Positions 1 to 64,000 of a stretch of DNA of 64,000 bases are shown one piece after another (position 1 is the stretch's first letter; each line of letters opens with the position of its first letter). The notes beneath the pieces are model-generated. The model searched no databases, was not told the origin of the DNA, and saw nothing but the letters and a program-made list of their open reading frames with translations. A program made the translations under genes and the position numbers. The DNA is from Chrysaora quinquecirrha (Eukaryota; Cnidaria; Scyphozoa; Semaeostomeae; Pelagiidae). Location: positions 26,554-90,553 of the forward strand of contig JACTAT010000346.1 of assembly GCA_014526335.1 (NCBI GenBank), read 5' to 3'.

Positions 1-80
1 AATATTTTCATTGAAAGATAGTTGTTTAGATTCGTAGAATCTGTTACTACTCATTTTCTCGGATCTACCGAATCAAGACA
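1..80 (+). repeat. 3' part of the 5' LTR of the gypsy element
   Basis: It ends in AATCAAGACA directly before the primer-binding site and matches the last 80 bases of the LTR at 8201-8475. The remaining ~195 bases lie upstream of the window. Confidence 0.93.
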
Positions 81-94
81 TGGTACCAGAAGTC
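81..94 (+). other. Primer-binding site, probably tRNA-Leu
   Basis: TGGTACCAGAAGT starts at the first base after the LTR. It begins TGG, as expected for a tRNA 3'-CCA complement, and resembles the 3' end of a tRNA-Leu(UAA). The tRNA identity is from memory. Confidence 0.65.
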
Positions 95-179
95 TTAGAC
101 AAGAAGTTTCGAAAAAGGAGAAGTGCTGCTATCTACAAAAAAATTAAAGATAGAACACTTGCTGCCTAAACCTGAAAGC

Positions 180-971
180 ATGAATTTTGATGCTACAAAC
201 CTAGCTGCTGCATGGAAAAATGGAAGCAGAACGTGATGTTGTACATCAATGCTGTAATGCGAGGTAAGACAGAATAAGAGAAATACTCAACGATGCTATT
301 CATAGTTGGAGAAAGAGGAAGAGACATATTTAACACCTGGACATGGGAAAAAGTTCTCGATGCTGACGGCAATCCAACAGAAGTTGACGACACTACGGTT
401 CAAGGAATTCTGAATAAATTTGAAGCATACTGCACACCAAGGAGAAATCTCATTGTGAAAAGAAGACTGTTTTTCCTAAGAAAGCAAGAAAGCAACGAAG
501 CATTCGATGCATTTGTCACTGAACTTCAAAACATGGCATCTACATGTGAATTTGATACAGTCCATGATGGAATGATACTATATCAAATGGATGCCAAATG
601 TTCAGTCAGACAAACTACGTGATAATTTGCTGGGGAAAGGTGCTGATTTGACGCTTCAAAGGGCAATTGACAATTGCAGAGCTGAAGAACTCACGAAAAC
701 TCAAATGAAGCTGATGACCAACGAAAAAGACCTAGCTGTGGTATCAAAAAGAAAGTCAAGACAGTCTAAGGGACACAGTCAGCAGATGAAACAGTATGGA
801 GCACTTGATACGAAGGCAAAAAATCAACCTGTGACTCGGAGCCTAAACACTGCAAGAACTGCATCATGTGTGGACGGATGCACGAGCCAAGATAATGTCC
901 GGCATTTGGTCAAATCTGCAGGAAGGGCAACAAAAAGAATCATTGGGCAAGCTGTTTCAACGCAAAACTGA
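180..971 (+). pseudogene. gag: gypsy gag (capsid plus zinc knuckle), frameshifted
   Basis: The likely start is ATG at 180 (MNFDATNLAAAW). A short A-run near 215-222 shifts frame, and the capsid part then continues in the frame open from 293 and again in the frame open from 591. Near 850-960 another frame reads a Cys-rich stretch (CKNCIMCGRMHEP, then CPAFG, then NHWASC). This is the atypical zinc knuckle of Mag/K02A2.6-like gypsy Gag, with one stop inside it. Gag would form the virus-like particle and bind RNA. At least three lesions make this copy non-coding. Confidence 0.8.
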
Positions 972-1048
972 TTTAAGAAACAACAACAACAACAACACAA
1001 AGTGAAAACTATCTGATAGAAGCTGTTTCAACCTGTGATGCACATGAA

Positions 1049-2580
1049 GTGGATGGAAAAGAAGCAACTGTTATACTGATGATTAATATCAAACGAGTGA
1101 AAGCGAAGATTGACACTGGTGCAGAAGTAGATGTGATGCCCAGAAGAGTTTATAATCAACTTTCAGATAGAAAACTGGGATCAACGACAGTGATGCTGCA
1201 TGGGTATGGTGGAGATAACATACCGGTACTTGGATCAGCTGAACTATTTTGTGAGTACAAAGATAGATCAACTTGCACAATGTTTTATGTGGTAGAGACA
1301 AGTAGCAGAACTGTGCTCAGTTTGAAGACTTGCCAAGATTTGCAGATAATAAAGCTGATGAATGAAGTTAAAACAACGAAGAGTCCAGGTGTATCATGGA
1401 AACTGGAAAGAATCAAAGATAAGCATGGGCAAGTGCTGAAAGATGAAGTTATTCAGATGTATCCAAAGCTGTTCAATTAATGGTCTTGGAAAATTGGAAC
1501 CACACCATCACATGGAAGTAGAACATGATGCAACACCTGCTATACACCCTCCAAGGAAGATTCCAGCAACACTGCGTCACAGAGTGGAAAAAGAACTAAA
1601 TGAAATGAAGACATCTGGTATAATTGTAAAAGTTGAGGAGCCAACAGAATGGGTTAACTCACTGGTAGTGATCGAAAAACCAAATGGGCAGTTAAGATTG
1701 TGTTTGGATCCACGAGATCTGAATAAAGTGCTGAAAAGGGAACATTATCAGCTACCAACATTTGAGGAAATATCAACAAGATTAGCTGGTGCAACCTGTT
1801 TCACAAAGATAGATGCAAACAAAGGATATTGGCAGATACCTTTGGATGAAGCAAGTTCATATTTGACAACGATGAATTCTCCATTTGGGAGGTATAGATT
1901 TACAAGATTGCCATTTGGAATCCATTCAGCACAAGAAGTATTCCATAAGAGAATCAGTCAGAGCTTCAATGACATTGGGAAAGTGAAAACAGATATATAT
2001 GATATATGATATACTGATATGGGGTTCCAACAATGAAGATCATGATAAAATACTTATGCATGTCTGGATAGAGCAGAGAAAATTGGAATGACAATGAACA
2101 TTGACAAATGAGTTTTCAGGCAAAAAGAACTTACGTACCTTGGCCACAAGTTAACCAAAGATGGTATACATCCTGATGAAGCAAAGATCAAACCAATTTG
2201 GGATATGCCTACTCCAATAGACAAGAAAGGTGTACAAAGATTGCTTGGAATGGTGAATTATGTAGCGAAATTCATACATAATTTATCAGAAATCACTGCG
2301 CCTCTGAGAGAATTAACCAAGAAAGATGTTCACTGGCAGTGGAAGGATGAACATGAAGTTGCAGTCAAGAAGATAAAAAAATCCTGGCATCGAAGCAATG
2401 TTTGGCATATTACGATGTGACAAGCCAGTTCCACTTCAAGCGGATGCATGCAAAATTGGATTAGGAGCTGCATTATTACAAGATGGAAAACCTGTTGCTT
2501 ATACGTCAAGATCGATGACAACAACACAAATGAACTATGCAATCATAGAGAAAGAATTGTAAGCAGTTGTTTTGGGATGT
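1049..2580 (+). pseudogene. pol: gypsy pol, first half: aspartic protease, reverse transcriptase, start of RNase H
   Basis: The protease is marked by the active-site stretch KIDTGAEVDVMP near 1108-1140. The RT follows, with FTKIDANKGYWQIPLDEAS, the FGRYRFTRLPFGIHSAQEVF block and, near 2000, the region of the catalytic YxDD box. There the frame breaks: IYDI is followed by a stop, and the DILIWG continuation lies in another frame. The thumb/connection (QRLLGMVNYVAKFI) is at 2205-2420. RNase H starts near 2440 (LQADACKIGLGAALLQDG) and is interrupted at about 2597 by the LINE. The sense continuation resumes at 6582. Confidence 0.88.
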
Positions 2581-2593
2581 GAAAGATTTCATC

Positions 2594-2597
<4 letters not shown>

Positions 2598-2636
<39 letters not shown>
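2598..2636 (-). repeat. (AAT)n microsatellite tail of the LINE
   Basis: About 13 AAT units directly follow the left target duplication and form the 3' terminus of the minus-strand LINE. Microsatellite 3' tails are usual for CR1/L2-like elements. Confidence 0.9.
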
Positions 2637-2639
<3 letters not shown>

Positions 2640-4269
2640 GAATATTTGACAGATCCATTACAGGTGGCTTTTCACTGTTAAAGTTTACAATACTTAAAAG
2701 TACATTTGGTTAAAATAGTACAGAAAAAGGAAAGTCTGGGAATACTTAAAAGTACATTTTATTAAAATATTTACAGAAAAAGGAATGTCTCTTAAATTAA
2801 TTACGTTGTTCGGCTCTATTGGTTAAAAATTTGTTAGATAAAGATAAAAAAGTATTATAGTTTGGGCAGATTTTTATTTTATCTGGCAGGGAGTAAAATT
2901 GTCTAGCCGCATTGTCTTGAAAAGTTCCGCTCTCTTTCTTTGGTATTTCCAGCAATTTAGAGCCATTCGATCTTAGTTCTCTTTTATTTTCTCTCACATT
3001 CAGTTGTAGATAATGAGGCCACGTTTCCGAGTTCAAAGCCTTGAAAACTTGTTTGAGAAGATTCAAATCTCTTCTCTCTTCTATGGGAAGCCATCCTAAC
3101 TTTAAGATATCTTTTGTACTTTTTACGTAATGACCGGTGACGAAGGATGCAGCTGCAAACTGTACTCTCTGGAGACGTTTCTGGAGCATCATGGTTAGGG
3201 CGTGTATACTCGGTCACCATAATCAATTTTTGATAAGATGAGAGATTCTGCGAGCTGTTTTCTGATACGGAACGGGGCAACGTTCTTCAACTTCTTTAAG
3301 ATTGATAATGTTCCGTAACATGAGCTTGAGATCGTTTTAACATGATTCTCCCACTTCAAATGTTCGTTTATAGTTATCCCCAGTAACTTGCATATTTCTG
3401 TTCTTTCCATCTTCTTTCCTTTAATAACAATATCTAGTTCAATGTCTTTTAGGCCATGTCTCCTTGACATTTCTTGTGTTGACAGTACCATGAATTTAGT
3501 CTTTTCCCTATTCAGTGCAAGATTATTATTGCCGGTCCATGTTCCTAGTTGCTCCATTGAGTCATTGGTAGTTCTCGAAAGGATTTCAACATCTTTTGGC
3601 TTTGCATGGCAGTATAATGTTGTATCATCAGCATATTGATATCTTCTCATTTCCATATCTGATTGAAGGTCAGCTACGTAAATGTTGAATAACACTGGCC
3701 CAAGAATGGACGCTTGAGGCACTCCAAATCTAACTTCTACTTCATCGGATAGCTTATCGTCAATTTGAACAAAATGTTCTCTTCGAGACATAATTCAAGG
3801 TCCACTTTAAGAAATTTTTCGAGAAACCCAAATGATTCATTTTCTTGATGAGATATTTAAACTTTATTGTGTCGAAGGCCTTGGAGAAGTCAGCCAGGAT
3901 CATCATTGTTACCTCCCCAAGTTTCATGGCTTTTACGATGTCATCACGAGTTGCCTGTAGAACATGGATTGTTGATTGTCCTTTCCTGTATGCCGATATA
4001 TGGCTCTACATTATCATTTCCCTGTCAATGAAGGTCTTCATTTGTTGGTAGATTAGTCTCTCATTAATTTTGGATAATGCCGGTAGGATTGATATTGGCC
4101 TTAGATCTTGTTCATTGGTGACTTGATTCCCTTTGGGGATAGCACAAATTCGTGCCGTTTTCCATGCTGTTGGAAAGAGGTGCTTTTCGATTGCAGTGTT
4201 TATTATATTAGTCAATGGTGAAGCCAGAATGTCAGCAACGGGCTTAAACATCTTAACTGGTATCTGATC

Positions 4270-4678
4270 CCCGGGGGGGGGGTACTTCCATTGTTCGTTA
4301 TACTAGACGTGCCGCCCAAACGGGTAACTTTTTCAGCGTCAATTTCCCTACATATGGGTTGATTTTTCGTAAAGAATCTCTAGACATGGGTAGTGAAATA
4401 TATAAAAAATTTTAGACATGTATTGTCTTGAAAAGCCTGATATAAAGTGCGTCTTAGTTTTCAGCGCAAATGACTTTTCGACGCATTTAGAGTTGCCTTA
4501 GGCGTTAAATTGGGTTCAAACATGTGAGATATTGGTACAAATGGGTAAAAAACTTCGTTGTTTTGTCTATACATGGGTACCACGAGAAACAGAATTTATC
4601 GGTAGACATTGGTGGGTTTGGACAAACTGGGCGGCACGTCTAGTCATTTGAACAATGAAGTACCCCCCCCCCCCCGGG
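4270..4678. mobile_element. MITE with CCCGGGG-type TIRs and an 8-bp target duplication
   Basis: ATCTGATC occurs at 4262-4269 and 4679-4686. Between them is a 409-bp element whose ends are inverted copies (poly-G run, GTACTTC, ATTGTTC, then CTAGACGTGCCGCCC). The TIR is about 50 bp. An 8-bp duplication fits the hAT superfamily, but no transposase is present, so that label is inference. Confidence 0.85.
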
Positions 4679-5266
4679 ATCTGATCGGGTCCTGTTGAAC
4701 AGTCATTTCGAAGTTGACGTAGCTCTTTCAAAACCTCCTCATAACGCACGGGTCTAATGTCAAGGCCTTTTCTGTTTGACAAAGGGAGGCTATCAATCAA
4801 TTTTTCAATTTCCTCTCGTTATCCTCTTCACTAGGCGTTATTCCTAAAGTTCGTTCGGCAGTTGAAGCAAAGAACAAGTTTAATTTATTTGGGTCAAATG
4901 TCCGACGCTTAGGATTTGGATGTAAAATTCGGTGAATTACTTTCCAGACCTCCTTTGGTTTTTTGGATGATAAAATTTTCTGTGTGCAATCTCTCTTGGC
5001 TGCCTTTATTGAAGCTTTTAGATGGTTTCTTGTGTTGCGAAACATTTGCCATTTCTGATCATCCTTCCTCGTACGAGCAGAACTTTGAAGGATGCCGCGT
5101 GTCGCCTTCAATTTAGTGATTACCGGATCTGTTAGCCAGGGTGCTGGAGGTCTCGTAATTTTTGTACGTTACAAACGAGCGTGTATGTCAATACACTGTT
5201 TCAGGAAGTGTAACTTATCATCTGGGTCTGGCATTCCTTAGATCACACTTAATGGCAAGGTTTTAA

Positions 5267-5824
5267 CCCTAATCCTACCAGGGGGTGGGTGGAATCCAAC
5301 CCCCCTCAAGCTTTTCTTGAAACTGTTTTGTTGTGTGAAGGATGTAAGCTTCCAAACCAGGCTGACTTTAAATCTATATGTATAAGCTACAATGTGATAC
5401 AAAAAATTCCCAAAATAATAACAATGGGTCACGTGACATTGCCTTATATGGAAAGCAGTCATGACAAAACCGCATATAAATGCTTATTTCTACCAGTAAA
5501 TCTTATCAGAATTGACTTATTCTTTGCAAGGTAAGAGAAAATAGTTACTAGCAACAAAATGTAAAGAAATTTCCGGATTTCTATTGTTATTAAGGAAGGT
5601 CGATTTTTGACCATCGTTGATAGCATGTTTTGATTATGACGTCACAATGACGTCATAAAAGAAGTGGGAGACGCCCAATTTACCAACATTACTCCTAATA
5701 CATTGGCCAATGCCTGTGCCAAGTTTGATTGCTCTAGCTCTACTGGACAGCAATTTATGGAGGGGGGTGGAAGCCACCTCCCCCCGGCTATGTTAGATCA
5801 AAAAAAAGCCCCATAGGATTAGGG
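5267..5824. mobile_element. piggyBac-like MITE with TTAA duplication
   Basis: TTAA at 5263-5266 is followed by CCCTAATCCTA, and the element ends TAGGATTAGGG at 5824 before TTAA at 5825-5828. The 558-bp element also has inverted sub-ends rich in C/G runs (near 5280-5310 and 5760-5790). TTAA targets with CCCTA-type termini suggest piggyBac. It separates the LINE endonuclease from its RT. Confidence 0.82.
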
Positions 5825-6581
5825 TTAAAATCTTCAATGAAGTTTGCTTCATTGAAGTTCTTTTCATGTCTAATATATTTGTACCTTTTTTCGAACCTGG
5901 AAACTTTAACGTTCACGCAAGCATATACCGCGTCATGATCACTCACTAAGGGACAGGGTAAGAGTCGACATATGAGATTCTGTTCTCTATGTTTGAGATA
6001 ATATGGTCTATCAATGTCGCAGTTTTATTAGTCCTTCTTGTTGGCTTCGTTACATACTGATGAAGGTTAAGAGCCAAAAGCATATCCAGGTATTGTTTCT
6101 TCTTTGAGCAATTGCTGCTACTTAGATTTATATTCATATCCCCTGTGATAACTACACGACCGTCCCAAGTTTTTGTCAAATGACTCAAGATGTTCTGGAA
6201 TTTTTCTAGCCAGTCTCCAAATGATAAGATTTTCTCTGAGCAGTAGACGGTACCCAAAAGAAGTTTACTATGTTTGTTCCTACCAGGGAGTTCTAGCCAT
6301 AGATGTTCTAGATCAGGCTCTATATTCTCAATGTCTTTCCTGCGCTTATATTCTAAAGAATCACGGATGTAGGCCCCGACTCTACCACATCGAAGGTTGT
6401 TGCGATGTCGGAATTCTGGGGAATAACCTTGAATCGTAGTATATTGAAGACGGTGCACATTGTCTTTAAGCCATGTCTCAGTCCTTGCTATTATATCGAA
6501 TGGGTATTTTTCCATCGTTAATATCAATTCATCTAGACTCGATAATAAACTTTGTGTGTAAACTTCAAGTAAAAAGTAAAC

Positions 6582-8157
6582 TTCATCAATACATTTATGG
6601 TAAAGAAGTACAAATGCTGAGTGATCACAAACCTTTGGAAAGTATCATGAATAAACCACTGGCAAATATTCTACCAAGATTGCAAAGAATGCTACTTTAG
6701 ACTGCAGAAGTATAAAATCAGTTTGACCTACAAGGCTGGGAAGGAAATGATATTGGCAGACACGCTGTCAAGAGCACACATAGATGAAACTCAAGAAGAA
6801 ATTTCAGAAGATGATATGGTAGCAAAAGTGCATCTAGTATGCAGCAGTAGTTCAGCATCAACTGAGAAATTGGCAGAAATCAAGAAAGAAAATGTGAAAT
6901 AGCAGATTACGTCATTAAAGGATGGCCAGAAAGCAGATCAGAAGTTCCAGACAGAGCAAAACCATATTGGCATTTTAAAGAAGATTTTTCACTGATAAAT
7001 GGAATCATTTTTAAAAGTCAAAGACTCGTTATCCCAAGTACAATAAGAACAGATGTTTTGAAGAAATTACATCAGGCACACATGGGGATAGACAAAAACC
7101 AAGCTTAGAGCACGAGAAACTGTATTTTGGCCTGGAATTAACAGCCAGATTGAACATATGATAAAGTTCTGTGACACTTGCTTGGAGAATCAGAAGAAGC
7201 TGCCAAAAGAGCCAATGATATCCTCAGATATACCCGAGAATCCATTTCAAATTGTTGGAACAGAATTGTTTTACTGGAATGGACAAGATTTTCTTCTGGT
7301 AGTGGATTACTACCGTCGTTACTGGGAGATAGAAAGATCACGCAACAATTCATCTGAAGTGGAAATAAAGAAGCCAAAAATGATGTTTGCAAGATTGAGA
7401 ATTCCAGAAATTTTGAGAAGTGACAACGGACCTCAGTACACATCAAAGGAATTCAAGAACTTCACAAGAATTTGGGAATTCAAACACATATCAAGCAGCC
7501 CATATTACCAGTAATCAAATGGTATGGCTGAAAGACATGCTCAAGTAGCCAAGAAGTTGCTTACAAAGGCTAAGATGTCTAATCAAGATCCTTATTTGGC
7601 AATTTCGGAGTGGAGGAATACACCTGTTGATAGATTTGCGTCACCTGCTCAACTGATTTATGGTCGACAACTGAGATCAACTTTACCAATCAACAGCAGT
7701 TTGCTTCAAATACAACCAATTGACAGAGAAGATTTTCACATCACAGGTCTACAAGAACAAGAGAAACAAAGAAGAAGATACAATCAACATTGCAAAGACT
7801 TGAAAAAAATCTAAATGAAGGAGAAAAGATTAGAAATTTGGAAGGGAAGAAATGGTATCCTACAAAAGTTACAAAGATTTTGGATCAACCTAGAATAGAA
7901 GTTATCAAGTTAAAACTGAAGAAGGAAATTATGGAAGAAATCGTCAACACTTGCTCAAGGTAAGAGATGATGATGTAATAGAAGTAACTGATGATGAAAT
8001 TGAAGATGAAGAAATAACAATGAAAGAGGAAAATGATACAACTGTTGTACTTGACAATGAAAGAAATGATGTAAAGGCAATAAAGGAAATGTTGATGGTG
8101 AGGAACAGATTATTCGCACAAGATCAGGAAGAGTGTCAAGACGACCAGCAAAGTTGA
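6582..8157 (+). pseudogene. pol: gypsy pol, second half: RNase H end, integrase, acidic tail
   Basis: It resumes the RNase H (MLSDHKPLESIMNKPL; YKAGKEMILADTLSRA near 6720-6780). The integrase zinc-binding region lies near 7060-7190 (KLHQAHMGID, CDTCLENQK), and the catalytic core is at 7158-7600. The first catalytic Asp appears as Glu (GTELFYW near 7260). The second is intact (RSDNGPQYTSKEF), and the Glu in NGMAERHAQVAKK is present. A TAA at 7512-7514 splits the core. A frameshifted acidic C-terminal stretch ends at 8157. The first-residue change and several stops argue for a dead integrase. Confidence 0.88.
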
Positions 8158-8186
8158 ACGATTACGTTACACGATTTAACTTTTTC

Positions 8187-8200
8187 AAAAAAAGGGAAGA
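8187..8200 (+). other. Polypurine tract of the gypsy element
   Basis: A purine run (AAAAAAAGGGAAGA) lies immediately before the 3' LTR start TGTGATAA. It is the expected plus-strand priming site. Confidence 0.85.
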
Positions 8201-8475
8201 TGTGATAATTTGTGTTTCAATGAATTATTTAATTGAATTTGAGTTAATTGAACTGTTTAATTAGAATTATTTATTGATAATAGTCACCTTTGGGAAATTA
8301 AGGTATTCCCTGAGGTTATTGAATAACATTTTATTGATGACTTGTTTATTGTAATTTAGAGTCACAGGGGTATTTTTTAATAGTATATAAACTGTAATAT
8401 TTTCATTGAAAGATAGTTGTTTAGATTCGTAGAATCTTTTACTACTCATTTTCTCGGATCTACCGAATCAAGACA
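8201..8475 (+). repeat. 3' LTR of the gypsy element
   Basis: A 275-bp LTR beginning TGTGATAATT and ending AATCAAGACA (TG...CA). Its last 80 bases match positions 1-80. A TATATAA-like stretch at about 8382-8390 could be the promoter TATA box; this is weak evidence. Confidence 0.92.
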
Positions 8476-8571
8476 GGGAAAAATTGTGGAGATTAATCCA
8501 CACTGCAAGCTGCAAGCCAATAGGCTTATCTCAGGCTGATCTGAGCTGATCTCATTCTTCAAACATGGCTA

Positions 8572-9107
8572 ATGGGTACCTTTAATTTATTCAATGGTAA
8601 CTTTTATGACCAGGTAGACGGTGTAAGTATGGGATCCCCACTTGCCTCTGTTCTAGCTAATCTTTTCATGGGACCTCATGAGAAGATTTGGCTAGAACAA
8701 TTAAATGCTTCCGAGGTTTTACTTTACCGACAGTCTGTTGATGATACTTTTTGCTTTATTTGAAAATAAGGAAGATGCACGTAATTTCTTTAATTTCATT
8801 TATGACCAGCACCCTAACATTAAGTTTACTGTGGAAAACGAGGATAATTAAAACTACCTTTTCTGGACGTATTAATCGATAAAAGCAACACTCAATGCAT
8901 CATAAGCTCTGTGTATCGTAGAAGAACTTATACAGGCTTGTTAACTAATTTTTTCAGTTTTACATTGTTTTCATATAAAATTGGTTTAATGAGGACTTTG
9001 GTTGATAGGGCAAAAAAATAAACAACACTTGGTTTGGTTTTGATAACGACATTAAACAGCTAACTTTTATACTAAATAAAAACCTTTACCCTACCTATCT
9101 TGTAAAT
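8572..9107 (+). pseudogene. Penelope-like reverse transcriptase, C-terminal half
   Basis: Recognisable blocks are NGNFYDQVDGVSMGSPLAS, then LANLFMG, then the catalytic box, which here reads SVDDTF where YVDDTF is usual. After a stop at 8761 other frames continue with ENKEDARNFFNF, a degraded LPFLDVLIDK, and VYRRRTYTGL. A Tyr-to-Ser change in the catalytic box, stops and frameshifts make it inactive. Confidence 0.85.
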
Positions 9108-9408
9108 AGAGGGGGCTTTGGGGTTTTACGGGTTGCGGGTTTGGCCGATATTGCCCTCGGGTTTTCGGGTTATTCCAAAAAAACGTGCGGGTTTTCGGGT
9201 TCAGCATATTTGACGGGCGACGGGTTTTGCCATTTTTTAGCTCGGGTTTTCGGGTATGGTAGTAAAAATGTGCGGGTTTTCGGGTTTTTTCCCGTCATAT
9301 AGGATATATCAATTTGTGAAATTCATAAACAGTTCTTGAAACTATGATAAACGTCAATACAGTATAGTTTACTTTTAAGAGCTGGAAAGCCTCAGTTATG
9401 TAGCTACA

Positions 9409-9636
9409 ATCTTGGACAAAATATATTGGAACGGCCTAAATAGTTCTGCTATTATCTACTGATTCCCCCTTCTCCCCCGTTACAATGTTATTTCGAACCA
9501 AAGTTGTCTTGCTCTACTACCAACATTGTTTTGGGGGTAAGAGGGGGAAGAATTGGAGTTATTGAAGTAGAAAATCAGTGGAATAGGCCATATTCCTTGG
9601 AGAAAATGCCTTGTTCCAAATATTTTGTCCAAGATT
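9409..9636. repeat. Internal inverted repeat (hairpin)
   Basis: ATCTTGGACAAAATAT at the left arm is mirrored by ATATTTTGTCCAAGAT-like sequence ending at 9636. The ~180-bp spacer contains C-rich and G-rich tracts (CCCCCTTCTCCCCC; GGGGGTAAGAGGGGG) that can also pair. It may be a nested MITE or part of the host TIR element. Confidence 0.6.
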
Positions 9637-9865
9637 GTCTGTAGAACATTGTTTTGAGAGGAACTGAAATTTTCAAGAAGATGCTACAAAATATCTGTTT
9701 CTTACTAAAATTCCCCTTCAATGCTCAATGAGTAAACAGTATAATGTAAGTCCAGCAAAAGTCGAAAAATTACACGCCCAGAAGCCACACCCTTAATTTA
9801 TGACGCTGTTATGTTCGACGAACGGTTCTATCCATAAAAACATTGTACAGAGCTGAGAACGTACG

Positions 9866-9960
9866 GGTAACCATCGGGTAACCATACGGGTAACCATGAT
9901 TCTATATGCATTTTGTATGGATTTAGCAAGGGTAACCACGGGTAACCACGGGTAACCATA
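9866..9960 (+). repeat. Short GGGTAACCA direct repeats
   Basis: Six GGGTAACCA motifs occur in two clusters of three (9866-9900 and 9928-9958), within the TIR element at 9108-10842. Confidence 0.8.
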
Positions 9961-10850
9961 ATATATAAAGGGAATAAGATATACACCCTTCTTTCTTTGT
10001 CATTGGATCTCTTTACGAGGCATTCTCTATGCGCACGAAGGGTTCTTCGTGTACAGCTAAGTCATTGACCGAAGCACATGATCTGATTAAATTTTGTAGC
10101 GATGTTCTCCACGATAATAAGCAGGAAATCAGGTCTTCGGAAAATATCAATTGGGTTTTAAATGGGCCTCAGGCCATGTCTCTTCCAAAACGATTAGCTT
10201 TTGTATGCGTTGATATTTCGATGTTGGAACACGCCTGGTCCTTCGGTGCAAAAAAATGAAGGAAAGCACCAAACGTTTGACTTACTGGGCAGCGACATCT
10301 AGAGCTATCACCGATGGTTTCCCCTGAATTTGAATTTCGAAGGAGATGATAATGACAGTGGATCTAAAAGTGGCACGGAGTGAATGACAGATGAAGGACT
10401 AATGAAACGGCAAACGAAATTGATAGTTTGATGCGAACAATGACGAGGATGTTGAAGTCGAATATGAAGGAGAGCGGAGAGATATCGATAGTGAACCAGG
10501 ATGAAATTGAAAACGCAAATGGCGTTTCCCTTGGTTCAAGGTACAGATTGTAGTCGTTATTTGTTGCTTTTGTTGCGAGTCTCAAAAGTTCTGTACTACG
10601 GTTTATATTAGGCATTTGCATTTGTTGTTGGTAAAGAAATGAAGCTAGTGAAGCAAAATAAGTAAAAAACGATGATACCAACCGTTTGGCAATGAATAAT
10701 TATGGTAACCCAATGCAGTTTTCGAGATTTTTGATTTTCTGTCTGCGGGTTTCCGGGTTTTGCCAAAATTTTGTCCGGGTTTTCGGGTTTTTCCGAATTT
10801 TCCTCCGGGTTTTCGGGTTTTGATACCCCCCAAAGCCCCCTCTAAATTGG

Positions 10851-11182
10851 GTTAAGGACTCTGTGCCCGAGTGCTCACGGGCTCGTGTAGTTTACAAATT
10901 CTCGTGTGGCGGATGTTCCGTGTCTTATGTCGGAGAGACCTCTCAACATCTTTCTACACGAATCCGCGAGCATTTGGCCACAGATAAAAGCTCGCATATT
11001 CGCAGACATGTTAATGAGTCCCCCTCTTGCCGCCCTCTATGCTCTGAGGATTCCTTTTCAATCTTGGACAGCGCTAGCGGTTCTTTTGCCCTCAACATAA
11101 AGTAGGCTCTGCATATCTCTTGGGTTAAACCAACGCTCAACAAACAACTGTATCATTACAATTTAGCACTTCCCGATCGGTA
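10851..11182 (+). pseudogene. Penelope-like GIY-YIG endonuclease domain
   Basis: Reads RARVVYKFSCGGCSVSYVGE followed by TSQHLSTRIREHL, matching the VYKF...C..C...YVGET...R..EH pattern of PLE GIY-YIG nucleases. The conserved Tyr pair, Arg and HIRRH stretch are visible. A stop at 11103-11105 interrupts the alignment, which continues as ALHISWVKPTLNKQLYHYNL in the same frame. The domain nicks DNA for target-primed insertion; this copy is broken. Confidence 0.87.
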
Positions 11183-11756
11183 GATGTTGGAACATTGCGA
11201 CATTGAAACATTGGACCTTCAAACGCCTTTTTAGGTATGCTTTCTTTCAAGATTTCCCGATTTAAGTCAGGAATATGTGTGTTTGCAGAAAACACTATCT
11301 TAATCCAGAAGAAGATAGCTTTTAATGAACTGCATAAGATTAAACGGGAAGCTTAGTGAAAAGCACGAGAAACAGCAAGGAATCGAAAAAAGCCTTCTTC
11401 GTAACGATTTCAGGAATTATGTGACTATAGCATGAAGTTATTGCCGTCTGTGCCGCTGTCTAAACTCATAACACCAGTCTCTAGTTTGCGCTCCACTTTT
11501 TTTGATTAGTCACTCTAACTGATCCACCCCGAGGCATTGTAGAAAAGAACAACAATAACATCGAGCGAAGTTGCGGGAATTATGTAGTGAGTCTAGTACC
11601 CCCGTTGCCTTTGACTCGATACACAATTCGTTTGTAATTTGAATATTGAATTGAATCGCTGGACGCCACTTGTGCAGCCACTCTACCCTTGCCCGTCGGT
11701 TGCCCTAGACTTGTTTCCCAAGTCCCTAACTTTCGCTTACATGGAATTGAATAGAC
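11183..11756. other. No gene recognised
   Basis: PLE 3' flank and unassigned sequence. The open frames are short and unlike any family I know. Stop-rich in all frames. Confidence 0.5.
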
Positions 11757-11835
11757 TCTATAATAGTTTTTCGGCCTAATTTTTTCGTAGCTAAATCTGC
11801 CGGTGTCAGTCGGTGAAAACAATAGACGATTTGTT
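11757..11835 (+). repeat. Extra copy of the fold-back arm motif
   Basis: Contains AGTTTTTCGGCCTAA and TGCCGGTGTCAGTCGGTGAA. This is the inverse of the arm at about 12434-12475 and similar in orientation to the arm at 12721-12780. It may be the edge of another, partly lost copy. Confidence 0.7.
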
Positions 11836-11850
11836 GTGAAACGATGTATA

Positions 11851-11911
11851 TTATTGCTGTTATTGCTGTTATTGCTGTTTTTGCTGTTATTGCTGTTTTT
11901 GCTGTTATTGA
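11851..11911 (+). repeat. TTATTGCTG minisatellite
   Basis: About seven imperfect 9-base units (TTATTGCTG and TTTTTGCTG variants) in direct array. Confidence 0.9.
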
Positions 11912-12317
11912 ATGATTGGACAATAGTTGTAACGCATTCTATTGGTTAAAGTTAATTATATTGGGGCGTTGCAGTAAGGGTATAAAACGTAGGTTTTTAT
12001 GGGTTTTAAAAAAAGGAGCTTCATTGAATGGATTGAAGACTCGTTTGTTATCAAAAGTTTTATTGGAAGTTTGAAACGTATAGATTTTATTAGAAGAATT
12101 ATTGAGTATTGATCATTGGTTATTGTTTGTTGAAGAAGTGTTTTGAGTTCATTCAGTCTTCTCTGATCTGCCGCTGCCGCTCGCAATCCAAATATTTCTG
12201 AAGAGATTCCGAAGTTGCAAGGGTCTGTAAGGTTTGATTTTTCGCTGTTGTCATTTATTATACCGTATTCAATTTAGTAAGAACTCACGCAACTTTATTT
12301 AGCATCACATGTTGGTG

Positions 12318-13893
12318 ATCTAACAGATTCCGCAAAACATGGCGGCCGCTTATTTCAAGCAATGCATGACAGGAATATGCCCCCTAGCTACGCATAGTTA
12401 CAAAATCTACGTCCGTTCGTCCGAAAGAATTGTTTTCACCGACTGACACCGGCAGGCCGAAAAACTATTATAAAAGATAAGAGATTTGATTCATATTTAT
12501 AAATGTTTGATTATCACGTGACAAAACCATTTTAAAATTTTTGTAACTGATGGGTTTTTTGAAGGAATAACACTTAACAGTTGGAAGAAGCATTGAATAA
12601 AAAAATGAAGACAGAAAACTCACAAGTCATAGAAGTCAATGATGCTGGCTGAGTATCAAAAAGAAACTTTTTTTCAACAGACTATGTATAAAACTTTAAA
12701 TACTTCTCTCAGAATTCCATTTCTTTACGACAGCCTAAATTTTTCGCAGCTAAATCTACCAGTCAGTCGATCAAAACAAATTTTATCGGACATACATTTT
12801 GTCGCTATGCGTAGCTAAGGGGCATATTCCCAACCTCGTTCCCAGGGCTATTTTGAAAGAAATACCCCTGGTACCTACCAAGCGTTTCTGGATTCTGATT
12901 GGTTGAGGGAGAACAATAGAAATCTGGCGTGATTGCATACATTACGCTCTATTTCCCGAATTCCGAGCTGCGGCAGTCGGCCTTGCTTGCGAATAAAGTT
13001 TGCAAAACAAGCTTCAAAAACCGGCTAATGTGTTCTGAAACCTAACATTCAACTAAAACATTGCAAAAAATTGCTGTAAATATTCTAGAATTAAGTTTCA
13101 GTTACAATACAAATAAAACATTAAATGTTTTCACCGAAAATTTTGTAAAGACGAAGCGCCGTAGAAAACGTCTGAAGGTGGCAAATGAATATCTGATAAA
13201 TTTGCTAGAAAAGTATCCAAGAAACGCTGAAATTTTCCAATTATAAAATGTACTTATAGAAAATTGTAGAAAGAAACGTTAGCTATACTTTCGTCAACTG
13301 GCTTTTCTTGTTATTCGATACAAAACAATGCAATTTTGCACATAAGAATGGGAAGTTTTGCAAGTGGGGAAACAATGAAAATCTCATTCAGACTCTTGTA
13401 CAGCAAAACTGCAGCAATTACGAGCAAATGTGAAGGAAGAACTGTAAGCCTTCAGCGAAAAAAAATGCATGAACACGACTTTACAAAAACGTCGCTTGAA
13501 AGTAATTCTTGGCATTAAAAATACTCCTCAAACAACCAGAAATCTCCTGAAACAAACTGGTCTAATTTTTCCAAAGCATTGCCCTCAAGTTCTCCAAGTT
13601 TTTCAATTGAAAAGTGCATTATTTTCAATTTTCCAAGTCGAAAGAAAGTAAAATGTCAAAGTTATTTTGCGCCATGTAAAATTCATTCAAGGAGTCACAC
13701 ACCCGGCCAAGCTCGCTGGCTTGCATAATTATTAATTATTCATTGCATAAATTATCATAATCACCCACAAATCGTGGGGTAGGTACCAGGGGTATTCATG
13801 GCTCCTGGCTCGCCCTGAATAGCTCTGGGAACGAGGTTGGCATATTCCTATCATGCACTGCGTGAAATAAGCGGCCGCCATCTTTTGCAGAAT
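12318..13893. mobile_element. Fold-back element with ~150-bp arms, split by a later insertion
   Basis: The left arm (12318-12475) contains ATGGCGGCCGCTTATTTCA, GGAATATGCCCCCTAGCTAC and the GACACCGGCAGGCCGAAAAA stretch. The right arm is its reverse complement at 12721-12830, continued at 13849-13893 after removal of the insertion at 12831-13839. The spacer is about 245 bp. No coding content. Exact outer ends and target duplication are not resolved. Confidence 0.75.
12831..13839. mobile_element. TIR element CAACCTCGTTCCCAG with a 9-bp target duplication
   Basis: GCATATTCC occurs at 12822-12830 and 13840-13848. The ~1 kb element starts CAACCTCGTTCCCAGGGCT and ends with the inverse, and has a second inverted pair (TACCCCTGGTACCTACC near 12863 versus GGTAGGTACCAGGGGTA near 13779). 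No transposase ORF. A 9-bp duplication would fit Mutator-like elements; this is inference only. Confidence 0.8.
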
Positions 13894-13911
13894 CGTCGTC
13901 TATTGATTAGA

Positions 13912-13982
13912 CTGATTACATGAGTCGTAGTTATCGCTATTGAAATACATGCTAGGACGCTAAAACTACGACTCATAATCGA
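13912..13982. repeat. Short inverted repeat at the left end of the DIRS element
   Basis: CATGAGTCGTAGTTATCGC is mirrored, after a ~25-bp loop, by a CTACGACTCATAATCG stretch. Closely related inverted pairs occur at 50808-50905 and near 58655-58700, so this is a dispersed terminal sequence rather than a chance hairpin. Confidence 0.65.
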
Positions 13983-14282
13983 ACGGTTATCTTTCTGAAC
14001 TTACGTTTTCTGTCTCGTTCTCATATTACCATGGTTACAGTGATGTCAACGATAAGTAGTTGTAATGGCCTAAATCTACCGGGTCTAAAACGCTGTGAAA
14101 AACAATGTTTCTTCATCTTAAAACTTAACTTACTAATTGTTTTGCAGAAAGCTCTTACCAACCCAGCTTTTTCGATATTCGTTCAAAATTTTTTGCGTTA
14201 TTTAGTACTAAAACGGCTGCCGAACAGGGCTCGTATGTTTTGCTGTTTTGCTGTGAGGAGGCAATGAACCAGCCTCGTTTCA

Positions 14283-15128
14283 ATGCGCGCAAGCATTGAC
14301 AATGATATCAATGTCCCTATGGATCTGGAAGGTCACCAAGAGCAAGAGACAAATTACGATCCGAGTCCAATGTCCACTGAGGACAAATTTTTGGACTCCG
14401 TTGAAGCCACGGTCAACCCTGGACCGCAGCAGGGCCCCCCTATTCCGGACCACCTTGCAAAAATAATCAACGCAAAATTCCAGGCTGATATTGATGCCTT
14501 GCAGCGGAAGCAATTGATTGAAAAGTATAACACACCCGCTAATTGCGTTGACCTATATCGGCCACGGGTTAACCCACCTATCTGGAGTTCCCAGAAGCCG
14601 GAGTCGAAATCGGGCGATCGAACTCTATCAGCATTACAAGACGCCCTTGTCACGGCTTCAAGTGCCGTTGCTCTATCAGCCACAGACTTGCTTGAAGCAC
14701 GTAAACAGCAATCTGAGATTGATTACCAGGCAATAATGGCCCGTCAAATTGACGTTATTCTCCTTTTAGGGTGTGTTTGCCAAGAAATTTCATTTCGCCG
14801 CAAAGAGGCATTACGGCACACCCGCAGCCCTGAGTACAAAGCGGCCTGTAACCGCTCTGCCAAGCCCACGAATTTCTTGTTTGGTGACGACTTGGCAAAA
14901 ACGATGCAGGAGGCCAAGGCTGCCAACCGCTACACACAGCCCTGCACCCCCGTGGCCCGACGTGGCCCCGGCCCGCGACAGTCGTATAATAGAGCCACTG
15001 GAAACTACAGCCAGCAAAATAATTCTTTTTTAGGGCTGAAGGGGAAGTCACCTTATCATCCCCGAAGAAATCAGAATGCCGTAGAGTCCCCTGCCAAGCG
15101 GAAGTTCACAAAGAATTGGAAAATTTGA
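14283..15128 (+). CDS. DIRS gag-like protein (ORF1), 281 residues
   Basis: The open frame starts at ATG 14283 and ends at 15128, with no internal lesion. Residues ~155-215 carry the block that marks DIRS ORF1 proteins: a hydrophobic LLLG stretch, ISFRRKEALRHTRSPEYKAA, then NFLFGDDLAKTMQEA. The last third is basic and Pro/Arg/Gln-rich, suited to RNA binding. It overlaps the start of the RT frame by 13 bases in another frame, as is common in DIRS elements. It is presumed to form the nucleoprotein. Function is inferred from family, not shown here. Confidence 0.78.
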   Translation: MRASIDNDINVPMDLEGHQEQETNYDPSPMSTEDKFLDSVEATVNPGPQQGPPIPDHLAKIINAKFQADIDALQRKQLIEKYNTPANCVDLYRPRVNPPIWSSQKPESKSGDRTLSALQDALVTASSAVALSATDLLEARKQQSEIDYQAIMARQIDVILLLGCVCQEISFRRKEALRHTRSPEYKAACNRSAKPTNFLFGDDLAKTMQEAKAANRYTQPCTPVARRGPGPRQSYNRATGNYSQQNNSFLGLKGKSPYHPRRNQNAVESPAKRKFTKNWKI

Positions 15129-15504
15129 ACTCCCAGGTATCAAAATTTCCTAAATTTGTAAAAGAACTTATGCAACCATACCTTGAGTTAGCGGTTGCAT
15201 CATTCAGAGCAGGGCAGATTTCTTCTCATCTCTCGTCATGGGAACGTATCACCTCAGACCCCTACATACTGCAGATCGTTGAAGGAGATCAATTAGAGTT
15301 TTATCAAATCCCACCCGAGCAACGAACGTACCCTAAAAATATTATATCCACTGATCATTCCCCCCTTTTTAAAGAGGAAATCGAAAATCTCGTGGCCAAA
15401 AAGTTCCTTGTACATTCCGCACACGAAACACCTGAATTTATTTCTCCAATTTTCTCTGTGCCGAAACCAGATAATAAAATACGTCTCATATTAAATTTAA
15501 AAAT

Positions 15505-15626
15505 AGCAACGCTATCGCAATGTCCGAAGGACAATAATCATCATCATTATCGTCATCATTTTCATGGAAGTCGTTATCATCATCGTAATCGTTATGGTCA
15601 TCATCAACATCATCATCATCATCATC

Positions 15627-15672
<46 letters not shown>

Positions 15673-15894
15673 ACAACAACAACATCATCATCATCATCAA
15701 CAACATGTTCATTGTCGTTATCACCATCATCATGTTCATTCAGGCTTTAGCGAGTTCCAGTTTTGCAGCTTCTGCAGGATCTGTAGCGCTCAAGTACGAC
15801 GATAATAATCATGACAGTGAGGACGAGGACGACGATGATGATGATGATAATGATAATGATGATGTTCAAGATGATGATGATGTTGAAGAAGATA

Positions 15895-15935
<41 letters not shown>

Positions 15936-16423
15936 AATAAACAAAATCACACGAGATCAGCAGCAATTTCTACCGCGCCACTCTTTCCTCCCTTGTTTAC
16001 ACGCAAATTTGCACGCATCAGAACCTTGAGAATCTTCTGACGACAACAACCCTCTCAAAATAAATGACATCGACATCGACATCAGCAACAACATGCGCAA
16101 CGCAAAAGGCTAATAAAAGTATTTTATTGTGCAATATGCAAATACAAAAACTTTGAGAATTAATTATCAACAAATTGAGCTTCGAGAATCTTCTGCCAGA
16201 ACTTTAACCACAATGAATCATCTTGTTTACAAACTTCGTTATTGCTTCTGATTGTCAAATAATTGGTATTCATAACATCCAATTACGGCGACTTCAAATT
16301 TTACTTCCTAGCATTTGTGGTTTATCTTTTGTTACGCTTTTTGGCAGGAAAAAGCGTCTATACATGTATCCATACATCGTTACATGCGTTCCACAAACAC
16401 CCTCTCATTATGTCCTTCGGACA
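15505..16423. mobile_element. 919-bp insertion with opposed CAT and GAT microsatellites
   Basis: TAAAAAT flanks it at 15498-15504 and 16424-16430, and removing it restores the RT frame. Near the left end is ATGTCCGAAGGACA and at the right end TATGTCCTTCGGACA, each itself a small palindrome. The body holds a CAT-rich tract (15538-15740) and, further on, a GAT-rich tract (15826-15936). No transposase. The left end carries ~14 extra bases outside the shared inverted motif, so the exact borders are uncertain. Confidence 0.72.
15538..15936. repeat. (CAT)n tract facing a (GAT)n tract
   Basis: CATCAT-rich sequence at 15538-15740 and GATGAT-rich sequence at 15826-15936 are complementary in inverted orientation, so one strand could fold into a long imperfect hairpin. 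The His, Ile, Met and Asp runs read from it are translation artefacts. Confidence 0.9.
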
Positions 16424-17622
16424 TAAAAATGTCAAACACTTACGTAACATATCATCATTTTAAGATGGAGACCATTGAAAGTGTTTTACAAATGGTCACT
16501 CCACATTGCTGGATGGCATCTCTTGATCTTAAAGATGCTTACTATAGCGTAAAAATCCATCCAGATGATCAACGTTATTTGAAATTTATTTTTAATGATC
16601 AATTATACCAATACACTGCCTTCCCTGACGGTTCGTCGTCCTGCCCTCGCCAATTTACGAAACTCGTAAAGCCTCCACTTGCAACATTGAGGGCACAAGG
16701 CCACATCATTGCTAGCTACATAGACGATATTTATTTGCAAAGTGCAACATATGACGGGTGCGTTTGCACTATACTTGCCACTTTTAAACTTTTTGACCAG
16801 CTCGGATTTGTCATCCGCCCAGAAAAGTCTGATTTCTACCCAAAGCATCAGCTCACCTTTTTAGGCTTTGTTATTGACTCTGCGTTAATGCAGATTCGCT
16901 TAAAACCCCAACGGGAAGAAAAATTAAAAGCTGTCCTGCAGTCCACTCGCGCTCACGCACAATACTTGAAAATTCGAGACACAGCTTGTGCAGTGGGGCA
17001 TATCATCTCTAGTCTTCCAGCTGTCCCCTCCGGTGGCATACACTATCGGTGGCTAGAGAGGGACAAAATACTTGCTTTAAAACGAGCGCGAGGTAATTTT
17101 CAAGCATACATGTCTTTAAGCGAAGAAGCCATTCAGGAACTTGATTGGTGGCTCACCAATTTTGCAGGCAGCTTTGCCCCAATATTTCAACCTCCATTTG
17201 ATATAACATTATACTCTGATGCCTCCCTGATGGGTTGGGGTGCAGCTCTGGAAAATTCCTCAACAGGAGGTAAATGGACAAACTCAGAAGCATCACTACA
17301 CATTAATGCTCTTGAGCTCTTAGCAGCATATTTTGCGCTTAAAGCTTTCCACTCTGTCCTTGTTGGGAAACATATAAAACTGATGTTGGATAGCACTACA
17401 GCAGTTGCTGTTATAAATCACATGGGCACCAATCACAGTGATGCATGCAACCGTATTGCTATAAAAATCTGGACCTTCTGTCAAGAGCACAATATGTGGC
17501 TCACCGCCTGTCACATTCCCGGCAAATCAAATACAATTGCCGATCTGGAATCTCGGGGGCTTGCTAAGCAAGACGCAGAATGGATGATAAACTCCGATAT
17601 TTTAACAAGCGCACTATTATAA

Positions 17623-18895
17623 TTAAATTTCAAACCCGAAATTGATCTATTTGCTACCAGATTAAACACACAATTTCCCAGGTACTGCTCGCTGCGCCCT
17701 GACCCCGATGCCTTTGCCATTGATGCCTTTACGTTGCCTTGGCACAGTTTAAAATTCGATTCTTTCCCGCCATTTAGTTGCATCTTACAAGTACTACGCA
17801 AATTACGAGCCGAACAAGCGACGGGATTGTTGTTGTTCCAGATTGGCCAACACAACCCTGGTACCCTCTATTGTTACAATTACTTGTCGTACTTCCAATC
17901 AAATCAAGCCCCACCCATCAGTTCTGTCCTTAGCAACAATGCCAGATGCAATACATCGCCTTCACTCTCACCTGCCCCTACTTGTTTGCCTGGTGTCCGG
18001 CAAGACCTCTCAGCGCAAGGTTTAACCGAGCCTTCAATAGAAATAATAATGGCTTCATGGAGAGATTCTACCAAGAAGCAATATCAAACCCATCTTAAAC
18101 GTTGGTTCGCTTTCTGCCAAGAAAAGCTATGTGATCCGGTCCGACCTTCAATTAGCTCTGCAATAGAATTTCTAACCACGCAATATAAAGCTGGTCTATC
18201 TTACAGCTCGCTCAATACAGCTCGCTCTGCACTTTTGTCTCTAATTGTATTACCACATACAGATATAACCTTTGGTGAGCTCCCAGTTGTTCGCAGATTC
18301 ATGCGTGGAGTTTTTCAGCTTAGACCTGCTCTGCCAAGATACAACTCGATCTGGTCCGTAAAGAAAGTTCTTGATTACCTGCGTAGATCACCACGAAATG
18401 CAGAACTTGATCTGAAAAGTCTCACCCTTAGATTGACATTCCTTTTATGCCTCTTGAGCGCACAGCGTTGTCAGACTATTCACTCCTTGCGAGTCGATCA
18501 AATGACTTTAATGGACACTTCGTTCGCTTTTTTAATTACTGAGAAGTTGAAACATACACGCCCTGGAAAACACCTACAACCTATTACGTTTAATCATTAC
18601 TCAACTGAGCCATGCATATGCCCGCATTGCTACCTACATGAATATTTGAATCGCACTAAACAATTGCGTAGCGGCTGTACTCAATTACTGATTAGCTTCG
18701 CTCGTCCTCATGCTGCAGTATGAACGGATACTATTTCTCGATGGTGACGAAATGTACTTTCAAGCGCTGGAATAGATATAGACAAATTTACTAGCCATAG
18801 TACACGTGCTTCAGCAACCTCGGTTCTAGCTGCCAAAAACATTCCTTTAAAAAACATTATGCTTGCTGCCGGATGGATTCTCATCATACTTGTAT
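17623..18895 (+). pseudogene. DIRS tyrosine recombinase, C-terminus lost
   Basis: It continues in the RT frame after the stop at 17620. The recombinase core begins near 18040 (IIMASWRDSTKKQYQTHLKR) with an N-terminal SAM-like region. The catalytic Arg lies in LSAQRCQTIHSLR (~18470). A TGA at 18721-18723 interrupts it, and the HxxR box is read in the same frame as HSTRAS near 18796. The sequence then departs from the family after LAAGW (~18876), before the expected Tyr. This enzyme would integrate circular DNA copies; this copy cannot. Confidence 0.82.
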
Positions 18896-19170
18896 CAGCA
18901 AAGAACCAAAAGCAGCGTCAGCAAAGGCACAACAAGTGGAGATATCTGCTGAGAATTCTGTGTATGTTGAATTACAGTATATAACTTTATAAACTTAATT
19001 GTATGATTTATGCGCAATTTTATGTAGGAAAAGTAAAAAATAAATATCTTTTGGTTATAAGTGGTGGCTATGTCTAGGACTTTTCTTTCAATCATCAGTC
19101 TTTCCACGTGCAAATTTCTCAAAAGTGCAAATAATGCCATGCCAATATGTAATTTGTTTTGTTTTTCAGA
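18896..19170. other. Junction between the DIRS remnant and the hAT-like gene
   Basis: No gene recognised. TTTTTCAG at 19163-19170 immediately before the next coding block looks like a 3' splice site, so part of this stretch may be an intron or 5' leader of the hAT-like gene. Confidence 0.4.
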
Positions 19171-21821
19171 TCGAACAAGCAAGAGATTCAACCAAAAAAC
19201 ATGTATCAGAGCCCTATTTTTAGACAACCAGTGCAACAAATTAACTTTCCTTGTGATTTGAATGATTTTGCTGAGAAAGTTGCAAAGAAAGTAGTTAAAT
19301 TGACAAAGGCCCTGCCTAAAAGTGAACAGCCATCTAGTGTCATCCAAAAGATTGAGTCAAAGGCAGAAAAGTTTTTGCAGAAATTTCCAACCTTCGAAAT
19401 TCTTGGTGAAAGTCAATGCAAAGTTCTAAGATGTAGAGAATGTTTTCTATTTTCAACTTCACTTTCCTCAACTGCAACAAAGCCTTCAGGCAACACAAAT
19501 GGTTCCTTAAGCCTTGGTTTGCAGATAAGTGATGACAAAATGACAAAATTACTGTCAGGCAACTGCGATTTGTGGTGGCATCAAAAAGCAAAGCTTCTGG
19601 ACCATCTGTCTGGTGATACTCACCAAAAAGCCACAATTCATGCTAAATCACTAGAAAAAGGCTTGAAACGGGAAATCAAAGTGGTAAAAAATCAATTGCG
19701 TACAGCATTAGGCATTATCAAATCAAAACTGCAGCAATACACTACGAAGAAAGAATTGGTGAGCTATTTTTGGCAGGTGGAGATGTTGGTGACTTTGGCC
19801 ATTCAAGAAAGCTTTTCCCAGAAATGTTGTCAGTAATGGCATCTTACATTGACAAAAGAACAGCTGAATTCTTAGCAACACCTCTACCAAATACTGGATT
19901 GAAGCCAAACTTCTACGTAACAGCAGACAAGTCAACAAATTTGCGAAAACAAAATCAAGTATCAATGATCTGCCCAGTCGTTGATGGAAAGCGCCAAGGT
20001 ATTCCATTGAATATGCACCTGGTTTATCAGGTTGTTGATGGTGTTGGTGGGGCTAATGATATTCTTGGTGAAGCCATTTTACAAGACCTTGAGACTTTTG
20101 CCAATATAAAAGGATCTTCTTTGTTGCAGATGCAAGGCAAAGTTGTTGACGGGCAATATGTTAACAGAAAATTCATTGAAGCAATGAACAAATCAATTCT
20201 TGATGCATTAAAGAATGTTTATACCCCGGAAGGATTAGAGTATGGTCTTACAGATTCATTTTGGTGGCCATGCCAGTGGGACCCAGCACACTGGTTAGAT
20301 AAAGTGTTTTCTGAAATGAAAGATGATGTATTTGTAAGCAGATTATTGAGAAGAACTGCTTTGTACCATCAGATATTTGGAAGAGGAAAAATGCACAGCA
20401 TTGCTTCTGAAAAATCCAAAGAGCTAAGTCTGCCTTTCCGCGTAACAAATACCTTTGCTCATCAAAGGTTCCTAAGTTCAAGTTACCTGTCTTTGCAAAA
20501 TTTAGAGGAGAGTTTAGAGGTTTACATAGAGGCATTCAAAGACCACGATAACAGGGAAGATATTGGCTACCAGATGTTTGGGCAGGAATTTGTTACTGAT
20601 CTTCTTGGTATGTTAGATTTGCTGTGGCCACTAGTTGTGTTGATGCTTCAAATGCAGGCACAGTGGTGTCCTGGATGGAAACTTGAAAGATATGTACCAA
20701 AGGTACGAAAGCAAATGGAGATGTTCTGCAACACCATTGAAGAGGAAATACCACCAACTGAAGCATCCCCGTGACTCAACAAACATGTGCAGTCAATAAA
20801 ATGCTTTAAGTATGGCAAATGTGATTTAGAGGTAGGTTGGTTTGTTGTGGGTACCCCAGCTGCCGGGAAGCCAGTTGATTGGACTGCACGAGAACTCATA
20901 GACTGCAAAAAAGATTTGAAATCATTGGGTGGAAATATGATAGCTGAGCTTGACAAACGTTTTAAAAACTGCTATCCACTTCTCAATCAGCAATTAGCAG
21001 CTTGTCTTGATTTTGGTCGTTTGTTTACTGGCATTTGTGGCACACGTATCGGATCAGACAATCCAGTCAATAAACGTGAATATGCATCACTGGGAGCAAA
21101 CGAATTTCAACAGTGTGCTCAGTTTGTATCATCCATGCCATCTGTTGCTGAGCAGAACCTAGAATTTGGACCAGACCTAAACGCTGGAGCATTTTGGAAA
21201 CTGAAATCTGCGCTTTTAGAAGTTGTTTGGGGAAAGTTATATACAACCCATTTTTCCAAGTTCTTCAAGTTAAAAAAAGAGATCTCCAAAAAGCCTGGCA
21301 CTGCAGTGCGATACAAGGTTATGATGGAAGAGTTCAAATCAAATCATCTTGGAGACTTTGCAGTAAGTTTTTCGCCAGCAACTTCAGCATTATTTACTTT
21401 GGCAGATGTGTTTAATTTGGAAACAAGCACTGGATCACTTCATCAAGCTACCCTTCAAGAAGATAGGGTTATTAATTGTCTTTACACAGACTCAGAGTTT
21501 TATTCCTTAGTTGGTAGGGAATTTTGTATTGTTTTTGACCACATGCTTGCAAAAACTGGAACAGAATCAACAGCTGAGTCTTTTTACAGAGTAGTGGAGA
21601 ACCAAACTATGGTTGGCAAACAAAGTCCGAATGTATTGTGGAAGCGTGCAAAAACGGATTGGTGTTTCCCACATATAACTCAATGCGAGAAAACAATATC
21701 AGATATGGCACACATTTACGTGGAGGGAGATAAAGAATGCAATCTGAAAAGGCACCTGTCCCGATTTATGCCAGCAGAAGAAACCAAATTAGAAAGATTG
21801 ATGAATTGTCAAAAGTATTAA
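19171..21821 (+). pseudogene. hAT-like transposase-family protein, broken by one frameshift and one stop
   Basis: Three adjoining open segments (19159-19836, 19770-20774, 20787-21821) read as one ~880-residue protein. A one-base slip in the T-run near 19764-19768 separates the first two, and a TGA at 20772-20774 separates the second and third in the same frame. The N-terminal part has a BED/C2HC-like zinc finger (CRECFLFS with KLLDHLSGDTHQKA). The middle has NFYVTADKSTNLRKQNQVS, where hAT/KRAB-type transposase-derived proteins carry a catalytic Asp, and WDPAHWLDKVF. I do not see a clear C-terminal hATC dimerisation motif. TIRs were not found, so it may be a solo gene copy. Confidence 0.6.
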
Positions 21822-21842
21822 CACGGCTGAAGAATGACGAAG

Positions 21843-21925
21843 TTAAACTATCCTTTTAGCTTTAAACTATCCTTTTTCCTTTTTGCTTTAAACTATTCCT
21901 TTTGCTTTAAACTATCCTTTTTGCA
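21843..21925 (+). repeat. Short tandem repeat (AAACTATCCTTTTTGCTTT)
   Basis: Four imperfect ~19-base units directly after the hAT-like frame. Confidence 0.85.
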
Positions 21926-21944
21926 TGTTACTTGTTTGTTACTA

Positions 21945-23043
21945 CACTAGCCTCACAAAAGTATTGCATAGCTTGACCTAAAATGGCGGCCAACAGTAGC
22001 CGTAGGCCCAAATAACAAAATTTACATAACAAAGCCATGACGGCTCAGGGGCTTCACCGAACTTAATTTAGGCGGGAAAATGTTCACAATTTCATTGACT
22101 TTCAATTAAAATAAAAAGCAAATGATTTATTTGTTGCTTTTGGTGGAAAATAATGAAAAACTTTGAAGCAATGCCTTCCAGATTTCGAGCGAAATATTTC
22201 AAGAGTTGTCTTGATAAACATATGATTGTCATTCAATAAACAGCGATAAAAATAACTACTTTTTTGGCCGTTGACTGAAAGTTTTTTCGTTTTTCAAATC
22301 AAAATTGCCGAAATTTTTATGCCATGTTATAATTTTCGATCAAAAGAGAGGTTTTCATAAAGAAAACAGAGATTATTTTATGGACGAAAATGACAGGTAA
22401 GTTACTTTTGATAAGGCCCAAAATAGGGTTATTTTGTAAATTTGTAATTGCTTCTTTATAAAGCATGGAATTTGCTTCAAAAGTTGTTTGCAATATTTTA
22501 CAATAACTAAAGTTTTGAAATATTTGAATGAAATTGCTCATAAAATTTTCTTAAGACTACTTCAAGTCCAAAATTTATTTTTGTATCAAAACAACAACTT
22601 TAAAAGTTACTCAACGATAATCTTTACCAATAATTTCAACCCCTCATTCTTCTCTTTAAGTACACTAAGAGTGAAAATTTAAATGGCAAATAAAAGTTTA
22701 AACTATTTTGTGTCGATAAACCATGAAAACTTGTAGCAAAAGTCTGGATAAATAGTTCATACATCACTGTTTATCAAGACAACTCTTGAAATATTTCGCT
22801 CAAAATCTGGAAGGCATTGCTTCAAAGTTTTTCATTATTTTCCACCAAAAGCAACAAATAAATCATTTGCTTTTTATTTTAATTGAAAGTCAATGAAATT
22901 GTGAACATTTTCCCGCCTAAATTAAGTTCGGTGAAGCCCCTGAGCCGTCATGGCTTTGTTATGTAAATTTTGTTATATGGGCCTACGGCTACTGTTGGCC
23001 GCCATTTTAGGTCAAGCTATGCAATACTTTTGCGAGGCTAGTG
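21945..23043. mobile_element. Long-TIR (~270 bp) non-autonomous element with TA ends
   Basis: The left end CACTAGCCTC(A/G)CAAAAGTATTGCATAG and everything to about 22230 is repeated in reverse complement at 22768-23043, with few differences. TA flanks both ends (21943-21944, 23044-23045). The ~530-bp centre is AT-rich without a transposase. TA duplication suggests a Tc1/mariner-type mobiliser, but this is inference. Confidence 0.85.
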
Positions 23044-23045
23044 TA

Positions 23046-25480
23046 TTCAATTGAACAAAATGATAGAATTTATCGTGATACTGATACTTGATTTTTTCCG
23101 TTGTATCATGTTCTTGTAATTTTTGTTAAATTCTAAAGATTTTAATGTTTCAGTTTTGAAGTAGATTAAGGCCCATTTCGGCCTGTGTATCTGAATTAAA
23201 AAAAAAATCATATGCGCAATATCAATACAAATTGGTATGCTATCCGCGCTATTTTGATCCCCATTTGAAAATCCCCTGCGCACTTTTCAAACTTTCCAAA
23301 CTGGTGCTGGCCTAGATCAATATATTGGATATATTCGGATTGGAAGGCCTATTAAAGTTTGACTCTTAACTTTAAAACTGCAATATCAACCAGAATGAGT
23401 AGACAGGTAGGCTGGTCAGATTGTTGGAAGTACGACGAAATTGAAATACCTATGAAACAAGATTGTATGGACATGGTCACAAGTTAAGTTATTTACAAGA
23501 TCTCACCAGCCAGAATGTACATTTGTTGATGTTATTTTTTTCTATTTTTATTTGAATGTCAATCATCTAGATATAATAGGTTACAATAAAGTATTAAAAT
23601 TAATAAAAAATGTACAATGGAAGTAATTACATCCTAAATTGTATTCACAAATTAATAAACAAAATTTCAAAATTGCTGTTAGTTGCAGCAATGAATTAAG
23701 AAAATGGCAGGACATTGAATGACAATTTCCCCAATGAGAAAATTTTTTTCTGGTAATTTGAGGAGTTTTCGAGAGTGACTTCAGGCATGGAGCTTTTGAG
23801 ATACTACTTTGATATTTCACTGACATTTCCTAAGCAGTCACCTTTTGTTATGTCTAGTCCAATCTTAACTGATGGTGTCTCAAGGAACTTACAAGTGAGT
23901 GTAACCCAAAATGCTGCATACCTTGTTGAGGTGATGTGGGTTTTGATATTTTTCTATGATGGCTCATGTTTGCATGGAGAAAATCCTATTTACCTAGGAG
24001 ACAACTGTTTTTTTGGGCATATTCATTTCCAAAATACATTGCAAAAATATGAAGGAGGTGATGACTTCTTTCTCTAGTTTTTTTAGTTAAATCACAATGT
24101 TATTAGGTTATTTTAAATCTTATTGTTCATATAGTACCCTACTTTAATAGATAGAGCTGTCATGTTAAAGATATTATAAAACGTTTATACTGAACATTTC
24201 TGTTGAACCACCATCATGATATGCATTAACTCTTTAGCTACCCAATTGTTGTTTGGATTACGCCGCATGCAACTGAGATCGGCTCCCTGCTCTAAATCGA
24301 TTCTGCTTCATAAGATTAAAAACATAAAGTAACAAAACTATATATTTTTTAAATCCTCAATAAAAGAGCTTCAAAATTATGTAATTTCTATTTGGATATA
24401 ATTGATATTTTTCACTAAAAAATAAATTTTTTACTTAGTGGTCTAATGGGCCTAGCCATCGTCTTTGCCTTCCCATTATCCACGATATTTTTTCCATAAA
24501 TGATTCCTTGGTACTCTTCTAAGTCAGCAAAAAAGCTTTTATATGAATAAAACACTCCTTTGCTATCGTTTTCTTGGCATATCGATACATAAAAGCGGCG
24601 AGTTCCTCTTCGAAAAAAAATTTTGAAAAATGGCGGCCATTTTGATGCTTTTCTGAAAATTCAAAACGTCATTGAAACTAGCTTATATTGATTCTGATCG
24701 GATTTATGGGCCAAAATGATGTTGCACGTAACAACTTTTCGGTAGGCCGCCTTCAAAATATCAAGTCCAGCTACTAGATCTGAGATGAAAACAACTAAAG
24801 AATACGAATAAAACATTTTAGGAAACATTTGTACATAGTTATGGTGCTAAATATCTTTATATATAACGTATTGACATCGAAATCTTGGATTTTATCGTCA
24901 CCTGAACCGACCTGAACGAAGCCTGCTCTCATACTTCATATACAGCAGTTTATTCTTAATTTACTGGGTCCAGATGTTCTTTCATAATGTCTTCCTTTCT
25001 GTTTTTCCATGAAACTTTAACCTTTTTAAAATATATTATATGATAAGTTCTTCTAACTCTGCACTTTTTTGAAATCAGTGATCGGGTGGCCTAAGCTTTG
25101 TTCACAGCAACTTCAACACAGCCGTTCTTCCATTCAAAAACGAATTTTGAAACTATAACTCCAGGTTCAGTTGCAGTAGCTATTTCTTTCACGTTTCCAC
25201 CCAAAAACCACTAGGTTAAACCAATTTTCGTGCACAAAATCGAGCAATATGTGAATGCATATTTTACGTACTGAGCCCTTGTTTTTCTGAAAATCCATAC
25301 GTGCAGACATTCCTCAGGCGCGCAAAATTGGTTACGCATTCTACAGACATTAGAACAATAGAGTTGTCGTTCCAGTCTTTTTATTTATAGTTCAATGGGT
25401 GCAAATTTCAGCCTTCTATGAAGTTTCAGAATAAGTTACAGAAGTCACGGTTTCAGAACCTTGTTTTCATGATAAAGTCA
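23046..25480. other. AT-rich stretch with no recognised gene
   Basis: The longest frame (23775-24077, 100 codons, plus strand) matches no family I know and lacks compositional support. No TIRs, tandem arrays or RT motifs were seen. It may be genuine host intergenic sequence or an ancient repeat. Confidence 0.4.
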
Positions 25481-25959
25481 CTCATCTCTTTTCAAAATCT
25501 TTGAACGATGCCATCGATGGTTCGTATGCACTGCTGTGGCCTGCCCCCACAATTTTCTTTGGGAAGTGATGAATATTTTCATTTTCAAAGGCGTAAAGGC
25601 GAGGTCGCGAGGGGCTATCCCTCGATGGATCAAGAACGAAATGCGCCTGCACAGGCTGTATTTGTACAAGAACGAATTGCGCCTGCACATGGTGTATTAT
25701 GTAAAATGACAGTACATAAAAATCCTACACTCATGATATATTATATATACAAAATGCAACGAACACACGGACATGCGACGAATACCAATGAACAAGTGGA
25801 GACGTCGTCAACATGCGAGCTATGGCTATATTATCATTGTGGCCGTCGCCCTCTTCTTCGTCAAAGAAACGATTACAAACAGCGCAACATTCGCATTATG
25901 ATGCCCAGTTGACGTTATCTACTCAGGTTACAAGGGCAAGTTGAGAGAAATGGTGCTAC

Positions 25960-26560
25960 AGAGAGATGACTGAAAATTCTGTGGACGACGTGAACGGCGT
26001 GGACAGACTTATAGAGAATGATTCTTTATATAAAAAAAAAACCCTCACTATGTGTGGACAGTGTGGATAGAATCAGTCAGGGAATGGTGATAAAGAGAGA
26101 TGACTGAAAATACTGTGGACGACGTGGACGGCGTGGACAGACTTATAGAGAATGATTTTTATATAATAGACAGCCCCAACAATGCGTGGACAACGTGGAT
26201 AGAATCGGTGAGGGAATGGTGATAAAGAGAGATGACTGAAAATACTGTGGACGACGTGGACGGCGTGGACAGACTTATAGAGAATGATTTTTATATAATA
26301 GACAGCCCCAACAATGCGTGGACAACGTGGATAGAATCGGTGAGGGAATGGTGATAAAGAGAGATGACTGAAAATTCTGTGGACGACGTGGACGGCGTGG
26401 ACAGACTTATAGAGGATGATTTTTTATATAATAGACAGCCCCCACAATGCGTGGACAACGTGGATAGAATCAGTGAGGGAATGGGGATACAGAGAGATGA
26501 CTGAAAATACTGTGGAAGACGTGGACGACGTGGACAGACTTGAAACATAGAGAATTATGA
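25960..26560 (+). repeat. 132-bp tandem array, left arm
   Basis: GATGACTGAAAAT recurs at 25965, 26099, 26231, 26363 and 26496, giving steps of 134, 132, 132 and 133 bases. Each unit contains GTGGACGACGTGGACGGCG, itself built of 9-base steps, and TATATAA. Confidence 0.93.
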
Positions 26561-26694
26561 TTTTGTGTGCCATTGTATTTATCAACCAAGCGGATTCAAA
26601 CATTTGTTGCACTTGCCTAACGGGTACAAGATATTTTGTATTTCAGTATGTGGAGGAAACCTTTTTTGGTAAAGTATTAACTTTGAAATAGTTT

Positions 26695-27460
26695 AAAGTT
26701 ATTATTTTACTTTTAATTTTACCCAGCCATACGATCGAATTTCAGCTGATTCTTTGTTTCAGAAACTTATTTTTGCTTTTCATATGAAAGTTATCCTTGT
26801 GTTTAAGATTGCACCTGGCAGCAACAATAACTATTGTTGGCCCATCTAGGTACAACACATAGTGTCGGTTTATCTGATTGCATGTTGCGTATCCGTGTGT
26901 TTGTCTCTTGTATCCAGGTGTTTCGTTGATATTATTATAGTACAAAGTTCTTATTTTACTTTTAATTCTACCAACCTATACGATCGAATGTCAGCTGATT
27001 ATTTGTTTCAGAAACTTATTTTTGCTTTTCATATGAAAGTTATCCGTGTGTTTAAGATTGCACCCGGCCTCAACAATAAATATTGTTGGCCCATTTAGGT
27101 ACAACACATAGTGTCGGTTTATCTGATTGCATGTTGCGTATCCGTGTGTTTGTCTCTTGTATCCAGATGTTTCGTTGATATTATTATAGTTTAAAGTTCT
27201 TATTTTACTTTTAATTCTACCCACCCATACGATCGAATGTCAGCTGATTATTTGTTTCAGAAACTTATTTTTGCTTTTTATATGAAAGTTATCCGTGTGT
27301 TTAAGATTGCACCCGGCCTCAACAATAACTATTGTTGGCCCATTTAGGTACAACACATAGTGTCGGTTTATCTGATTGCATGTTGCGTATCCGTGTGTTT
27401 GTCTCTTGTATCCAGGTGTTTCGTTGATATTATTATAGTTTAAAGTTCTTATTTTACTTG
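26695..27460 (+). repeat. 249-bp tandem array, left arm
   Basis: AAACTTATTTTTGC recurs at 26763, 27012 and 27261, steps of 249. A diverged fourth partial unit follows to about 27700. Units carry AACAATAACTATTGTTGG, a short palindrome. Confidence 0.93.
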
Positions 27461-28009
27461 TAATCCAAAAACTAATTTTTGCTTTCAATATGAAAGTTAT
27501 CCCTGTGTTTAAGATTGCACCCGGTTGAAACAATTACTATTGTTTGGTACAACAAATAGCGTTGGTTTATCTGATTGCATGTTGCGTATCCAAGTGTTTG
27601 TTTCTCGTATCCAGGTGCTATACCCTGCACGTTTCTGTAAAGGGATGTGAGCTGATTGTTTGTTGGAATTCTTAACTTTGCTATTCTAGACGATTTCATC
27701 GGTTGTTTTCAAGATTGCATCTATTTTCAACAATAACAATTGCTTGAAATCGTGGTTGAACGAAGGGACAGTTTATCAAGTTGCCTTGAATTTAGGTATT
27801 CGTGTTTTCAAGGTTTGCTGACTGTAACATAGAACTGGTAAAAATAAAAGTTGCAATAGAAGTTACAAAAAGAACATGGCTGCAAATTCGAATACACGAG
27901 AGCTACTCCTAGAATGGTGAGAATTATATTCTAATTGAGTTACTGTATATGATTGCAAACCTATTTTTTCTATAAAGTTTTTGAAACAAATAATCTGCTG
28001 ACATTCGAA

Positions 28010-29284
28010 AGTATAGCTGGGTAGTATAAAAGTAAAATAAGAACTTTAAAGTATAATAATATCAACGAAACATCTGGATACAAGAGACAAACACACGGAT
28101 ACGAAACATGCAATCAGATAAACAGACACTATGTGTTGTACCTAAATGGGCCAACAATAGTTAATGTTGCAGCCAGGTGCAATCTTAAACACACGGATAA
28201 CTTTCGTATGAAAAGCAAAAATAAGTTTCTGAAACAAATAATCAGTTGAAATTCGATCGTATAGGTTGGTAGAATTAAAAGTAAAATAAGAACTTTAAAC
28301 TATAATAATAAAGTTGACATCCGCTATCTCGAACTCTCGAGGGAAACTGGAATTTGTTCGAGATAGCGAATGTTCGAAATAACGGATGCCCCATATAAAT
28401 ATAAAAAATTATAGTTTTTAAGTCAGAAAAGGAACCCCTATTAACATGCAGGGTTACTGATCCCAAATTTCATCAAACAAGTCTGGTATTTTTTACATAG
28501 GAGTCAAAACACCCCAATTCTTTCATCCCTACTATTGGTGAAATTGAGATAATGGCGATGCAGTACATCTTGACAGAGAACAGCTTCATCTATTGTATAC
28601 ATGGGCAGCATATCACTTAGCTGCTGCCATTCCCGCTCCGGTAGGCAAACTTATACATATTTTCAGCTTGTCTCTTTATCCAGTTCAGCAGAAAATTTGG
28701 CAAAGTTCGAGATAAAGAGCAGGTTTTCCTCCAGGGGAAATGGTAAATGGTTCGAGACAGCGAATGTTCGAGATAACGGGGTTCGAGATAGCGGATGATT
28801 TTTCTATACAACCCTTATACCAAAACGAGGGGAAATGGAAAATCGTTCGAGATAGCGAATGTTCGAGATAGCGGGCAGTCGAGATAGCGGATGTCAACTG
28901 TATCAACGAAACATCTGGATACAAGAGACAAACACACGGATACGCAACATGCAATCAGATAAACCGACACTTTGTGCTGTACCTAAATTGGTCAAACAAT
29001 AGTTAATGTTGCAGCCAGGTGCAATCTTAAACACACAGATAACTTTCATATGAAAAGCAAAAATAAGTTTCTGAAACAAATAATCAGCTGACATTCGATC
29101 GTATAGGTGGGTAGAATTAAAAGTAAAATAATAATTTTAAACTATTTCAAAGTTAATACTTTACCAAAAAAGGTTTCCTCCACATACTGAAATACAAAAT
29201 ATCTTGTACCCGTTAGGCAAGTGCAAAAAATGTTTGAATCCGCTTGGTTGATAAATACAATGGCACACAAAATCATAATTCTCT
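28010..29284 (-). repeat. Inverted copies of the 249-bp unit and linker, right arm
   Basis: 28010-28310 and 28903-29150 are reverse-complement copies of the 26.7-27.4 kb units. 29150-29284 is the inverse of the linker at 26560-26690 (the AAAGGTTTCCTCCACATACTG stretch and the GGTTGATAAATACAATGGC stretch). Confidence 0.9.
28311..28900. mobile_element. pogo/Tigger-like MITE with TA duplication
   Basis: It lies between TA at 28309-28310 and 28901-28902. Its termini are AAGTTGACATCCGCTATCTC and, inverted, CAGTTGACATCCGCTATCTC. CAGTTGA-type ends with TA targets are typical of pogo/Tigger. Several TTCGAGATAGCGAATG boxes occur near both ends. No transposase. Confidence 0.83.
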
Positions 29285-29846
29285 ATGTTTCAAGTCTGTC
29301 CACGCCGTCCACGTCGTCCACAGAATTTTCAGTCATCTCTCTGTATCACCATTCCCTCACTGATTCTCTCCACACGGTCCATACATAGTGGGGGCTCTCT
29401 ATTATATAAAAAATCATTCTCTATAAGTCTATCCACGCCGTCCACGTCGTCCACAGTATTTTCAGTCATCTCTCTGTATCCCCATTCCCTCACTGATTCT
29501 ATCCACGTTGTCCATGCATTGTGGGGGCTCTCTTTTATATAAAAAATCATTCTCTATAAGTCTGTCCACGCCGTCCACGTCGTCCACAGAATTTTCAGTC
29601 ATCTCTCTGTACAACCATTCCCTCACTGACTCTATCCACGTTGTCCACGCATTGTGGGGGCTCTCGTTTATATAAAAAATCATTCTCTTTAAGTCTGTCC
29701 ACGCCGTCCACGTCGTCCACAGTATTTTCAGTCATCTCTCTGTATCACCATTCCATCACTTATTGTATCCACGTTGTCCACGTATAGTGGGGGCTGTCTA
29801 TTATATAAAAAATCATTCTCTATAAGTCTGTCCACACCGTCCACGT
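29285..29846 (-). repeat. 132-bp tandem array, right arm, part 1
   Basis: Reverse-complement units with CCGTCCACGTCGTCCACAG at ~130-base steps (near 29306, 29436, 29570 and 29702), and a diverged copy near 29830 into which the BEL element inserted. Confidence 0.9.
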
Positions 29847-30101
29847 TGTCGGAAACTGAATAACCCCCGTGTCTGAAAAATAGACATTTCATAGACAATA
29901 GACATTCCAGCGGAAGTATAGACAATGGACTTTTTCAGACTATTTTTAAACTTTGATATTGCATAACCTTAAGCGTTTTTGATTCGAGAGTTGAGAGTAA
30001 AATGTGAGTTCTAGTTTTGATGTTTTGTTATGTTATAATTCAGAAAATACTAGATCGTGAGTTTTTGTTGTCGTATACTGCAACCTGGTATAATCGCGAC
30101 A
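29847..30101 (+). repeat. 5' LTR of the BEL/Pao element
   Basis: Begins TGTCGGAAACTG and ends AATCGCGACA. The primer-binding site probably begins at 30105 (TGGCACCCCAAG). I could not assign the tRNA. Confidence 0.95.
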
Positions 30102-30116
30102 CAGTGGCACCCCAAG

Positions 30117-33100
30117 ATGGCGAGGCGAGACCTTGATATTCAGGCAGCTTGCAAGAAAATCGAGACAAAAACAAAGCTGTTGGAATTCATATCTGATGAA
30201 ACGAAAGAGATCCTAGAAACCCGCGATAGTACAGCAATCAGGAGACAACTAAACATCTACGGAACGAGAATCGAAGAGATTTTGGAACTAAAAACCATAA
30301 TCCAAGAAGCAAAGATCGAAGAGGACAATGATCCGCAAGAAATCCGAGCTTGGAGTTTGAGCATAGACAAGAATGTCAAGGAATTTAATCCAATCATGGC
30401 GGAAATGAAAGCAGCCTTGAAAGAAATAAAAGAACAAGAACAAAGTGAGGAGGAAAAACAATTTTTATTCACAAAACAAAAACAACTGGAGGTCGAAAAT
30501 AAAATGGAGAGGGAAAAATTGGAGCAAAAGCTGAAATTCGAAAGAAAATTGGAGGAAATGAAAACAGCAGTGAGCAACGAGCAAGTTTCAAAGGTAAAAT
30601 TACCAAAATTAATCATAACGAAATTTCAGGGAACCAATTTAGACTGGTTTCGGTTTTGGAACCAATTTGAGGCCGAAATAGACAAAGCAAAAATTGATTC
30701 TGTCACCAAATTTTCGTACCAAAAGGAGCTTTTGGTGCCTAAAGTTAGAGCCCAAATAGAGGGGTTACCCTTCACACCTGAAGGGTATGAAAGAGCTAAG
30801 AACATATTAAAGACCACATATGGGAAAATAACTGAGGTTGTAAATGCTTATATTCAAAACATCACCTCCCTTCCAACCATCAAGGGGGGAAACGCTGTCA
30901 AGATTCATGAATTCTATGGAAAGCTTTTAACAAGTGTACAGGCCTTAGAATCTTTAGGAAAGCTGAAAGAGATTAGCGGCTTTGCGAGGGCTACTCTTGA
31001 TAAACTTGAGGGTATTCGCTCAGATTTGGTACGTCTTGACGAGGAATGGCAGAATTGGGGCTTTCCAGAGCTTCTAGAAAACCTTAGGAGGTGGACAGAG
31101 AGAAACCCAATATCCCAAGACGACAGAGGAACAAGTGTCAACTTTTCTGAATTCAACCCCGCTAGACAACCAAAGAGAGAGAAAGTATTTCAAACAAGGC
31201 AGCAAGAAGGGAGAAAGAGAGCATGCGTATACTGTGAGAGCAATGAGCACATTTCAACTGACTGTGATACTGTTACAGAGGTTGCTGAGAGAAAAGATCA
31301 TCTGCGAAAGAAAAGGCTGTGTTTTAATTGCACAGGTGCATCTCATCGGGCAGCAGAATGCAGAGTGAAGACTAACTGCAAGATCTGTAGCAGCAGGCAC
31401 CATACATCTGTCTGTGACAAGAAAGACAAGAAGCCAGAACAGGTTCTATTGGCCACAGGAGAGCAAGGAATAATATACCCGGTAGTCCTTGTTAAAGTAA
31501 ATGGCATAACCTGCAGAGCACTACTCGACACAGGAGCAGGGAGCTCGTATATCTCAGCCAAGTTAATAGAGCTAATCGGAAAGAAACCAGCATCCACACA
31601 GGTCAGACAAATCGACATGATGATGTGTACAACAACCAAAAGGATTGAAGTTTATAATGTGGAGGTAAAAAATACAAAGGGAGATTTTGGTCTCAAAGTT
31701 GATGTGAACAAAGTAGAAAAAGAAGTATTACTGACAGTTTCAAACCCTCAATACAAGCAAATCCTAGCCAAGTACTCGCATCTGAGAGGAATAACAATGG
31801 CAGACCAAGATCAGAAAGCTGAATTACCTATTCATTTGATAATTGGTGCATCAGAGTATGCAAAGATTAAAACAGAGACTAAACCAAGAATCGGAAAACC
31901 TGGAGAACCAGTTGGGGAACTGACTAGATTAGGGTGGACGCTAATATCACCTGGAGCAGAGATCGATGACTCAAAAATGTTCTTTGCAAAATCATCATTG
32001 GCAGACTACGACAAGCTTTGCAGCCTTGACGTATTAGGCTTAAGAAATTCTGAAGAAAACGAGTCATCAGTTTATAGTGAGTTCAAGGAGCAGCTGAATC
32101 AGAGCCCTGAGGGATTCTACGAGACCGGATTGATTTGGAAAAACACGAAGCAGGAACTTCCAGACAACAAGGATGGCAGCAGAGCAAGACTAAACAAGCT
32201 TCTTCAAAAACTACAGCAACAACCAGAGCTTTTTGAACAGTACGATCGAATAATGAGAGACCAACAGGAAAATGGAATCATTGAGGAAGCAGAGAAAGAG
32301 CCAGTTGGGAAAGTTTTCTATCTTCCACACAAACCAGTCGTGAGAAAAATGGCAGAAACTACAAAGGTGCGGATAGTATATGACGCTTCAGCAAAAGCAA
32401 CAACCAATGCACCTTCGTTGAACGACTGCCTAGAAACCGTCCCATCCCTGCAGAATCTTATTTGGGATATCCTTGTCAGAAATCGTACAAGACCAGTCAC
32501 ATTAGCAGGGGACATGAAGCAAGCATTCCTGCAGATTAGAGTTAAAGAAAGCGACCGTGATGCTCTTCGGTTTCATTGGATTGTGGACAAAGATTTGAAG
32601 AAGATAAGAACTTTCAGATTTACACGTGTTCTATTTGGCTTAAATCAGTCTCCTTTTATACCTGGGGGTACAATAGAACAACACTTGAACAGCAAAGAAG
32701 CAGAGTACCCAGATGAGGTGAAAGAGATAAAGCGTAGTATTTACGTTGATGATACATTGTTGTCTGGAGAGACGAAGGATGCCATGGAAAAGATGAAAAA
32801 TACAACCATCACCATATTCAAAGATGCAGGGTTCGAGTTGCATTAATGGCATTCGAATTTGCCAGAGCTAGAAGATCAGAAAACAGTCACAGAAAATACA
32901 GATTCTAGTGAACAAAGCTATGCCAAAAGTCAACTTGGTGTGAAGAAAGAGGAAACAAAACTACTAGGCCTTATCTGGAACAAAACTGATGATACCATCG
33001 GAGTAGACTTTCCAGAGAAGCAAGATAATATAACAAAGAGATCTGTATTACAAAACATAGCTTCAGTATACGATCCATTGGGTATCGTTTCTCCTACAAC

Positions 33101-35375
33101 GCTGGTAGGAAAACTGATTTACAGAGATGTATGTGACATGAAAGTACCATGGGATGCAGTGCTGCCTGAACCCTTGCAGAGAAGATGGACAACTTGGATG
33201 AAGAATTTACCAAGTAGAATCGAAATACCAAGAAGTATTACTTGTGCAGTAGAGCCCATAGAGAGTATTGAATTACATGCCTTTGGAGATTCAAGTAGTT
33301 ATGGGACCTCAGCAGCAGTCTACATCGTTGTTTGCCAGAATTCAGGAGTCAGCCAGGGACTCTTAACTGCCAAATCAAGAGTGGCAAAGAAGGCACTCAC
33401 TATACCAAGGCTAGAGCTTACTGCTGGCCACATGGCAGCTAATTTGATATCAAATGTCAAAGCGGCTCTTGATGGATTGCCAGTCAAATCCTGTTATGGT
33501 TGGTTAGACAGCACAGTCGCACTACACTGGATTAAGGGTTCTGGTGAATACAAACAGTTTGTTGAAAATCGAGTGAGACAGATTCGCCTGAAAGATTTCA
33601 TAGTCTGGAGACATGTGGGCACAAAGGAGAATCCAGCAGATATAGGAAGCAGAGGCTCCCAGGGCAATAAAATCCCATCTCAATGGTTTAGCGGCCCTGA
33701 ATGGTTAGCAAACAAGGATAGATGGCCAACCGAGATCACAACAAGAGCAACTGAAACGGCAGAGGCTGAAGCGAAACCAATCAAAGATATCTTCAGAGTA
33801 GTCACTGTCAAGAATGATGAAATGGATCAGATCCTGGACAACTTCAGTTTCAGAAAGACAATGCGTGTAACAGGCTGGATTAAGAGATTCGCTGACAACT
33901 GCAGAACAAATAAAGCTGAACAACGCAGAGGATTGCTAACAACAGAAGAAATCCAAGAACAGATAAACTGGTGGATACGCAGAGTTCAGGAAAGAGCCAT
34001 CGGAATTGACATGTTTGAACATGACAGACAAGCATTGAACCTACAGAAGAACGAACAAGACATCTTCGAGTGCAAAGGACGAATTCAAGGCAATTATCCA
34101 GTTTATCTTCCAAGAAATGAGACATTTACTGGAAAACTTGTAACGGAATGTCATCTCATCACATTGCATGGGGGAGTTGGTTTAACAATGACGGAGGTAC
34201 GACGGAAATACTGGGTACCACGACTCAGACAGCTTGTAAAGAAGCTAAGACATAACTGCAGCGGATGCAAAAGATTCCATGCTAGAGCCGTCCATCAACC
34301 ACCTCCAGGAAACCTACCAAGGGAACGAACTGAAGGTTCAAGGCCTTTTGAGATCATCGGCCTTGATTATGCTGGGCCAATCATGTACAGAGAGAAAGCC
34401 AAGTCTGAGGGGAAGGCATATATATTGTTATTTGCTTGCAGTTTAACAAGAGCAGTTTTCATACAAGTCGTCACAGATATGACTGTCGAGCAATTCAAGC
34501 CAAGCCTAAAGGAGCTAATAGCAAGAAGAGGAAGGCCATCAAAAATCTATTCGGATAATGCAAAGACATTCGTAGCAGCTTCTAAATGGGTGAAGACAAT
34601 CATGAAGAGTGAGAAACTTAACGACTTCTTGATTAAAAATGAAATAAGGTGGCAATTCAATCTGAGCAAGGCCCCATGGTGGGGTGGGCAATTCGAAAGG
34701 ATCATTGGCTTGATTAAGCAGTCTCTTTACAAAGCAGTCGGAGGAGCTCTCCTGAGACTTAACGAGTTAAAAGAAGTCATGTTGGACATTGAAACGGCAT
34801 TGAACAACAGACCACTCAGCTACGTAGAGGACGACGTTCAGCTTCCCGAACTAACACCTAACATGATGGTGCTCGGAGACAACAACGCACTACTCGTCGA
34901 AGATGTACATTCAATCGAGAACAGTGACCTACGTAAAAGAGCGAAATACTTAGAGCAGTGCAAGGACAGACTTTGGAAGAGATGGTCAGGAGAATATTTG
35001 ACTTCACTTCGCGAGAGACACAATATGCGACATGGTACAGTAGAAAATAAGCTATCAGTGGGAGACGTGGTATTGGTAAAGGGCGAGGAACGAAACCGAG
35101 GCAAATGGCATCTGGGAATAGTGGAATCGCTCATTAGAGGAAGAGACGGAATAGTCAGAGCTGCCAGGCTACGGTCAAGAAAAGCCATCATCGAAAGACC
35201 AGTACAGTTGTTATATCCAATGGAGCTTTCATGTGATAGAGTAGAGGAAAGGGCAAGTCAGCGACTGAATATTCAAGCGGCAGAGTTCCGACCGAAGAGA
35301 CATGCAGCGGTTATTGCGCAACAGACAGTCCGAGAAACACTTATAGATGAGGACAGAGAATTAGAAGATGATTGA
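30117..35375 (+). pseudogene. gag-pol: BEL/Pao gag-pol polyprotein, 1752 codons with one premature stop
   Basis: ATG 30117 is chosen because the upstream in-frame ATG (30057) lies inside the LTR. In order: charged coiled-coil gag; the BEL-type gag domain (LPKLIITKFQGTNLDWFRFW); Cys/His knuckles (CVYCESNEHISTDC, CFNCTGASHRAAEC, CKICSSRHHTSVC); aspartic protease with DTGAGSS (Asp ~471); and RT with SIYVDDTLLSG (YVDD ~876-879). A TAA at 32844-32846 (residue 910) follows FELH. The same frame then continues with RNase H (HAFGDSSSYGTSAAV), the integrase HHCC region (HLITLHGG, CSGCKRFH), core residues Asp (34365), Asp (34554) and Glu (34695), and a BEL C-terminal domain (GDVVLVKGEERNRGKWHLG). All key catalytic residues are present. 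The stop is the only lesion seen. Confidence 0.95.
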
Positions 35376-35396
35376 ACATTTGACGCCTTTGGGGGT

Positions 35397-35411
35397 CAAA
35401 TGGGGGGAGTG
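35397..35411 (+). other. Polypurine tract of the BEL element
   Basis: A G-rich purine run (AAATGGGGGGAGTG) lies directly before the 3' LTR, and an earlier GGGGG run is at 35390. Confidence 0.8.
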
Positions 35412-35667
35412 TGTCGGAAACTGAATAACCCCCGTGTCTGAAAAATAGACATTTCATAGACAATAGACATTCCAGCGGAAGTATAGACAATGGACTTTTT
35501 CAGACTATTTTTAAACTTTGATATTGCATAACCTTAAGCGTTTTTGATTCGAGAGTTGAGAGTAAAATGTGAGTTCTAGTTTTTGATGTTTTGTTATGTT
35601 ATAATTCAGAAAATACTAGATCGTGAGTTTTTGTTGTCGTATACTGCAACCTGGTATAATCGCGACA
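35412..35667 (+). repeat. 3' LTR of the BEL/Pao element
   Basis: TGTCGG...GCGACA. It is identical to the 5' LTR except for one extra T in the T-run near 35580. Confidence 0.95.
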
Positions 35668-35890
35668 ACGTCGTCCACAGTATTTTCAGTCATCTCTCTT
35701 TATCACCATTCCCTCACTGATTCTATCCACACGGTCCACACATAGTGGGGGCTCTCTATTATATAAAAAATCATTCTCTATAAGTCTGTCCACGCCGTCC
35801 ACGTCATCCACAGTATTTTCAGTCATCTCTCTGTATCACCATTCCCTCACTGATTCTATTCACGTTGTCCACGCATAGTGGGGCTGGCTT
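35668..35890 (-). repeat. 132-bp tandem array, right arm, part 2
   Basis: Continues the 132-bp inverted array interrupted by the BEL element. One partial and one nearly full unit precede the unique outer arm (35890-36060). Confidence 0.9.
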
Positions 35891-36156
35891 ATCCACGTCA
35901 TCGAGTTTGCTCCAGTAATGCGTTGTTATTAGTTTCTACGTCTGTCTCTGCATCAATGAGAGGCAGATGGAACGAAACATTGGTGTGGTTAGGCGTGTAT
36001 ATGTACGACAATGTGTAAACAGTTCGTTCCTGATCCATCGAGGGCCTGTCGCGAGAGGCGTCTTCGCACTAAGCCATAACGAGGCGACACTGGCAGAAAT
36101 GAGGCCGGAGTACAAAACAACACCCCCCGTCTCAACATCTGACTTTCAAAAAGTTC

Positions 36157-36186
36157 TGCCCTACCTCTGACGTCAGAGGTAGGGCA
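36157..36186. repeat. Perfect 30-bp palindrome centred on TGACGTCA
   Basis: Each half is TGCCCTACCTCTGAC or its complement. The centre is a consensus CRE (TGACGTCA). It lies just outside the fold-back structure. Confidence 0.95.
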
Positions 36187-36516
36187 AATCCTTTGTTTCA
36201 AGTCAAGTTATGTTACGAGCATAACGAGAAAATTCGCAGTAGGAAGACATTTGAGGTTGCCTTCCCATTCTACTTCTCTGTTTTCTCTTCGCTGTAGAAC
36301 TTTCAAAATGGCGGCCAAGTCAAACTTGGGCTCCTGTTTAAGCTGAATTTGTGGTTGCTGAAGGATACTTGCAGTGTCTAACCACCCATGATTAACATAG
36401 GCGACATTCGTACGAGCATGCGCTTTAGATTACTTGATTTATCCAAAAAGCGCCTGGGCCCGAGTTTTGGCGGGAGGTTTCAGAAAAATCTTGATGGTGT
36501 AAACATGGAAAAGCAC
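36187..36516. other. No gene recognised
   Basis: Separates the fold-back structure from the next transposon. It contains TTAACATAGGCGACATTCGTAC (given as positions 36390-36411), whose inverse recurs near 50789. Confidence 0.4.
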
Positions 36517-36689
36517 TAGGAGTATGGGGTGCGATCACCGCCAATATTATTTCAAATCATTATTAGGTAGTCAGATGTCGTTATTCAGTAATTTTGCCGT
36601 GAAGAGGCATTGTTCGTGAACAAAATGCCACGTATTTCTCGTTTTTATCCACATCTTTTTAATATCATGTACTCTTTTCATTATTAAGC

Positions 36690-36920
36690 ACAGTTATCAT
36701 TATTAGGCGCACTTTTCATTATTAGGCATACTTTTCATTATTATGCACACTTTTTATTATTATCGACAGCTGTTTTCATTATTATGCACACTTTTCATTA
36801 TTATGCACACTTTTCTTTATTAGGCACACTTTTCATTATTATGCACACTTTTCTTTATTAGGCACACTCTCTTTATTAGGCACACTTTTCATTATTCATT
36901 ATTAGGCATACTTTGCCACT
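36690..36920 (+). repeat. TIR minisatellite, left arm
   Basis: About twelve ~19-base units of TTTTCATTATTAGGCACAC, with variants (ATGCACAC, GGCATAC). Confidence 0.92.
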
Positions 36921-36988
36921 TCATATATCATAACCCAGTTATAGTTACAGAATAGGCCTACCGGCAAGAAAATCTCTGACGAGCTGAG

Positions 36989-38443
36989 TTGACGAGTCAT
37001 GTTCAATGTAGTATTATGGAGAATGAAATTGGAGAGCTGAAACGGTTGATTACCTCTAGGCTTGAGGAAATAGTTGCCTCTCTTAGTAATGGAACATCTG
37101 AAGGGGATTCTGTCGATTCTGTAATAATCGATGAGCTTGAAAGCATACAGGGATATATAATTACGTTGGACTCGGTTTGCCGTGTGCCAGAAGCTGCAAT
37201 TTCATCTCTTTCTACCGCTAGAAGGCTATTGGAACGGCAAACACAAATGGAAAACAAACCACCCTTACAGCGTGTTGAAGGGGCAGGAAGACCTAGGTAT
37301 GACATTACCAAGCAGCAAATTGAAATATTTCTGAAAGCAAATTTCACAGTGCCCAGCATCGCATCTGTTCTGCACGTTAGCAAGCGCACCGTGGAAAGGC
37401 GCATGAGAGAATACAATTTATCAGTACGGGGTCAATACACAGAGATCACTGATGGCAGACTTGATGAATTTGTTTTGGAAATAAAACAAGTGAATCCTAA
37501 CTGTGGATCTAAGGTGTTGATTGGATATCTTAGTTCTAAAGGTGTAAGGGTGACAAGAGACCGAGTGAGAGATTCCCTTGCTAGAGTTGATCCAATAGGT
37601 ATTGCCGCGCGTCGATGTCAGACAATACACAGGAGATCCTACGACATCACAAGACCTCTTGCACTTTGGCATTTCGATGGGAATCACAAACTTGTCAAAT
37701 GGCGGTTTGTGGTTCATGGCTGTATTGATGGGTACAGCCGTATTCCAGTGTACCTATCATGTTGCCAAGACAACAAGGCATCTACGGTTTATTCCCTTTT
37801 CACAGAAGCTGTGGGCAAATGGGGATTGCCTTCAAGGACAAGGTGTGATCAAGGATCAGAAAACGTTGATGTCGTTCAACACATGCTTCTCGTAAGGGGT
37901 GAGAATAGAGGATCCGCTTTAGTAGGAAGAAGTGTTCACAACCAGCGGATCGAGAGATTGTGGCGTGACGTCTTCAAAGACGTTTTGAGCATTTTTTACG
38001 ACCTTTTTACTCTTATGGAGGAAATAGGCATTCTTGACCCTCTTTCAGAGGGAGATGCCTGGTGCCTGCAATTAGCATTTCTAGAGCATATTGATTACCG
38101 CTTGAAGCAATGGGCAGACGCCTGGATTCGACATCCTTTAAGCAGTGCAGGAAACAAAACACCACTACAGTTATGGATAGAAGGAAGCCTTGCTGTTGCT
38201 GAGCATACAGTTGATCCTTTAGCAGTTCATGACACTTATGGCATTGACTGGAATGGACCTGTCCCTGTTGAAGATGCAAATGTTGCAGTCGATGTGCCCG
38301 GTACAGTATCACCGATGACTGACGAAGAGCTTTCAACTTTCATCAATGATTATACGCACTTGGTACAATCTTCCAGTACAGAAGACAAACTCACGTTGTA
38401 TAAAATGGCAAGAAACCATGTTGCAAATATACATGCTCAATAG
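36989..38443 (+). CDS. DDE integrase-type transposase, 484 residues
   Basis: An uninterrupted frame; an internal ATG at 37016 (MENEIGELKRL) is an equally good start. Residues ~104-142 form a helix-turn-helix (QIEIFLKANFTVPSIASVLH, then SKRTVERRMREY), suited to TIR binding. The catalytic core is rve-like: Asp230 in LWHFDGNHK, Asp287 in TRCDQGSENVD and Glu322 in HNQRIERLW, a DD(34)E spacing. A conserved GCIDGYSR follows the first strand. The C-terminal ~80 residues are acidic and end in a helical stretch. The product would excise and insert the element in the nucleus. Proteins of this type are widespread in cnidarian and fish genomes as 'integrase core domain' proteins. The copy appears functional on paper. 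Confidence 0.88.
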   Translation: MTSHVQCSIMENEIGELKRLITSRLEEIVASLSNGTSEGDSVDSVIIDELESIQGYIITLDSVCRVPEAAISSLSTARRLLERQTQMENKPPLQRVEGAGRPRYDITKQQIEIFLKANFTVPSIASVLHVSKRTVERRMREYNLSVRGQYTEITDGRLDEFVLEIKQVNPNCGSKVLIGYLSSKGVRVTRDRVRDSLARVDPIGIAARRCQTIHRRSYDITRPLALWHFDGNHKLVKWRFVVHGCIDGYSRIPVYLSCCQDNKASTVYSLFTEAVGKWGLPSRTRCDQGSENVDVVQHMLLVRGENRGSALVGRSVHNQRIERLWRDVFKDVLSIFYDLFTLMEEIGILDPLSEGDAWCLQLAFLEHIDYRLKQWADAWIRHPLSSAGNKTPLQLWIEGSLAVAEHTVDPLAVHDTYGIDWNGPVPVEDANVAVDVPGTVSPMTDEELSTFINDYTHLVQSSSTEDKLTLYKMARNHVANIHAQ

Positions 38444-38962
38444 TAGTAACAGAAAAGAAAACAGCTAACAGCTATTTATAAATGTAAAATATACTTTTCC
38501 AAAGCTGCGAATTCTACTCTACCTTCGACTCATCTGCCCGCAATCCGAAGGTGTTTTTATTTCGGCTAAAAAACTACTATATACACAAGTGCGTGTATAT
38601 TTTTGGTCTAATCATCTGTCTTTCGTACATTAGTACTTTGAGATATGCACGAATTATCAAACTTTGTCATATACTTTATAACAGATTCCGAAATTAAAAT
38701 GATTAATTTGTATTCTTTGAAAGTTTGAAAGAAGAAACCTTGTAAAGCACCGTTTAATTTCTAGAGATGAAGGTAAAGCAGTTGATGCAGCTTTAAACAT
38801 AACAGCTCGTAGTAACAGCAATCAATAAACTAACATAACAATAAAGAATAAAATACTCCATATGATGCAAACGATGTTACAAAGAAAAACCGCAATAGTG
38901 AAAAAATGATAATAACATTTCAGTCATATGTATGAAATTCTTCGAATGATGAGCTCATGAGC

Positions 38963-41900
38963 TCAAACCATGCCAAATCCTGGGGAATTTAACATGCAGA
39001 AAAGAAACTCATCTTTGAAGCTTTCATAAGACAGAAGGTGCTCTGCAACAGGGAAATGAATTTCATTGGCACAAGTATGGACATGCAACTTCTTTGGCAA
39101 CTCTTCATAGTCAAAAACAATTCTTGGTTTTGGTGAAAATCCAAGTGGTGGAATAGAAGGGCTTCCAGTGACAAATGCAAGGACTGCTGAAACGTTTATC
39201 TTGATATTTTGTTCCTGCAGATCAAATGTGGTGCTGACAATGTCACCTTGCTCGACATCTTCCAAAAACTGCCTCCAATTAAAAAGGATTGCCATTTCTT
39301 TCTTATGCCGGTTGCTTCCTTTTAGGGATACATGGCTTTGAAAAAGGTTGTCAATCTTCTCTGCTGTTAACCTGTGGTTTTTGAACTCAAAAATATCAGC
39401 AGCTTCAACTGGATATTCTCGCAGCAAATCTAAGACACCAAATACCTTCAACCCATCAATGAATTGATGTATCTCGGCAAGGCTTCTTGTAACTGTGTGA
39501 TGTGTTGCAACCATATTGAGAAATGTATCTTTATTCTCCAAAGTTACATCTGGACTCTTGTATCCAGTGGATCTACATGCAGCACTTCTAGAAATAGATG
39601 ATGAATATGTATCAGCATCTGTCAGACATTCAATAGCTTGCAAATTGGCTTTGACAATTGTATCTGGTATGCATGATACTGGGCATGTAACCATGTCTAG
39701 GTTTTCATTCAGAATGTACTGAACAATTGGAGATGAGAAGGCTTGGGGACCTTGTGCTCCATTCAAGATACCTAGGCCACAACAGAGACCATATGTATAA
39801 TACTCCTTTCTTGCAAGAGCTGGCAGGTTTTGAGCAAAAGCTCTGCCTTCTTGACCAAGAAAAAGTGATGATGACAAAACTTCCTGGTTTATCAGATTGA
39901 ACAGCTCTCTTTTAGGGCCACCATCATCAACAGCAGACTCAGCAACAAAGTTAACTTTCACAAATCCATTCTTAAGAGATGTTTTTATTCGGCCAAGCTT
40001 AAGCTTGACATCCTGCCATACTGAGCTGCGCCTAACTTTCAATCTTATGTACGAGTCTTCCTCATCTTCTCTACATTTATCATTGCATAAACTGGAAAGT
40101 TTTTCAATGAAAGGGATGGCTGAATTCTGAGTCACTTCATCTTGCAAAACACAGTCATCATCTGAATCATCACTTATGTTCAAAGTGATAATGTTACCAT
40201 ATTGGTGGTTTACATAACCATAGTCATGGCATTTTCTTGGAAGGGCTGACATCACTCCAACAGGATCTGGATCAAAATCATAGTTGGTGGACAAGAAATG
40301 AGAATCATCAGACAAGTAATGCAAATCTTGAGCCAACTTCAAATTTCCTTGTTGTAATGACGTATGGCGGTTATCACACAGGTTTGAACTGCTTGGAAGA
40401 GGCAAAGTAGTCTCAACTTTGTGACCTTCAGTGATATGATCAAATTGCTTGTAACATGTTGGACACTTTGAACTTCCATTTCCTGTAGCAAACCATTGCT
40501 CTATACACACACTGTGGAACATGTCACTGCAATTGCTTGGGAATGCAGACTCTGCAATTGATACTATAGGCTCAAGGCAGATACTGCACTGGACATCAAT
40601 TGGGTCGTCATTTGGCTGTTCAGCTTGTTCTGGCTTCTTAGCACAATCCTATTGACATACAAAATTATGTCATTAAAAAATTCCAAAATTTAAAAAATAC
40701 AAAACTATTCATAACCAAAATGTGCATTCAAACATATACTGATAAAGAACTTTTTCACAGCATTGATCTTGTTGGTAATTTTACAAATTTTCAGAATTCC
40801 CAGATATGAAGTTTTTGATGGTACTAGATTTGTATAGACCATTTCAACTAAGAGCCTCGTTTTCAAAAAAATTGAAAATTAGGTTATAGAGAGATTTCGA
40901 CTTCAGATTCGAATTCAGCACCTTCTTTTTGGTGTTGAGGTAAATTTTTACGCTTCTAGTCCTTACAATATTGATTCTATAGCGATTAAAAGTTTGAAAA
41001 TTTATAAGGGATTTGACCGTGTAAAATGATTGAGGGTGTAAAATTTCACCCCCAGCGATTTTTCACGGTCAAATCCTTTATAGCATTTCAAATTTTTAAC
41101 ACCTATAAAATCAATATCTTAAAGACTAGAAGCATAAAACTTTGCCTCAACACTAAAAAGAAGATGCTGAACTCGAATCTGAAGTCGAAATTTCTCTATG
41201 ACCTAATTTTAAATTTTTTTGAAAACGAGGCCCTTAGTTGAAGTGGTCTATTAAGCACTCAAAATTTAGTATAGGTGCAAAGTTTTTTATCTTAGCACCC
41301 ATATAGTTGATTTCATGTTGGTTCAAATTTGCAATTTTATAAGTGCTTAGAGCTAGTGGGGTAAAAAACCTTAGGAATGGTCACTTTCCACAATCAAAGC
41401 CCCTATGAAATTAATAATATCAGCACTAGGATACTGAAACTTTGCAAAATATCAACAACAATGGTAACTAACTCAAGATAAGAACTTTTAAGAAAAACAT
41501 ATTTTATGTCATTTTAAAGAATGAATTGCTTCCTTTCATTCTTGAATCATATTAATTCCCTAACAATTAAATAATTAGCTATACATAATTTGATTTCTAA
41601 CCTTTGCATGCTGTCTGAGATCTACTAATGGAATGAGGTTGAGACAAGTATTGCACAGTTCTTCAGGCAAAAGCACATCATCTGCATCCATGTCCCCACT
41701 GTTGTCAATTTCTGCCATATCAATACTGGACTGGATTGGTCTTACATAGACTTTCCCTTGTCCAATAAACTGACATATGTACTCTACTGAATTTCCTTTT
41801 GGGCCCATAGGGAGCAACAAAAGTTCACGCCTTCCAGGTTCAGCATACATTAGCTCATAACCACCACACGACTGAAGTTGTGGGAAAGCGTTGAGTAAAC

Positions 41901-42342
41901 ATTCATGCAGTTCCACACAGGTGCCACCCTGCGGGAGCATTATCTTCTTCTCACCAAGTCCAGATTGAAGTAATTCACGTTTCAGAGCCTGAGTTGGAAT
42001 TCCTGTTGCTTCTTTGTCAGCTAAGCATAAAAATTTGCGGCTAATCATTTTAGATTTAATGACCTTATTTGATCTTGGGTTTCTTCTTCTTCGAGAGACA
42101 ATTCCACAAACAGGCCTAACTGTTGTCGATGTTGTGTTGGTTGTTGATACAGCAACTGCTGATTCAGATGGTCTCTTCTTCTTATAGATATGTGGAAATA
42201 GCCGTTCCAGCTCCCCACTGCAACTTGAAGATTGCCTATCTGCATCTCTTTTATTTTTTGGGTCTGGTTCTTTTCCACTGATCGTGTCGATTGCTTTTTG
42301 TAATAGATTGCACACTTCCTTTACCTCCTTTCCCTCCGCCAT
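38963..42342 (-). CDS. RING + HECT E3 ubiquitin-protein ligase, transposon-encoded, two exons, 808 residues
   Basis: Exon 1 is 42342-41602 and exon 2 is 40648-38963. The intron begins GTTAGA and ends CAATAG, and the joined frame is open (247 + 561 codons). MAEGKEVK is taken as the start because the upstream frame only translates the minisatellite. The N-terminal half is basic, with a ~100-residue domain of unknown fold (LLQSGLGEKKIMLPQGGTC). A RING finger spans residues ~268-312: CSIC, then CSDMFHSVC, then CPTC. An Asp sits where the usual His of the C-x-H pair is expected. A HECT-like region starts near residue 470 (SAVDDGGPKRELFNLI; KEYYTYGLCCGLGIL) and ends in LHVHTCANEIHFP, with the thioester Cys at ~773, and GFGMV at the C-terminus. 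It resembles G2E3-type HECT ligases. Combining RING and HECT is unusual. The target is unknown. Confidence 0.85.
40835..41250. mobile_element. Palindromic MITE inside the E3 ligase intron
   Basis: The two ~200-bp arms are near-perfect inverses around a short centre at ~41035 (for example TAGACCATTTCAACTAAG at the left end and CTTAGTTGAAGTGGTCTA at the right). The intron is therefore mostly this element plus related flanking sequence. Confidence 0.82.
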
Positions 42343-42399
42343 TTCGAAACATGTGATAAGTTTAGTTGGGCGCCCTTTGAACTCTACAGCAACAGCAAC

Positions 42400-42650
42400 A
42401 ATGAAAGTGTGCATAATAATGAAAAGTGTGCCTAATAATGAAAAGTATGCATAATAATGAAAAGTGTGCATAATAATGAAAAGTATGCCTAATAATGAAA
42501 AGTGTGCATAATAATGAAAGTGTGCATAATAATGAAAAGTGTGCATAATAAAAAAAGTGTGCATAATAATGAAAATTATACCTAATAATGAAAAGTGTGC
42601 CTAATAATGAAACGTGCCCCAAATAATGATAAGTGTGCTTAATAATGAAA
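42400..42650 (-). repeat. TIR minisatellite, right arm
   Basis: Inverse of the left array (GTGTGCATAATAATGAAAA units). It lies directly upstream of the E3 ligase start codon and may hold its promoter. Confidence 0.92.
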
Positions 42651-42832
42651 AGAGTGCATGATATAAAAAAGATGTGGATAAAAACGAGAATACGTGGCAT
42701 TTTGTTCACGAACAATGCCTGTTCATGGCAAAATTACTGAATAACGACATCTGGCTGCCTAATAATGATTTGAAATAATTTTGGCGGTGATCGCACCCCA
42801 TATAGGAGAGAGATTGATTTATACTGGCCTAA

Positions 42833-42966
42833 GCTGTAATTTGACAACCTACCAGAAAGAGAAACATAGACAGAAAGGACAGCAGAGATAGAAAGGCAAA
42901 AAAGTAAGATAAAGTGTTATTGAATAAAACTTAGAAAACACAGGTAGGTTGTCACAAATTACAGCT
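42833..42966. repeat. Small fold-back between two transposons
   Basis: AGCTGTAATTTGACAACCTACC at 42833-42854 is mirrored by GGTAGGTTGTCACAAATTACAGCT at 42943-42966 (positions given because it is longer than a short motif). The interior is A/G-rich. It was probably the target of the next element, which starts four bases later. Confidence 0.75.
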
Positions 42967-42970
42967 AATA

Positions 42971-45900
42971 GTCCAGAGGGTGAATGGGGAGTATTACCAC
43001 CCGAGCTGGGACTTTATGGGATAAACATTTTCTGGGTCACTTTTTGGCGTAGATTGCGAATCTGGATGTTGATCGGTGATTCTGGGGGGCTTTTCGGGGA
43101 TACAGGGGGGTTTGGGGGAGAAATAGAGAGGGACTTACTTATTCATAATGATAGCAGTCCTTTTAGCAACAGGAGCCAGGGGGGTATTCTTGGCCAACAA
43201 ATTCAATCAAATCGTGGATGGATAAAGATTCTTATTAAAGGGGTTACCTTTGTGGGATCGGTGGGTTAGTTTGGGGGGCTGTGGGTTTAGAGCGAAGCGT
43301 TCAATAGGAAGGCACGCACTTCGTACTTCACGTCATAAATCAAATACGTTGAAGACTGAAGTCTGTTGATGGGACTGATGGTTGACAAGAATCTTACAGT
43401 AATTTCACATATTTTTTTAACAAATAATAACCAGTTACTCAGGAAAGTTAACGAATTCTTTCTCTGGTACCATGTCAGTTGACGTCTCAGCACTTACAGA
43501 TTTTCAATAGTTTTTGAATTTTTTCTGAGAAATATGTCTGGAATGTTGTATTTGTGTACTTGTATGGGTTTCGATTTTATGTTAAGAAGCAACTGCGTTG
43601 ATCTAACTTGAAGTTGGCCAGTTCATACCACATGTTTTATTCACAAACAAATATAAGTGATCAAGAGTTTGGATCTCCAAGGGATCTCCAATTATTTTCC
43701 CGAAGGAGAGGTTTGTTGTTTGTTGCTTCTACGTTATTGATTTTTCGACTTGGAAGTGATTTGTTATGAATCAACTTTAAATAGATTGGTTTTTCTACTT
43801 TTGCATTACTCATAGTTCATGTATTTCACGTGTCAGGTATGGAAGATGGCTGCTGGTTCTAGGGCAACGCATGGATGCGTCATCCACTATGATCATCTCT
43901 CGATCGAGAACCCGGTACTTAATCCACTGACTAGAGAAACTTTTGAACGGTTGGTCCAAAGTAAAAATGCGAGAGTTGAACTCGGTGGGTCAAATTTCCA
44001 CAAGACGCAAGCAAATTCCATTCCTGCGACATTTATGGAAGGGGAATATTACGTCCATCGACATTGCTATCAGAAGTTTACCAAAGCGTTATCGGTCCTC
44101 GCAGAGAGACGATCCAGACCAAAATATGCAGAAAGGAAGCGACGTCTGTCCCCTTTGAAGAGAAAAAAGCGATCCGGGGAGATGCGAGGTACGTTATTTC
44201 CAAACAGATGCATGAAATGCTCTAGCTCTCGCCCCCTGAAAGTGAAAGGTAAAAAACAAACCCTACGGGTATTGCAAACAGTTTCAGCTTGTCGAAGGGT
44301 GAAGTGTGCTGCAGAGTTGTCAAATGACGAAGAAATGCAAATAGCAATTAAGGACCAAGATCTAATAGCTCGGGAATTCAAGATGCACCCACAGTGTTAT
44401 AAAGAATACACGAGGGTTTGCAGCAGGCAGTCCACTAACGCAAGTTCAGCTGAACTTTCAACTGCAACAGCAAACGATTTTGAGACAAGTACTTGTCAGA
44501 ACACTGTGACTGATTTTGCATCAGTTAGCACATTCGTTGAGCAACATGTCATCTGTGGGAACCAGTCTGTTTCGCTGAAGGTTCTTACGGATATGTATGG
44601 CTTTGACAGGGAAGATAGTAGGCTTCGTGCAAAAGTGAAAAGAGACTAGAACAGCATTTTGCAGATAAGATAGTATTTATTCGTGTGGCTTATCATGAAG
44701 CAGAAGTCATAGTAAGTAACAGAGCTCTGACAACAACAACGCTTACTACCTTCATTAAGAATAGCGAATCTTTCATCTTAAAAGAAGCTGCTTCTATTAT
44801 TCGATCAGAAATTTTAGACATGATTGATACAGCTGACGATTTACCATGGCCTCCAACACCCGAAGCACTTTCTTTAGAGAGTAGGCAGCCACCGCAAAGT
44901 GTGAAACATTTTGTTACAAACATAATCCATTCAACACACCATTCACCAGGAGAAGATGTAAAACGTTATGCAATGTCGATCTCGAGTGATCTGGTTCATG
45001 CAGTTTCAAAGGGAAATTTTTTAACCGAGAAACACGTTCTTCTAGGGACTGGTCTACATAGTATGACTGGGCAGAAAATGCCTGTGAAGCTACTTGGCAG
45101 ATTTGGTCACTCAATTAACTATGACAGCGTAAGGATGATAGAAACTGCCCAAGCCGAGCTAGTTCAACAGCTTAGATCCCTTCACAACCCACTTCCACTT
45201 GTACCCGCAACCCAAGTTAGCCGGGTAACGACATTCTTCTGGTGGGATAACTTTGACTGTAAGAAGGAAAACACTGCAGCAAGTCTACACACTACTCACG
45301 GTGTTGCATACCAAGAACGGTCAGCAGCCTCCGTTGAACAGTCCGTAAATGTTCAGGTTGAGAAGTCTAACCGAAGATCTGTTTCCGTTACACCGTTAGA
45401 GCTTGACAAAAGAAAAGTTGTTCCCCATAAAAATCCAGGATTATTTGAAGCCCACCTAACAACTGATAGCGACAAAAGCTATGCAGACAAGCTGTTGTTA
45501 ATTTGACAGCTTATGAGAAGAATTCGTTCAGCTCCACAAAGGATAGCAAGATTCGTTGGATGGGTTATACAAGTATTTGGGAAAAAAAATCTAGTCCCAC
45601 CAGAATTACTTTCCTTCCACCAATCAGGCACCCAATAACTGAATACAGCACTGTGGTTGAGTGCATTCATCAGTCACAAAGACTTTCACGTGCTTCAAAC
45701 ATGAAATATGCACACATCACGGTTGACGCTGGTGCAGCTCAAAGATTTTATCACGTCGTCTGGAATAACCCTATAGAATTTCAAGACGTCATCATTCACA
45801 TGGGAGATTTTCATGCCATGATGGAGTTTTTTGGTAATGTTGGAAAGCTTGTTACGGGAAGCGGCTTCGAAGAAGTGATATATCAAGCGGGTTTGTGCAC

Positions 45901-48900
45901 TTCTGGGTGGTATCAGAGCGCTTCTTAGTGGAAAACACTATAACAGAAGCTGGATGGTCCACGAATGCTTCGCAGAGGCAATCGAAAGACTATTTTGCGA
46001 TGCATTTCTGCAGAACATTCCACAAGATCTAGAAAGCATGCTGCAGATAGATCCTTTAGAAATGAAAGTGAATGAGATATCTAAAGAAGCTCCTTTCACG
46101 AACTATGAGAATTTTACAACAACTTGAAAGATCGCTGTGCCCAGGAGAATTCGGCCTCACTCCCCAGTTTTGGATACTTTATCAGCAAGCTGTAAACAGG
46201 CAACATAAGCTTCACCTATCCATAAACAGGAATGACTACCAATTGAGGCTGCAGTGCTGGAAAGAATCACTACCATACTGTTTTGCTTTGAACAAACATA
46301 ACTACTCACGCTATGGAACCTATTACTGCAAGTTACTTGAGAGTCTCGATTCTACACATCCCGGTGCAAAAGAGGAACTGCTGGAGAAGGGTCTGTCGGT
46401 CTGCAGGAATACATTAAATGTTGGTCAGTCAATTGACGGAGCGGGGGAGCAAACGTTTATGAGAAGCTCAAAGACCGCAGGTACGTATGTACTTTTAACT
46501 GGATTCTTTTAATTGGCTCACATTATATGTTTCATTTTCATGAATTTTCTGTTTTCATTCTGTTATGTTTAAATATTATCGTTGCCTGTGTCTTTTATCT
46601 TTGGTCATGTTAACAGATATTTGTCCTCAGATCGACAAATCGATCTCCTTTCAGAAAGCCGTTTGTAAACAAGTGAGTTGAAATCTAGGGAAGACAACTG
46701 CTTTCTACAAACATGAATTTTGCTCTGAAAGTGCATGTCTTGATACGTATGTTGACATATTTTACCCGCTGTAGCATCTAACAAGAAAAATTTTTCTTAG
46801 GTGGTATCAAAAACTTTGCACATCAAGATTCAACATACGAAAAGTGGGTACTTAATAGACCTTTTCAAGCAAGGATGGTGGATAAGCTATGCTCCGTTGC
46901 AGAAGTTGATTCTGTAGATAGCAACCCAAGAAAGTGTTTGCGAGAAGAAGAGGTTCTGAAATCTGAAGATCGAGTAGGAAGAATCGTTGCAGTTCTAAAA
47001 GAAGATTTTCTAGACCCTTTTAATGATGCAATAGATAAAAGTAAATTATTCAATCTCGCTTCAGGAAGACCACTCCAGGTAGAAATATCAAATGAAATAT
47101 TAACAACTGAAAGCAGAGGAAAAGTCATGTTCTCCGAATTTAGCAAGCGACTTGATACAGGTGCAGAAGACCAGTTAGCATTCTTTGATCCAATAAAAAG
47201 AGTACCATGGCACGGGTTTGACAAAACTGAAAAAAAAGGCCACCTTGCGTGCAAAAGGAAAGACGAAAGAATTAGTTGTCCAAAGAGATATTCTTGGAGT
47301 TCTCATGGCGGAGTCGTACAAGGAGAGATCATCCATTGATATTGACAAAGCTCTTTCCTTTTCCCTCTCACCAGTACCTCTGTCGTTGGCAACAGGTGAT
47401 GGAGTGCGAAGAAAGACAGCTAAAAGTAAGTTACTTGACGCTGCATTAATTTCCATCATAGTAGAAGAGGATACTGCTGACTCTGTTGAAAACGTTTCCT
47501 GCTACATAGTTGATTTAGTTGCAGTCATCAGATGTATCAGCAAGATTCCAAACACATTTAGAGAGCTTGCTATCAAGTTACGCCGAGACTTGCCGAGGAA
47601 GTATAGCACCTTCTACGTTGCTTGCGACTGCTACTCTGAAAGATCAATTAAAGGATGCGAAAGACGACTAAGAGGCCAGTCTGAGAGATTTCTCATTAAA
47701 AACCCAGACATAAGGACATCCCCAGACTTCAAGAATTTCATGAACAATGGTGTAAACAAGGAACGCCTATTTGAGTTAATTGAAGAAGTCTGGACAGATG
47801 ACAAAAAGATCTTGGTGAAAAGGTCATCTTCTTTGCGAGAAAGGATAGCTGTGTTAAGATAACCAGAGAAGGTACGGAAAGAGTGCTCGATTTACGGACG
47901 AATCATGAAGAAGCGGATACGAAACTATGCTATCTTTTGCGTCATGCTCACCAGCACAACGACGGCGAGGAGACAGTCGGTCTTTTACGATCACCCTCAG
48001 GGGACATTGACATTCCGGTAATCCTGTTAGCTAACGAAATGCAAAATGTTCATGTTTACATTGACAATGGAGCTGGCAAGAACAGAAAGCTACTTGACTT
48101 AACATCTTGCGACCTATCTTGCATTCAAAAACAAGCACTTCTCGGTGTACATATGCATTCACTGGCAATGATTACGTTTCTTCATTCACGAGGAAGGGAA
48201 AGAGAGCATGCTGGAATACAGTCAAGGACAATGAAGAATTTTTGATGGCATTCAGTGTGTTAGGCACAGAGCCAATAGCATCTGATAGCACTGAAAGCGT
48301 CTTGGAAAAGTTTGTTTGTCAGCTTTACGGAGAGAAGCGTCTTGTTTTAGTAAATGAAGTATGGAGGAATTATTCGAGGGAAAAAAGAATAACAGACCTG
48401 TCATTGCTGCCTCCTTGCCAAAGCAGTTTAATGCTCCATATCAAAAGAGCAAATTATGTGGCAAGAATTTGGCGACAGTCTTCAGCACCAATAATGGAAA
48501 TCGAGGATCCAGTGTTTCATGGATGGGAGGAAGATCTCTCAGAGAAGTGGGTGGCAACACCCTTCCCTGAAGACATCACAGAATTGTTAGTTGAGTTGCC
48601 GGATGATAATTTATTCGAAGCTACCGTCGCTGAAGCAGGAGAAGAGGCAGACTTTTCCGATGATGATGGAGATGTATGACTTGTTCTTAGAGTTCTTAGA
48701 TAAATTGAGAATTTATGTAGTTTAGTTTATGAGACCGATGGAGAAAGAATTTCAATCTTTGTTCGACCCTTGCATCCTTGTTAATTTCACACTAACAAAT
48801 CACAAAGTTCTTGTCTCATTTAAACTGCAGGCAGAGGTGGACAACTGTTGCTTTTCTATCAAGCCTAGAAGATCCTCACTCGCTTAGAGACCCTCTTGGC

Positions 48901-49174
48901 CTTTAAATAAGCCATTTCTCAGGTAAAGTCTTACGCAAGTAGGAATTCCGTATATATTTATCGTTATTATCATGTAACCTAGTTCTTTATCAATTGCTGG
49001 ACACATCAATTGGATATCCCTATATTCTCCCCAAAACCCCTGTATCTCCGAAAAGCTCCCCAGGATCACCGATCAACATCCAGATTCGCAATCTACGCCA
49101 AAAAGTGGCCCAGAAAATGTTTATCCCATAAAGTCCCAGCTCAGGTGGTAATAATCCCCATTCACCCTCTGGAC
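42971..49174. mobile_element. 6.2 kb TIR DNA transposon, Academ-like by its C-terminal nuclease
   Basis: The termini are inverted ~160-bp repeats (GTCCAGAGGGTGAATGGGGA at 42971 and its inverse ending at 49174), highly alike along their length. TA flanks both (42969-42970; 49175-49176), though Academ is remembered as making 3-4 bp duplications, so the superfamily is tentative. The interior carries one long degraded transposase gene on the plus strand. 43270-43840 and 48680-49010 show no other gene. Confidence 0.82.
43846..48679 (+). pseudogene. Large transposase with XPG/PIN-like C-terminal module, multiply frameshifted
   Basis: The start is MAAGSRATHG at 43846. The N-terminal part is Cys/His-rich (HRHCYQKFT, CMKCSSS, MHPQCYKEY), suggesting zinc binding. 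After a one-base slip near 44640 the frame continues at 44685-45506, then 45503-45928 with HITVDAGAAQRFYHVVW, IIHMGDFHAMMEFFG and GSGFEEVIYQAG. It then shifts again to SGKHYNRSWMVHECFAEAIE. An intron is likely at 46481-46800 (GTACGT...TTCTTAG). Further slips lie in an A-run near 47227, near 47860, and as a two-base insertion near 48151. The C-terminal part shows NHEEADTKL, LLRSPSGDIDIPVILLA and AFTGNDYVSSFTRKGKRACW. This is the pattern I associate with Academ XPG-like nuclease regions. At least six lesions. Confidence 0.8.
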
Positions 49175-49199
49175 TACCACATATATTTTCCATATTAGC

Positions 49200-49769
49200 G
49201 GAAGGGATTTTAATTTCAGTACAAAGTGCACACTTTAACTTCTCTCAACATGACACCCATTCAATTCTAAAATATCTTTCAGCATTAATCCAGCATCAGG
49301 ACAGCCATATCTTCTATATCTAATAATAGTGCTATAAATTTAGGCAATGTGTTGTTATATGTTTCAATTAGCTCACAATAGTCCGAAATGCTTAGCTTGT
49401 TGGGTTAGCTAGTAATGCATGCCCCTTGATAGCAGGTCCAATAACAAGTGCTCTAATGCATTGAGTATTGGATTTCACAGACACAAAAGATCTTGCATCT
49501 TTTTCCAACCATGAAATAGGTAGTAGTGATGATTTATAAAAAAGGAGCAAACATCATTTTTGAATGCAAATGAAGATGCAGGGATCCTGAATCTGAAATT
49601 CAAAGGAGGTATATACAGTGTTACAGGAAAAGTCAAATAAAATCTCTAAGTTGCACGACATTCATATAAGTCATCTGCTCAGTGGAAGCAGCAGTAAAAC
49701 AAATATGGAAAAAAATCCCTGCTAGTTATGTGACAATTTTCTTTCACAACAAGCAGGGACTTGCCTCGA
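49200..49769. other. No gene recognised
   Basis: AT-rich flank of the preceding transposon. There are only short frames and no clear repeat structure. Confidence 0.4.
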
Positions 49770-50491
49770 GTGATAAAGCACTAGAGCTAGTACGCAACTT
49801 TAGTTACATTTTTTTTCCAAGTAAAACCCAGTGGTTGTTCAAAATAGTTTGAAATCATATTAAAATAAAGGTGGGTGGGTTGTAAAATGCTTGAATTGTT
49901 TGGTAACATCATCTCGATTTTTCTCAATCCTTGATGCAAACTGTTGTTACAATGTCTCCAGTGATAAAGCCCTAGAGCTAGTAAGCCACTTTAGTTGCAT
50001 TTTTTTCCAATTAAAACACAGTGGTTGTTCAAAATAGTTTGAAATCATATTAAAATAAAGGTGGGTGGGTTGTAAAATGCTTGAATTGTTTGGTAACATC
50101 ATCTCGATTTTTCTCAATCCTTGATGCAAACTGTTGTTACAATGCCTCCAGTGATAAAGCCCTAGAGCTAGTAAGCCACTTTAGTTGCATTTTTTTCCAA
50201 GTAAAACCCAGTGGTTGTTCAAAATAGTTTGAAATCATATTAAAATAACGGTGGGTGGGTTGTAAAATGCTTGAATTGTTTGGTAACATCATCTCGATTT
50301 TTCTCAATCCTTGATGCAAACTGTTGTTACAATGCCTCCAGTGATAAAGCCCTAGAGCTAGTAAGCCACTTTAGTTGCATTTTTTTCCAAGTAAAACCCA
50401 GTGGTTGTTCAAAATAGTTTGAAATCATATTAAAATAAAGGTGAGTGGGTTGTAAAATGCTAGAATTGTTTGGTAACATCATCTCGATGTT
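49770..50491 (+). repeat. 190-bp tandem array, about four copies
   Basis: TGATAAAGC(C/A)CTAGAGCTAGTA recurs at 49771, 49962, 50152 and 50342 (steps 191, 190, 190). The last three copies are nearly identical, while the first is more diverged. Short minus-strand frames in each unit are a by-product. Confidence 0.95.
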
Positions 50492-50804
50492 TCATAGTCA
50501 GAGGTCGAGTTTTATCAATTTTGACTGCGTGCAGCAGTAGAACAAAGGTAGCAAACAGTGGCCTAAGAGGTAAAGTACAGAGATAAATTGACGGCCTTTA
50601 ACAGCAGATAATGCAATGAAAGGCCAAAACATGTTTTACTTGTCTTGTCTGTCTTCTTTTGTCTAAAGATTGGCGGCTTTCTCTACAGCTCAACTGCCAA
50701 TACAAAAAGATGATCGCCACACCGCCATTTTCCTAATCTTTTTAGTGCGTTCTTTGCTTGCTTGCGCCGCCGGTGCAACTGGTCAGCAAATACGAATGTC
50801 GCCT

Positions 50805-50905
50805 ATGTTCCCATGATTATGAGTCCCAGTTTGAGCGACCTCGGTTTGGTATTAGTTTCGGTCTGATGAGCGGTAACTGGGACTCAAGTAATAAGTCTAT
50901 CTATT
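50805..50905. repeat. Relative of the DIRS-end inverted motif
   Basis: GATTATGAGTCCCAGTTTGAGCG is mirrored by CGGTAACTGGGACTCA before AGTAATAAGTCTATC (positions 50811-50905). The layout matches the inverse of 13912-13982. Confidence 0.6.
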
Positions 50906-51557
50906 GATGTTGTTGTTATGTACCGTTAGACATAAAGTTTAGACGGGGGTTAAAGAGGAAATGACATGAAAAATGATATTTTCTCACATAATGGACTTTT
51001 TGTCGCTGAATTCAAAACTTTTTACCGTTCTTCAATAGCTTCTTTAGTTTTTGAGTTATATTGATTTTAAATTCCATTTTCGTGATTTTCGGTGGCGAAA
51101 TTTGAACGCGGTCAGATTGCTGGCGCCAAAAGTCTGTGACGTCAGAAATTGGACACGATGAGTTGGCTTTGTCTAGTTTCAGTACTGTTTGCACGTTTGG
51201 AGATAGTAATTACACTATCGTAATCGACTCTTTTGTACCTTTGTTAATTTGTATCAAAGAAATTTCTATTTTTAAGTTGTGAAGGAAATTTCTTAGGAAA
51301 TTTGTCAGGAAATTTCGTAATACAGCAAGATGTCATAATAAGATTGAATACATGAAGATAAACACCAGTTTCCTTGACCTGTTTGTTAATGTGTCATTTT
51401 AATAGATTTCGGGGGCTTTTTCGATATTGAAAACTTGAAAGGAAATTCCGAATGTTTCGCGGGTAATAAATGACGGTGAATTAGATGTTCGCTCAGTTTT
51501 TATAGTCTACAAAAGAGAGCGACACGTTCTTTAACTATAAGAGAGATTTTATGCCAA

Positions 51558-54500
51558 ATGGAATCACGCACTAAACTTAGCAGTGAGATGGATCCTAAAA
51601 ATCATCAGAATTTCAAGAAAGCCGTGCCGGCAGTCCAGACCAAGAATCGTGTGTACCAAAAGTAAAAAGGCGAAACGGGAGGTCAATTCTGTGTGGCAGG
51701 ATTAGCTAATGGTATCACCTGTTCGAACAGCAGTATGACACCAGGCATAAGCATGCACATGTTTCCCAGAAAAGATAATTTACGGAGGCAATGGACTCGT
51801 TTTGTTAAGAGGTATCGAGTGAATTTTAAACCTGAAACATACTCAGTTGGCCCGTATTTGTGTTCGAACCATTTCACACGTGAATCGTACGAGAAGCCGT
51901 TTGCTCTAGACCTTCCTGGCTTTGACAGCTCAAACACGAGGCGCTTTTTAAAAAAGATGCAGTACCGACTGTTTTGATCCGGAAAGAAGGAATCCAGAAT
52001 CGGGTAGCACTTCAGCTGTAAAGGTGACGCCAGCGAGAGAGAGAAGAGCGGTAAGAGTTAATTTTTTTATTAGTATATCACTACTTCTATAAAAGCAGAT
52101 TAATGAGAAAAGAAAAGCTAACCTCTATCTTAACATCTTGCTTAAAATGTGTGTACTTATGTGTAAAAGTTTTAGTTTTTTTCAATGTCTCATGGTCAAA
52201 AAAACTAGCTCGAATAAAAGCATACGCGCAAATAAATTTCACAAGAACGAACAAAGTGATAATCGATTTGTAAATGTACAGTTTATCGGCAAGTCTTTTG
52301 AGCTCTCCATTGTATGCTGAGATGATGTAAAAATCTACCTTTACATCAGAATATTGGAATAAAATTGAAATTCTATTCTTGTCATGCCAAGTTTTAGTTA
52401 CTGTTAAAATATTTCTTTTGAATTGTAGCTGCTAAGAAGCATACAAGTAAACAAACCAGACATCCGTAAAGAAGATGTCCAGGTGCTAGAAAGCATTGGA
52501 ACAGACGGAGATGGAATCAGCACAATGGATCAGCCAAAGACACATAACTCAGGATGCCCAGTTCATCTTCAAGGTTTTCCAATCTTTGACTGCCCTACAT
52601 GCGACCATCCTGAACGTAGCACAATCGAAAACACAAACCTGTTGCCTGTTTCCAACGTTGAGCCAAGCAGAAGCGATGTATCAAGCCAGGTTTCGATGAT
52701 GTGTACAAAATGTTTATCGACGCGAAGAAAAATCGACAACGTTAGGAAGCAAAACAGCAGACTTAAAGAAACAATACAGAAACTGCAACAAAAAATTGAC
52801 AATGTAAGTAACATGAGTATCAACATTTAGCTTAAATTTACCTTTTACCCATAAGCCATGAAAAAATTATATGCTATATATTTGCAACTACATACGGTAA
52901 GTTCATCTGGCGTCAAAATTTCTCTTAGATGAATACAGACAGTAATGTGAATATTGAAACTGTTGAAGCCAAACCAACAGCGGATGAAGATGAGGATACA
53001 GAAAATGAGACAGAATCAAGTGACTCAGAGTATGAAGTCAGCTTAGACAGTGACACCTCTGAAGATGATTATGATGATTATGACAACGCTTCAGGAAAAG
53101 ATTTTAAAAGAAGGCAAAGGCATCATGTGCGGTAAGAAAAAAATTAAAAAACGTATGTGCCCTTGACTGTAGCTTTGATCCTAGTATAGCTGAACCTAAA
53201 TATCTTGAATAGCTCAAAGGCCTGAACACCATGAGAAAGAATGAAAATTTGTAAGAGTAAAGAGTGTTCTGGGGTATGGAGAGTCTTCATACAGCAATTT
53301 AGAATCAGTGGAGACAAACGATATTTGAGTGTTTCAGGTACATATTTGCTTTAATTAGGGTCGAGATATTGAGGTTCAATATACAGTTAAACTCTTCAAG
53401 GGGTTATATGACTGGTTTGTTAAGTTTGAGCCTTTCATTTTAGGGTAGAAGAACAAGTCACGCCAGCAGAAGAACCCAAGTTTATTGTATTTTACACAAT
53501 GCTGCTGCAGATTTTCACCCTGTTCTGTTTCAAATGCAAAGCCTTAAAGCCAACCATTAGAATGGAGCAAAATGGAACAATGGTGACAGTCTACCAAAGT
53601 TGCATTACATGTGGTAAGGACTGTTGGAAATGGAGATCACAGCCTTATGTCCTTGGTCGCTATCCTGCTGGTAATATTCTACTCAGCTTGGGCACACTTG
53701 CAGCTGGCGCTCGATAAGCAAATTGTTACTTGTATTCAAACATTTCAATCTTGCATCTTACACAGCACGCACATTCTTTAGGCATCAAAAAAAATTTCTC
53801 TTCCCTGCCATTATACATCATTGGGAAAAGTATAGAGAATCATTACTGGCAGAGCTTCACGATGAAGATAGAGTTGTCCTTTGTGGCGATGGCAGATTTG
53901 ACTCTATGGGGCATTCAGCAAAATATGGTTCTTACACAATTTATTGTGAAAACATAAAAAAGATCATACATTTCGAATTAGTGCAGGTAAGCATCATTAC
54001 TGCAAACCATTTCACCTGTCATAATCATAGTTAGCATAATATTTCCATGTGAAACTAAACAATATTATCCTTTTCTCTTTGCATAGGCGAATGAATGCAA
54101 AAGTAGTTCAGGTATGGAACTTGTTGGTGTGCAGAGATGCTTCAAGTACCTGAAAGATGCTGGCATAGGGATCGCCTCATTTATATCAGATAGGCACAAA
54201 GGAGTTGCTAAGTGGCTGCGAGAGTCTTTTCCAAAGCGTTCAGCATTTCTTTGACATCTGGCATGTAGCTCGCACTGTTACCAAGAAGATATCTAAAGCT
54301 AGCAAAGAAAAAAATTGTGAAATTCTTGGTGACTGGCTATCATCCATTCGAAATCATTTATACTGGTGTGCAACATCAACAAAAGAAGGTTTTGGTGCTC
54401 TGATTTTGGCAAAATGGAAATCATTTGTTAATCACATCCAGAACAAGCATGAACAGCATTCTGACAAACTATTTGAAAAGTGTGCCCATGGACAAGTAAA

Positions 54501-55878
54501 TCCTCAACGAAAATGGATTTTGAACGGTGAGTAAATAGGAAAATAGAAATTTTCAAAGACAGGGTTGTGACTGTGGAAACCTTGAAAACTTTTAGATATA
54601 GAGTCAAACAGTCAAAATTTAGTCTAGAGGCAAAGTTTTACTTCCTTAGCAATTGTTTTATTGATTTTTTGGAGCATTCAAAACTGAGGATTATAAAAAG
54701 GCTTAGACTAGTTTGGGTGTAAAGTATTACCAACAGTCATTTCTCATGGTCAAAGCCCTAATAGAATCAGGAACCTTGAAAGCACATAAAATGAATAGTA
54801 CCAGTGCTAGTTTAGTGTAACTTTGCCCCTATACTAAGCTTTGTATGCTTTGCAAAACTGTTTTACTGCTCTGAAAACCAATTTTTTTCTTTACCAACAG
54901 GGACTGTTGCATATGACACAGTGTACAAAATTTTGATGAACAAAAAACTTCTGCAGGATGTGAAGAGGCTATCTTCAAATGCGCAAACAAGTTGCCTTGA
55001 GGGATACCATGCGACCCTAAACTACTGGCATCCTAAGATGATTCATTTCTCTTGGGCTGGAAGTATCTGCAGGTATGTTATCAAAGGCTAGTCAAATGCT
55101 AACGTGCTGATAACATATTAACACTCATTTACAATTAGAGCTGAAGTAGCTGTTATATCTAATCCAACAGGCATATACTGGCAGTATCCCACTTCAATGA
55201 AAATTTAAAAAAGAGAAACACAAAAATCAAAAGATGGAAAAGATTACTACAAAGTTTCGTATCCCAAATACAAACTCGGAGAAGAGGCAATTAAACCAAT
55301 TCCAGTCCCTCCATCATACAGTAAGTAGATATTGATTACCAATTTGAAATGCTAATTGTTCTCAAATATGCTTGTAATCTTTTGAAAAACATTCATTTTT
55401 AGACTATGTTAAGCGAATCAGAGAAAAACTATTTACAACCACGGAAGAGGAGCTGGAACACATAAATGCCAGGTATTCGGAAAAAGCCCCAAAACCTTAT
55501 GTCAGCAAATTCAAAAAAAACTAAAAGCAAAGAAGAAGCTGTTGATTTGTACAGAAAGAGGAAGACCATGGTCCAATCTTTATATCCATCAGGTACATAA
55601 TATTAGTGTTGTAATTATAATGCATTTTTGTATTGAAGAACAAGCATAAATTCTGCAATCAATTTATGTATTTAAAGGAAAACTTTACATATTTACAAAT
55701 GAAAGAGCTTGTTCTTAATTTTTCAGAAGAAGAACAAAATACTCTCCAGAGAGACAGTGCAGCAAGTAACAGAGCAACAACATCAGATGGGAACAGAAAA
55801 CGGAAGGCTCCATCTTGCAAAAAGTGTGGGCAGCCAATGAAGGGGCATCCAAGGGGTGGTTGCTTGGACCAATCGTAA
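51558..55878 (+). pseudogene. Kolobok transposase (THAP finger + DDE), nine exons, inactivated
   Basis: Exons inferred from GT-AG sites: 51558-52050, 52429-52803, 52929-53131, 53444-53986, 54087-54526, 54901-55073, 55171-55320, 55403-55592, 55727-55878. The THAP finger is CVAGLANGITCSNS, GISMHMFPRKDN, then LCSNHFT. A coiled-coil-like Lys/Gln stretch and an acidic exon follow. Catalytic-core candidates are Asp in CGDGRFDSMGHS, Asp in SDRHKGVAKW and Glu in SCLEGYHATLNYWHP, with FFDIWHVARTV between them. The C-terminus has a CKKCGQPMKGH knuckle. Lesions are a TAA at 51663, slips near 51950, 53715 and 54230, and another in the exon at 55171. Confidence 0.85.
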
Positions 55879-56095
55879 TAATTTATATAAGCAAATTAAA
55901 CAGAATTGTAGAGTACATATGATTTCCTCATCAAAATTTTCATCAAAAAACTTTGATTAATTTCATGAAGAAACCTTAGAGGACAAAAATTACAAAACAT
56001 TAGCAAACAGGGAGAGAATTTGAAGCGACAGATGAAAATTTTGGGGTTGAAATTACACAAACAATGATTTAAAAACAGCTTACTGAAATATTAGT

Positions 56096-57122
56096 TCATG
56101 CTCTTTCTTCTGTCTCCCTGTAACCAGTTCTTTGACCAGTGGCATATCTTTCACGAATGTCTCTATAGACACATGCAGGAAGAGGGCGAGTATTATCCCA
56201 GCCTAAATAGCCAAAGAACCAGCGTGCTAACCAGCGATAAGCAACTGCACGAAGATACCTGTTATGGAGTATTAAATACATTCATTGAATAATGAATAAG
56301 TCTGATTATGTACAATAAAAGTTAGAATAATAAATTAGATATTAAAGATATAGAGTAACCAGGAACTTAATTAAATATTCCTTAATTACGTATAGTTATT
56401 GTTTATTAGACAAGCCACGGATAGACTGTCTAATACTATTTTTTCTAATAAGAACTAATACAATTATATTTGAAAAGTTGCAATTAATTTTGAATTGATA
56501 CTTACTCATTTTCTGTTACATTGGCTCTTTGCGTATAAGGTCTCCCATTTCTGGTGCGAAACATAGGTCCAACATTTAATAAAATATTTCGATTAGTGAA
56601 AGCTCTGTAGTCCTCATGCTCTGTTATGCAATGGATTGTGTCGGACAGACCATCATTCTCAAGTTTTTCAAAAGCAGGAGCTACTTCATGACAGCAACGA
56701 AACTCTCTTGCTGTTTCAAGGTGTTCTTCAGAGCAATTTCCACACTCACACCTGCAAAGTAAAAATTTGTGATAAATAGGCCTAGTCTATCTAGGTTGAT
56801 AAATAAGGTCTATGTGGGCAGGTTCAACAAACTCAGCAAACTATACACAAATATTATTTTTTAAAAACAGAATTATATCTTACCATTGCCTAACTGGTAA
56901 GTTTCCCTCAAATCTTTCACGGAATACCACAGGAAGAATTCCATCCTCATCTTCGGGTTGATCTTCTGCTCTAGGCCTATCCTCGTCATCATCCTCATTT
57001 TCACTCGCAACAGGTTCGTTTTGATAAGGCAAATACTCGCTACCGAAGTCTTCAAATACTTCCTCACTGTTATTTGATGATATTTCGGAGGAAAAAGAGC
57101 TTGTTGATTCGCTGCTAGACAT
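56096..57122 (-). CDS. P2X7-type cysteine-rich ballast-domain protein, three exons, 215 residues
   Basis: Exons 57122-56884, 56751-56506 and 56258-56096 join at GTAAGA...GCAG and GTAAGT...ACAG sites and give an uninterrupted 216-codon frame. Residues 1-80 are Ser/Glu/Asp-rich and likely disordered (MSSSESTSSFSSEISSNN). The junction creates WCECGNC, followed by FRCCHEVAPAFEKL, CITEH and, at the end, YLRAVAYRWLARWFFGYLG and LPACVYRDIRERY. This WCxCGxC...CC...C...YR...LPxC...IR pattern is the zinc-binding cytoplasmic domain of vertebrate P2X7 receptors. That domain is also known as a stand-alone protein in invertebrate and transposon contexts. No membrane segment is present, so it is not a channel. 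Its role in the element is unknown. Confidence 0.85.
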
Positions 57123-57649
57123 ATTTTTAACGATTTCCAATTGCTCACTTTACCACAGAGTTGACTAAAAACAAGTATATTATTTGTGCTTCTATCCTCT
57201 CGTGTCCAATTTCTGACGTCACAAGCTCGCTGAGGTGCCAAACCCGACCCAGTCCTCTCGGACACACATTTTTCACAATTTCACGCCCTGAAGGTCGAAT
57301 TTTGACGAAATGGTCAAGAATTTGTAATTTTCAAACTGATTTTCGGAATCAGCGTTAAAATTTACATAAGATCGCGAAATATCAATTTTCATGTCATTTC
57401 CTCTTAAGACTCTGTCCCAATAAGATTCAATTTCAATTTTTTCAATTTCATATATTCAACACCCGATTAGGGTCTAGTAGTTAACAAAATTACCTTATAC
57501 TGTACATATAACAATGTTACAAGGACATTTTGTTAAAACTACAAAGTGACTACACAAAATATTTCTTAGAATAAACACAACAGAAAAATAATGTTAATGG
57601 TATTTACGTTTGAACTCTTTTAACAATTCGACTTCAATTATAAACTATT

Positions 57650-58263
57650 ACAGTTACATGTTAATTAAATGTATCTAAACTGATTAAATTTACTACTATT
57701 ATTAATTCTAACAGATTCTGATAAGTATATAAATTTTGCAAGGGAGGTTATCATTTGTTTATTTTCAGAGATTAACATTCTTCCAATAAATTCTGTTTTC
57801 TCCAATTCTGAAAGAATATCAATTTTATCCTTCTGTAAACCTAGTTCTATAAAAAAGACGTCCCGTTCTTGGTTTCGACTTTATTTGTCTGTAAAAAGCT
57901 AATCTATTCATGTTGTTAATTTCGTCTTCCCATTGCTTATTAAACTTTTGGGATAATTCTTTCTTGCAAAAGTTTTTTATCAATTTATTGTTCTTTTCTG
58001 TAGCTCTTTTGTATTTACAATCATCATAATGAATTTTACTGAAAAGTTTGTTTAAATCAAATGTAGTCTCATCCAGTATTTCATTTATATTATTGTGCCA
58101 TGAAGTCGATATAAGTCTATTTTCTACCAAGGTTTCTGTTAACAAGTTGTTTTTGTTCTGGTGTGTATAATCAAAAAATTTTAAGGAATTTATTTTCATA
58201 TCAATTTTAAGTGGTTGTAAGCCTAATTCTGAAACGGGACAAATAGTCCCCCATGTGCTAGAA
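57650..58263 (-). pseudogene. LINE 3'-end fragment (C-terminal of an RT protein)
   Basis: The minus frame 58263-57825 and its shifted continuation to ~57650 read like the tail of cnidarian L2/CR1-type LINE proteins (SELGLQPLKIDMKINSLKFF; FNKQWEDEINNMNRLAFYRQ; KTEFIGRMLIS; SLAKFIYLSE). No RT catalytic motif is included. It is probably a heavily 5'-truncated copy. Confidence 0.55.
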
Positions 58264-59149
58264 CAGGCCATACCGGTCTTACCGGTTTTATTCTCAGTGG
58301 GCATGTGCAGAAGCACATGTCGAGTGCTGCACTCACCTCAGTTTGATCATTCGGTATACGCCTCTTTGAAAGCACGAACAGTGGAGGACATGGAAAATCA
58401 AAGATTTCACAACTTTCCCACCCACCCAAGTTCCCTCTTTTACTTCTCTGGTTGCTTTTCTCTTCTTCTTACTCTGCGGCACTTTTCGCCGGAGAATAGG
58501 TGCATTGTTTCCCGGAAATATGATTTTCCCTGGCCAATCACCTGCTGTAAAAAGGTTTATTGCGCAGGCAAACCGGGCAATGCACTTGAATGCCCATTTT
58601 TCCTGCTTAAGGGTCCGGACATTAATTCGCTTTAGTTACTTTGAGCGTCCAGCAATTCAATTCAACAGCGATAACTACGACTCATGTAGTAAGTCTATCC
58701 TTGCCCATGTGTGTGGATGTTGTTCTGTGAATGTGAGGCTGATCCTTCCAGAAATTTCGGTCGTGAGTTTGCTGAAGAGCGAAGTAGCGAAGACTGAGAC
58801 AACCGTGAGTAATAATCTGATCCTGGTTGCGTCTTGCATGCATTGGCGTTTACTTTGATATTACTGTTGACATGGCAGAGAAAGAGGTAAGTAAGAGAGA
58901 GAGAGAGAAGGCTGAATTCACGGTCCTCCCTACTGGGTACTCTTCTCTTTGCTCTATTGTGACTGTGTTAGATATCTGGATCTTATCCAACTCTAACACC
59001 TGATTTCCTTGCACATAGACATAGAGCTTTGATTTAGACTCTTAAGGAAAATCTTATTCTAAACAGTACTTTTTGTGCCAGCCGGCCTCCAGATTCAAAG
59101 AAAATTTGGTCTAGGCTATGCATCACCTTTGTAATAACTCATATAGTCT
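58264..59149. other. No gene recognised; contains a DIRS-end-like motif
   Basis: Frames here are short. ACAGCGATAACTACGACTCA at about 58661-58680, followed by TGTAGTAAGTCTATCC, is the inverse of the motif at 13912-13935. Confidence 0.5.
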
Positions 59150-59259
59150 AGTGTAATTCTACGCGCTTGTAATTCATCGTAGGATTAGACGAATTGTGAA
59201 ATCCCACACACTTTGTATTGACACAGAGGTGTAATTCCTGTTGAGTTGGGTTGGTGCAG
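59150..59259 (+). repeat. GTGTAATTC-type short repeats, left block
   Basis: GTGTAATTCTACGCG and CACAGAGGTGTAATTCC units spaced by 35-45 bases. The same family continues after the inserted element at 60283-60450, so one array was split. Confidence 0.75.
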
Positions 59260-60282
59260 AGCGCCGTAAAATGGAGGAGCAAGAAAATGGAGGAATCTCC
59301 CATCAGCCGTAAAATAGCGGAATCGGCTATTTGATATATTCTGGGGGGAAAGGCCTGTAACCTTGCTGAATTCACTTCAGTTATTTTACTAGAGGCAAGA
59401 AAAAGGAAATATAAGCTTGAAATGAAGGAGTGATCGTTCGTAAGGCCTAATAAACGTTATTTTGGCCTAACTTGATTTAAAATACATCTTCAACTTCAAG
59501 GTTATTATTTTTTCAGGTGGTGAAAAACTAACCACGCTCAGTTTTTAAATTTTTGTCAATAAAAGTTGAGAATTTAGTGCTTACAGATGTGAAGATGTCC
59601 TATTTTCTTGACCTCAAAATAAATATGCAACAAAATTATAGTTTAAACAACTTTCTTAATTATTCCTCTGCTCGAGGCTTAAGGTGGAAAAAACTCTCGC
59701 CGTAAAATAGCGGAATGGCTAGGCCCGTTATGTAAAATCGAGGAAAACTCTGAAAATACGTCCATCTGACAATTTAATCTAATAGATTGATACACTGACT
59801 TTGCTTGGTTGCAGAATTGGCACAATTTTATTCCTCTGCTGTCTGCTCGAGGCTTAAAGGTGGTAAAAACTCCCGCCGTAAAATAGCGGAATGGCTAGGC
59901 CCGTTGATATCTGCAAAAAAAAATGGGATTTTCCAATTCTGCGAAGTAAATATTGTCCAAGTACATCTAATAGATAATGGTTTATAGCAATATGTCAGGC
60001 AAACTTCTATTCCATTCGAGATGTTTGATGTGTAGGGTGTAGGCCTAGGCCTATATATTGTTTTGCTTGACTTCTAGGCCCATCATCAAGCTCTGATTTC
60101 AAATGAGAGTAATTCTGTGTCATCTCGCGTATCTAGGCTGTTATTGTCTAAAAATAACAAAATAAGCCATGCAAGTACAATAAATAGACACTTTGTTGAT
60201 AAAAATAAAAAATTATTGATTCCGCTATTTTACGGCTGAGGGGAGATTCCTCCATTTTCTTGCTCCTCCATTTTACGGGGCT
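59260..60282. mobile_element. TIR element with CCGTAAAATGG ends splitting a short-repeat array
   Basis: The left end AGCGCCGTAAAATGGAGGAG and the inverted right end AGCCCCGTAAAATGGAGGAG continue for about 60 bp with high identity. CAG flanks both ends (59257-59259; 60283-60285), giving a possible 3-bp duplication. CCGTAAAATAGCGG occurs near both termini, and an internal ~65-bp block is duplicated (59662-59730; 59830-59905). No transposase. Confidence 0.75.
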
Positions 60283-60450
60283 CAGAGCCACTAGGGTTGT
60301 TCCTGTTTGGTGTAAGCCAACAGCGTGTAATTCTACATGTAATGATACAGAGGTGTAATTCCCATTCAGTACGTGTAATGACGCAGAGGTGTAATTCCAA
60401 TTTCGTGTAAACCAAAACTGTGTAATTCTACGTGTAAGGACAAAATGGTG
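60283..60450 (+). repeat. GTGTAATTC-type short repeats, right block
   Basis: Four to five units containing GTGTAATTC and GAYRCAGAGGTGTAATTCC at ~40-base spacing. Confidence 0.75.
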
Positions 60451-60880
60451 TAATACTCACTTGGATGAATGCAATTCAAGATGAATGCAATTCTAGATGA
60501 ATGCAATTCAAGATCCAATAACACAACAGGCACTGTCTTTATTGAACTTAAATCAGAAATCCTTTACTACTTACAAAAATCACGCAAATGGAATACAGTA
60601 TAATGAAAGTTTGCATATTTCAACGTAGTATAACAATGTTGTAAGAGTTCTGTAATCAATCTTTCCAACGGCAACAATAATAAACAAATTTTAAACAACA
60701 GTTAATGTATCTTGTGTTTCATTCATTGTCCTCTTATTCAAGCATCAGCAGGTATAACTTGCCTTTCCTCCAAAGCTAAAATGTAAGATAATTAAAGTAT
60801 TTAGTACAATATTTGCTAACACAAAATATGAATTATGACAAAATCATCAAGAAAAGTTTCATAGAACATAAATAGACATA
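60451..60880. other. No gene recognised
   Basis: AT-rich, with GATGAATGCAATTC(A/T)A repeated three times near 60465-60512. Confidence 0.5.
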
Positions 60881-62400
60881 CCTTTTTGGAAGGATTGGTG
60901 ACACCAATTCTTTCAAGCATTCAAAAAAATATAAGGCATATAGATGTAGTCATCATTTTTATCAAAGTTTGGTGATTAGTGAAAGCTTAGCAAGCTTGTA
61001 GTAGATGACTCACTGGGAATATTCCAGGAATGATGAAACTCCAGCAAGCAGCAACTTCAGCTGTTGGAAATGTAGCCTGTAATAAACAATAAGTAAGTTA
61101 AAAAAACCTCAATATTAGTTTACCAAAAAAATTATCAGGCTAGCCATATAGCAAAAAACACACAAGTATATAAAAGTTCTATTAATCTAAATAAGTTCTA
61201 ATATTAAAATAGTTTTAAAATTTTCCTACCTTTTGTATAGGAACTTTTCAAGTCTTGATTAAATGTTGTTAACTGTACAGTTTCTTCTTATCAGCTAGAA
61301 AATCAACCAGCTCTCATATTGCCAGAGGACTTATCATAACTTTTGCTACAAAGTTTTGCCGTTTTTCAAGACAAAATAGTTGAATCTTTTTATTACTATT
61401 TAAATATTCGCTCAAAGTGTACACTTAGAGAAGAATTTGGGGGTTGAAATATTGATAAAGATTTTAGGTGAGTAACTTTTGAAGTTGCTGTTTTGATGTG
61501 AAAACAAATTTTGCACTTGACGGAGTCTTCAGAAATTTTTATTGACAATTTTATTCACATATTTCAAAACTGTGGTTATCCCAAAATGTTGCAAATTAAT
61601 TTTGAAGCAAATTCTTGGGTTTATAGAGGAGAATTAGCAAATTTACAAAAAGTACCCTCTTTTGGGCCTAAACAAAACTCACTCACCTGAAATTGTTGTC
61701 TACAAATAATCACCCTGTGCAACGTGATGTGCAGTAACGTGGAGGATGTGCACTGTAGTGGAGGGTGCCAATACAACGTGGAGGGATACCATCAGTATAG
61801 TAGAGGGTGCCAATAAAACGTGGAGGGTTATCATCATGTAAGTGGAGGATGCGGAGTATTGTGGAGGGTTATCATCATGTAAGTGGAGGGATATCATTTT
61901 TAATGTGGAGGGATATCATCATGTAAGTGGAGGATGCAGATTATCATGGAGGGTTATCATCATGTAAGTGGAGGGATATCATTTTTAACGTGGAGAGATA
62001 CCATCAGTATAGTGGAGGGTGCCAATACAACTTGGAGGGTTATCATCATGTAAGTGGAGGATGCAGAGTATTGTTGAGGGTTATCATCATGTAAGTAGAG
62101 GGATATCATTTTTAACATGGAGGGATATCGTCTTGAAGTGGAGGATGCGGAGTATCTTGGAGGGTTATCATCATGTAAGTGGAGGGATATCTTTTTTAAT
62201 GTGGAGGGATATCATCATGTAAGTGGAGGATGTGGAGTATCGTGGAGGGTTATCATCAGTTTAGTGGAGGGATATCATTTTTGACATGGAGGGATATCAT
62301 TATGTAAGTTTAGGATGCAGAGTATCGTGGAGGGTTATCATCATTTAAGTGGAGGATGCGGAGTATCGTGGAGGGTTATCATCAGTTTAGTGGAGGGATA
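60881..62400 (+). repeat. 1520-bp segmental repeat, copy 1
   Basis: Starts CCTTTTTGGAAGGATTGG. The whole segment recurs exactly 1520 bp downstream with only scattered substitutions. The first ~850 bp are AT-rich unique sequence; the rest is the GTGGAGGG minisatellite. No gene. Confidence 0.95.
61737..62400 (+). repeat. GTGGAGGGTTATCATCATGTAA minisatellite (copy 1)
   Basis: About 17 units of ~35-42 bases alternating GTGGAGGGTTATCATCATGTAA, GTGGAGGATGCGGAGTAT and GTGGAGGGATATCATTTTTAA types. A matching array lies at 63257-63830. Confidence 0.92.
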
Positions 62401-63830
62401 CCTTTTTGGAAGGATTGGTGACACCAATTCTTTCAGGCATTCAAAAAAAATATAAGGCATATAGATGTAGTCATCATTTTTATCAAAGTTTGGTGATTAG
62501 TGAAAGCTTAGCAAGCTTGTAGTAGATGACTCACTGGGAATATTCCAGGAATGATGAAACTCCAGCAAGCAGCAACTTCAGCTGTTGGAAATATAGCCTG
62601 TAATAAACAATAAGTAAGTTTAAAAAATCTCAATATTAGTTTGCCAAAAAATTATCAGGCTAACCATATAGCAAAAAACACACAATTATATAAAAATTCT
62701 ATTAATCTAAATCAGTTCTAATATTAAAATAGTTTTAAAATTTTCCTACCTTTTGTAAAGGAACTTTTCAAGTCTTGATTAAATGTTGTTAACTGTACAG
62801 TTTCTTCTTATCAGCTAGAAAATCAACCAGCTCTCATATTGCCAGAGGACTTATCATAACTTTTGCTACAAAGTTTTGCCGTTTTTCAAGACAAAATAGT
62901 TCAATCTTTGAATTACTATTTAAATATTCGCTCAAAGTGTACACTTAGAGAAGAATTTGGGGGTTGAAATATTGATAAAGATTTTAGGTGAGTAACTTTT
63001 GAAGTTGTTGTTTTGATGTGAAAACAAATTTTGCACTTGATGGAGTCTTCAGAAATTTTTATTGACAATTTCATTCACATATTTCAAAACTGTGGTTATC
63101 CCAAAATGTTGCAGATTAATTTTGAAGCAAATTCTTGGGTTTATAGAGGAGAATTAGCAAATTTTCAAAAAGTGCCCTCTTTTGGGCCTAAACAAAACTC
63201 ACTCACCTGAAATTGTGGTCTACAAATAATCACCCTGTGCAACGTGCTGTGCAGTAACGTGGAGGATGTGCACTGTAGTGGAGGGTGCCAATACAACGTG
63301 GAGGGATACCATCAGTATAGTAGAGGGTGCCAATAAAACGTGGAGGGTTATCATCATGTAAGTGGAGGATGTGGAGTATTGTGGAGGGTTATCATCATGT
63401 AAGTGGAGGGATATCATTTTTAACGTGGAGGGATATCATCATGTAAGTGGAGGATGCAGATTATCATGGAGGGTTATCATCATGTAAGTGGAGGGATATC
63501 ATTTTTAACGTTTAGGGATACCATCAGTATAGTGGAGGGTGCCAATACAACTTGGAGGGTTATCATCATGTAAGTGGAGGATGCAGAGTATTGTTGAGGG
63601 TTATCATCATGTAAGTGGAGGGATATCATTTTTAACATGGAGGGATATCGTCTTGAAGTGGAGGATGCGGAGTATCTTGGAGGGTTATCATCATGTAAGT
63701 GGAGGGATATCTTTTTTAATGTGGAGGGATATCATCATGTAAGTGGAGGATGTGTAGTATTGTGGAGGGTTATCATCAGTTTAGTGGAGGGATATCATTT
63801 TTAACGTGGAGGGATATCATTATGTAAGTG
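62401..63830 (+). repeat. 1520-bp segmental repeat, copy 2 (incomplete)
   Basis: Second copy, ending about 90 bp early inside the minisatellite at GTAAGTGACC. The two copies are co-linear including the minisatellite phase, which points to a recent unequal exchange. Confidence 0.93.
63257..63830 (+). repeat. GTGGAGGGTTATCATCATGTAA minisatellite (copy 2)
   Basis: Same unit order as the array at 61737-62400, with a few substitutions. Confidence 0.92.
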
Positions 63831-64000
63831 ACCATCCAAGAGGAATGGAAATCGCACATGAAACGTTCCCTGAGAATGACGTCATATGCCCGATCTTGCG
63901 ACTGCTCGATTCCCGGTCGCCACTTTTAAGGTGTAGGAGTTTTTCCTGGAAACCTTACTGTAGAGAATGTAGTGAATATTGGCAACAAGAATCGACAATA
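63831..64000. other. No gene recognised
   Basis: Unique flank after the segmental repeat. Contains TGACGTCA-like GAATGACGTCATATG at ~63876. Confidence 0.4.

What the first reader, a model, noticed from the sequence alone, without database searches (positions are those of the whole stretch)
36523..42802. DNA transposon that carries its own RING+HECT E3 ubiquitin ligase
A complete element (6-bp duplication, long TIRs) has two undamaged genes: a DDE transposase and an 808-residue ligase. The ligase has a RING finger, a HECT-like domain with the thioester Cys near 773, and a clean phase-0 intron. The ligase frame has stayed open next to an open transposase frame, which suggests it serves the element, for example by degrading a host silencing factor or controlling transposase level or cell-cycle timing. 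The function is inference.
Basis: partly seen in the sequence, partly recalled or inferred. Interest (0 to 1): 0.88.

Follow-up and report, generated by a model that had tools for sequence, protein, structure and literature searches.

The report
Transposon carrying a HECT ubiquitin ligase
A complete 6.3-kilobase cut-and-paste DNA transposon carries, beside an intact transposase gene, an undamaged second gene predicted to encode a HECT-type ubiquitin ligase, which would let the element likely mark host nuclear proteins for removal.

The parts
36517..36522 (.). target-site duplication TAGGAG, left
   Evidence: identical to 42803-42808
36523..36896 (+). left inverted end: outer TIR (36523-36636) plus 19-bp subterminal repeats
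   Evidence: outer 114 nt 96% complementary to 42689-42802; 88% over 394 columns to 42802-42415; TRF period 19, 36674-36896, 11.6 copies
37016..38443 (+). transposase gene, 475 aa, DD34E, weak HTH followed by integrase-like core
   Evidence: open frame; rva_4 249.3 bits; D221/D278/E313; IS481 44.4 and IS3 32 bits, both below NCBIfam cut-offs; at least 1083 relatives
38963..40648 (-). ligase exon 2 (residues 248-808 + stop): last Cys of the CCHC finger, RING 267-312, linker, HECT about 423-808 with Cys773
40649..41601 (-). ligase intron (predicted), phase 0, GT-AG
   Evidence: GTTAGA...CAATAG; splicing completes C230-x2-C233-x11-H245-x3-C249, the spacing seen in relative P0004
40834..41251 (.). 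foldback (palindromic) repeat inside the ligase intron, probably a nested MITE
   Evidence: 208-nt arms 86% complementary, 2 nt apart
41602..42342 (-). ligase exon 1 (residues 1-247): N-terminal region conserved in P0004, basic stretch 84-98, first three ligands of the CCHC finger
   Evidence: structure model too poor to use (mean pLDDT 41.6)
42415..42802 (-). right inverted end: outer TIR (42689-42802) plus 19-bp subterminal repeats, just upstream of the ligase start codon
   Evidence: TRF period 19, 42400-42663, 14.1 copies
42803..42808 (.). target-site duplication TAGGAG, right

Best explanation
This is a complete IS3EU-type cut-and-paste DNA transposon with an intact transposase gene and an intact second gene predicted to encode a RING-HECT ubiquitin ligase that likely works in trans on host nuclear proteins, most likely factors that silence the element. 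Shown by sequence: the ends, the duplication, both open genes and the HECT signature; predicted by modelling: the HECT fold. Inferred: (1) both genes are transcribed inward from the 19-bp-repeat ends, which may also be transposase binding sites; (2) the ligase enters the nucleus (basic stretch 84-98) and finds its target through the N-terminal region and CCHC finger; (3) the atypical RING helps dock an E2 or substrate; (4) ubiquitin passes from E2 to Cys773 and on to the substrate; (5) the substrate is a host chromatin or silencing factor whose removal raises expression or mobility of the element. My own split for step 5: host silencing factor about 0.4, transposase turnover about 0.2, repair or cell-cycle factor in the manner of G2E3 about 0.2, no benefit to the element about 0.2.
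Against: Only one copy was seen, so it is not shown that the ligase belongs to the family of elements rather than to this copy. No dN/dS, no transcript. No target is identified; the SIM-like block in the linker is not clearly better than shuffles (437 of 2000 also give a hit). The RING is atypical. Whether any of the 12 relatives lies in a transposon is unknown, and one (P0129) has Ser in place of the catalytic Cys. The model's C-lobe is only of middling confidence (10-residue blocks 52 to 86, last residue 28), TM-scores to HECT structures are modest (0.56 at best by target length among the listed rows), and Cys773's own segment scores low against E6AP. The ligase is far more CpG-depleted than the transposase about 0.5 kb away, which hints at a different history of the two genes.
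Confidence: 0.4

Rival explanations
1. The ligase is a passenger: a host G2E3-like gene captured fairly recently between the ends, still open only because the insertion is young, with no function for the element.
For: Ligase exon 2 has CpG o/e 0.16 against 0.65 for the transposase; the window of that size over it is the lowest of 125 in the 64 kb, and CpG falls below a synonymous-codon shuffle (z -6.6 against -2.3): a deamination-like footprint that its neighbour lacks. One relative is a named gene model, G2/M phase-specific E3 ligase-like in Fundulus. The perfect TSD suggests a young insertion. At 5% neutral divergence only about 6 stops would be expected in the ligase.
Against: RING and HECT lie in one exon here, which would be unusual for a gene taken from an animal HECT gene with many introns (recalled expectation). 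Seven of the 8 relatives that reach the position keep the catalytic-type Cys, though whether these are element or host genes is unknown. CpG depletion could equally come from germline methylation of the gene inside the element, and another ORF of the window is also CpG-poor (0.33, 19647-20771).
Confidence: 0.2
2. The ligase regulates the element itself: it ubiquitylates the transposase (dose control, or disassembly of the strand-transfer complex).
For: Both genes sit head-inward behind the same kind of 19-bp repeat array, so co-expression is plausible. RAG1, of transposon origin, has a RING with ubiquitin ligase activity, and a paper on its autoubiquitylation is cited there.
Against: No interaction data. 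The transposase family is large (at least 1083 relatives) against 12 ligase relatives, which suggests that most such transposases manage without a ligase of this kind (the searches differ in sensitivity and are capped).
Confidence: 0.2
3. The ligase tunes repair or cell-cycle state so that excision gaps are mended, as G2E3 acts in G2/M and DNA damage.
For: Profile match to a G2E3-like protein (P0132, E 2.3e-27); G2E3 is implicated in damage signalling (passages); a part of ubiquitin/SUMO enzymes in repair after transposition was proposed for Ginger1.
Against: Identity to P0132 is only 26%; P0132 and P0131 show no RING match; tongue-sole g2e3 has PHD and RING modules, of which only a RING is seen here.
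Confidence: 0.2

Closest known systems
IS3EU (IS3EU/GingerRoot) superfamily of DNA transposons
   Same: TA..TA ends, 6-bp TSD, DDE transposase with similarity to IS3/IS481 and no upstream HHCC finger
   Different: The terms HECT and ubiquitin do not occur in the main text of the two IS3EU papers searched, and no paper held IS3EU and HECT together; the fungal members described carry TET/JBP and alpha-kinase genes
Fungal TET+ IS3EU transposons (PMC12730594, passages read)
   Same: Transposase plus accessory enzyme genes, an accessory gene opposite in orientation to the transposase, TAYGG..CCRTA ends
   Different: Accessory enzymes are a TET/JBP dioxygenase and an alpha-kinase, not a ubiquitin ligase
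Ginger1, Mutator and Helitron elements with Ulp1 or OTU proteases (PMC2836005, passages read)
   Same: Mobile DNA carrying ubiquitin/SUMO-pathway enzymes
   Different: Those are proteases of ubiquitin or SUMO and, in Ginger1, C-terminal domains of the transposase; here the enzyme is predicted to attach ubiquitin and is a separate gene
G2E3 and G2E3-like HECT ligases
   Same: C-terminal HECT; zinc module(s) before it in G2E3; profile match E 2.3e-27 to a Fundulus G2E3-like protein
   Different: Tongue-sole g2e3 has PHD and RING modules; this protein has a CCHC finger, one atypical RING and an N-terminal region without a Pfam match
RAG1 / Chapaev RING (PMC4411706, passages read)
   Same: A RING on a transposon-derived protein; RAG1's RING has ubiquitin ligase activity
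   Different: RING on the transposase itself; HECT not mentioned in the passages seen

Membership tests
IS3EU DNA transposon | TA..TA termini | tested here: met
   TATGGGG...CCCCATA; feature
IS3EU DNA transposon | 6-bp target-site duplication | tested here: met
   TAGGAG on both sides
IS3EU DNA transposon | DDE transposase related to IS3/IS481, without upstream HHCC finger | tested here: met
   DD34E; IS481 44.4 and IS3 32 bits, below NCBIfam cut-offs; no CxxC in the protein
IS3EU DNA transposon | transposase branches with Repbase IS3EU families in a tree | not testable with these tools
   no Repbase sequences at hand
HECT E3 ligase | HECT domain over Pfam cut-off | tested here: met
   46.1 bits against 23.9
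HECT E3 ligase | bilobed HECT fold including the C-lobe | tested here: met
HECT E3 ligase | catalytic Cys in the C-lobe and Phe at -4 | tested here: met
   Cys773 aligned with the HTC Cys of E6AP and AREL1; Phe805; that the -4 Phe matters is recalled
HECT E3 ligase | ubiquitin thioester and ligase activity | not testable with these tools
   needs purified protein
RING-H2 E3 | eight Zn ligands C-C-C-H-H-C-C-C (recalled) | tested here: not met
   Asp289 at ligand 4, Asp also in the 6 relatives that carry the whole RING; the other seven ligands present; still above the Pfam zf-RING_2 cut-off
RING-H2 E3 | Arg linchpin after the last Cys (recalled feature of active RINGs) | tested here: not met
   Tyr313 here; S, G, E, S, G, E, C in 7 RING-bearing relatives
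G2E3 | PHD and RING modules N-terminal to the HECT | tested here: not met
   one RING, no PHD-type match over cut-off; feature
RAD18-like UBZ finger | C-x2-C-x11-H-x3-C finger binding ubiquitin (recalled) | tested here: inconclusive
   spacing met after splicing; the only solved-structure match is FLN29, E 0.82; no Pfam match at this stretch of the ligase over cut-off

The most novel reading that the evidence does not exclude
A lineage of animal IS3EU transposons carries its own HECT ligase (CCHC finger, variant RING, HECT) as a dedicated counter-silencing weapon that destroys a host heterochromatin or small-RNA factor: a mobile-DNA counterpart of viral ubiquitin ligases, and a source of the G2E3-like gene families of animals.
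Probability: 0.25. Interest if true: 0.88.

Novelty: new variant of a known kind. Interest (0 to 1): 0.62.

Why it matters
Transposons are known to carry enzymes that undo DNA methylation or cleave ubiquitin/SUMO; a ubiquitin ligase would give one the means to remove host proteins, as some viruses do (recalled). If other copies keep the ligase under selection, its substrate would point to the host factor that restrains the element, a direct handle on how animals silence DNA transposons. My searches (listings only, 20 shown of 37 and 20 of 118) showed no paper on a transposon-borne HECT ligase; Repbase itself could not be searched.

Tried and rejected
Other copies, dN/dS, empty sites: planned through the genome search on the window's own assembly. 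15 attempts, none answered. Relatives by DNA pattern: ligase alignment in viral contigs and genome contigs, transposase alignment in both, outer TIR 22-mer in viral contigs: no relative found; these collections hold viral and prokaryotic contigs, so this says little about a eukaryotic element.

Co-location of relatives: I compared by eye the longest-contig lengths listed for the ligase relatives (11 of 12 have one) with those of the 120 listed transposase relatives (of 1083) and saw no match; this does not test linkage, as one length is listed per cluster.

SUMO-interacting motif: a strict pattern gave no hit in the ligase; a looser one, made after seeing that, hit IITLNISDDSDD, but 437 of 2000 shuffles also gave a hit; with it, 5 of 10 family members tested had a hit in the 135-residue stretch taken (for P0131 and P0132 that stretch was wrongly placed). 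Not used as evidence. N-terminal region: model of exon 1 too poor (mean pLDDT 41.6), not searched further. UBZ identity: weak.

Rejected: chance open frames (Pfam matches over cut-off, conserved catalytic residues); ligase as a flanking host gene (it lies wholly inside the ends, its start codon about 60 bp from the right-end repeat array).

Papers: the seven papers opened were seen only as passages returned by 'find' (PMC10045372; PMC12730594; PMC12847987; PMC9547173; PMC11394658; PMC4411706; PMC2836005); the rest only as search listings. Paper searches used: 10 of 10.

Full report
Anatomy. The element is 36523-42802, 6,280 bp, between TAGGAG duplications at 36517-36522 and 42803-42808. Its ends read TATGGGGTGCGATCACCGCC inward; the outer 114 nt are 96% complementary and the similarity runs on at 88% over 394 columns. 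Inside each end lies a tandem array of a 19-bp unit (about CTTTTCATTATTAGGCACA), 11.6 copies left and 14.1 right. The transposase gene starts inside the left array and the ligase gene inside the right one, so the two genes converge.

Transposase. One open frame of 475 aa. Pfam rva_4 249.3 bits; D221, D278, E313 with 34 residues between the last two; helix-turn-helix at about 108-134 below the Pfam cut-off. NCBIfam gives IS481 (44.4 bits) and IS3 (32 bits), both below cut-off. No CxxC occurs in it, so the HHCC finger is absent, as stated for IS3EU. Relatives: at least 1083 proteins (candidates were capped), 120 listed, best 83% identical; those with names come from cnidarians, sponges, molluscs, a brachiopod and fishes, among others. 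TA..TA ends with usually 6-bp TSDs are the stated hallmark of IS3EU (passages of PMC10045372), and the TAYGG..CCRTA ends of fungal TET+ IS3EU (passages of PMC12730594) fit. I file the element as IS3EU; a tree with Repbase members could not be made.

Conservation. Twelve relatives: eleven and P0004, found only, for the N-terminal part. Of the 8 (of 11 aligned) that reach the position, 7 have Cys at 773 and one, P0129, has Ser; 8 of 8 have Phe at 805. The 6 relatives that carry the whole RING keep the seven Cys/His seen here and Asp at ligand 4, where RING-H2 has His (recalled); neither the query nor 7 RING-bearing relatives (P0001 has only part of the RING) have Arg after the last Cys. I read this as a RING kept by selection but unlikely to be a strong ligase by itself (inference; the Arg rule is recalled). 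P0131 and P0132 have a HECT and no RING match. [quoted passage not shown]

What it likely does. The HECT is predicted to be active. A basic stretch at 84-98 suggests the nucleus. The target is unknown. By analogy, fungal TET+ IS3EU elements carry dioxygenases thought to defeat methylation, together with an alpha-kinase gene opposite to the transposase, and Ginger1, Mutator and Helitron elements carry ubiquitin/SUMO proteases, for which a part in transposition was proposed. I therefore favour a ligase aimed at a host silencing factor, ahead of transposase turnover, of repair or cell-cycle control like G2E3, and of a passenger gene. None of these was tested.

A result that cuts the other way. 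The ligase coding sequence is strongly CpG-depleted: o/e 0.23 overall, 0.37 in exon 1 and 0.16 in exon 2 (11 CpG against 37.2 in synonymous shuffles, z -6.6), while the transposase has 0.65 (z -2.3) and the four noncoding parts of the element 0.54 to 1.11. Of 125 windows of 1686 nt across the 64 kb, the one over exon 2 is the lowest (0.168, median 0.674). TpG/CpA is raised in exon 2 (1.53). Nine other ORFs of the window have o/e 0.33 to 0.88 and z from -0.6 to -3.6, so the ligase is extreme but not alone. Either the ligase came from a methylated host gene, or it is itself methylated in the germline as an expressed gene body (both inference). The first would favour the passenger rival.

Limits. 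One copy, one window, no transcripts, no nucleotide relatives. That no paper on a transposon-borne HECT ligase turned up rests in an open-access library, seen as listings (20 of 37 papers, 20 of 118); Repbase reports were not searchable.

Noticed in passing
38963-40648 against 37016-38443: Ligase exon 2 has CpG o/e 0.16; the window over it is the lowest of 125 in the 64 kb, while the transposase about 0.5 kb away has 0.65: two genes of one element with different CpG histories.
   Followed up: partly
40834-41251: Foldback (208-nt arms, 86% complementary, 2 nt apart) inside the ligase intron; weak partial matches at 54606-54639 and 54715-54767. Probably a nested MITE.
   Followed up: partly
30054-35375: Two long adjoining open frames (930 and 842 aa, same frame, one stop between) that look like a BEL/Pao-type retrotransposon polyprotein, ending about 1.1 kb before the element (the family name is by eye, no search).
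   Followed up: no
14268-18723: Open frames resembling a DIRS-like retroelement (reverse transcriptase, then a tyrosine-recombinase-like frame) (by eye).
   Followed up: no
relative P0129: One relative of the ligase has Ser in place of the catalytic Cys, though the rest of its C-lobe reads like the others.
   Followed up: no
relatives P0002, P0125, P0126: Their predicted N-termini just before the RING look like intron sequence read in frame, so an intron near the same place as here is possible (for P0002; by eye).
   Followed up: no
25949-26541, 29292-29850, 35663-35883: Related tandem repeats of about 132 bp, some on opposite strands, on both sides of the BEL-like element (relation judged by eye).
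   Followed up: no
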